From a virus, in the IMG/VR virus record IMGVR_UViG_3300030331_006288, positions 1-29,081 of that record: a DNA stretch of 29,081 nt. One strand, given 5' to 3'. The notes under the pieces are model-generated. The model did not search any database and was not told the DNA's origin. It saw only the letters and a list, made by a program, of their open reading frames with translations. Each line of letters starts with the position of its first letter. Position 1 is the stretch's first letter. Both the position numbers and the translations under genes were made by a program. Of this stretch, positions 1 through 29,081 are shown one piece after another.

Positions 1-39
1 TGTGTCATATTTAGGCTTGAACATCCATGAAGAATGCAT
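1..39 (-). CDS. start of a gene running off the left edge (partial, unknown)
   Basis: An ATG begins at 39 and the frame stays open for 13 codons to the edge, starting MHSSWMFKPK. A GGAG sits 7 nt upstream of the ATG, inside the last codons of the preceding MKVGD-family gene, whose stop is at 43. This spacing and the constant strand make it a likely next gene of the operon. The visible part does not start with MKVGD, so the array may end here. Product unknown. Confidence 0.5.
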   Translation of the reverse strand, partial: MHSSWMFKPKYDT

Positions 40-42
40 AAC

Positions 43-243
43 TTACTCCGACTTGCTGATAACCTTGACCCAACCTTTTTCGATTGCGGTCAATGACATT
101 CTTTGTGACTTGGAAAACATATTCCACTGCACCCAAACATACTGTCCTGCTGGGCCTTCAATGGTATTATAGGAACAGACTTCGCTTGTGACAATACCAA
201 AATCACCATCGCCCACGTCTTTAATCAAATCACCGACTTTCAC
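43..243 (-). CDS. MKVGD-family small protein (array member 1, 66 aa)
   Basis: The GTG start overlaps the previous gene's stop by 14 nt, with GAGGT 7 nt upstream. The protein begins MKVGDLIKDVGDGDFGIVTS and continues into a Val-Trp-Val-Gln-Trp strand, the alternating pattern expected of a small SH3-like barrel (inference). Its end, VISKSE, is a decayed form of the usual VISESR. The matching bases (ATCAGCAAGTCGGAG) no longer contain a start codon in register, so the junction has degenerated at this end of the array. Function unknown. Confidence 0.88.
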   Translation of the reverse strand: MKVGDLIKDVGDGDFGIVTSEVCSYNTIEGPAGQYVWVQWNMFSKSQRMSLTAIEKGWVKVISKSE

Positions 244-421
244 TGATAACCTCTAACTCTGGCCCATCATACCAGTATAAATCACTGGTACCACGTTGCC
301 ATGCGACTTGATAAAAAGGCAAAGCAGAGACACCAGTCTCTTGGATTTTGATTACAAGGCCGGTGCCTAGCGAGTCTCTCACAAGGCGGTCATTCCGCAT
401 AACTAAATCACCGACTTTCAT
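230..421 (-). CDS. MKVGD-family small protein (array member 2, 63 aa)
   Basis: ATG start in the sequence ATGAAAGTCGGTGATTTAG, overlapping the upstream stop by 14 nt. An AGAGGT stands about 8 nt upstream. The body has a Gly-Thr-Gly-Leu-Val-Ile-Lys core near residues 19-25, a Gln-Val-Ala-Trp strand near 38-41, and ends in LEVISESR. This is the family's typical order: MKVGD, a G-x-G-x-V turn, a V-x-W strand, then LEVIS. No catalytic residues or membrane segment are visible. Function unknown; an SH3-like fold is inferred. Confidence 0.88.
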   Translation of the reverse strand: MKVGDLVMRNDRLVRDSLGTGLVIKIQETGVSALPFYQVAWQRGTSDLYWYDGPELEVISESR

Positions 422-572
422 AGTCTTCTACCTCTGAGTAGTCGCAGTAGATCACAGCTTCCTCTTTAGAAAACTCAACTAAAATAGTGCTTTGATTAGC
501 ATAAAATCTAACGATTTTGCCAGCACCATATTCAGGACGACCTTTTACTTTGACCAAATCACCGACTTTCAT
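408..572 (-). CDS. MKVGD-family small protein (array member 3, 54 aa)
   Basis: A short gene that fills what would otherwise be a gap between two array members. It starts at ATG 572 (MKVGDLVKVKGRPEYGAGKI), continues through a Thr-Ile-Leu-Val-Glu-Phe strand and ends DYESR. Both ends make the standard 14-nt overlap (559-572 upstream, 408-421 downstream). The Gly-Ala-Gly-Lys-Ile-Val turn followed by a Leu-Val-Glu-Phe strand resembles CarD/Tudor-like SH3 barrels (inference from pattern). Function unknown. Confidence 0.85.
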   Translation of the reverse strand: MKVGDLVKVKGRPEYGAGKIVRFYANQSTILVEFSKEEAVIYCDYSEVEDYESR

Positions 573-843
573 TTTCAATCTCGTGCGAAGGACAAACCAA
601 CCATACTTTGTTTTTAGGACTCCAGCCTTCTTTGAAGAACCTGCCCATTGCTAAAGCTTCTATAACTGGCTTCGTAGGGTTGCTGTCTGTTACAATAAAA
701 CTATAGGAACTAATATATTTTGGTAAAGGTTTTTTTCTTTTTGCTATCGATAAAAGATTCTCTTTGGTTTTTACCTTTGATTTCAAAGCTATCAGCGCAG
801 TGTATTTTTTTCTTGGATTGCACTCCCAGTCTTCAACTTTCAC
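559..843 (-). CDS. unknown 94-aa protein with array junctions but an unrelated body
   Basis: The start is GTG at 843 in GTGAAAGTTGAAGAC, so it begins MKVEDW instead of MKVGDL, and it ends IENESR with the normal 14-nt overlap. The body is basic (many Lys in residues 11-45) and lacks the G-x-G-x-V turn and V-x-W strand of the MKVGD family. It contains SYSFIVTDSN and KVWLVCPSHE, so it may be a small alpha/beta protein. It is a different gene body between conserved junctions. Product not recognised. Confidence 0.8.
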   Translation of the reverse strand: MKVEDWECNPRKKYTALIALKSKVKTKENLLSIAKRKKPLPKYISSYSFIVTDSNPTKPVIEALAMGRFFKEGWSPKNKVWLVCPSHEIENESR

Positions 844-1000
844 TGATAACCTCTAGCTGCGATTCGGGCCAATGTATTAACTCTTCTGAGCAAGATATCG
901 TGTGCCAGCCAGGACTAAACTCGGAGCACGCGATGATCACTCCGACGACACGATCTCCGTGGAATGAACCGATTAGTTCAACTAAATCACCGACTTTCAC
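833..1000 (-). CDS. MKVGD-family small protein (array member 5, 55 aa)
   Basis: GTG start at 1000, 14-nt overlap with the upstream gene, GAGGT 7 nt before the start. It begins MKVGDLVELIGSFHGDRVVG and ends LEVISES. It overlaps the downstream gene by 11 nt instead of 14, because the downstream start reads GTGAAAGTTGA. The change from GTCGG to GTTGA brings the stop forward one codon and removes the terminal Arg. Function unknown. Confidence 0.85.
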   Translation of the reverse strand: MKVGDLVELIGSFHGDRVVGVIIACSEFSPGWHTISCSEELIHWPESQLEVISES

Positions 1001-1163
1001 TGATTACCTCTAAATCGTAATACGACATTTCTACTACACCATCGGGCCAGAGCACGCTAGCGTAAGCAGGTTCACCCCCGCCTTGATGTCCGTAAACTTT
1101 GGCTATAACACCGATGCCCGCAGCGCTCCAACCTAACTGCGTAACCAAATCACCTACCTTCAC
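987..1163 (-). CDS. MKVGD-family small protein (array member 6, 58 aa)
   Basis: GTG start at 1163, with 14-nt overlaps at both ends. The reading is MKVGDLVTQLGWSAAGIGVI, then an AYASVLWPDG strand-turn, then DLEVISESR. It is the clearest representative of the family pattern: MKVGDLV, a Gly-Ile-Gly-Val-Ile turn, Val-Leu-Trp-x-Asp-Gly, and LEVIS at the C-terminus. No membrane segment or cysteine pair. Function unknown; SH3-like barrel inferred. Confidence 0.87.
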   Translation of the reverse strand: MKVGDLVTQLGWSAAGIGVIAKVYGHQGGGEPAYASVLWPDGVVEMSYYDLEVISESR

Positions 1164-1302
1164 TAATCACCTTCAACTCTGAATAGTTTTTTGCATCCTC
1201 AACCGTGTTATCGTCAAGCCACTCAACTAATGTTATCCACTTGTTGGCCTCAACTATCAAGCCAAGATACTCGTTAAACTCAACTAAATCACCGACTTTC
1301 AC
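1150..1302 (-). CDS. MKVGD-family small protein (array member 7, 50 aa)
   Basis: The frame extends further upstream, but the GTG at 1302 is the likely start: it lies in the array junction (GTGAAAGTCGGTGATTTAG), has GAGAT 8 nt upstream and overlaps the preceding stop by 14 nt. The protein is MKVGDLVEFNEYLGLIVEAN, then a LVEWLDD strand-turn, then LKVISEGR. The terminal Glu-Gly-Arg in place of Glu-Ser-Arg reflects a variant junction (GTGAAGGTAGG) at the next gene. One of the shortest members. Confidence 0.85.
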   Translation of the reverse strand: MKVGDLVEFNEYLGLIVEANKWITLVEWLDDNTVEDAKNYSELKVISEGR

Positions 1303-1477
1303 TAAAAATCTCCAACCAACTAGCTCGCATCCAAGCGGGCTCATGCCCGTCAAACCAATATACCCTATAGGGACAACCATTAGGATTTTTTAGTTGGGGC
1401 TCACTTATATATATTATAATCCCCAGGTTTGTAGGGTAAAGGCCGTGAACATTTTTTACCATGTCACCGACTTTCAT
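1289..1477 (-). CDS. MKVGD-family small protein (array member 8, 62 aa)
   Basis: ATG at 1477 with GAGGA about 9 nt upstream; 14-nt overlaps on both sides. It begins MKVGDMVKNVHGLYPTNLGI, then IIIYIS, a YRVYWFDGHEP strand-turn and a LEIFSESR end. The W-F-D-G turn matches the W-x-D-G position of member 6. Its N-terminal strand has insertions relative to shorter members, so loops vary while the barrel strands are kept. Function unknown. Confidence 0.87.
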   Translation of the reverse strand: MKVGDMVKNVHGLYPTNLGIIIYISEPQLKNPNGCPYRVYWFDGHEPAWMRASWLEIFSESR

Positions 1478-1664
1478 CTTCCATCCTCATAGACCACATC
1501 TTTTCAAAGCCGTAGTGGCAAGATATCAAAACAGCATGCAAAAAAATAGTGATGTTCGTAGTTGACTCAACATCGCCAGTCGCTATGAAAAGCACCAACA
1601 TGGTCACTAAAATTGAGACACACCTCCAAGCAATCACTTTTTTTAAAGTATCACCGACTTTCAC
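1464..1664 (-). CDS. DUF2061-like small membrane protein carrying MKVGD/ESR array ends
   Basis: The frame runs further upstream, but the GTG at 1664 in the standard junction is the likely start (GAGGT 7 nt upstream, 14-nt overlap with the previous gene). Only residues 1-5 (MKVGD) and the final ESR belong to the array pattern. Between them, KKVIAWRCVSILVTMLVLFI is followed by ATGD, a second hydrophobic helix near 37-52 and a HYGFEKMW end. That matches the small predicted membrane family DUF2061 (K-x-I-x-W-R, a Thr-Gly turn, then Y-x-x-E-x-x-W), recalled from memory. Two membrane helices and a 66-aa length suit that family. Function unknown. It is a foreign body between array junctions. Confidence 0.8.
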   Translation of the reverse strand: MKVGDTLKKVIAWRCVSILVTMLVLFIATGDVESTTNITIFLHAVLISCHYGFEKMWSMRMEDESR

Positions 1665-1842
1665 TGATAACCTCCAGTTCATGTGCAGCGTGAAAAGAAA
1701 AATCTGTATCACTCCAGATAATCTTATGGGAAGTAAAGCCCTCCTCTGGATAGTCAGTCATAGATATAATAACGCCCATCCCGTAGTCAACGCCTTTTAT
1801 TTTATATTGCTCTTTTAAAACAACCAAGTCACCGACTCTCAT
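1651..1842 (-). CDS. MKVGD-family small protein (array member 10, 63 aa)
   Basis: The ATG at 1842 (ATGAGAGTCGGTGACTTGG) is chosen over longer in-frame starts because it lies in the array junction and overlaps the upstream stop by 14 nt. It begins MRVGDLVVLKEQYKIKGVDY, followed by GMGVIIS, a KIIWSD strand and HELEVISESR. The G-M-G-V-I-I turn and I-I-W strand fit the family. Its stop overlaps the start of the DUF2061-like gene. Confidence 0.86.
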   Translation of the reverse strand: MRVGDLVVLKEQYKIKGVDYGMGVIISMTDYPEEGFTSHKIIWSDTDFSFHAAHELEVISESR

Positions 1843-2026
1843 CGTAAACTTCCAAAAGGCATGTTTGGTAGTTACCAACCGGAGTGTATGGATTACACCA
1901 CACAATGAAGGCAACATCGCGCCCCTGTTGTGAATGACGTGGTTCTTCTAGAGTCTCTAGCCTTACTACGACACCCAAAGGTTTGTCATAATGCGCGCGA
2001 AACTTTACCAGATCGCCAACCTTCAT
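1829..2026 (-). CDS. MKVGD-family small protein (array member 11, 65 aa)
   Basis: ATG start at 2026 (MKVGDLVKFRAHYDKPLGVV); ends LLEVYDESR with the 14-nt overlap downstream. At its own start the junction is different: it overlaps the previous gene by only 4 nt (ATGA). This is therefore the first gene, in transcription order, to use the repeated 14-nt junction, which marks that edge of the array. A FIVWCN strand takes the usual V-x-W place. Function unknown. Confidence 0.87.
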   Translation of the reverse strand: MKVGDLVKFRAHYDKPLGVVVRLETLEEPRHSQQGRDVAFIVWCNPYTPVGNYQTCLLEVYDESR

Positions 2027-2226
2027 CCAGAATGCCCTACTATCTCTAAATCAACCTCTGTCATAAAACCTTCGTCCACTTCAAAAAAAGGAGAAATCCA
2101 CTGTATCCTCCACCTTTTAAACTTTGTCGGGTGTTTTTCCAAAACTATTCCAATAGGGTGGTAGCTCGTGCCAACGGTATCTGGACCCCATGGCGTCTTG
2201 CACCTAACTAAGTCTCCGGGCTTCAT
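2023..2226 (-). CDS. MKPGD variant of the array family (67 aa)
   Basis: ATG at 2226, with 4-nt ATGA overlaps at both ends. It begins MKPGDLVRCKTPWGPDTVGT, has IGIVLEK and a RWRIQWIS strand, and ends VDLEIVGHSG. It keeps the family order, but has Pro for Val at position 3 and lacks the ESR end, consistent with lacking the 14-nt junction. It is either an older copy or a flanking copy outside the duplication unit. Confidence 0.86.
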   Translation of the reverse strand: MKPGDLVRCKTPWGPDTVGTSYHPIGIVLEKHPTKFKRWRIQWISPFFEVDEGFMTEVDLEIVGHSG

Positions 2227-2432
2227 AAGCCCCTCACGTCACACTGAACGACCTTATAATCTTTTATAAAATAAACTTTCTGACCCGCTTCAGGCAGACA
2301 TGCTGACAAGTCTTTGGACACTCGCGAGTAAAATGTCTTAGACCCCCTCTCATACGAGATTAAAATCTCACTTTCATACACATGTTCAACCATTCCGAGC
2401 ATCATCATTGTTGCTAAAATCTTGTTCTTCAT
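2223..2432 (-). CDS. unknown 69-aa protein
   Basis: ATG at 2432, with ATGA overlaps on both sides. The N-terminus MKNKILATMMMLGMVEHVYE is followed by a strand-rich region (SEILISYERGS, KVYFIKDYKV). This could be a small beta-barrel preceded by a short hydrophobic stretch, but no clear signal peptide or membrane helix is visible. Not recognised. It sits between the array and a larger protein with a KVGD domain. Confidence 0.75.
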   Translation of the reverse strand: MKNKILATMMMLGMVEHVYESEILISYERGSKTFYSRVSKDLSACLPEAGQKVYFIKDYKVVQCDVRGL

Positions 2433-2701
2433 GCTCTGCTCACAATCTCATATAGAGATTCGTAGTTGTTAAAACTTCGTGCATCCCAGCCATCCGTACA
2501 CAACCCAGCGTCACGCCACTGCACCTCAACGAAAAGATCCATACCGGCTGTCTTATGGTTATCGCCGTATGGTCCAATGGTGCTGGTTGAAACAACAATG
2601 CCCATGTCGTCATCATCAGTGCAGCGGATTATGTCGCCTACTTTTGGATATTCACTTAAAGGGATTGCATGCGGTGGCCTCTCTTTTTCATACGGCGGCA
2701 T
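2429..2701 (-). CDS. protein with a C-terminal KVGD domain (90 aa)
   Basis: The frame is open upstream to 2857, but that would bury 170 nt of the GIY-YIG gene. The ATG at 2701 has a strong AGAGGAG 8 nt upstream and overlaps the GIY-YIG stop by exactly 14 nt, so it is preferred. The N-terminus MPPYEKERPPHAIPLSEYP is proline-rich. Then KVGDIIRCTDDDDMGIVVS starts a family domain, followed by FVEVQWRDAG and an end in YEIVSRA. Here the MKVGD barrel sits behind a linker instead of at residue 1. Confidence 0.8.
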   Translation of the reverse strand: MPPYEKERPPHAIPLSEYPKVGDIIRCTDDDDMGIVVSTSTIGPYGDNHKTAGMDLFVEVQWRDAGLCTDGWDARSFNNYESLYEIVSRA

Positions 2702-2942
2702 TGATAAACTCCTCTTTTTGTTTTCTGGTAAGTCTTTTAAAGCTATACTCTGCCTGTAAAGCATCTCTACGTGTTCTATAAACTCTTGTGTGTATATAGC
2801 TGGATGGCCTTCTTGAGCGAGTGTACTTAGCACCTTTAGCTGTTTGGTTATGCTCATGTAGCCTACGCTCCAAGTCTGTAGTTACACCACAATAGTAAGT
2901 ACCATCAGCGCACAGTAAAACATAAAGGTACCAGTTTTTCAA
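2688..2942 (-). CDS. GIY-YIG domain nuclease-like protein (84 aa)
   Basis: The protein is WYLYVLLCADGTYYCGVTTD followed by LERRLHEHN, AKYTRSRRP and ALQAEYSFKRL. This is the single-domain GIY-YIG fold of the YhbQ/UPF0213 type: the Y-x-Y-V and Y-Y-C-G-V motifs sit at residues 4-19 and the conserved Arg of LERRLHEHN follows. Standalone members are about 80-100 aa, so it appears full length. The start is TTG at 2942, overlapping the upstream stop by 4 nt (TTGA). The family is structurally an endonuclease domain; its substrate here is unknown. It could be a solitary homing-type nuclease or a DNA-repair accessory. Confidence 0.87.
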   Translation of the reverse strand: MKNWYLYVLLCADGTYYCGVTTDLERRLHEHNQTAKGAKYTRSRRPSSYIHTRVYRTRRDALQAEYSFKRLTRKQKEEFINAAV

Positions 2943-3226
2943 TGATTAAACCAAAAATTCATATGCCAAGCGAGAACAGACATATATATCACACACACAG
3001 GAGCAAGCAATATGCGCTTGTGACGAGCAATAAATTCTAAGCCTATGGCGAAGAGAGTAAACTTTACTACTACAAATACCATAGGCCCTATCTCCAGGGC
3101 CATTGCCATGACTGGGTTTGCTTCTTCTACTCCCCTGCTCACTGCGAACAAGGTCATAACTGCATCGAGAAAGTTCATCAAGTGGCAGAGAAAAAACCAA
3201 GCTAGCCATGTTTGCTGTCTGTGCAT
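2939..3226 (-). CDS. small integral membrane protein, DUF5658-like (95 aa)
   Basis: Three hydrophobic segments are visible (about residues 8-28, 46-64 and 70-88). The motif LDAVMTLFAVSRGVEEANPV, then KFTLFAIGLEF, fits DUF5658 (a conserved D-x-x-x-T, then E-x-N-P), recalled from memory. The ATG at 3226 has no good Shine-Dalgarno, and the 17-nt gap to the preceding stop is AT-rich. It overlaps the GIY-YIG gene by 4 nt. Function unknown. Confidence 0.78.
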   Translation of the reverse strand: MHRQQTWLAWFFLCHLMNFLDAVMTLFAVSRGVEEANPVMAMALEIGPMVFVVVKFTLFAIGLEFIARHKRILLAPVCVIYMSVLAWHMNFWFNH

Positions 3227-3243
3227 TACATAGTAAATATATT

Positions 3244-3477
3244 CTACGTAGATAAAACTCTTTTTCTTCTATACTTTTTGCTGCCCAGGTGGAGTGCGCA
3301 CGTACCATCATCAATGGCCTTGTAGACAAAATCTACATCTACGTCGTGAAACTCACCAGGGGTGCTAAGGTTGCTGTGGCATATATAATAATGGATTTTT
3401 CTTTTTGTTACCTTTGTGACAAATCCATATCTACCTTGAGTCTCCAGCAAATCGCCTACTTTAATCTTAAAGTTCAT
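3244..3477 (-). CDS. KVGD-family small protein outside the array (77 aa)
   Basis: It starts MNFKIKVGDLLETQGRYGFV at ATG 3477, overlapping the upstream stop by 11 nt. The family core begins four residues later than usual, followed by TKVTKRKIHYYI and a variable tail rich in Lys and Arg (KKYRRKRV). It lacks LEVISESR and the 14-nt junction. A diverged relative, about 1 kb upstream of the array. Function unknown. Confidence 0.78.
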   Translation of the reverse strand: MNFKIKVGDLLETQGRYGFVTKVTKRKIHYYICHSNLSTPGEFHDVDVDFVYKAIDDGTCALHLGSKKYRRKRVLST

Positions 3478-3685
3478 GCTTCATCTGATCCATGACTGCA
3501 TCAATGCCGTATTGAATCAAAGTTTTAGCTAAAAACTTTGGAGGACAGTTGTGTTTTTTTGCATACGCTTGCACTGCCTCCCACTCATCGCGGTCGACAA
3601 AGACGCCCTTAATCTCTTTTTTAGAGCGTGGCCTACCTTTTGCTAAATACTCATTGATGCTCTTTTTATTGTAATCGTTAAACAT
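3467..3685 (-). CDS. unknown basic 72-aa protein, possible DNA-binding
   Basis: ATG at 3685 with an AGAGG 6 nt upstream. The N-terminal half is basic (KGRPRSKKEIK). It leads to one strand (GVFVDRDEWEAV) and two helices (AYAKKHNCPPKFLAKTLIQY), the strand-helix-helix order of ribbon-helix-helix proteins. No family is recognised with certainty. It is the first gene after the promoter-like sequence at 3734-3761, so it heads the transcript that runs into the array. A regulator role is possible but inferred. Confidence 0.72.
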   Translation of the reverse strand: MFNDYNKKSINEYLAKGRPRSKKEIKGVFVDRDEWEAVQAYAKKHNCPPKFLAKTLIQYGIDAVMDQMKHEL

Positions 3686-3733
3686 TGTTTCCTCTCAGAT
3701 ATTTATTAGCCGCTTTGGCCTGTCTACATCTTT

Positions 3734-3761
3734 ATTATAGGCACGGCACACAACGAGTAAA
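3734..3761 (-). promoter_or_regulatory. sigma70-like promoter ahead of the small-gene/array operon
   Basis: Minus-strand TTTACT (3756-3761), a 16-nt spacer and a perfect TATAAT (3734-3739), placing transcription start near 3727 and 40 nt before the ATG at 3685. It lies in one of the few true intergenic gaps (3686-3764). Confidence 0.6.
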
Positions 3762-3764
3762 AAA

Positions 3765-4073
3765 TTAATCCATCATTTTGTTGATGGCTTCGAGTGTTTT
3801 CTCTAGTAGTTTAAGTGCCATGATTTCTTTGATGCCCTCTACCATATCCGTAGCAGCATCATTATGCATTGAAATAAAGTCTTGGCTGCTCATGTTCTGT
3901 GACATGTGCCCCTGGCAGCCATAGCCAGTCTCTTCGCTGGCTCCTTGTGTTGGATTATTCTGGTTGCTTTTTCTCTGCTCATTCTTTTGAGCCTCTTGGT
4001 TTTCTATCTGGTGTGATTGTCCGGCAGGTGTTGGCCTGTAGACAGCACCAGTGTTTACTGGACCGACTTTCAC
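3765..4073 (-). CDS. unknown 102-aa protein starting MKVGP
   Basis: The frame extends to an ATG at 4127 with no ribosome binding site. The GTG at 4073 has a strong GGGGAGGGG about 5-10 nt upstream and gives MKVGPVNTGAVYRPTPAGQ. The first bases (GTGAAAGTCGGT) are those of the array junction, but the protein body is unrelated. Residues 20-60 are a Gln/Asn-rich hydrophilic linker, and the end is an amphipathic helix (MVEGIKEIMALKLLEKTLEA). No family recognised. A coiled-coil or oligomerising tail is inferred. Confidence 0.7.
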   Translation of the reverse strand: MKVGPVNTGAVYRPTPAGQSHQIENQEAQKNEQRKSNQNNPTQGASEETGYGCQGHMSQNMSSQDFISMHNDAATDMVEGIKEIMALKLLEKTLEAINKMMD

Positions 4074-4127
4074 TTTTTCACCCCTCCCCTTGTTTCGTCT
4101 GTGTTGACCTGTTAATGGTAAGTACAT

Positions 4128-4133
4128 ATTATA
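4128..4133 (-). promoter_or_regulatory. possible -10 element upstream of the MKVGP gene
   Basis: A perfect minus-strand TATAAT lies in an AT-rich gap 55 nt upstream of the GTG at 4073. No convincing -35 box is found at 16-18 nt; only T-runs are there. Weak call. Confidence 0.35.
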
Positions 4134-4165
4134 ATTAGTGAAAAAATAAAAAAATCGTTATTTGT

Positions 4166-4255
4166 CTAGTAGCAAGCCTTCCAAAGTAAAACAATAGAAA
4201 CCAAAAGCAACACGTCAATCGTAAAAAACATTAATGCTGGCTTGAAATCTTTCAT
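4166..4255 (-). CDS. 29-aa single-helix membrane peptide
   Basis: ATG at 4255 overlaps the preceding stop by ATGA. The peptide is MKDFKPALMFFTIDVLLLVS and then IVLLWKACY: a charged N-terminus followed by one long hydrophobic helix. Too short for routine gene calling. The exact ATGA coupling and the coherent membrane-peptide pattern support it; no homology can be claimed. Confidence 0.6.
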   Translation of the reverse strand: MKDFKPALMFFTIDVLLLVSIVLLWKACY

Positions 4256-4458
4256 TTGCTCTCGCTAACTACCTCTAAATCCTGACTCATAAAACTTCTA
4301 ACCTTGTTTCCCCGTGCCGTTGGGAACATAACGCTGAACACATCGCACTTCTTTTGTAGTATGACGCCGATTGTTTCAAAAGGTATGCCAATGACGTCAC
4401 TTATGCCATTGGTAAAGTGAGAGTGAATGTTTAATTTTACTAAATCGCCGACTTTCAT
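4252..4458 (-). CDS. isolated MKVGD-family small protein (68 aa)
   Basis: ATG at 4458 in ATGAAAGTCGGCGATTTAG, the junction sequence with one change. It begins MKVGDLVKLNIHSHFTNGIS, has a Gly-Val-Ile-Leu turn and an FSVMFP strand, and ends LEVVSESK. The stop overlaps the next ATG by 4 nt. It is a bona fide family copy about 2.2 kb upstream of the array, separated by unrelated genes. The ESK end and changed overlap suggest a copy that left the tandem arrangement. Confidence 0.85.
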   Translation of the reverse strand: MKVGDLVKLNIHSHFTNGISDVIGIPFETIGVILQKKCDVFSVMFPTARGNKVRSFMSQDLEVVSESK

Positions 4459-4481
4459 CTACCATAATTAGTAGATTGAGG

Positions 4482-4682
4482 TTATTTATGCTTTTTCAAA
4501 GTAGCGATGCACTCCTCTGCTTCAGATAAAACTTTAGTCCAGTGTGTTATTTCATCCAAAAGCTTTGAGTGTTCTCCAATCCCGACTGGGTGGTTAAAAT
4601 ACGTGTCTAGCACTGCGCGGGCTTCTTCGGCCTTAGACTGAAAATGAGCTAGCGCCGCTTTGTAATACAGATTCTCTTTCAC
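4482..4682 (-). CDS. unknown helical 66-aa protein
   Basis: GTG at 4682 with AGGAG 7 nt upstream, a well-placed ribosome site inside the end of the DUF4385 gene. It overlaps that gene by 50 nt in another frame. Sequence: MKENLYYKAALAHFQSKAEE, then an NHPVGIGEHSK turn and a second helix (LDEITHWTKVLSEAEECIA). This reads as a helical hairpin around a conserved-looking Pro-Val-Gly-Ile-Gly-Glu-His turn. Function unknown. Confidence 0.75.
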   Translation of the reverse strand: MKENLYYKAALAHFQSKAEEARAVLDTYFNHPVGIGEHSKLLDEITHWTKVLSEAEECIATLKKHK

Positions 4683-5139
4683 TTTGCAACTCCTTGTGCT
4701 CTTGTTTCATTCGCAAATATTTCTTGTCTTCTCTGGCCTTCTTCCAGGCCTCTCTAAATATGATCGCAGACACAGCCTTGTCGCAGACTAGTGCGTCCGG
4801 CTCCTGCGGTATTAAAGAGCCATCTGGATTGTACTTTCTACCGTCTCTGTGGTTGGCGTACCTTCTGGCTCTGGTAAAACCCATGTGCAGAAACTTTTTT
4901 GCCATGTCTGCACCTACAAAATCTCCACACCTGAGGTAGTCATGAAACATTTTAAGTATTTGCATGCTAGAATCGGTGGCTTCTTGCGGCGTCTTAAAGC
5001 GCCAATGCGCGCAGATCTCTGACTTGTAGGGCTCACATATCAGCACGCCCTGTTGACCCCTGCCAATACTGTAAAGATGGGGGTTCTCGCGATAATCAAC
5101 GCCGGGATTCCATTTTTCAAAATACTCTTTATTCACCAC
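4633..5139 (-). CDS. DUF4385 family protein (168 aa)
   Basis: The protein carries YSIGRGQQGVLICEPYKSEI, then HWRFKTP, DFVGADMAKKFLHMGFTRAR and RYANHRDGRKY. This is the conserved core of DUF4385, a family of about 150 aa found in phages, bacteria and fungi (recalled). A basic and charged C-terminal extension after residue 140 (REDKKYLRMKQEHKELQSER) is probably a coiled coil. Start GTG at 5139, or the adjacent GTG at 5136. Biochemical function is not known. Confidence 0.85.
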   Translation of the reverse strand: MVNKEYFEKWNPGVDYRENPHLYSIGRGQQGVLICEPYKSEICAHWRFKTPQEATDSSMQILKMFHDYLRCGDFVGADMAKKFLHMGFTRARRYANHRDGRKYNPDGSLIPQEPDALVCDKAVSAIIFREAWKKAREDKKYLRMKQEHKELQSERESVLQSGASSFSV

Positions 5140-5151
5140 ATCACACCTAGG

Positions 5152-5262
5152 CTAAAAGCACAGCTCGACTATAACATATGCTGCTGCCGATAGACACCCG
5201 CACACACTAAGAAAAAAAATTGTACGCTCTGTTTTTTCTACATCTTGTTTAAATTTATTCAT
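5152..5262 (-). CDS. 36-aa single-helix membrane peptide
   Basis: ATG at 5262 with AAGG 7 nt upstream, just after the CCA end of the tRNA-Lys gene. The reading is MNKFKQDVEKTERTIFFLSV and then CGCLSAAAYVIVELCF: a hydrophilic N-terminus and one hydrophobic helix with three cysteines. Too short for routine calling. It lies between DUF4385 and the tRNA pair and leaves no other gap. Confidence 0.6.
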   Translation of the reverse strand: MNKFKQDVEKTERTIFFLSVCGCLSAAAYVIVELCF

Positions 5263-5276
5263 TTCGATACCTTATT

Positions 5277-5352
5277 TGGTGCCCCCTGTAGGATTCGAAC
5301 CTACGACCTAGCGGTTAAAAGCCGCGTGCTCTACCAACTGAGCTAAGAAGGC
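5277..5352 (-). tRNA. tRNA-Lys (anticodon UUU)
   Basis: Acceptor GCCTTCT pairs with AGGGGGC. The D-arm is GCTC...GAGC, the anticodon loop CTTTTAA sits on a GCGG/CCGC stem, and the T-arm is GTAGG-TTCGAAT-CCTAC. The 3' ACCA is encoded. Reads AAA/AAG. Confidence 0.95.
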
Positions 5353-5357
5353 GAAAG

Positions 5358-5434
5358 TGGCACGCCCGACAGGATTCGAACCTGTGACCCTCGGCTTAGA
5401 AGGCCGATGCTCTATCCAGCTGAGCTACGGGCGC
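5358..5434 (-). tRNA. tRNA-Arg (anticodon UCU)
   Basis: Acceptor GCGCCCG pairs with CGGGCGT. The anticodon loop CTTCTAA is on a TCGGC/GCCGA stem and the T-arm ACAGG-TTCGAAT-CCTGT; GCCA is encoded at the end. It lies 5 nt from tRNA-Lys and reads AGA/AGG. Confidence 0.95.
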
Positions 5435-5437
5435 AGA

Positions 5438-5569
5438 TTATTTTGTTGTCAAATATATAAACAAAGATACAAACCAGCCCGATAGAATTAGTGTTGCTAA
5501 CATAATTTCTGCTGACGCTTCAGTGTTTCTGTGGTTGAACCTTCTCTTAAACCATTCTTTAAATTTCAC
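5438..5569 (-). CDS. 43-aa single-helix membrane peptide
   Basis: GTG at 5569 with GGAGG immediately upstream, overlapping the uvsE stop by 4 nt (GTGA). MKFKEWFKRRFNHRNTEASA is a basic N-terminus, followed by one hydrophobic helix (about residues 21-40) and LTTK. The stop is 3 nt before the 5' end of tRNA-Arg. The positive N-terminus predicts N-in topology. Function unknown. Confidence 0.68.
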   Translation of the reverse strand: MKFKEWFKRRFNHRNTEASAEIMLATLILSGWFVSLFIYLTTK

Positions 5570-6489
5570 GCTACCTCCATAAGCTCACGCATCTTGTAAA
5601 GCCCAATCTCTTTGTGCTTACACTCTAACATAATATCCAAATCTAAATTGTAAAGATTAATCGCTGTCCAGTAAGAATCAGAGTGTGCATTAGCTCTAAT
5701 TTTTGGATCGTTATGCTCTGTTGCTCTTGACTGCGAGTAGTGTACGACCGGGCGGATATCACCCCAAGTCATACATGCAGTCAATAAGGCTTCCTCTTCG
5801 TCTTGGCCACCGGTGCAAAACTTGTGATGATGATAGTCAAAAACGATTGGTATACCAATTTTTTCATGCACACCTTCATACAGTTCTTTAGTTGAGTAGA
5901 GGCTAGCTTTGTCGTCGTTTTCAACGGTTAAGCGTGTTTTGGCCGCTTCAGACAGGCGATGAAAGTTGCGATTAAAGTTGGCAAGAGCCATGGGTTTGTC
6001 ATTGTAATGTGCGCCGACATGAATGTTGAGCTTGTTGTAGGGTGTGCGCGATAAGCCAAGCATATCAAATACTTCGCCATGTATATCCAAGTCGCGGATG
6101 GTGTTGAGCACAACATGCTCGCGAGGAGAAGTTAGCTTGTTGAATGGACCGGGGTGTGCTGTAATCCGGTGGCCATGATCCTCGATAAAGTCGCCAGCTT
6201 CCTGCAAAGCATTGCAGATGTCATCAAAATCTGGCAGCTCGGATAGTTTGTATTCCGAGGCCCATGGAAACAGGTCAGATGATATGCGGAAAAATCTAAT
6301 TTCGTTAGCTTCATTCCACTGTAAGATTTTAAGCAAGTCTCGACAGTTCGCGAGGGCTAGCTCTGAAGCATAGGGTAGGCCCTTTTCATCAAACGTGCGC
6401 CTAATCATAGAGCGGTTTGTTGTGACACGTTTAGACTTTGGTTGCTGCGAAAGCTCCATGTTGATACATGCGTATCCTAAGTTGTACAT
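5566..6489 (-). CDS. uvsE: UV damage endonuclease UvsE/UvdE (307 aa)
   Basis: A TIM-barrel UV-damage endonuclease that nicks DNA 5' of photoproducts and abasic sites using metal ions. The start MYNLGYACINMELS and TTNRSMIRRTF are family hallmarks. The metal ligands known from the Thermus enzyme all have counterparts: His in ITAHPGPF, His in NIHVGAHY, Glu in LTVENDD, Asp and His in FDYHHHKF, His in VVHYSQSR, His in NAHSDSYW and Glu in MLECKHKE. Length is normal (about 300). ATG at 6489 has AGGAG upstream. It would let the phage repair UV damage independently of host excision repair, useful in sunlit water (inference). Confidence 0.96.
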   Translation of the reverse strand: MYNLGYACINMELSQQPKSKRVTTNRSMIRRTFDEKGLPYASELALANCRDLLKILQWNEANEIRFFRISSDLFPWASEYKLSELPDFDDICNALQEAGDFIEDHGHRITAHPGPFNKLTSPREHVVLNTIRDLDIHGEVFDMLGLSRTPYNKLNIHVGAHYNDKPMALANFNRNFHRLSEAAKTRLTVENDDKASLYSTKELYEGVHEKIGIPIVFDYHHHKFCTGGQDEEEALLTACMTWGDIRPVVHYSQSRATEHNDPKIRANAHSDSYWTAINLYNLDLDIMLECKHKEIGLYKMRELMEVA

Positions 6490-6497
6490 TTTTTCTC

Positions 6498-6752
6498 CTA
6501 TTTGAAGTCAGGCGTTGGCACGCAGGTATCTGGGTCTATTGTGACTTCATCGCGCTTGTGGGCAGCAATAAATCTTTCGGCCGCTTTCTTGTTTCGAAAA
6601 TTAGTCAGATAGTGTAGCTTCTCTCCCACACGCAAAATAACCTCATAGCATCCATGTCGCACATGATTAATAATATAATTACATACCGGCTGGTTGTCTT
6701 TAAGTTTTTTAAAGTTTTTTGGTTTTTTGCGAAAACCTTTTTTTCTAGGCAC
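6498..6752 (-). CDS. unknown basic 84-aa protein
   Basis: The frame extends into the tRNA gene upstream. The GTG at 6752 has AAGGA 7 nt before it and starts after the tRNA 3' end, so it is the likely start. The N-terminal 20 residues are strongly basic (MPRKKGFRKKPKNFKKLKDN), followed by a folded-looking part with VRHGCYEVILRVGEKLHYLT and AAERFIAAHK. Nucleic-acid binding by the basic tail is plausible but inferred. Not recognised. Confidence 0.72.
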   Translation of the reverse strand: MPRKKGFRKKPKNFKKLKDNQPVCNYIINHVRHGCYEVILRVGEKLHYLTNFRNKKAAERFIAAHKRDEVTIDPDTCVPTPDFK

Positions 6753-6769
6753 AACACTATCCTTTTGTT

Positions 6770-6846
6770 TGGTGGGCTCTCTCGGACTTGAACCGAGGAC
6801 CACCCCGTTATGAGCGGGGGGCTCTAACCAACTGAGCTAAGAGCCC
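6770..6846 (-). tRNA. tRNA with anticodon CAU (Ile2 or elongator Met)
   Basis: Acceptor GGGCTCT pairs with AGAGCCC, ACCA is encoded, the loop CTCATAA is on CCCCG/CGGGG, and the T-arm is CTCGG-TTCGAGT-CCGAG. CAU can be Met, or Ile decoding AUA after lysidine modification. Ile2 fits the other phage tRNAs, which read A/U-ending codons, but sequence alone does not settle it. Confidence 0.93.
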
Positions 6847-6853
6847 AATGTCT

Positions 6854-7018
6854 TTATCTGTGATAACAGACGCGTTTTTTTCGACAATTTCTGTTATTGT
6901 CGCATGTATATTCAGTTACACATTTTTGTTTCCAGCTTGGCGCGCCGATGCCGACTGAGGGATACGGCACTCGACACCCTGATGATAATATAATAACTAA
7001 AATTAAAAAGTACTTCAT
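6854..7018 (-). CDS. small cysteine-rich lipoprotein (54 aa)
   Basis: ATG at 7018 with GGAG 7 nt upstream, starting 14 nt after the tRNA-Leu 3' end. MKYFLILVIILSSGC is a lipoprotein signal with lipobox L-S-S-G-C (Cys15), followed by RVPYPSVGIGAPS. The tail carries four more cysteines (C32, C39, C45 and C51) and ends basic. Too short for routine calling. It could be an outer-membrane lysis component (o-spanin-like) or a superinfection-exclusion lipoprotein; neither is shown. Confidence 0.72.
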   Translation of the reverse strand: MKYFLILVIILSSGCRVPYPSVGIGAPSWKQKCVTEYTCDNNRNCRKKRVCYHR

Positions 7019-7032
7019 TATTTCTCCATTAG

Positions 7033-7119
7033 TGGTAGCCGAGGCGGGACTCGAACCCGCAAGCCCAAATGAGCGACAGATTTTAAGTCTGTTGTGTATG
7101 CCAATTCCACCACTCGGCC
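7033..7119 (-). tRNA. tRNA-Leu (anticodon UAA)
   Basis: A class II tRNA with a long variable arm (CGCTCATTTGGGCTTG region). Acceptor GGCCGAG pairs with CTCGGCT, the loop CTTAAAA reads UUA/UUG, and the T-arm GCGGG-TTCGAGT-CCCGC is followed by encoded ACCA. Confidence 0.95.
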
Positions 7120-7143
7120 AAAAATAAAGGGGCCGAAGCCCCT
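7120..7143 (-). terminator. intrinsic terminator with UUCG tetraloop
   Basis: On the minus strand AGGGGC-TTCG-GCCCCT (7143 to 7128) is followed by TTATTTTT. The closing C-G with a UUCG loop is unusually stable. It lies between the acidic lipoprotein gene and tRNA-Leu. Because tRNA-Leu lies downstream, it may be partial, or a processing/3'-end stabilising hairpin. Confidence 0.72.
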
Positions 7144-7147
7144 ACCC

Positions 7148-7477
7148 TCACGGGATTTGTGGTAAAAAGAAAGAAGAATCTGGGAGAGGATCTTCTTCAA
7201 AACTGGTTGGATCCTCGTCCAGGGGCGGCTCGACCTCTTCATTGAGATCAACTTGACTTTCAGTGGCATCAGCCTCCTCTGCCTCTTCTTGCTCTACATC
7301 CAATGTAGAAACTTCCTCTCCTGAGTCAACCCCAGAAACACTAATTTCTACATCAGACTCCTCCGCTTCCTCAGATGCCACCTCTTGTCCTTCCTCGGCG
7401 AGGACAGTAGGCTCATCTGGGTCACTGCAACCCACAAAAACTAGCATCGATGCTAGCATCATCATAAACATCTTCAT
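7148..7477 (-). CDS. acidic lipoprotein (109 aa)
   Basis: The frame extends back through the tRNA-Asn gene. The ATG at 7477 with AAGGAG 5 nt upstream is the true start. MKMFMMMLASMLVFVGCSDP has a lipobox V-F-V-G-C (Cys17). After it the protein is almost entirely Glu/Asp/Ser with no predicted fold (EEGQEVASEEAEESDVEI and similar), ending DPLPDSSFFLPQIP. An export-tethered, intrinsically disordered acidic tail is inferred. Function unknown. Confidence 0.82.
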   Translation of the reverse strand: MKMFMMMLASMLVFVGCSDPDEPTVLAEEGQEVASEEAEESDVEISVSGVDSGEEVSTLDVEQEEAEEADATESQVDLNEEVEPPLDEDPTSFEEDPLPDSSFFLPQIP

Positions 7478-7503
7478 ACAAACTCCTTTTTGAAGATAAA
7501 AAA

Positions 7504-7576
7504 CTGCGCAGACAGGGCTCGAACCTGTGACCCGGCGGTTAACAGCCGCCTGCTCTACCAACTGAGCTACTGCGCA
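7504..7576 (-). tRNA. tRNA-Asn (anticodon GUU), CCA not encoded
   Basis: Acceptor TGCGCAG pairs with CTGCGCA. The anticodon loop CTGTTAA is on GGCGG/CCGCC, and the T-arm is ACAGG-TTCGAGC-CCTGT. After discriminator G the sequence is TTTTTT, so CCA must be added post-transcriptionally, unlike the other four tRNAs here. Confidence 0.94.
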
Positions 7577-7816
7577 TTAATCTTGGCAGTGTGCCACTGG
7601 CACAAAGCGGAATGAAGGCGTGAAGATGGAGGAGCGATCAACTGAAGATGTCAAGTTGGGCGCAGCAACATCGCTTGTCGGTACCGCGCTTCTAATCTTA
7701 ACTATTTCATTTGATATCTTAGTCTTTAAAGAGTGGTCTACGCCATTAACAATGGCCTTGTCGTGAACAGAACATGCGGACACAACAAGCAATAAAATGG
7801 CACATAAAAACTTCAT
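7577..7816 (-). CDS. small lipoprotein (79 aa)
   Basis: ATG at 7816, preceded by AAAGGAAAA. MKFLCAILLLVVSACSVHDK has a lipobox V-V-S-A-C (Cys15). The mature part is Ser/Val-rich without a recognised domain, ending FRFVPVAHCQD. Its TAA stop (7577-7579) abuts the first base of tRNA-Asn. Third lipoprotein in the tRNA island. Function unknown. Confidence 0.8.
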   Translation of the reverse strand: MKFLCAILLLVVSACSVHDKAIVNGVDHSLKTKISNEIVKIRSAVPTSDVAAPNLTSSVDRSSIFTPSFRFVPVAHCQD

Positions 7817-7847
7817 AACATTTTCCTTTACATTACTACGAAAAATA

Positions 7848-7875
7848 AATATACTCACGATTAAAAAATAGTAAA
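7848..7875 (-). promoter_or_regulatory. sigma70-like promoter ahead of the lipoprotein/tRNA island
   Basis: Minus-strand TTTACT (7870-7875), a 16-nt spacer and TATATT (7848-7853) sit about 30 nt upstream of the lipoprotein ATG at 7816. Same -35 hexamer and spacing as the promoter at 3734-3761. Confidence 0.5.
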
Positions 7876-7898
7876 ATAAAAAATTTACTTAATCAAGT

Positions 7899-8081
7899 CT
7901 ATTCGTCTAGATTGTCATCAGGCACGTGCTTGATGGGCTGAAAATTATCTCTTGCATCTTCTACCGCCTTTAGCGCTAGTTGAAACACTAGCTCGCTATC
8001 GTTCTCTTCCTCTTCAATTAAGTAATAGAACTCTTGCTCCAAGCATTGTTGTAAAGCATAATAAATGTCCTCTTCATTCAT
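7899..8081 (-). CDS. unknown acidic helical 60-aa protein
   Basis: ATG at 8081 overlaps the upstream stop by 8 nt (ATGAATGA). Residues 2-45 read as two acidic amphipathic helices (EEDIYYALQQCLEQEFYYLI and LVFQLALKAVEDARDNF) joined by EEEENDSE. No family recognised. Confidence 0.7.
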   Translation of the reverse strand: MNEEDIYYALQQCLEQEFYYLIEEEENDSELVFQLALKAVEDARDNFQPIKHVPDDNLDE

Positions 8082-8259
8082 TTGTTTTTTCCTCCTCCAG
8101 TGAGATTACTTTTTGTATCTTTTCTCTCACACTGCTGACCATTTTCAATTGGCTGTCAACGTTTGTTGACTGATGATCGATGGCTTGCTTAAGCAAGTAT
8201 AATTCCTTAAGAACCTCTTCTAATATAGAAACATTCTTTTCAGGAGTGTAGACTCTCAT
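8074..8259 (-). CDS. unknown coiled-coil 61-aa protein
   Basis: A longer frame to a GTG at 8355 exists, but it overlaps a better gene in another frame. The ATG at 8259 has GAGGAG 8 nt upstream. MRVYTPEKNVSILEEVLKEL continues as one long heptad-patterned helix (LLKQAIDH...VDSQLKMVSSVREKIQKVI). Probably an oligomeric coiled coil. Function unknown. Confidence 0.7.
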   Translation of the reverse strand: MRVYTPEKNVSILEEVLKELYLLKQAIDHQSTNVDSQLKMVSSVREKIQKVISLEEEKTNE

Positions 8260-8279
8260 GCGTTCGTTCTCCTCGCAAT

Positions 8280-8429
8280 CTAAATATCGACAATGACGAC
8301 GTGATCGTTGTCTTTTTCTTTCTCTTGCTGCTCTTGCTCTTTTCTTTTTACCCACTCTTCAAACATTTTTCTATCTTCATCTGTCGTTAAGGGCAGGCTT
8401 TTTCGCGCTGGCAAGAACGGCTCTTTCAT
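8280..8429 (-). CDS. unknown 49-aa charged protein
   Basis: ATG at 8429 overlaps the upstream stop by ATGA, with AGGAG about 9 nt before. The reading is MKEPFLPARKSLPLTTDEDR, then KMFEEWVKRKEQEQQEKEKD and NDHVVIVDI. A single charged helix between short ends. Too short for routine calling; the ATGA coupling supports it. Not recognised. Confidence 0.65.
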   Translation of the reverse strand: MKEPFLPARKSLPLTTDEDRKMFEEWVKRKEQEQQEKEKDNDHVVIVDI

Positions 8430-8605
8430 TTACCCTGTCTCCTATACGGCTTCTTTTTTCTATGTGTTTTTGATGGCGGTGAGCCTGCCCGGGCGCCTTC
8501 ATGAAATGTCTCGCCACCTGAATGAGTTTCTTTACTGTAAAGTCCTCTCCCTTGTCTAGTCTTTTTTTTGCTAGTTGATGAGTTCTTTGTATTATACTTT
8601 GACAT
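8426..8605 (-). CDS. unknown very basic 59-aa protein
   Basis: ATG at 8605 with GGAGG 6 nt upstream, overlapping the def stop by 14 nt (ATGTCAAAGTATAA). It starts MSKYNTKNSSTSKKKTRQGR, then GLYSKETHSGGETFHEGARA and ends in Lys/Arg (KKKPYRRQGK). High basic charge and low hydrophobicity suggest RNA or ribosome/nucleic-acid binding (inference only). Confidence 0.7.
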   Translation of the reverse strand: MSKYNTKNSSTSKKKTRQGRGLYSKETHSGGETFHEGARAGSPPSKTHRKKKPYRRQGK

Positions 8606-9044
8606 TTAAATCCTCCATATTAATCATTCTGTCAAACATTGTTATGCCATTAAGGTGGTCAATTTCGTGCTGCACACAAACACACTCCAAAGCATCTTTA
8701 TCAAAAGAAAAGCTTAAAGTTTTTTTGTGATTATCGGCACTAACTAAAATGTCTGTCCACCTTTCAGTCATAATATAGGAACCTGGAAAGGATAGGCAAC
8801 CTTCTTGAAAGTAACTTTTGCCAAATTTTCCTATTATTTCAGGGTTTATAAGCACGAGAGGTTGTTTAACATAAACAACGCACACGGCAAAATTTATCCC
8901 TATTTGATTTGCCGACAAACCACATGCGTTTGGATCGCCTCTCAGAACTTCTATCAAGCGATCGCCGATCATTTTACCTTCGATTAAACGCTTGCATTTC
9001 TTAGTCTTTTTTGATAATTTTTTAATATCTTGGATGTACTCCAA
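8592..9044 (-). CDS. def: peptide deformylase (150 aa)
   Basis: Removes the formyl group from the initiator Met of nascent proteins, using Fe(II) or Zn. All three motifs are present: GLSANQ (residues 42-47, G-x-G-x-A-A-x-Q type), EGCLS (81-85, Cys83 metal ligand) and QHEIDH (125-130, His126 and His130 ligands, Glu127 catalytic). Length is in the short phage-type range. Start TTG at 9044 with GAGGG 9 nt upstream. Phage-encoded deformylases occur in marine viruses and are thought to keep host or phage protein maturation running (known for cyanophage). Overlaps the next small gene by 14 nt. Confidence 0.94.
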   Translation of the reverse strand: MEYIQDIKKLSKKTKKCKRLIEGKMIGDRLIEVLRGDPNACGLSANQIGINFAVCVVYVKQPLVLINPEIIGKFGKSYFQEGCLSFPGSYIMTERWTDILVSADNHKKTLSFSFDKDALECVCVQHEIDHLNGITMFDRMINMEDLNVKV

Positions 9045-9076
9045 CTTTAAAAGCCCTCTAACGTAACTAGAGAGAA

Positions 9077-9110
9077 CAAAGCCCAGTATCCAAATGAATA
9101 CTGGGCTTTG
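9077..9110 (-). terminator. 13-bp perfect hairpin between hsp20 and def
   Basis: Arms CAAAGCCCAGTAT (9077-9089) and its exact complement (9098-9110), with an 8-nt loop. On the minus strand it follows the hsp20 stop by 11 nt. The tail is TTCTCTC, not a clean U-run, so it may attenuate or protect the hsp20 3' end as much as terminate. Confidence 0.6.
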
Positions 9111-9121
9111 GTAAAAACCAC

Positions 9122-9559
9122 TTATTTAATATCAACCTTAATCGCTTCCGCCTCTGGTTTTGTAGGAAGCTTTATTCTTAAAAGTCCATTATCATAACTT
9201 GCGTTAGCGCGAGATAAATCTAAGTCGCTATCGTAGTTAACAAAAGTTTTATGGAAAGCACGCCGAGCAATCCTTCGTGAATTAAACGATTTTTGCTCTT
9301 CGTCGCCATGAGAGTCGGCGCTGACATGGATTTCTCTTTTTTCAGGGATAATCTCAACATGCAAATTTTTCCTTTGAAATCCAGCTAAAGCAAACTCCAT
9401 AATGGTGGAGCCGTCTTCATCTTTGTAGATATCCGCGACAGGGTATCCTTGTGTAGTCCTCTGCATTAGCTGAGGAAAATCCAACATTGAGTCAAAAATA
9501 TCCTCAAAAACATTTCGTCCTAGCAAGCTTGGTCTATAAGTTGTAAGTGTAGTATTCAT
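9122..9559 (-). CDS. small heat-shock protein Hsp20 (145 aa)
   Basis: An ATP-independent holdase of the alpha-crystallin family. The alpha-crystallin domain spans about residues 38-135. VADIYKDEDGSTIMEFALAG opens it, HVEIIPEKREIHVSA follows, then RRAFHKTF and the signature ASYDNGLLRIKLP (A-x-x-x-N-G-x-L). The N-terminal arm (MNTTLTTYRPSLLGRNVFED) is usual for phage and class A proteins. The start at 9559 has AAGGAG 8 nt upstream. It stands between its own promoter/hairpin region and a 3' hairpin, so it may be a separately controlled unit. Confidence 0.95.
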   Translation of the reverse strand: MNTTLTTYRPSLLGRNVFEDIFDSMLDFPQLMQRTTQGYPVADIYKDEDGSTIMEFALAGFQRKNLHVEIIPEKREIHVSADSHGDEEQKSFNSRRIARRAFHKTFVNYDSDLDLSRANASYDNGLLRIKLPTKPEAEAIKVDIK

Positions 9560-9587
9560 AATATTTTCTCCTTTTTAAGCAAGTACA

Positions 9588-9618
9588 CTAGTGGGATCCT
9601 TAAAGCAATCCTCACTAG
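9588..9618 (-). promoter_or_regulatory. inverted repeat in the hsp20 leader, possible operator or RNA hairpin
   Basis: Arms CTAGTGGGAT (9588-9597) and ATCCTCACTAG (9608-9618) pair with one bulge around a 10-nt centre. The repeat begins at the expected transcription start. It is not the CIRCE sequence. An operator or thermosensitive leader hairpin for hsp20 is inferred. Confidence 0.45.
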
Positions 9619-9622
9619 CACA

Positions 9623-9650
9623 AAAATAAGCACAGTTCAGGCTTAGTCAA
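9623..9650 (-). promoter_or_regulatory. sigma70-like promoter of hsp20
   Basis: Minus-strand TTGACT (9645-9650), 16 nt, TATTTT (9623-9628), giving a start near 9616, inside the inverted repeat and about 57 nt upstream of the hsp20 ATG. Good -35, mediocre -10. Confidence 0.5.
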
Positions 9651-9659
9651 GAAAAAATA

Positions 9660-10004
9660 TTATTTTCTATTATAATCATCCTGTAAACGCACGACATCTT
9701 CAATTTCCGGCGTGGAGACCTCTATCAAAGTACAGTTTTGCGATGGCGCAGAAAAACGATGAACTGTTCCTGGTTCTATCCTCCACGAGGCCCCTTTCTC
9801 TAAAACAATGAAAGCGACATCTGGCTCAGAGCCAAGCTCTAAAAGAAGCCGCCCCTCTAAAACATAAATCGATTCGTCCTTCTTTTCGTGATATTGCCTA
9901 GAAAGCTTGTGGCCACACTCTATATGTAAGAGCTTCCCTATATACTTATCTGTTACGGCCCATCTATTCTCATGCCCCCAAGGCTTCTCTACTATTTTTG
10001 TCAT
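9660..10004 (-). CDS. cupin, mannose-6-phosphate isomerase type (114 aa)
   Basis: A single cupin barrel resembling the C-terminal phosphomannose-isomerase domain of ManC/AlgA: VEKPWGHENRWA, then GKLLHIECGHKLSRQYHEKK, SIYVLEGRLLLEL and PGTVHRF. Metal ligands by position are Gln37, His39, Glu44 and His82. The ATG at 10004, not the preceding TTG, has GGAG 6 nt upstream. Probably a sugar-phosphate isomerase or epimerase-like cupin. It could work with the sugar-nucleotide transferase-like gene at 23578, though the two are far apart. Catalytic role inferred from fold only. Confidence 0.82.
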   Translation of the reverse strand: MTKIVEKPWGHENRWAVTDKYIGKLLHIECGHKLSRQYHEKKDESIYVLEGRLLLELGSEPDVAFIVLEKGASWRIEPGTVHRFSAPSQNCTLIEVSTPEIEDVVRLQDDYNRK

Positions 10005-10016
10005 CAATAACTCCTT

Positions 10017-10358
10017 TTATTTCCAAAAAATCTGAATTAATATAATCAAGCAAGCCAAAAACAAGCATGTCATTGTTTTCGCTGTAAAAACACTCTCCTT
10101 AAGTAGTAGATACGTCAAGAGGGCAAAGACAACATTCGAAACACCAAAACCAATTAGTTTCGAAGCCCAGAGTTCATTAGTTTCAGCAACGATGTGTTTA
10201 ATCGCGTACCAAAAACATATACCCATCGGAACAGCGAATATTAAATTCGATAGTATTGGCTTGTTCTCCCACCACCTCCAAACAAACTGAGAGTTAAATT
10301 GGAACCATGCCAATATGTTACCTATGAGAAAAAATAAAATGCCTAGTGTTACGTTCAT
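10017..10358 (-). CDS. four-helix integral membrane protein (113 aa)
   Basis: Hydrophobic segments lie at about residues 4-20, 35-54, 66-85 and 92-111. A Phe-Val-Trp-Arg-Trp-Trp-Glu stretch lies between helices 1 and 2. Size and four helices recall small multidrug resistance/EamA half-transporters, and the LLLKESVFTAKTMTCLFLAC end resembles their helix 4 region. The conserved N-terminal Glu of SMR transporters is not seen, so this is only a topology match. It lies 12 nt from the cupin gene. Confidence 0.72.
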   Translation of the reverse strand: MNVTLGILFFLIGNILAWFQFNSQFVWRWWENKPILSNLIFAVPMGICFWYAIKHIVAETNELWASKLIGFGVSNVVFALLTYLLLKESVFTAKTMTCLFLACLIILIQIFWK

Positions 10359-10360
10359 AA

Positions 10361-10705
10361 TTAGTGGAAATAAGTTGAAATGTTCATCGAGGACAGGTCT
10401 AAAGTCATATAATATCTGGCTAGAACTAGAGTTTCTAGCAACATCATGTCCTTGCTGGAAAAGATAATTTGGTCTTCCTTGTCCTCACCAAGCCCAATCT
10501 CTCCGTTTCTCAAAGCAAAATCTAAGATTTGTATAATTTTTGAATTAATCGAAAAACATTCGCACAGAGGAACAGTTCTCCTGTCTTTATCTTTATCAGC
10601 AAGACTTTCTAAGATTAGTTCACGCGAGATTACAACCTGCTCTTCTGATTCGTAAATAAGCTGTAACATTGCATCGACTGTCAGGGAGTATGTCTTATCC
10701 TTCAT
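10361..10705 (-). CDS. unknown 114-aa protein
   Basis: ATG at 10705 overlaps the glutaredoxin stop by 11 nt. Mostly helical: MKDKTYSLTVDAMLQLIYES, KDRRTVPLCECFSINSKIIQ, then MMLLETLVLARYYMTLDLSS. No motif recognised, no membrane helix. The neighbour relation to glutaredoxin may be only operonic. Confidence 0.78.
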   Translation of the reverse strand: MKDKTYSLTVDAMLQLIYESEEQVVISRELILESLADKDKDRRTVPLCECFSINSKIIQILDFALRNGEIGLGEDKEDQIIFSSKDMMLLETLVLARYYMTLDLSSMNISTYFH

Positions 10706-10943
10706 CTTGCTCTAAGTGTTTAATTAAATCGTTGCAACCACCGATAAACTGGATAATGTTACCCTCTCTTTGAAAGATCATTGGAACCGTTTTCCATTCG
10801 TAAGCGTCTTTTATCTCTTTTAAAACTGTTTTTTGACTGTCATCAAAACAAACGCTTTTATATTCTAGCCCTCTATTTTCTAACTCATCAGCTGCCTTTT
10901 CACAAAAAGGGCACTGGTCTGTACCAAAAACAATATAGCTCAT
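10695..10943 (-). CDS. glutaredoxin (82 aa)
   Basis: A thioredoxin-fold dithiol reductase. Active site CPFC at residues 11-14, the cis-Pro loop TVPMIF near 52-57 and the GGCNDL glutathione-site turn near 68-73 are all present. Length is typical of Grx/NrdH proteins. NrdH-type proteins donate electrons to ribonucleotide reductase. Class II reductase is encoded in the same window, so it could recycle that enzyme, though thioredoxin is the usual partner (inference). Confidence 0.93.
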   Translation of the reverse strand: MSYIVFGTDQCPFCEKAADELENRGLEYKSVCFDDSQKTVLKEIKDAYEWKTVPMIFQREGNIIQFIGGCNDLIKHLEQDEG

Positions 10944-10944
10944 T

Positions 10945-11235
10945 TTACTTTCCTAACTTCTTGCTGATCACATCAGTGTCGCCGACAACACAAACCGTCA
11001 AGCAAGTGTTAGACCCTGTGTTCATGCTAACTTTTGTGAAGCGTGTTTTTTTTATTAAATCTTGAATCAGGGGCTTCTCTTTGTGTTTTGCGTCCAAACT
11101 TTCATCGGCGCGCAACATTACAACATGCTTAGGATTAACATAGATCTCTCTTAAGCTAAATGTCACTTCATTCTTTGCATCTACTCCGTGGCCAATATGG
11201 GACACATATGATATTATTTCTGTTAACTTAACCAA
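10945..11235 (-). CDS. unknown 96-aa protein
   Basis: GTG start at 11235 overlaps the upstream stop by 8 nt. Two strand-rich halves: EVTFSLREIYVNPKHVVMLR and RFTKVSMNTGSNTCLTVCVV. The FSLREIYVNPKHVVML segment is reminiscent of small FlbD-like beta proteins, but the match is too loose to name. Function unknown. Confidence 0.76.
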   Translation of the reverse strand: MVKLTEIISYVSHIGHGVDAKNEVTFSLREIYVNPKHVVMLRADESLDAKHKEKPLIQDLIKKTRFTKVSMNTGSNTCLTVCVVGDTDVISKKLGK

Positions 11236-11440
11236 TTTTATTTACCTCGTTTTTTTTAACGTGCCACACTTCGGAATCATATAGCACACTATAATATTCA
11301 CTACTTTCGTTAATCACCAAGAGACTTACTGGACGGTCAACTTTATAAAACCTCTTGACAGACTTTTTTTCACCAAATCTTAATAGCGTTGTCTGCTCTG
11401 GAACATGCACTAAGTCTCCCTTATTGGCTGGACTTAACAT
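11228..11440 (-). CDS. small SH3-like protein (70 aa)
   Basis: ATG at 11440 overlaps the upstream gene by 20 nt. MLSPANKGDLVHVPEQTTLL starts like the KVGD proteins (K-G-D-L-V), followed by SVKRFYKV, SLLVINESSEYYSVLYDSEV and WHVKKNEV. It fits a small barrel but lacks the array junction and the LEVIS end. Possibly a distant relative of the family at the left of the window. Confidence 0.72.
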   Translation of the reverse strand: MLSPANKGDLVHVPEQTTLLRFGEKKSVKRFYKVDRPVSLLVINESSEYYSVLYDSEVWHVKKNEVNKIG

Positions 11441-11777
11441 GCTCGCTCGTTGCTTGTTGTAGTTGACCTATTTGCTGCTGTAACGCGCTCATATCTACTT
11501 GCTGCTGTTTGTCGTCAGCCTGTGAAAGCTGACTTGCATAAGCAGCAATGAGGCTCATTGTGTTATTAAACTTAGAATCTAGATCATATAAGCTTTTTCT
11601 AATTAAGTCTAATTGTTGGTGAGTGTGCACTGGGCTTTTTTGCAGTGCGCCTTCGCTTTTAATTTTTGAAAGTTCAGTAAAGACTTCACTGATTTGCTCG
11701 TAGGCTTCGTTAAAAAACTCCTCTGACTTATCTAAAGATTCTTCCAGAGGAATTGTATATGTAACTTGTACTCTCAT
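11421..11777 (-). CDS. unknown coiled-coil protein (118 aa)
   Basis: ATG at 11777. MRVQVTYTIPLEESLDKSEE opens with one strand. Nearly all the rest is helix with heptads (FFNEAYEQISEVFTELSKIK, LDLIRKSLYDLDSKFNNTM), then a Gln-rich helix (QQQVDMSALQQQIGQLQQA). It lies directly after groEL (2 nt between genes). A chaperonin-associated role is only positional. Confidence 0.76.
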   Translation of the reverse strand: MRVQVTYTIPLEESLDKSEEFFNEAYEQISEVFTELSKIKSEGALQKSPVHTHQQLDLIRKSLYDLDSKFNNTMSLIAAYASQLSQADDKQQQVDMSALQQQIGQLQQATSEHVKSSQ

Positions 11778-11779
11778 GT

Positions 11780-13345
11780 CTATTTCTCCACTATTGCATG
11801 TCCGGTAGTAATAAGGGTAGATATCGCACTAACAGCATTTTTAAGAGCTGTGATAGTGACTTTTGATGGATCAATAATACCCTCATCAAACATATTTGTT
11901 AACTCATTATTTGCAAAATCCCACCCGTATTCTTCTTCTTCTTGTAGGATTTTGTCAATGATGATGTCTGCGCTAAGATTGGCGTTGCAAGCCATCTGTC
12001 TTAAGGGCGCTGCTAGCGACTTCTTTACTATCTCTGCGCCGTATTCTTGTTCTTTGCTGTCAACTTGAACATCGACACTACTTAGCCTAGCTAAAGTTGC
12101 GCCTCCGCCCGGTACGATGCCGCTGTCCAGTGCAGAGTGCACAGCTTCTAGGGCGTCTTCTATCCTGTGCTTTTTCTCCAACATTTCGACTTCTGTTGAG
12201 CCACCAACGTTGATAACAACAACTCCGCTAATTAGCCTGGTAATTCTGTCTTGTATAAGCTCGCACTCTCGCATATCTTCGGTTTGTTTTATCTCTTCTT
12301 TGAGAGACTCAATTCGCTTGTCGACCATCTCGACGTCACCTAGGCCGCCAACAATAATTGTGCTGTTTTTTAACACTTCAATTTTTTTGCACTCTCCAAA
12401 GTCCACCAGCTTAACTTGAGCCATTTTCTTACCAGACTCCCTAGTAAAGAAAGTTGCGCCAGTTGAAACACAAAGATCTTTCATTATGCTTCTGCGCTCA
12501 TTTCCATAGCCCGGTGCTTTTACAGCGGCAACTTTCATGGTGCCTCTAGTTGCGTTCATGATCATCGCTGCCAAGGCCTGACCTTCGACCTCTTCTGCAA
12601 TAATGACCAATGGTCTTGCCTCGCGCGCGGCCAACTCCAACACAGGTAAAATCTCTGTCACATTGTCAATTTTATAATCAGTAACAAACAGCAGAGCATT
12701 GTCATACTCAATAGCATGCTTCTTTTCATTTGTGATAAAGGAGCTTGAAAAATAACCAGATTGAAAGCTGAAACCTTCAATCAAATCTAAGCTAGTATCC
12801 ATAGACTTAGCTTCTTCAATGGAGATTGAGCCATTATGGCCGGCCTTATCAACAGCCATGGAAATCATTTCACCTATTGAAACATCTCCGTTTGCGGAGA
12901 CGGTAGCAATATGCTTTATATCTTCTTCTGTCTCAACAGCCCTAGAAGCTGCTTTAACGCGCCTTACTACCTCGTCAGCGGCCTTGTCCATACCCCTCTT
13001 TAATTCAACGGGAGAAATGCCTGCAGCGATGTATTTTAAGGCGTTATTAAGCAATGCTTGAGCTAGCACCGTAGAGGTTGTTGTACCATCACCAGCAACA
13101 TTGTTTGTCTCTGATGCAACTTGCTTAACTACTTGTGCGCCAATATTCTCAAAAGGATCATCTAAGTCAACAAAGTTGGCAACGGTAACACCGTCTTTTG
13201 TAATTACTGGATTTGAACCTTTCTTGTGAAGAACAACGTTTCTTCCTCTTGGTCCTAAAGTTGATGCCACATTGTTGGCGAGAATATTAACGCCGTTGAC
13301 GATTTTCTTTTGTAAATCTTCGCCTTCACTATATTGTTTAGACAC
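11780..13345 (-). CDS. groEL: GroEL chaperonin, phage type (521 aa)
   Basis: ATP-dependent protein-folding ring subunit. VASTLGPRGRNVVL, ITKDGVTVA (catalytic Asp51, E. coli Asp52) and VAGDGTTTSTVL (Asp86) form the ATP site. GSTEVEMLEKKHRIEDALEA holds the E. coli Asp398 equivalent and DSGIVPGGGA follows. Of two in-frame GTGs, 13345 is preferred because 13351 is part of the AGAGAGG ribosome site. It ends HAIVEK with no Gly-Gly-Met tail, so it is slightly shorter than bacterial GroEL (about 548). No groES is adjacent; a GroES-like gene is about 14 kb upstream. Confidence 0.97.
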   Translation of the reverse strand: MSKQYSEGEDLQKKIVNGVNILANNVASTLGPRGRNVVLHKKGSNPVITKDGVTVANFVDLDDPFENIGAQVVKQVASETNNVAGDGTTTSTVLAQALLNNALKYIAAGISPVELKRGMDKAADEVVRRVKAASRAVETEEDIKHIATVSANGDVSIGEMISMAVDKAGHNGSISIEEAKSMDTSLDLIEGFSFQSGYFSSSFITNEKKHAIEYDNALLFVTDYKIDNVTEILPVLELAAREARPLVIIAEEVEGQALAAMIMNATRGTMKVAAVKAPGYGNERRSIMKDLCVSTGATFFTRESGKKMAQVKLVDFGECKKIEVLKNSTIIVGGLGDVEMVDKRIESLKEEIKQTEDMRECELIQDRITRLISGVVVINVGGSTEVEMLEKKHRIEDALEAVHSALDSGIVPGGGATLARLSSVDVQVDSKEQEYGAEIVKKSLAAPLRQMACNANLSADIIIDKILQEEEEYGWDFANNELTNMFDEGIIDPSKVTITALKNAVSAISTLITTGHAIVEK

Positions 13346-13373
13346 ACACACCTCTCTCTTGTAAAGTAATCAC

Positions 13374-13403
13374 ATTATAATTTAAATCAAATAAAAGTTT
13401 AAA
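13374..13403 (-). promoter_or_regulatory. promoter-like sequence ahead of groEL
   Basis: Minus-strand TTTAAA (13398-13403), 18 nt, perfect TATAAT (13374-13379), about 29 nt upstream of the groEL start, in a 67-nt AT-rich gap. No CIRCE element is visible. Confidence 0.5.
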
Positions 13404-13412
13404 TTTTTTTAA

Positions 13413-14915
13413 CTACTCTTCAGCTCTTTGTCGAGTACCTTGCATCGAAGACATGCTTGAAACTGAAGACCTTGGCGCCCTCGTCCTTCTTTGTGGCTGA
13501 GCTTGTGGTTGAGGGCTTGCGGCGACTGATTCAGCCTCGCCTTCAATAATCTCATTAGCTTCTTTGCGAATAGTTTCTGCGTTTCTAATTGCAGACATGC
13601 CGGCCATCTTATCACTGGCAATAAAATACTTGTTAATATTAATAGAAAGATCGGAGACGGCATTGTAGAGGTCAACTAATCCAGCACCTAAGTCCTCTGC
13701 GTACTTATTGCCTAGTTGTAAAAGCTTTGGTGGATACAAGTCAAGCGCGCCTAGGTTATCTGATCTCCTGCGATAGTTTTCAGGGCTGATATGAAACTGT
13801 TGTTCGTTAATGTAGCCAGGGGTCTGTGACAAATACTGCCAGAAATCATTTCCGTCTTTCTTTGATAGTGCTTTGTCATACACTTCCTGACTTCCGTACA
13901 GCTTCTTTGCGTTGGCAGTGAGGCCACCTGCTGCCACCATCCTAAAGTCTTCTTTTTCGCCGCCCCACTGGTAGGCAACATATTTTTGTTCTGGGTCTAG
14001 TAAAGCGGGGGCCGGCTGGCCATCTGCAGTTGTGACCCGATTGACACGATTACTTTGCATCCACTTTTTTGTAAGTTGAAACTTCTCACCTGCCTTAGTT
14101 CTTCTGGGTTCCATTAGATCTCTAGGTGAAAACTCAACAGGCTTATAAACCTTTTCCCTTTTATAGACCTCGTGGCCAATATACTCTAGAAAGTTTTGCT
14201 GAGTAATTGTAAACTCGTTAAACAAGAGAGTGCCCTCGCCAGCTTTTGTTACTACCAAGTAAACAATATTATCTTGACGACCACTTGCGAAGTAGTCAAC
14301 TATATTTTTAAAACTACCTTTAAGGTCTGTGCCTGGACTCAGAACCTTCAGACTGTATGGTACGATCTCGTCTTCTGGTTGGTCTTTCCTCTGAATAGCT
14401 AAGGTTACGTCTTCAATCGGCAAAGAGCCAGGGGCAGCGCCAACTTGCTCTGGATCTGCAATCTGCAACCCTGAAAACAGGCCGGCCAAAAAAGCTTCAA
14501 AAAGAAAACCAGCGGTCGACGCATTGTACTCCTCAATAATATTTGAGAAAATCTCAACGAACATAAGGTTGGACAAAATGTCTGGCACTGGTAAGTTCTG
14601 TTGATAACTAAGAAAGCTATTAACGCTTGATATCTTCTCTGAAACTGTGCCTCCTTTAACTCGGCTCATGAGCGTTTCTAGAATTTCTCTATCTTCATTG
14701 TTCTTCTCTCCCCATCTTTCTGTAATCTTGATTTTAGGAAAACGAATCACACGCTCCTCAGCTTCTTTAATTAAGCGCTTGAGATTATTGCTTTTGTTTA
14801 AAAAAGGCGCTACGCTGTCAATCTGCTCTGATATCAACTCCAGTAAATCCTGAAGTGGCTTTTCTGAATAGAATCTCTCTACAACCTCGTTAATTTTATC
14901 TTCTTTTAATAGCAT
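13413..14915 (-). CDS. large unknown phage protein (500 aa), possibly structural
   Basis: The N-terminus MLLKEDKINEVVERFYSEKP resembles the starts of two other proteins here. The central part has STAGFLFEAFLAGLFSGLQI, IEDVTLA and VPYSLKVLSPGTDLKGSFKN. The Glu...Asp...S-L-K spacing loosely recalls PD-(D/E)XK nucleases but lacks the acidic residue of the (D/E)xK pair. The last 50 residues are disordered, Pro/Gln/Arg/Ser-rich (ASPQPQAQPQRRTRAPRSS). Cysteine is absent. Placement beside a ClpP-like protease and an acidic scaffold-like protein would suit a head component, but that is inference. Confidence 0.85.
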   Translation of the reverse strand: MLLKEDKINEVVERFYSEKPLQDLLELISEQIDSVAPFLNKSNNLKRLIKEAEERVIRFPKIKITERWGEKNNEDREILETLMSRVKGGTVSEKISSVNSFLSYQQNLPVPDILSNLMFVEIFSNIIEEYNASTAGFLFEAFLAGLFSGLQIADPEQVGAAPGSLPIEDVTLAIQRKDQPEDEIVPYSLKVLSPGTDLKGSFKNIVDYFASGRQDNIVYLVVTKAGEGTLLFNEFTITQQNFLEYIGHEVYKREKVYKPVEFSPRDLMEPRRTKAGEKFQLTKKWMQSNRVNRVTTADGQPAPALLDPEQKYVAYQWGGEKEDFRMVAAGGLTANAKKLYGSQEVYDKALSKKDGNDFWQYLSQTPGYINEQQFHISPENYRRRSDNLGALDLYPPKLLQLGNKYAEDLGAGLVDLYNAVSDLSININKYFIASDKMAGMSAIRNAETIRKEANEIIEGEAESVAASPQPQAQPQRRTRAPRSSVSSMSSMQGTRQRAEE

Positions 14916-14930
14916 ACAATAAATAGTCCC

Positions 14931-15599
14931 CTAGAATACAATATCCGCAATTCCCAATTCGATTGCCTTTTCAGCATCTAGATAAACATTAGTTTGTCTA
15001 TCCATGAGTTTTTTAATATACTTTTCAGTCATGTCTGTTTCCGCAGCTAAGGCTTTAATATAAAGCTTTTGAGTTAACTTTGCTTCTTCAAATTCATTTT
15101 CTAGGTTTTGAAGGTGACCCTGTTGGCCTGAAACAACGCCGTGAATCATAACTCTACAATTTCTACCGATCCTTCGCTCTCCCTTTGTACCTGCCGCTAG
15201 CAGCAGGACGCCGGCTGACATAACCTTGCCTAGGCCATATGTATTAATTGGGGTTTCTTCTCTAATCATTCGCATGGTGTCGTAAACAGAAAACATTTCT
15301 GTTGCTTGGCCGCCATGAGTTGAAATATAAAAATCAATCGGACGTATAATCTCAACTAATTCTGAGTCTGGATCTTCTGGATCCGCATTGACTAAATCGC
15401 GAGTCTTGTCTAAGTGCAGCAAGCCAAATACAGCCTCAGAACAAGACTCTTCATTGATATCGCCATATATCGCCATGCCTCGTAGACTTTGAGAAGACAT
15501 AGATTGCGCTAGCTTATTGAAAAGAGCATTAACGTCCTCTTCTTTTCCTTCCTCTTCTTTTTTCTTCTTGTCGCTTTTGTCTTTTTTTGTTGCAAACAT
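14931..15599 (-). CDS. ClpP-like serine protease, family S14 (222 aa)
   Basis: The nucleophile is Ser128 in GLGKVMSAGVLLLAAGTKG. The general base is His153 in CRVMIHGVVSGQQG. The substrate strand STHGGQATEMFSVYD aligns with the ClpP segment S-P-G-G. In the usual alignment with E. coli ClpP (DRFLSAPEA) the acid position falls on Asn204 (TNVYLDAEKA), so the triad may be altered. The N-terminus (1-25) is strongly charged, and an acidic insert at about 63-87 (DKTRDLVNADPEDPDSELVE) is not typical. It could be a host ClpX/A-associated peptidase or a head-maturation protease; S14 proteases do both. Start at 15599 has GAGG 7 nt upstream. Confidence 0.92.
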   Translation of the reverse strand: MFATKKDKSDKKKKEEEGKEEDVNALFNKLAQSMSSQSLRGMAIYGDINEESCSEAVFGLLHLDKTRDLVNADPEDPDSELVEIIRPIDFYISTHGGQATEMFSVYDTMRMIREETPINTYGLGKVMSAGVLLLAAGTKGERRIGRNCRVMIHGVVSGQQGHLQNLENEFEEAKLTQKLYIKALAAETDMTEKYIKKLMDRQTNVYLDAEKAIELGIADIVF

Positions 15600-15609
15600 T
15601 TTAACCTCG

Positions 15610-15978
15610 CTATTTTCTAATAATTTGCTCTGCGCTTCGCCAGTCGTTGAAGCCTAGGGCCGCCCTGTACTTAGGGGGGCAGGTAAAGATTAATTTTCTA
15701 ATTGATAGGCTCTTCCACTCATCTAGAATTATCTCATCCATATTTTCAATCGCCGCTAGCTCGTCTTTGCTTAAGCCGCTATCTTTTAATTTTGCGTGCT
15801 TATATCTCTGCGCTGACTTTATGCCATCATGAGTTGTTTTCAATCCAACAAAAGACCAACGTGCTGCTTCTTTAACTATAGGAACAGATTTTGCTACGCC
15901 AAACACTCTTGACAAAAAAGAGTGTGAAAGTGCACCGACAACAAACCAAAAAAACATGTCCCAAAAGTTATTTTCCAA
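15610..15978 (-). CDS. unknown protein with N-terminal membrane helix (122 aa)
   Basis: TTG at 15978 with GGAG 6 nt upstream is preferred over an in-frame TTG at 15990 that abuts the hairpin. MENNFWDMFFWFVVGALSHS gives one membrane helix, followed by a helical soluble part (IVKEAARWSFVGLKTTHDGI, KDELAAIENMDEIILDEWKS) and a FNDWRSAEQIIRK end. Not recognised. It is the last gene before clpP-like in the transcript. Confidence 0.78.
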   Translation of the reverse strand: MENNFWDMFFWFVVGALSHSFLSRVFGVAKSVPIVKEAARWSFVGLKTTHDGIKSAQRYKHAKLKDSGLSKDELAAIENMDEIILDEWKSLSIRKLIFTCPPKYRAALGFNDWRSAEQIIRK

Positions 15979-15994
15979 CTTGAACTCCAATAAA

Positions 15995-16022
15995 AAAGGC
16001 GACAGATTTCTCTGTCGCCTTT
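15995..16022 (-). terminator. intrinsic terminator after the acidic protein gene
   Basis: A 12-bp perfect stem (AAAGGCGACAGA / TCTGTCGCCTTT) with a 4-nt GAAA loop on the minus strand, followed by TTTA. It lies 17 nt after the stop of the acidic protein gene. Being A/T-flanked on both sides, it could also stop plus-strand transcripts. Confidence 0.82.
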
Positions 16023-16039
16023 AAAAACCTAACATTAAT

Positions 16040-16588
16040 TTATTTCTTCCTACTTTCTAAAATTCTTTTCGCCACTCGGCGAGCAACCTCGTTTACAAAC
16101 TCCTCATTTTCAGAGAGAGCGTCCTCTTCTAATTCAATCTCTGCCTCGTCTAAAGCGGAAGTGACTTCATCAATCTCCTCCTCTTCAAGGCTTTCCTCGT
16201 CCATGGGGTCAGGATCATCGCCCTTCATGTCCATGGGCTCTGCGTCATCTGCGTCCTTTTCCATGGACACAGGGGGAGCGCCAGGAACAGCGTCTAGAGC
16301 ATCAATAACAGCCGCTACAACAGCTTCAGTTGCCTTGGCGACAGCGGGGTCTACATCATCACCAGCATCAGCGTCGCCCATGTCAGGAGCATCGTCCATG
16401 TCAGGAGCAGCGTCCATATCCGGATCGGCATCCATCTCTTCGCCCATACCTTCTTCATCGCGATTACCGTACATCGCCTCTTCAACTTCCTCTTCCTCTA
16501 GCCGATCTAGGAAGCTCTCTGAGAGAGTGCCGATATTGGCAAACTTCATCATGCGTCGCACATCTGATTCTTTAAGTAGCTTTTTCAT
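16040..16588 (-). CDS. highly acidic repeat protein, scaffold- or core-like (182 aa)
   Basis: MKKLLKESDVRRMMKFANIG and SESFLDRLEEEE form a basic amphipathic start. Residues 45-80 are imperfect Asp-Met-Asp-Ala-Ala-Pro repeats (DADPDMDAAPDMDDAPDMGD). An Ala-rich helix AKATEAVVAAVIDALDA follows, then a second acidic tract and a basic helix at the end (FVNEVARRVAKRILESRKK). Aromatic residues and cysteine are nearly absent. Acidic centre with basic ends resembles phage prohead core/scaffold proteins or DNA mimics (inference). Start at 16588 has CGAGGAG upstream. A strong terminator follows. Confidence 0.85.
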   Translation of the reverse strand: MKKLLKESDVRRMMKFANIGTLSESFLDRLEEEEVEEAMYGNRDEEGMGEEMDADPDMDAAPDMDDAPDMGDADAGDDVDPAVAKATEAVVAAVIDALDAVPGAPPVSMEKDADDAEPMDMKGDDPDPMDEESLEEEEIDEVTSALDEAEIELEEDALSENEEFVNEVARRVAKRILESRKK

Positions 16589-16642
16589 GTTTTTTCTCCT
16601 CGTAAAGAAATAGCGTTGGTTTTTACACTATAAATAGTACCA

Positions 16643-16870
16643 TTATTTCTCAAATGAATTTTTAATTTTATTTAAAGCAACATCCTGTAATTGCTTTACT
16701 CTTACAAAACTCATGCCCATTCTATCAGCAACTTCTCTTAGGGTTAAATAGTCTTTTCCTTCGAGAGCTTCTTGTATGCAATTATACTCGTGTTCAGAGG
16801 ATATCCACAATCTACAATCTTCATTTGGGCAAGAGACACCTAGCCTTTTACAAGCCTCCAAGCATTTCAA
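16643..16870 (-). CDS. small sigma-region-4-like HTH protein with zinc-ribbon-like start (75 aa)
   Basis: Residues 36-70 (EALEGKDYLTLREVADRMGM, then SFVRVKQLQDVALNKI) match the order of sigma70 region 4: T-L-R-E-V-A-x-R-x-G-x-S, then a recognition helix with R-V-K-Q-L-x-x-x-A-L. The N-terminus has CKRLGVSCPNEDC and later C31, giving four to five cysteines that could bind zinc. Length covers only region 4, so it cannot be a full sigma factor. It may redirect RNA polymerase or bind DNA (inference). ATG at 16870 overlaps the upstream stop by 4 nt. Confidence 0.8.
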   Translation of the reverse strand: MKCLEACKRLGVSCPNEDCRLWISSEHEYNCIQEALEGKDYLTLREVADRMGMSFVRVKQLQDVALNKIKNSFEK

Positions 16871-17208
16871 CTTTCAGAATCTCCTTCTTCTAAAATATCA
16901 TATATACTTTCAATCTCCTCTTCGTTTAGAGCAAATTTATTTTGAATATCTAGGCGCTTATCATACATTTTTTCTACATAAGCTCTCTTAGCTTTTCCTT
17001 GGATGTTGTGTTTTTGTTTAAACGAATCAATATAAGAAACAATGTTAGCATCGCCTTCCAAGTATCCACTGATCATCATTCTAAAAAACTGAGATTGGTT
17101 GATTCCATCATACTGGCACCTGACCCTTAAAGCGGCCTGCCTGTGCTCGCTGTCGTAAAACATGAACTTTTTTCTGTTGGATACCTCCGGTATTGTGGGA
17201 TCGCTCAT
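16867..17208 (-). CDS. ribbon-helix-helix-like protein (113 aa)
   Basis: KKFMFYDSEHRQAALRVRCQ, then YDGINQSQFFRMMISGYLEG. One strand followed by two helices, with a Gly-Ile-x-x-Ser-x-Phe-Phe-Arg turn and first helix as in Arc/CopG-type proteins. The C-terminal half is a long charged helix (KAKRAYVEKMYDKRLDIQNK) with an acidic tail. ATG at 17208 overlaps the upstream gene by 4 nt. A DNA-binding regulator is the best reading; the target is unknown. Confidence 0.75.
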   Translation of the reverse strand: MSDPTIPEVSNRKKFMFYDSEHRQAALRVRCQYDGINQSQFFRMMISGYLEGDANIVSYIDSFKQKHNIQGKAKRAYVEKMYDKRLDIQNKFALNEEEIESIYDILEEGDSES

Positions 17209-18224
17209 CTTGACCTCGCTAAAATATGAGTTGAACTTTCTGCGGCGCCGGCAGAAGTCTGTACAATAAATTCAGAATTAGCACGCAGCTCCTTCATACT
17301 TCGTGCGCCAGAGTAAGAAAACCCACTTTGCACGCCGCCTTTAATATTTCTTAAAATATTCTTAACTGGGCCTTTATAAGGCACTGTTGTTGATATACCC
17401 TCGGGCGTAGAGGTCTTGCCTCTCCAATCGTTTTGGGCCATTGCGGATGCCATTCCCCTATATGATTTATATTTCAACCCTTTAATATTTGTGTGCACTT
17501 CTCCCGGTGATTCATCTGTGCCGGCTAGCAGCGAGCCAACCATAATAAAATCTGCTCCTGCGGCATATGCCTTTACCATGTCGCCAGTTGTTCTAATTCC
17601 ACCATCGGCAATAATTTTAGCATCGTGCTCGCTTCTAGAGACGTCTAGCACACTTTGTAGTGTAGTGACACCATGGCCGGTCACAATCCTAGTTGAGCAG
17701 ATTGACCCGCCGCCAATACCAACACGAATAGAATCTGCTCCCCATTGAGCCAGTGCATCGAAGGCCTCAAGTGTTGCAACATTGCCAGCCATAACATGCA
17801 CGCTAGGGAACTTGTCTTTTAAAGTCTTTAAACAGGCCTCCATCATTTTGTGATGGCCATGCGCAACATCAACGCAAAGCACGTTAACGCCGCTCTCTAC
17901 TAAGCGGTGGGCGCGTTCCATGTAGTCACCCGTCATGCCAATCGCAGCTCCGACGTTTTTTGCGCCGCGCTCCTTACAAGCAATTGCAAGGTTGCTTTGT
18001 TTTTCTGCAGTGTTGTATCTGTGGAGAACACCTAGTCCGCCAAAATAATCCATTTTCAATAACATTTCGACTTCTGTTACTGTGTCCATAGGACTGGAAA
18101 TTAAAGGCAAGTCTAAATTAATACCCTCTCCTAGTTTATTTCCAATATTTACTTCTTTTCGGCTTTCAATGTCGCTATATTTTGGCACCAAAAGCACGTC
18201 ATCAAATGAATAACTGTTTCTCAC
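17205..18224 (-). CDS. IMP dehydrogenase / GMP reductase family, CBS-less (339 aa)
   Basis: A TIM-barrel purine nucleotide enzyme. FDDVLLVPKYSDI, SSPMDTV and GGLGVLHR open it. NVLCVDVAHGH and MAGNVAT follow, then the catalytic loop GGGSICSTRIVTGHG (Cys176), IADGGIRTTGDMVKA and a VPYKG...GGVQSGFSYSGA end. The CBS pair of bacterial GuaB is missing: the chain goes straight from HRYNTAEKQS to the next barrel strand. The IMPDH Arg-Tyr flap is not evident near EGISTTVPYKG, and the GMP-reductase hallmark is not clear either. So GuaB or GuaC cannot be settled. GTG at 18224, AGGAGG 6 nt upstream. Confidence 0.9.
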   Translation of the reverse strand: MRNSYSFDDVLLVPKYSDIESRKEVNIGNKLGEGINLDLPLISSPMDTVTEVEMLLKMDYFGGLGVLHRYNTAEKQSNLAIACKERGAKNVGAAIGMTGDYMERAHRLVESGVNVLCVDVAHGHHKMMEACLKTLKDKFPSVHVMAGNVATLEAFDALAQWGADSIRVGIGGGSICSTRIVTGHGVTTLQSVLDVSRSEHDAKIIADGGIRTTGDMVKAYAAGADFIMVGSLLAGTDESPGEVHTNIKGLKYKSYRGMASAMAQNDWRGKTSTPEGISTTVPYKGPVKNILRNIKGGVQSGFSYSGARSMKELRANSEFIVQTSAGAAESSTHILARSR

Positions 18225-18288
18225 ATCAACCTCCTAGAGCTTTTAAGGGCAGCTGCCCCACAATAATATAATAACAAATCAACAAACA

Positions 18289-18891
18289 TTAAAATCCTCC
18301 AACTGGCATGCCGTTCAAGGTATTGTCATCACCACGCACATCACGCTCATGCAAGTCTGCCAGAGAATCAGAGTATATTCCAGTACTTGGTGGGCATAAG
18401 CCTGTTGTAGTGGCTTTTTTATCAGTGCTGCCTAGGGCGCCAGAACCTCGCTTTGATACAGTCACCATGGAACCATCTGGACTGTCTTTGTATAGATCTC
18501 GGGTTTTATCAACGAGTGATGTTCGAAATAGTATAACTGGCACCAAAACTAGCTGGGCTATTTTATCGCCTGATGCAATATGTTGCACTTCATTCCCAAT
18601 ATTGTGCAGGTCAATAAACACCTCTCCATCATAGCCACTGTCAACAATGTGCGCGCCGACAATGAGAGAGCGCTTAGCCCCCATACTTGATCGATTACAA
18701 ACTTGGAGCATGTAGCCGTGTGGCACACCAAAGCTCAAGCCGGTAGGCAAAAGACTGTTCTCACCCGGTTTAAGGGTAGTGACACTCACATTTGGATCTT
18801 TCGGACAATAGTAGACGTCTAATCCTGCATCACTCGGGTTTGCACGATCCGGACACTTCGCGCCGGCCCTTCTCTTGTATTCTAAAATCAT
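18289..18891 (-). CDS. dut: dUTPase (200 aa)
   Basis: Trimeric dUTP pyrophosphatase, makes dUMP and keeps uracil out of DNA. All five motifs: I SDAGLDVY (20-27), II NRSSMG (66-71), III SGYDGEVFIDL (85-95), IV GDKIAQLVL (108-116), V RGSGALGST (148-156). ATG at 18891 (AGAGGA upstream) is chosen; the frame runs 24 codons further to 18963, adding a Lys-rich stretch. Unusually, about 43 residues follow motif V (TTTGLCPPSTGIYSDSLADL and onward), where most dUTPases end. With ThyX downstream it would feed dTMP synthesis. Confidence 0.94.
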   Translation of the reverse strand: MILEYKRRAGAKCPDRANPSDAGLDVYYCPKDPNVSVTTLKPGENSLLPTGLSFGVPHGYMLQVCNRSSMGAKRSLIVGAHIVDSGYDGEVFIDLHNIGNEVQHIASGDKIAQLVLVPVILFRTSLVDKTRDLYKDSPDGSMVTVSKRGSGALGSTDKKATTTGLCPPSTGIYSDSLADLHERDVRGDDNTLNGMPVGGF

Positions 18892-18968
18892 TTTCTTCCT
18901 CTTTTTTTTGTTTTTTTGTTTCGCAGCTTTTATATAACATGCAGCCGCAATCATAACACTCATCTTCG

Positions 18969-19229
18969 TTAGTTTTCATCTTCTTCAGCTGCCCTCACCA
19001 GTTTAGAGGCCTTATCCCAACACTCCGGGCAATACAACCTTACTAGCTCTTCTTTTTCTCTAACAACAACTTTCCACTGCATTGCATATTCTTTTGAGGT
19101 TTTGTCAAAAGGCTTCTCGCAAGCACTGCACTCTGTGCCTAACTTGTCAAACAACATCATTTGCTGCTTCAAGTTCTTTTTAGCTTTCTTGGCCTTTCTT
19201 CTGGCCATTGTTCTTTTTATACTTCCCAT
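18969..19229 (-). CDS. small zinc-ribbon protein (86 aa)
   Basis: The basic start (MARRKAKKAKKNLKQQMMLF) is followed by CSACEKPFDKTS, WKVVVREKEELVRLYCPECW and an acidic end (RAAEEDEN). Two C-x-x-C pairs 32 residues apart make a zinc ribbon. ATG at 19229, 3 nt after the dnaE stop; a second Met at residue 8 is possible. The shape recalls small phage zinc-binding factors, but no function is known to me. Confidence 0.82.
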   Translation of the reverse strand: MGSIKRTMARRKAKKAKKNLKQQMMLFDKLGTECSACEKPFDKTSKEYAMQWKVVVREKEELVRLYCPECWDKASKLVRAAEEDEN

Positions 19230-19232
19230 CTC

Positions 19233-22200
19233 TTATCCCAATAATTTAAAGTTATGACTAATTGAACGAGTGCTAAAGCCCCAGTCTTCGCTGTAATCTA
19301 GCTTTGCCGCGTAGGGACGATTAAGGTGAATAAAGTCATTATCTTTTATGCCCCAGCACTTAATTGCACTAGTTGTTGATGTGTCATCAACAACCTTAAC
19401 AATCCAATATGTCTTGTCATTTTTGGTCTTTTTAGGAATAACCTCTCTAGGAATAAACCAGGCCACTCCTAGTTTGTTATCCCACTCGCCTAAGGCAGGA
19501 ACTTGATACTTACTAATTGAATCGCGCACCTGCTTGTTTAGAACAAGCTCAAACGGAAACATGCCAGTGAGCGTTGAAACAAAGTCAATTCGTTCTTCAA
19601 CAGTGAAATCTGCCTCTGGAGAATATTTTTCAATATTTTCAGCAAGCTTTTTGGGGTTCGCTGGCTTATCTTGCACACAAGACATCCAAAAGTGCTTGCA
19701 GCCATTAAAGCGCTCATCAATGATCGAATCCAGCGCGCCGGAGCGACAAAGCACATCGAGTGCTTTCTTACCCAGCTTGGAATGTACGACATCTTTATTG
19801 AAAATAATATCTTCAATTTTATGAAATGGTCTGTTTTTCAAAATCTGCTCAACCGCTTTATTACCCAAGCCCTTTATAGAACTAAACGGCTGGATTAAAG
19901 TAACTCCATCATCGCCAATCTCCCACTTTTCAGTTGAAGTATTAATGTTGATGTTCTCAATATAATAACCATTTTTTTGAGCTAAAGCTATAGCAGCCTC
20001 TTTTCTTGACTCAGGCTCTTTATCTAGAAAAGCAGCTGTCCAGCACTCAGGATAATAATTTAGTAGCCAAGCACATTGATAAGAAAGGATACTGTAAGCA
20101 ACAGCATGAGACTTATTAAAGCCGTACCCACTAAAATACTCAAAATTTCTCCAGAGTGATTCTGAGGTTTGTCTATCGATTGACTTATCAAGGCAGCCCT
20201 CAACAAATCTTCTTTTGATATCTTCTTTTTCTTCAGCACCTTTACCTGTTCCTTTCTTCGTCAAAAGCTTTCTTAGCTTATTGCCCTCTTCTAGAGAGAT
20301 ATCTTTTCCAAGCTTGTGCGCCAAAAGTGCAATCTGTTCTTGAAAAATTAGAAAACCAGCTGTCTCTTTTGTGACTTCTTCAACAATATCATTAAGATAT
20401 TGTACATCAGATAGTTCTCTTTTTGCCTTGACGTAAGACTTGTCCACTCCAGCGCTCAGAGGGCCGGGGCGATAAATAGACGTAATTGCAGAAATATCAA
20501 TAATATCATTTGGTTTTGATTTTTTCGCTAGTCTTTGCGCCCCAGCGTTTGTAAACTGAAATACACCCATGAACTTACCTTTGTGGAAAATGTTTTTATA
20601 GACATTTTTGTCCTCTAAGTCAATTACGTCTGGGTGTAGCGTAGAATCGTAATATTCTTTGACTTCTTTAAAAGTTGGATTCTCTACATTGTGGTGTCTT
20701 CTTAAAACATGGCTAATCGCAGATTGAATCATTTCTAATGTTGAAAGGCCTAGCAGATCAAACTTAATAAACCCAAGAGGCTCAAGGTGCCTGACGTGCA
20801 TGCCCTCAGACCATGGAGTTTGCACCACGCCGCCAGAACAAATAAGAGGCATGTGCTTATCTAGATCTTCGCCAATAACAACTCCGCCAGCATGTCGGCT
20901 TGTGGAGCGGACTTGCCCAACCAAAGCTTCAACATGGGTCTTGATGTGTGGATACTTCTTTAGGAACCGCCCCAGTGATTCTGAATACTCCATCACCTCT
21001 TCAAAAGTTGGAGCATACACACCAGCTTTAATGCCATGTTTTGCCTTTGCTTTTGGAGTCGCTTCTTTAACCATTCGGCTGGTTACAGAGTTGACCTCAG
21101 TAAACGGAACGTCATAGAACTTGCTAATATCTTTAATTAAAGATCTCAACTGCAAAGTATTGAAATTGGAAATAGGCACAACAGTTGTTTCACCCCACTT
21201 TTCAGCTAAGATCTCCTTCAGTCGAAAAGCGTCGCTAACATCATAATCAATGTCAGGATAGTCCTTTGCATCTGATCTCAAGAATCGGCTAAACAAGAGG
21301 CCGTACTTGATTGGATCAACTTGAGTAATCCTAAGAACATAGGCAACAAGCGAGCCGGCAGCTGAACCGCGACCAGGACCAGAGAGCATGCTATCAGATG
21401 CCACATCAGCAATTGCTTTCATAGTCAAGAAATACTTACTAAATCCGCGGCTGTTAATCACTTTAAGTTCGTGCTTAAGCCTATCAATATACTCTTGCTT
21501 GTCTGCCAGCTTCATCTTGCGCAGGCCTGCGATAGACTCTTTAACTAAAGTTTGCTCACCAGATTCACCCTCTGGGATTATAAATCCAGGTAGTCGCACA
21601 GTGTCATCAGGCATGAAATCTTCAACCACCTCATGCGCAATCCAGTGTGTTTTGACAATCGAATCGTAAACTAAATCATCGTTATAACTAACTCCACACT
21701 CCTCGGAATACTTCTTGTAAGAAGCCCACATCTGATCACCGTTTTTTGGATAAAGCTCCATGCCCATCTCATCGATATCAACAGGCAGCTCCGATTTCAG
21801 ATACTCAGGAGTTTTTGATTTACCTAGCCACCCCAGTCTTTTGTAAAGCTCTCTGTCTTTCCAGGCATCAGCGCTTGGATAGTGGGAGTCGGCGGTGGAG
21901 ATAAGCTCAATTCCAAACTCTTCGTGCATTTTAATGACATATTGATTTAGCTCGTGCTGAGCTGGGACATTGTTCCACTGCAGCTCACCATACCAGCGAT
22001 CGCCTAGGCAATCAACCATATTTTTAGTTGTCAACCTCATGGCTTCCAGCACAGCTTCGTCGCCGGCGTCCTTGTTGTTCCAATAGTCCTGTGCGTACAC
22101 GCCGCCTAGGCACGCTGAAGAGGCAATAATGCCTTCACTGTTCTCTTTTAGAATTTTGTAGTCTAGTCGAGGCTTTCTGTAGAAGTTATCCCCCTGGTGA

Positions 22201-22664
22201 GAGTCAGAAACAATCTTGAAAATATTGTTTAGACCTTTTTGGTTAATCGCTATAAGAACTAAGTGCCCATAAGAATTAATTTTGCTTTTAGATTTGCTTT
22301 TAGAAGCTTGCTCGTCTTCGGCCTCAACCTTATCAGTATTTTGGATAACTTTTCTAGCTTCCTTTTTATCTTTCTTAATTCTCTCATATTCTTCGCGCCA
22401 GTCATCAATACTGGAGACAAAATACGCCTCAACACCAAAAATTGGTTTGAAACTCTTGCCCTCCTCTTTCATCTTCTTTGCGTGCAAAACTTGATATGAC
22501 ATCCCATTCATGTTGCCATGATCTGTTAGCGCTAGCGCGCCCATGCCATTTTCATACGCGAAGTCCATGTGATCTTGTGGGTAACCAAACCCATCAAAAA
22601 CAGAACCTGCGACGCTATGGGCGTGCAAACCAACAAAAGGAATTTTACTGCTAGCTCTTTCCAT
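19233..22664 (-). CDS. dnaE: DNA polymerase III alpha subunit, DnaE type (1143 aa)
   Basis: A C-family replicative polymerase. The N-terminal PHP domain has LHAHSVAGSVFDGF (His14, His16), LTDHGN (Asp48, His49), GVEAYF (Glu79) and ADSHYPS near 259-264, so its metal site looks intact. A hydrophilic linker (KVEADDE-like, about 112-131) precedes the palm/fingers. The polymerase carboxylates are in YPDIDYD (471-475) and in FIKFDLLGLSTLE. SGPGRGSAAGSL is the nucleotide-site glycine motif. SIYRPGP and FSGYGFNKSHAVAYS are also standard. A C-terminal OB-like part ends KLLG. No separate proofreading subunit lies nearby. AGG-rich ribosome site (GGAGG) before 22664. Confidence 0.97.
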   Translation of the reverse strand: MERASSKIPFVGLHAHSVAGSVFDGFGYPQDHMDFAYENGMGALALTDHGNMNGMSYQVLHAKKMKEEGKSFKPIFGVEAYFVSSIDDWREEYERIKKDKKEARKVIQNTDKVEAEDEQASKSKSKSKINSYGHLVLIAINQKGLNNIFKIVSDSHQGDNFYRKPRLDYKILKENSEGIIASSACLGGVYAQDYWNNKDAGDEAVLEAMRLTTKNMVDCLGDRWYGELQWNNVPAQHELNQYVIKMHEEFGIELISTADSHYPSADAWKDRELYKRLGWLGKSKTPEYLKSELPVDIDEMGMELYPKNGDQMWASYKKYSEECGVSYNDDLVYDSIVKTHWIAHEVVEDFMPDDTVRLPGFIIPEGESGEQTLVKESIAGLRKMKLADKQEYIDRLKHELKVINSRGFSKYFLTMKAIADVASDSMLSGPGRGSAAGSLVAYVLRITQVDPIKYGLLFSRFLRSDAKDYPDIDYDVSDAFRLKEILAEKWGETTVVPISNFNTLQLRSLIKDISKFYDVPFTEVNSVTSRMVKEATPKAKAKHGIKAGVYAPTFEEVMEYSESLGRFLKKYPHIKTHVEALVGQVRSTSRHAGGVVIGEDLDKHMPLICSGGVVQTPWSEGMHVRHLEPLGFIKFDLLGLSTLEMIQSAISHVLRRHHNVENPTFKEVKEYYDSTLHPDVIDLEDKNVYKNIFHKGKFMGVFQFTNAGAQRLAKKSKPNDIIDISAITSIYRPGPLSAGVDKSYVKAKRELSDVQYLNDIVEEVTKETAGFLIFQEQIALLAHKLGKDISLEEGNKLRKLLTKKGTGKGAEEKEDIKRRFVEGCLDKSIDRQTSESLWRNFEYFSGYGFNKSHAVAYSILSYQCAWLLNYYPECWTAAFLDKEPESRKEAAIALAQKNGYYIENININTSTEKWEIGDDGVTLIQPFSSIKGLGNKAVEQILKNRPFHKIEDIIFNKDVVHSKLGKKALDVLCRSGALDSIIDERFNGCKHFWMSCVQDKPANPKKLAENIEKYSPEADFTVEERIDFVSTLTGMFPFELVLNKQVRDSISKYQVPALGEWDNKLGVAWFIPREVIPKKTKNDKTYWIVKVVDDTSTTSAIKCWGIKDNDFIHLNRPYAAKLDYSEDWGFSTRSISHNFKLLG

Positions 22665-22683
22665 CTTTACCTCCGACTATATC

Positions 22684-22712
22684 ATTATAAGAACTGCCTA
22701 GAAAGTATAAAA
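22684..22712 (-). promoter_or_regulatory. promoter-like sequence ahead of dnaE
   Basis: Perfect minus-strand TATAAT (22684-22689), 17-nt spacer and a weak TTTTAT (22707-22712), directly after the cysteine synthase stop and about 20 nt upstream of the dnaE ATG. Confidence 0.45.
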
Positions 22713-23573
22713 TCAAAACAAGCTCATATATCTTTCGCCACGATCGCACAGAAAAGTGACAGCGACGCCTTCAAACTGATTATTTTCAACCCATCTTTCA
22801 GCGCCAAGTATATTTGCGCCAGCAGAAATGCCAACTAATATACCACTTTCTTTAGCTAATCTTCTGGCGCGGTGTATTGCATCTTCAGTAGAAACCTTAA
22901 TCTCATCGTCAACCAAGCTTCTTTCAACCAAAAAGTCAGCGCCGTCATTAATACCTTGTATTCCGTGTGATTTCGAGTCTTCTTCAGGTGTTATTAGTAC
23001 GGTTTTAACGTTTTTATTTACTTTGACTAAGGCTCTCCTAACACCCATTATTGTCCCACCAGTGCCTGAGCCGCATATCAGCGCTCCAATATCTTTTTTT
23101 CTTTCAACAATCAGCTGCCTCACTATCTCTCTGCCAGTTGTTATTTCGTGGCATTCTATGTTGTCAATATTTTCAAATTGACGTGGGGACCAATAATCAC
23201 TGTTGTTGTTAACAAGTTTGTTTCTTAGTTCAATAGCACCAGCAAAATCGCTTGGCCCAACTTCAACCACTTCTGCGCCAAAAAGCCTCATCATCTGTTT
23301 GCGTTCTTCAGACATGTTGCAAGGCATTACAATTTTAACTTTGTAACCCTTTGTTGCCCCCAGCATTGAAAAAGCAATACCGGTATTCCCGCTGGTTGCT
23401 TCAACAATTGTATCGCCTGGTTTTATTTCTTTTCTCCACTCAGCTTTTGACAAAATGTACAAAGCTATTCGATCTTTTATACTCCCAGTTGGGTTGTAAG
23501 TCTCAAGCTTTGCGTAGAGCTTGTCATTTATTTTTATTAATGGCGTGTTTCCAATCGCCGTAGATATGTCCAT
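22713..23573 (-). CDS. cysteine synthase, O-acetylserine sulfhydrylase (286 aa)
   Basis: A PLP enzyme joining sulfide to O-acetylserine (CysK/CysM type). AIGNTPLIKI, NPTGSIKDR (PLP lysine Lys33), EATSGNTGIAFS, ICGSGTGGTIMG and GISAGAN form the cofactor and substrate sites; the end is CDRGERYMSLF. The frame runs further upstream, but ATG at 23573 has GAGGAG 8 nt before it and avoids overlapping the upstream gene. Length is slightly under bacterial CysK (about 310). CysM versus CysK cannot be settled by eye. Rare in phages; it could raise cysteine supply or serve sulfur metabolism during infection (inference). Confidence 0.93.
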   Translation of the reverse strand: MDISTAIGNTPLIKINDKLYAKLETYNPTGSIKDRIALYILSKAEWRKEIKPGDTIVEATSGNTGIAFSMLGATKGYKVKIVMPCNMSEERKQMMRLFGAEVVEVGPSDFAGAIELRNKLVNNNSDYWSPRQFENIDNIECHEITTGREIVRQLIVERKKDIGALICGSGTGGTIMGVRRALVKVNKNVKTVLITPEEDSKSHGIQGINDGADFLVERSLVDDEIKVSTEDAIHRARRLAKESGILVGISAGANILGAERWVENNQFEGVAVTFLCDRGERYMSLF

Positions 23574-23577
23574 TTGT

Positions 23578-24435
23578 TCACTCCTCGTCAAACCCAATTT
23601 CATTCCACTCTTTGTAACTAAATATTATTTTATGTGGTCGCTGCACATCTTGATTTTGTGATAAAAACTCACAATAGCTTTGCCAATTGTCTAGACTAAA
23701 GTAGTCTTCAAGAACACGTACTTTGTGCTTTTTAAAATCTAAACCATCAAAAACGTCTTTTAAGGAAAAGAAGCGGTATGAAAACCTCTCCTTCAATGGC
23801 AACTTCTCTCCGTTGTTCTCTTGCGAGCGCAGTCCAGTTGACTTCAGATACACCTGCTCTTTAAGTTGTTCTAAATAATCTAAACTGAAACTAAATCCGC
23901 TATAAAAACCCTCTTCAACACCACCATTTTTAGTACTTAAGTAAAGATCAGCTGAAGACCTTAGTGTATCTCTTTCTTGCCTCAAAATAGAAGGATCATA
24001 GTATCCGTATGGCCACGATACATAAAACTTTTGTGGTGTCAACCACGTGCTTAAAGACGAGGATATCTTTTTTGCCGTCTCTGCGCCATGAATTACACTC
24101 CATGACAAGCAATCTCTCTTATTAACATCGCGAGGGTTTATCGGAACATAATATATTCTTATTGGTCTTTTGTGCTCTTTTCTTCTCTTTTCATAATTTC
24201 GATTTACGTACACTGGGTCTTGCACGACCTCTCCAATTCGGTGTCTTATCAGAGGTTGCACGTCGTCATTACAAACTATCCAAATTGTATTACAGCCAGC
24301 ATATGCGCACTCCAGCACACTTCGCTCAACCATGAGATAGTCAGGGCCGATCGGCATGAGAGCGTCATGCCATGGCATATTAAAATCTAGTGCCTGACCA
24401 GCGACAGGTATGACTCCAGCAAGATGTGTATTCAC
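23578..24435 (-). CDS. nucleotidyltransferase-like protein (285 aa)
   Basis: The start AGVIPVAGQALDFNMPWHDA is followed by LMPIGPDYLMVERSVLECAY and AGCNTIWIVCND. This is the order of sugar-nucleotidyltransferases (GT-A fold): V-I-P-V-A-G, P-I-x-x-x-x-L, then a G-x-x-x-I-x-I-V-x strand. The classical G-x-G-T-R loop and catalytic Lys are missing, so activity is uncertain. Downstream segments (KFYVSWPYGYYDPSILRQER, GFYSGFSFSLDYLEQ) suit a substrate-binding domain. GTG at 24435 shares one base with the upstream stop. A sugar-modification role is inferred. Confidence 0.72.
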   Translation of the reverse strand: MNTHLAGVIPVAGQALDFNMPWHDALMPIGPDYLMVERSVLECAYAGCNTIWIVCNDDVQPLIRHRIGEVVQDPVYVNRNYEKRRKEHKRPIRIYYVPINPRDVNKRDCLSWSVIHGAETAKKISSSLSTWLTPQKFYVSWPYGYYDPSILRQERDTLRSSADLYLSTKNGGVEEGFYSGFSFSLDYLEQLKEQVYLKSTGLRSQENNGEKLPLKERFSYRFFSLKDVFDGLDFKKHKVRVLEDYFSLDNWQSYCEFLSQNQDVQRPHKIIFSYKEWNEIGFDEE

Positions 24436-25151
24436 TACTCTCCGTAATATGTAATATTCTTGTCAACAATATAATTAGATTTTTTGATTGGAAATATATC
24501 TCTTTTCCATAATTGTATATCAGGCTTTTCTATTCCAGCTTGCTTCATCATACTAATTGTTTTTAATCTGGACATGGCTGTAGAGTATTGTACATCATTT
24601 AACAAGCTTTTTTTAATTTTCGAAACCGCTACCAAGTCTTTCTTGTTTTTGTTGCCATCTATTCTTGAAGACAAATAAAAGCTTACCTTGTGGACAAAAT
24701 CCAGCTTATCTTCTAAAAAGCTATAGTCGTGCACCATGCCGCTTTTAACATCATACCAGTCATATGCTAGATAGTAATCTACCTCTTCTTTGAATCCGTC
24801 AGGAAGACCAAAAATATTATCTAAACTAAACAAAGTCAAGTTTTCAAACTTTATTTGAAAAATCTTTTCATTTTTTGTAAATATTTTTAATTTGTTATCT
24901 TGCTCTAAACGCAAACTCTTTACGTTGTTGCCAAATGGGTTCATCCCGCGCAGGCAATGAAGGTAATTAACTCTAGCCCAAAAATCTTCTTCTAGTTCAA
25001 ACTCGCCATTTTCGTTTTTTGTTTTAATAAACGGTCTTATGTTGGGTAGAGAGTTGTAAATTAGATAGCAGTTGTTGTCAAACGCAAATTTGCTAGCTGT
25101 GGTGCTAGTGCCGACAGCAATGTTTGTCCAATTATAAACATGCTCTAACAT
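24435..25151 (-). CDS. unknown 238-aa protein
   Basis: MLEHVYNWTNIAVGTSTTAS, then KFAFDNNCYLIYNSLPNIRP, LHCLRGMNPFGNNVKSLRLE, VDYYLAYDWYDVKSGMVHDY, and ends VDKNITYYGE. A mix of strands and helices rich in Tyr/Asn, with no motif I recognise. It pairs with the nucleotidyltransferase-like gene (1-nt overlap) and overlaps the upstream gene by 7 nt, so the two probably form a functional pair. Confidence 0.75.
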   Translation of the reverse strand: MLEHVYNWTNIAVGTSTTASKFAFDNNCYLIYNSLPNIRPFIKTKNENGEFELEEDFWARVNYLHCLRGMNPFGNNVKSLRLEQDNKLKIFTKNEKIFQIKFENLTLFSLDNIFGLPDGFKEEVDYYLAYDWYDVKSGMVHDYSFLEDKLDFVHKVSFYLSSRIDGNKNKKDLVAVSKIKKSLLNDVQYSTAMSRLKTISMMKQAGIEKPDIQLWKRDIFPIKKSNYIVDKNITYYGE

Positions 25152-25852
25152 CCATCCTCATGTGCTTCTATGTGCTCTATAACCTCTTCTCTGTTGTTTT
25201 TAATCTCTCTGTGCCATTTTTTTAGAAGCCTGTAGTGGGTTGGTCGTTCATTGCACCTGCCCCCGTCTTTAGGCGCTCTAATCCCCGTAACCCACGCTGC
25301 GATCCACAATGACCTATCTGATGTTTTTTTACACTGTCTCTTAACTTTTGGCAGTAATTTTTTTATGTGCGTCATCCAAGCTGTTGCAGCTTGATTAACA
25401 TTGGTTCTGTCTATGTCGTATGCGCGCTCCCACCACTTCCACATCTGCAGAATTCCCAACGCCATTGGCTTTTTGCCAGACTTGCTAAACTTTCTATCGC
25501 CCTTTGCTGTTGCGCTATATCCGCTCTCCAGACAGGCCGCGGCCAGGAGCATACCCCTTAAAGTGGGCGGCACATCAAACGATTTTTCAATTGATATTAA
25601 TTCATCAATTACACCCTCATCAACTAAGTGTGGTTTTCTATATCTACAGCTTGATATTGCCTCTACTTTTATTTCTTCATAACTCGGGTGGTCATCCTTG
25701 TAATAAGAGAGCAAATTAATATATTCTGCTTCTTCTTCCTCATGCTCAACAAAGTGTATCGTATCTATCTTTTTAACAACTATTTCCCTCTCTGTGTCGT
25801 ATGGAAGGTCAATAGTTGTTCCAATAAGAAGTAGTGGTAAAATTAGTTTCAT
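25145..25852 (-). CDS. lytic transglycosylase-like protein with N-terminal signal (235 aa)
   Basis: ATG at 25852 with AGGAG 8 nt upstream, 5 nt after thyX; the frame is open further but into thyX. MKLILPLLLIGTTI is a hydrophobic start, probably a signal. Residues about 97-150 carry RGMLLAAACLESGYSATAKG and ALGILQMWKWWERAY: Glu109 in the E-S-G-Y motif and the G-I-L-Q loop are the SLT-fold hallmarks. The end is charged and helical. Likely cleaves peptidoglycan for lysis or DNA entry. It stands apart from any recognisable holin or spanin. Confidence 0.82.
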   Translation of the reverse strand: MKLILPLLLIGTTIDLPYDTEREIVVKKIDTIHFVEHEEEEAEYINLLSYYKDDHPSYEEIKVEAISSCRYRKPHLVDEGVIDELISIEKSFDVPPTLRGMLLAAACLESGYSATAKGDRKFSKSGKKPMALGILQMWKWWERAYDIDRTNVNQAATAWMTHIKKLLPKVKRQCKKTSDRSLWIAAWVTGIRAPKDGGRCNERPTHYRLLKKWHREIKNNREEVIEHIEAHEDGC

Positions 25853-25856
25853 TTTT

Positions 25857-26558
25857 TTATCTCCTGCACTCTTGATAGCTCTTGATAGCAATTGGCCATT
25901 TTTTATTTGCAATCTCAAGCATTGCGCTGGCTAGCCTTTGTATCTCCCACTGGGCGCCGGCGTGTGTTCTTAAGTCTATGAATTTAAGTAGGTTGTTAAG
26001 ATTAACTGTTCCATAATATTCTGTATAAATTGACTGTGGCAAGACTCCACGAGCCTGCTCTCTGCAAATTCCACCCTCTAACAAGGCATCATAAAGCTGC
26101 ATGCAGCTCTTATTATGTGCTTTAACCATATAACTGACAGACTTGCCACCATGTACAGTGTTTGTATTTAGCACCGGGTTAATAAGATCTTCCGTGCTTG
26201 CTTGCCTGTTGCTTCTGCTTTGTGACCTAAACATAGAAGGTGCGTAAAATTGTATATTTTCTTCTGTGTATCTTCTACTAATTTCATTGTAAGACCATGT
26301 TCTATGTCGCATGTGTTGCGAGCGTATAAACAAAGGAACCTTAATTCTAAAAGTTATAACGTTGTGCTCGAAAGTGCTAGTATGTTTGTTCTTCACTAAA
26401 TAGTTTATAAGCTTAATGTCCTTATCGTCTAGTTCTTCCTTGTGCTTTCCAAAAGAAACACGAGCACTGTTTACTATGGTCAGATCACTGCCCATATAAT
26501 CAACACACTCGACAAAGCCAATGCCATCATCGTATAGTTCTATTCTATCTGAATTCAT
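25857..26558 (-). CDS. thyX: flavin-dependent thymidylate synthase ThyX (233 aa)
   Basis: Makes dTMP from dUMP with FAD and NADPH. The ThyX motif is RHRTWSYNEISRRY (residues 84-97: R-H-R, S94, R95). Other family segments: INYLVKNKHTSTFEHNVITF (His65), then YGTVNLNNLLKFIDLRTHAG and AQWEIQRLA. Length normal (about 220-250). ATG at 26558. With dUTPase and class II reductase it completes a phage route to dTTP that needs no thymidylate-folate recycling. Confidence 0.95.
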   Translation of the reverse strand: MNSDRIELYDDGIGFVECVDYMGSDLTIVNSARVSFGKHKEELDDKDIKLINYLVKNKHTSTFEHNVITFRIKVPLFIRSQHMRHRTWSYNEISRRYTEENIQFYAPSMFRSQSRSNRQASTEDLINPVLNTNTVHGGKSVSYMVKAHNKSCMQLYDALLEGGICREQARGVLPQSIYTEYYGTVNLNNLLKFIDLRTHAGAQWEIQRLASAMLEIANKKWPIAIKSYQECRR

Positions 26559-26561
26559 GAT

Positions 26562-27326
26562 TTAGATCTTTCTTTTAATCAGCTTATCTAAAGAGTTAAT
26601 TTCAAAACGCAGCATGTTTCTATGGTGCCATTTTGACTTCGCTGTTCTACTATTTTGCATTAGTTTTTTTGTTCGATCATTGATTGATTCAACAAGATTT
26701 AAAACCTCTGCGCTCTCATCAAGCTCTTCTGGTTCAAATGATATTCTTCTACCAGAATCTTTGGGGCGCGCGCGCTCGTAGTCATCGTCAAAAAATGGTA
26801 TGAAGAACTTCCTGCCACCTTTCTCAGAATAAAAGTCGTCTCTATCTTCTATTTCTTGGCCACCCAAGCTAACATCGCGAGTTTGTATGGTGTTGTGGCC
26901 CTCTATATATTCAAATCTAAAGAAGGGCTTGTCTTCGTCCCCTCTCATTTTTTGACCCCAGATCACAGCCTCTTGACCAAAATCTTCGCCTAGAGTAGAC
27001 GTATCGTCTCGTGATATATTTGTGATAAATACAGATTTCTCTGGGCTTCCAAAAGAACCACCAATGTCAGTATATCCTACCTGCAAAGACTGCAAAGAAG
27101 ACTTTAAAGAGTTCATTAGCCTCTTGTTCTCCTGCGGCGTGGCAGGCTGTCCACCAGGGTTTTCAGCTGTCAATATCGCTACTGTGTCAACAGTCGGAAC
27201 AGTACCAAGCATTATCTGCCTAATTCTTGAAAAGCCTCCCTCTTTGAGGGCTTGCGGCCTAAAAAGAAAAATATCTGCTTCTTTTCTAACCTCTTGAATT
27301 ATTTGTTTTATTTCTTTTAAATCCAT
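26562..27326 (-). CDS. unknown 254-aa protein, DUF3293-like segment
   Basis: The start MDLKEIKQIIQEVRKEADIF resembles the N-terminal motif of two other proteins here. Then VAILTAENPGGQPATPQENK, LQVGYTDIGGSFGSPEKSVF and EDFGQEAVIWGQK follow. The T-A-x-N-P-x-G...E-N, a Gly-rich turn and E-K-S-x pattern recall DUF3293 (from memory). The second half is acidic with charged loops (FFDDDYERARPKDSGRRIS) and the end basic. ATG at 27326. Function unknown. Confidence 0.75.
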   Translation of the reverse strand: MDLKEIKQIIQEVRKEADIFLFRPQALKEGGFSRIRQIMLGTVPTVDTVAILTAENPGGQPATPQENKRLMNSLKSSLQSLQVGYTDIGGSFGSPEKSVFITNISRDDTSTLGEDFGQEAVIWGQKMRGDEDKPFFRFEYIEGHNTIQTRDVSLGGQEIEDRDDFYSEKGGRKFFIPFFDDDYERARPKDSGRRISFEPEELDESAEVLNLVESINDRTKKLMQNSRTAKSKWHHRNMLRFEINSLDKLIKRKI

Positions 27327-27332
27327 GTTTTC

Positions 27333-27605
27333 TTAAAAATATGCTATAATGTGATTCTCTGGTAATAAATAGTAGGTTTCTCCCTTAAACACAAAGTTTT
27401 CGACACTATGTCGTGGACATACTAAATTCATACCAACTCTGTCTGCCCACTCTGTGCTGCTAGCCCTGAGCAAAGTCACAACAGCGTGCGGGTTTGTCGT
27501 TTTGATGTCAACACCCTCTGGTAGAAGAAGAGAGAATTCTTCCTTCTCTTCTTTCTCTTCAACGGGCTCGACTAAAAGATATTTGTTAGCTGGAATAAGG
27601 TTCAT
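27333..27605 (-). CDS. GroES-like co-chaperonin (90 aa)
   Basis: NLIPANKYLLVEPVEEKEEK follows the GroES start (a P-x-x-x-x-x-L-V-x-P-V-E-E strand). EEFSLLLPEG matches the mobile loop's I-V-L-P end, HAVVTLLRAS and GMNLVCP follow, and NFVFKGETYYLLPENHIIAY fits the closing strands (E-Y-x-x-x-x-E-x-x-I-x-A). Size matches GroES (about 95) and T4 gp31-like caps. It would cap a chaperonin ring, possibly the phage GroEL at 11780-13345. The mobile loop has no typical G-G-I-V. ATG at 27605 with GGAG upstream. Confidence 0.75.
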   Translation of the reverse strand: MNLIPANKYLLVEPVEEKEEKEEFSLLLPEGVDIKTTNPHAVVTLLRASSTEWADRVGMNLVCPRHSVENFVFKGETYYLLPENHIIAYF

Positions 27606-27607
27606 TT

Positions 27608-27856
27608 TCAGTCTCCAGTAATATTGCCACTAATCTTATTAAAGAAGCTTGTAAATTCAGAGATATCATCTCCTTTCTTCAGCATCCTATAGGCTCGCAC
27701 CGCTTGTCGCATTTCGTCTTTAGACAGCCAACGATTTTGCGCGTAATTTTTTCTTAAATCTCTCTTGTGCTCTTTGTATGGCTCCATTTCGTCTTCGATG
27801 GCTTTAAAAGCCTTAATGTATTCTAGAACGTACTCTTCTTTTGTCATCTCACTCAT
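27608..27856 (-). CDS. unknown helical protein, possibly GapR/DUF2312-like (82 aa)
   Basis: EEYVLEYIKAFKAIEDEMEP, then YKEHKRDLRKNYAQNRWLSK and DEMRQAVRAYRMLKKGDDIS. Continuous charged helices with the spacing of GapR-type DNA-binding dimers (first helix, turn at about 40, R-x-x-R-x-x-R second helix). This is a pattern resemblance only. ATG at 27856 with GGAGG upstream. It lies just after the promoter at 27881-27908. Confidence 0.75.
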   Translation of the reverse strand: MSEMTKEEYVLEYIKAFKAIEDEMEPYKEHKRDLRKNYAQNRWLSKDEMRQAVRAYRMLKKGDDISEFTSFFNKISGNITGD

Positions 27857-27880
27857 TTCATCCTCCTTATGAGTAAAAAT

Positions 27881-27908
27881 ACTATAATCACACTTAAAAA
27901 AAAATCAA
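27881..27908 (-). promoter_or_regulatory. sigma70-like promoter downstream of nrdJ
   Basis: Minus-strand TTGATT (27903-27908), 16 nt (mostly T) and TATAGT (27881-27886), about 25 nt upstream of the ATG at 27856. It lies within the 60-nt gap after the nrdJ stop. Confidence 0.55.
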
Positions 27909-27916
27909 CAACAATG

Positions 27917-29081
27917 TTAAATTATTTCACACGCTCCACCTGCACAAGCTAACTCACCAGTCAAATTTGTAGAATCATCAACTTCAACAACTCTTGTTAA
28001 ATCTAATTGAGTAATTTTATCTAATAGAAACTCATAAGTTTCTGGCGAGCAATCTTCAAAAGGCGCTTGCTTGTACGTGTGATCGCTATGAGGCAACACC
28101 GACAAGCCATTATAAAAACATCTGTTGTCCCACATCCACTCGCCAACATCAATCCACTCTGCATCTTTTATTGATACAGTTGCAGAAACATTATGAGTGT
28201 TCTGGCCTCTCTGGTGGCCCGGGCGCACCCACTCTTCAGTGACTCTCTTTATGCGCTTAAGAAGCTGCAGTGCGCTTTCGTTTCTAGTAATGGCGCCTTG
28301 AGGCGCTCGTTGTGGAACTTCAATCACTGCAGTGTCATGAGGCCTAAAATACTCATCTTTAACTAAGTCTGGGTGGTGAATCAATAAGTGTGTAAATATC
28401 GCTTCATTTTTTCCAACTCTCAGCCTGCGAATATAATGCTCATTATGCCAGGCATGTATGCCAGAACTCGTGCCCAAGGTCAAAGAAGTAGTGCCTGCAG
28501 GCTTGACGCAGGTTGTACGTGCGGCCGGCCTGATTCCAATTTCTTTTGCAATGCGACGATTTTCTTTTTTAACTGCTGCCGCGGCCGCGCTCATATCCAA
28601 CTCTAACACCTTTCCTGAGGCGATACCGGTCATTGATACGCCAACTAGCGCGTCTTTCTCTGTTGTACGTCTCCAGACATCCCTCAAGTAGTGAAAGTCT
28701 GTGTATCCTGCCTGAAGTGTCCCAATAAATGCAGCTGCGCGTGCTCTATTTTCATACTCTTCTTGAGAGTCTACGTCAGAAGCATTAATTTCTGTAAGAT
28801 TACAAAACTGATATGGACGCAAAGCAATCTCGCAGCATGGGTTCGTGCCCCAATCTTTATCATTTGAAAAATAAAAACCAGGTTCACCAGAACCTGACTC
28901 TTTTACCCTTTCCCAAATTTTCATAAAATAATCTTTAGTGATTAAGTGCCGCATCAAGACAACTGAATTGTTTGCTCTGCCTCTTTGTGGATTTGTTTCC
29001 CACCAGTTACCAGTTTTTGCGGCAAGCATCTCTTCATCGTCTGCGGAAAAAAGTGAAATAAGAGCAGCCCTACGGATCCCC
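27917..29081 (-). CDS. nrdJ: class II (B12-dependent) ribonucleotide reductase, 3' part (partial)
   Basis: The frame is open to the right edge (IRRAALISLFSADDEEMLAA is still coding), so the N-terminus is missing. GTNPCCEIALRPYQFCNLTE carries the active-site Cys and Glu (N-P-C-x-E). SMTGIASGKV, PAGTTSLTLGTSSGIHAWHN and VPQRAPQGAI continue the fold. It ends ACAGGACEII, where the last two Cys are the redox pair that re-reduces the active site. The order fits the monomeric adenosylcobalamin ribonucleoside-triphosphate reductase type (Lactobacillus-like), oxygen-independent. Makes dNTPs for phage DNA. It needs cobalamin from the host or water. Confidence 0.95.
   Translation of the reverse strand, partial: GIRRAALISLFSADDEEMLAAKTGNWWETNPQRGRANNSVVLMRHLITKDYFMKIWERVKESGSGEPGFYFSNDKDWGTNPCCEIALRPYQFCNLTEINASDVDSQEEYENRARAAAFIGTLQAGYTDFHYLRDVWRRTTEKDALVGVSMTGIASGKVLELDMSAAAAAVKKENRRIAKEIGIRPAARTTCVKPAGTTSLTLGTSSGIHAWHNEHYIRRLRVGKNEAIFTHLLIHHPDLVKDEYFRPHDTAVIEVPQRAPQGAITRNESALQLLKRIKRVTEEWVRPGHQRGQNTHNVSATVSIKDAEWIDVGEWMWDNRCFYNGLSVLPHSDHTYKQAPFEDCSPETYEFLLDKITQLDLTRVVEVDDSTNLTGELACAGGACEII

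Follow-up and report, generated by a model that had tools for sequence, protein, structure and literature searches.

Three intact, co-directional open reading frames occupy positions 22713-25151 of the minus strand of the window, i.e. of the whole stretch of 29,081 nt of viral DNA that was analysed. They encode two proteins, termed X and NT, and a cysteine-synthase-like enzyme (cysK). Our preferred reading, to which we assign a probability of about 50%, is that they represent two separate things side by side in a replication cassette, namely a cysK that would make cysteine and X-NT, a separate pair that would act on nucleotides or DNA. The X-NT pair, rather than cysK, is the unexplained part of the locus.

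The features are compiled in Table 1. Chance open reading frames were dismissed because relatives of X, NT, and cysK occur in many other viral contigs; NT is encoded in at least 575 viral stretches. The N-terminus of NT reads MNTHLAGVIPVAG. The cysK frame can be extended to an ATG at 23603, which falls inside NT; judged from the sequence, translation most likely starts at the ATG at 23573, which an AGGAG precedes by 7 nt and the NT stop codon by 4 nt. No structural genes were recognised in the window itself. At another locus (L040), a gene matching Pfam SLT is located immediately upstream of X.

Table 1. Features of the replication cassette
Feature	Position	Strand	Evidence
IMP dehydrogenase/GMP reductase-type gene, same cassette	17205..18224	-	Pfam IMPDH E 4.6e-107
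dUTPase-like gene, same cassette	18289..18963	-	TIGR00576 dut E 4e-25, below cut-off
DnaE-type DNA polymerase III alpha, 1143 aa	19233..22664	-	TIGR00594 polc 558.8 bits, cut-off 434.35
Cysteine-synthase-like PLP enzyme (cysK), PALP family, 286 aa	22713..23573	-	Pfam PALP E 3.3e-63
NT, predicted nucleotidyltransferase-fold protein, no GxGTR signature, 285 aa, GTG start	23578..24435	-	
Overlap of X stop and NT start (TAG/GTG), exactly 1 nt	24435..24435	-	sequence
X, predicted FAD-oxidoreductase-fold protein, degraded dinucleotide motif, 238 aa, stop TAG	24435..25151	-	
Y, directly upstream of X, lysozyme/transglycosylase-like by eye only	25145..25918	-	Pfam: no match
ThyX, flavin-dependent thymidylate synthase	25857..26558	-	Pfam Thy1 E 3.3e-51
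Ribonucleotide reductase, frame open at record end	27917..29029	-	phrog_367 E 1.8e-65

The original prediction regarded X and NT as a coupled pair, and both the exact overlap and the comparison of loci agree with this. X is present at 161 of the 171 NT loci (150 of 158 contigs), always upstream of NT and on the same strand, at a distance of at most 100 nt at 117 loci and at most 4 kb at 44 more; overall, it was detected at 162 loci. At the ten NT loci without X, the sequence examined reaches only 0-843 nt upstream of NT. At one locus (L193), about 600 nt upstream of NT contain no X, so that X is not directly adjacent there. These values stem from a six-frame profile search, since counts based on open reading frames (98 loci; 148/171) missed copies. 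Counted among the 171 loci are the window itself and five loci from MAGs, whereas a copy of the window (L162), PaMx11 (L216), and the bacterial loci from L217 onward were excluded. The MAG contigs were found in a pattern-based genome scan with NT (5 contigs among 105 pattern matches); all five carry X and are regarded as phage contigs or as phage sequence binned by mistake. Tblastn searches of 50,697 phage records with NT and X of the window found neither. A word search, which misses unnamed families, showed among the papers listed no description of the X-NT pair or of DnaE together with Gp23.

For NT, no convincing family match was obtained in Pfam, PHROG, NCBIfam, or the PDB sequences; local hhalign comparisons with only four nucleotidyltransferase templates, which carry little information, gave a best probability of 2.4%. 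The AF2 model (mean pLDDT 91.8, pTM 0.90) superimposes on the RmlA/IspD-type fold, e.g. on 3hl3 (VIA-align Z 18.6, 209 residues, rmsd 2.9), with Z values of 16.4-18.6 across the best 50 rows. At the level of this predicted fold, the earlier description of NT as nucleotidyltransferase-like holds. The GxG[TS]R signature is missing in 82/82 sequences, and NT was thus rejected as an ordinary sugar nucleotidyltransferase. The corresponding place reads VAGQ.LDFN.PWHD; residues 11-27 of the window protein include no K or R, 39 of 81 relatives have a K or R somewhere in this loop, and none of the loop positions with at least 80% conservation is K or R. The place after the fourth strand, where the family has its metal-binding Asp, is mostly [SA]-[FW]-P-Y-G, an equivalence taken from strand order only. 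Across the 82 sequences, 8 positions are invariant and another 46 nearly so.

X gave no match to Pfam, NCBIfam, or PDB sequences, and the best PHROG match had an E value of 0.038. Its AF2 model (mean pLDDT 95.1, pTM 0.85) matches many FAD enzymes with middling scores (Z up to 12.4, rmsd 3.8, 217 residues), and an FAD-oxidoreductase fold is predicted. The first glycine of the GxGxxG dinucleotide motif is retained in 75 of 75 sequences and the second in 17, while the third is replaced by A or S in all 75; no conserved acid ends strand 2 in this set. X was also compared with gp47 of PaMx11 (NGTO) by hhalign, which returned a probability of 0.3% over only 16 columns; the similarity seen is one of fold alone, and homology with NGTO is not supported.

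The loci also share a neighbourhood. At 140 of the 151 loci where 1 kb or more of downstream sequence is available, DnaE follows NT within 3 kb; several loci have further genes, such as a lytic transglycosylase or a methyltransferase, between the two. We examined 15 large contigs, hand-picked by size and none known to be complete; 15/15 carry X and a gene for the Gp23 capsid protein. DnaE was found in 14 of them, and in the exception (G016) the contig ends about 500 nt past NT; a B-family polymerase (DNA_pol_B) was detected in none of the 15. In G011, where 124 of the 137 open reading frames of at least 110 aa were searched against Pfam (two of more than 1,500 aa and 11 others were excluded, and two of the searches listed the first 25 of 31 families each), genes for a T4-type portal, gp32, baseplate, and sheath are present. 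The nearest named capsids are those of Flavobacterium phage immuto, Microcystis phage Mel-JY01, and Rhodothermus phage RM378. The window phage is uncultured, and its larger relatives, on which Gp23 and, in G011, the portal were tested, are T4-type. An adenylosuccinate-synthetase-like gene (cluster c43, 18 ORFs) retains, in motifs such as GDEGKGK, GDCGKGK, GDTGKGK, or GDESKGK, an Asp at which PurZ presumably differs, and a 2-aminoadenine pathway was set aside for this reason.

According to the preferred reading, X and NT form a module of two genes that accompanies the DnaE polymerase gene. Most likely the two proteins act jointly, their target being a nucleotide or DNA, and their active sites would have been rebuilt, that of X on an FAD-oxidoreductase fold and that of NT on a nucleotidyltransferase fold. 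Because both family signatures are lost from the sequences, either X or NT may be non-catalytic. A rival explanation, which we regard as unlikely, is that both are non-catalytic parts of the replisome, i.e. enzyme folds reused as accessory subunits of a DnaE that replaces the T4-like B-family polymerase. The proximity to DnaE, the distribution of the two polymerases in the large Gp23 contigs, and the lack of a family signature in both proteins argue for it. However, in its presumed active-site loops (presumed from strand order) NT retains numerous polar residues that are invariant or nearly so, apparently more than a scaffold would need, and the lytic transglycosylase or methyltransferase genes inserted between NT and DnaE also speak against it.

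DNA or nucleotide hypermodification, in which NT would activate a group, X would oxidise, and the product would enter the phage DNA, with cysK taking part where present, appears similarly doubtful. The model of X matches 8z79, gp47/NGTO of PaMx11, a phage DNA-hypermodification enzyme (PDB, Foldseek rank 22, E 5.8e-6), and NT matches RB69ORF053c (BFVD, rank 29). According to PMC12838424, the ORF052_053c region of RB69 presumably contributes to the synthesis of UDP-arabinose, from which arabinosylated cytosine is formed. Matches to Mom, a DNA methylase, and an S-AdoMet lyase (below cut-off) near the cassette at other loci, as well as the position of cysK next to X-NT where it is present, are compatible with such a pathway. 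Yet X and NT each share their fold with hundreds of unrelated proteins, NGTO lies outside the best 50 VIA matches of X and aligns with it as poorly as stated above, NT lacks GxGTR, and a hydroxymethylase was not found among the matches listed for G011. Equally tentative is the proposal that X and NT constitute a novel, obligate pair of enzymes whose rebuilt active sites together make a modified nucleotide or DNA base for a widespread, uncultured, DnaE-using T4-type lineage, with cysK as an added partner in some lineages.

The fractions of contigs with cysK bear on the link between the two parts. cysK was found in 6 of the 80 contigs fetched with one NT query, in 19 of the 131 fetched with both, and in 5 of the 15 large X-bearing contigs, at least three of these five having come from the cysK query. 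Conversely, NT is missing from the stretch examined in 43 of the 80 contigs retrieved with cysK; in those phages, NT may lie elsewhere, outside that stretch. Of the 54 loci that have both, 52 have them no more than 2 kb apart (39 of 41 contigs), and at least two gene orders occur (NT-cysK and X-cysK-NT). Only the per-contig counts combine loci that share a contig (13 duplicates), and near-identical phages from different samples were counted separately. The closeness could reflect a functional link in lineages that have both, and this lowers our confidence in the preferred reading. cysK is an optional neighbour, which we infer to stand outside the X-NT system. The suggestion of one three-gene pathway to a sulfur- or sugar-modified compound is not supported by these fractions, with 10 of the 15 large contigs devoid of cysK, or by the NT sequences, which lack the sugar-nucleotidyltransferase signature.

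The identification of cysK itself as a cysteine synthase was sustained at the level of the PALP family. The match spans residues 13-286 (PF00291, 214.2 bits, cut-off 35), and 125 PDB sequences match at E<=0.001. As first noted, the PLP-enzyme motifs in this phage operon are complete (GSIKDR with its lysine, TSGNTG, GTGGT, and GISAGA). K33, S61-G62-N63, G170-T171-G172-G173-T174, and S250, which we take to be the Schiff-base lysine, the SGN substrate loop, the glycine-rich phosphate loop, and the serine at the pyridine nitrogen, are retained in 59/59 phage sequences. The identities at the three codon positions, 0.77/0.89/0.43 in comparison with the 77%-identical cysK of locus L140, indicate at the sequence level that the gene is under purifying selection; dN is 0.18, and dS is saturated, so that no dN/dS ratio is given. 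The NCBIfam equivalog scores are below the cut-offs for TIGR01136 cysKM (283.7 bits, cut-off 344.15), TIGR01139 (263.8/350.95 bits), and TIGR01138 (248.7/394.2 bits), and the enzyme is therefore named cysteine-synthase-like and not CysK or CysM. The 59 phage sequences group in a single clade apart from the 37 cellular sequences (support 0.948), which is partly expected because the sequences were fetched by similarity. D210 and N254 are invariant within the clade and variable in the cellular set; together with the sub-cut-off scores, this suggests that the substrate may differ.

In the preferred reading, cysK would be an auxiliary metabolic gene of the cysteine-synthase type, and relief of a sulfur limit is most likely its role when taken alone. 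During infection, the enzyme would combine sulfide with O-acetylserine supplied by the host, or with a comparable activated serine, and the resulting cysteine would serve phage protein synthesis and the redox reactions needed to make nucleotides. Serine acetyltransferase above the TIGR01172 cut-off is absent from all five cysK-bearing large contigs (a weak match of 17.7 bits exists in G018), and the activated serine would therefore be host-derived. Three papers describe cysK in marine, jumbo, and Lactococcus phages (PMC8725595, PMC13037316, PMC12713726); phage-borne cysK is therefore already published and not new, and the initial statement that phages rarely carry it has to be softened. It is distinctly improbable that the enzyme runs in reverse and releases sulfide from cysteine, the direction reported in a Lactococcus phage. 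PMC12713726 lists phage cysK under 'sulfide production from cysteine degradation' and attributes to Kieft et al. a test by RNA-seq and mass spectrometry in a model of a Lactococcus phage and its host; Lactococcus phages carry relatives of the gene. However, the Lactococcus proteins are only 37-40% identical to the window enzyme among the matches listed, and host and conditions differ from that model. Least probable is that NT makes a nucleotide sugar for a surface glycan and X serves as a sugar oxidase or mutase, because, despite fold matches of NT to RmlA and GalU and of X to UDP-galactopyranose mutase (Z 11.4), no NT sequence has GxG[TS]R, PF00483 (NTP_transferase) was not found in the window, and X-NT sits in a replication cassette among the neighbourhoods listed.

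With this cysK, an already known class of sulfur-related auxiliary genes gains one more phage lineage. The X-NT pair is of greater importance, being conserved beside the polymerase of an uncultured lineage and unnamed in the libraries used. If enzymatic, the pair would point to a chemistry of nucleotides or DNA that phage annotation lacks; if structural, it would be a new component of the DnaE replisome of a T4-type phage.

A comparison with known systems summarises the likenesses and differences. NT resembles the sugar-1-phosphate nucleotidyltransferases and IspD (RmlA, GalU, NTP_transferase) in its predicted overall fold and in VIPVAG at the first strand and loop, but lacks their signature and any PF00483 match. 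X shares the predicted fold and the first glycine of the dinucleotide motif with FAD-dependent oxidoreductases of the renalase/amino-oxidase/NGTO kind, but has neither the full GxGxxG, nor the acidic end of strand 2, nor a family match. Like T4-superfamily myoviruses of the Far-T4 side, the large relatives have Gp23 and, in G011, the portal, gp32, baseplate, and sheath; in contrast to them, they have DnaE and no detected B-family polymerase. The cysK protein agrees with CysK/CysM (O-acetylserine sulfhydrylases) in the PALP family, the PLP lysine, the SGN loop, the glycine-rich loop, and the serine. It differs in the missed equivalog cut-offs, the invariant D210 and N254 of the phage clade, an identity of at most 45% to the cellular sequences found, and a loop before HGIQG that is shorter than in three aligned cellular relatives. 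The huge phage record LR745206 contains an enzyme of the same family (54.5% identity), with none of the genes of the window cassette recognised around it, and Lactococcus phages such as P087 have the same cysK family in their genomes.

On the minus strand of the window, which comprises 29,081 bases of a virus record, the genes are read in the order ribonucleotide reductase, two small genes, a DUF3293 gene, ThyX, Y (the gene just upstream of X), X, NT, and the cysteine-synthase-like gene cysK, followed by DnaE, a small gene, a dUTPase-like gene, and an IMPDH-like gene, with GroEL and a ClpP-like ORF further along. The stop codon of X (TAG) shares 1 nt with the start codon of NT (GTG). The best choice of a cysK start codon is the ATG at 23573, with AGGAG 7 nt before it; an alternative ATG at 23603 lies within NT. 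Elsewhere in the window, about 11 small ORFs (60–140 aa), several of which overlap the next ORF, share a KVGDLV-like motif, and many have a SESR-like end; by appearance, they would be tandem paralogs of one family.

Coordinates of the genes in the window and of selected features at related loci
Feature	Location	Strand	Remark
X	24435-25151	-	
NT	23578-24435	-	
cysK	22713-23573	-	
DnaE	19233-22664	-	
ClpP-like ORF	beyond IMPDH-like gene		identity by eye
small ORFs	43-4458	-	
Mom match	L138:12860-13771		
DNA methylase match	L084:12047-12814		N6/N4
S-AdoMet lyase match	L107:8338-9039		below cut-off
MvaI/BcnI match	L043:10857-11546		endonuclease family
adenylosuccinate-synthetase-like gene	L290:9130-10149		also L036, L038, L039, L058, L067-L069, L081 and others
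PEPCK_ATP gene	L099:6186-7649		E 5e-179
X frame with TGA	G008:C1:39252-40061		

The window NT and X matched no family in Pfam or NCBIfam and nothing better than E 0.038 in PHROGs. Scattered weak matches were all that was retrieved for the 82 NT members against PHROGs and the 76 X members against Pfam, the two profiles found nothing better than E 0.5 among PDB sequences, and tblastn with the window proteins found neither in 50,697 phage records. A scan of IMG/VR with the NT alignment yielded at least 575 confirmed stretches. X is present at 161 of the 171 NT loci (150 of 158 contigs after merging loci of the same contig), always upstream of NT on the same strand, with a spacing of at most 100 nt at 117 loci and up to 4 kb at 44. 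At the ten loci without X, 0–843 nt of sequence are available before NT. In the longer of these upstream stretches, at L193, with ~600 nt before NT, and at L136, where cysK occupies this space, there is at least no directly adjacent X, so that the pairing is very nearly, not provably, obligate. A pattern-based scan of a genome collection (84,980 species) found NT in five MAG contigs, each with X. Of the 151 NT loci for which 1 kb or more of downstream sequence is available, 145 have DnaE, and 140 have it within 3 kb.

cysK is present in 6 of the 80 contigs fetched with NT alone, in 19 of the 131 from both NT queries, and in 5 of 15 large contigs. Conversely, NT is absent from 43 of the 80 cysK-fetched contigs, within stretches that extend no further than 10 kb from cysK in each direction. 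The position of cysK varies, after NT in the window group and between X and NT in the L122/L138 group, and the NT-linked cysK genes do not form a single clade in the tree. We regard cysK as a facultative member of the cassette and not as a partner of X-NT, with a confidence of about 0.5; confidence is reduced because no more than 2 kb separates NT and cysK at 52 of the 54 loci that they share (39 of 41 contigs), the exceptions being L104 and L107, with distances of 8.6–8.8 kb. In one sub-lineage, a phosphoenolpyruvate carboxykinase gene precedes Y-X-NT-cysK.

The window cysK matched PALP in Pfam (3.3e-63) and 125 PDB sequences, with cysteine synthases on top, and scored below the curated NCBIfam equivalog cut-offs. 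In a tree with 37 cellular sequences, the 59 from phages cluster in a single clade (support 0.948), a grouping that is partly expected from their collection by similarity to the window; the catalytic residues are intact and D210 and N254 invariant throughout this clade. Identities between the window and L140 genes are 0.77/0.89/0.43 by codon position, with saturated dS. Phage-borne cysK is already published: it is mentioned in Mariana Trench viruses (PMC8725595), in jumbo phages (PMC13037316), and, as cysteine synthase A, among proteins listed for aquatic viral fragments (PMC10452541). Most likely, the enzyme would form cysteine from host O-acetylserine and sulfide; no serine acetyltransferase exceeded the cut-off in the five large cysK-bearing contigs (single weak match, 17.7 bits). 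The main rival is the reverse direction, from cysteine to sulfide; under sulfide production from cysteine, PMC12713726 lists a phage cysK that was studied with RNA-seq and mass spectrometry in a Lactococcus phage-host model.

The 15 large contigs (114–193 kb, hand-picked) all encode the T4-type capsid protein Gp23 and X; one X frame contains an in-frame TGA, the only such case. DnaE is found in 14, the exception being G016, in which NT (locus L042) lies ~500 nt from the contig end. No B-family polymerase was detectable in these 15 contigs, and the replicative polymerase has apparently been replaced by DnaE. One of them, G011, carries T4-type portal, prohead protease, gp32, baseplate, and sheath genes as well as IMPDH, a PurA-like gene, APS kinase, sulfotransferase, glutaredoxin, and the PLP enzyme gene cysK. 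Its capsid protein is nearest to that of the uncultured phage record LR756508, followed by Flavobacterium, Microcystis, and Rhodothermus phages. Since the cultured phage RM378 is treated together with the Far-T4 group in PMC4360716, we infer that, within the T4 superfamily, the lineage is on the Far-T4 side. A tentative link of uncultured Far-T4-like phages to Flavobacteriales is mentioned in PMC13037479.

A short adenylosuccinate-synthetase-like gene (~330 aa; motifs such as GDEGKGK and GDCGKGK) occurs in or near the cassette at several loci; its presence alongside IMPDH is suggestive of purine rebalancing. Matches to Mom, a DNA methylase, S-AdoMet lyase, and the MvaI/BcnI endonuclease family were also seen near X-NT-DnaE, on different contigs.

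For X-NT, we favor a role acting on nucleotides or DNA. AlphaFold2 models from window-led alignments have mean pLDDT values of 91.8 (NT) and 95.1 (X), and resemble the RmlA/IspD/GalU fold (Z up to 18.6) and FAD oxidoreductases (Z up to 12.4), respectively. One serious alternative is a role in DNA modification: Foldseek placed the hypermodification enzyme NGTO (gp47 of phage PaMx11) at rank 22 among the matches of X, while profile comparison of the two gave no support. Another serious alternative is a non-catalytic part of the replisome, and both proteins depart at signature positions from the families whose folds they match. Although the NT model matches the RmlA/IspD/GalU fold, none of 82 NT sequences has the GxG[TS]R signature; the loop in its place mostly reads VAG..LDFN.PWHD..MP, and conservation is complete or almost complete at D58, D73-P74, D103, D108, W112, and S129. 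Compared with FAD oxidoreductases, X lacks the conserved acid at strand 2 and has a degraded dinucleotide motif, in which the second glycine is kept in 17 of 75 sequences and the third is replaced by A or S in all 75.
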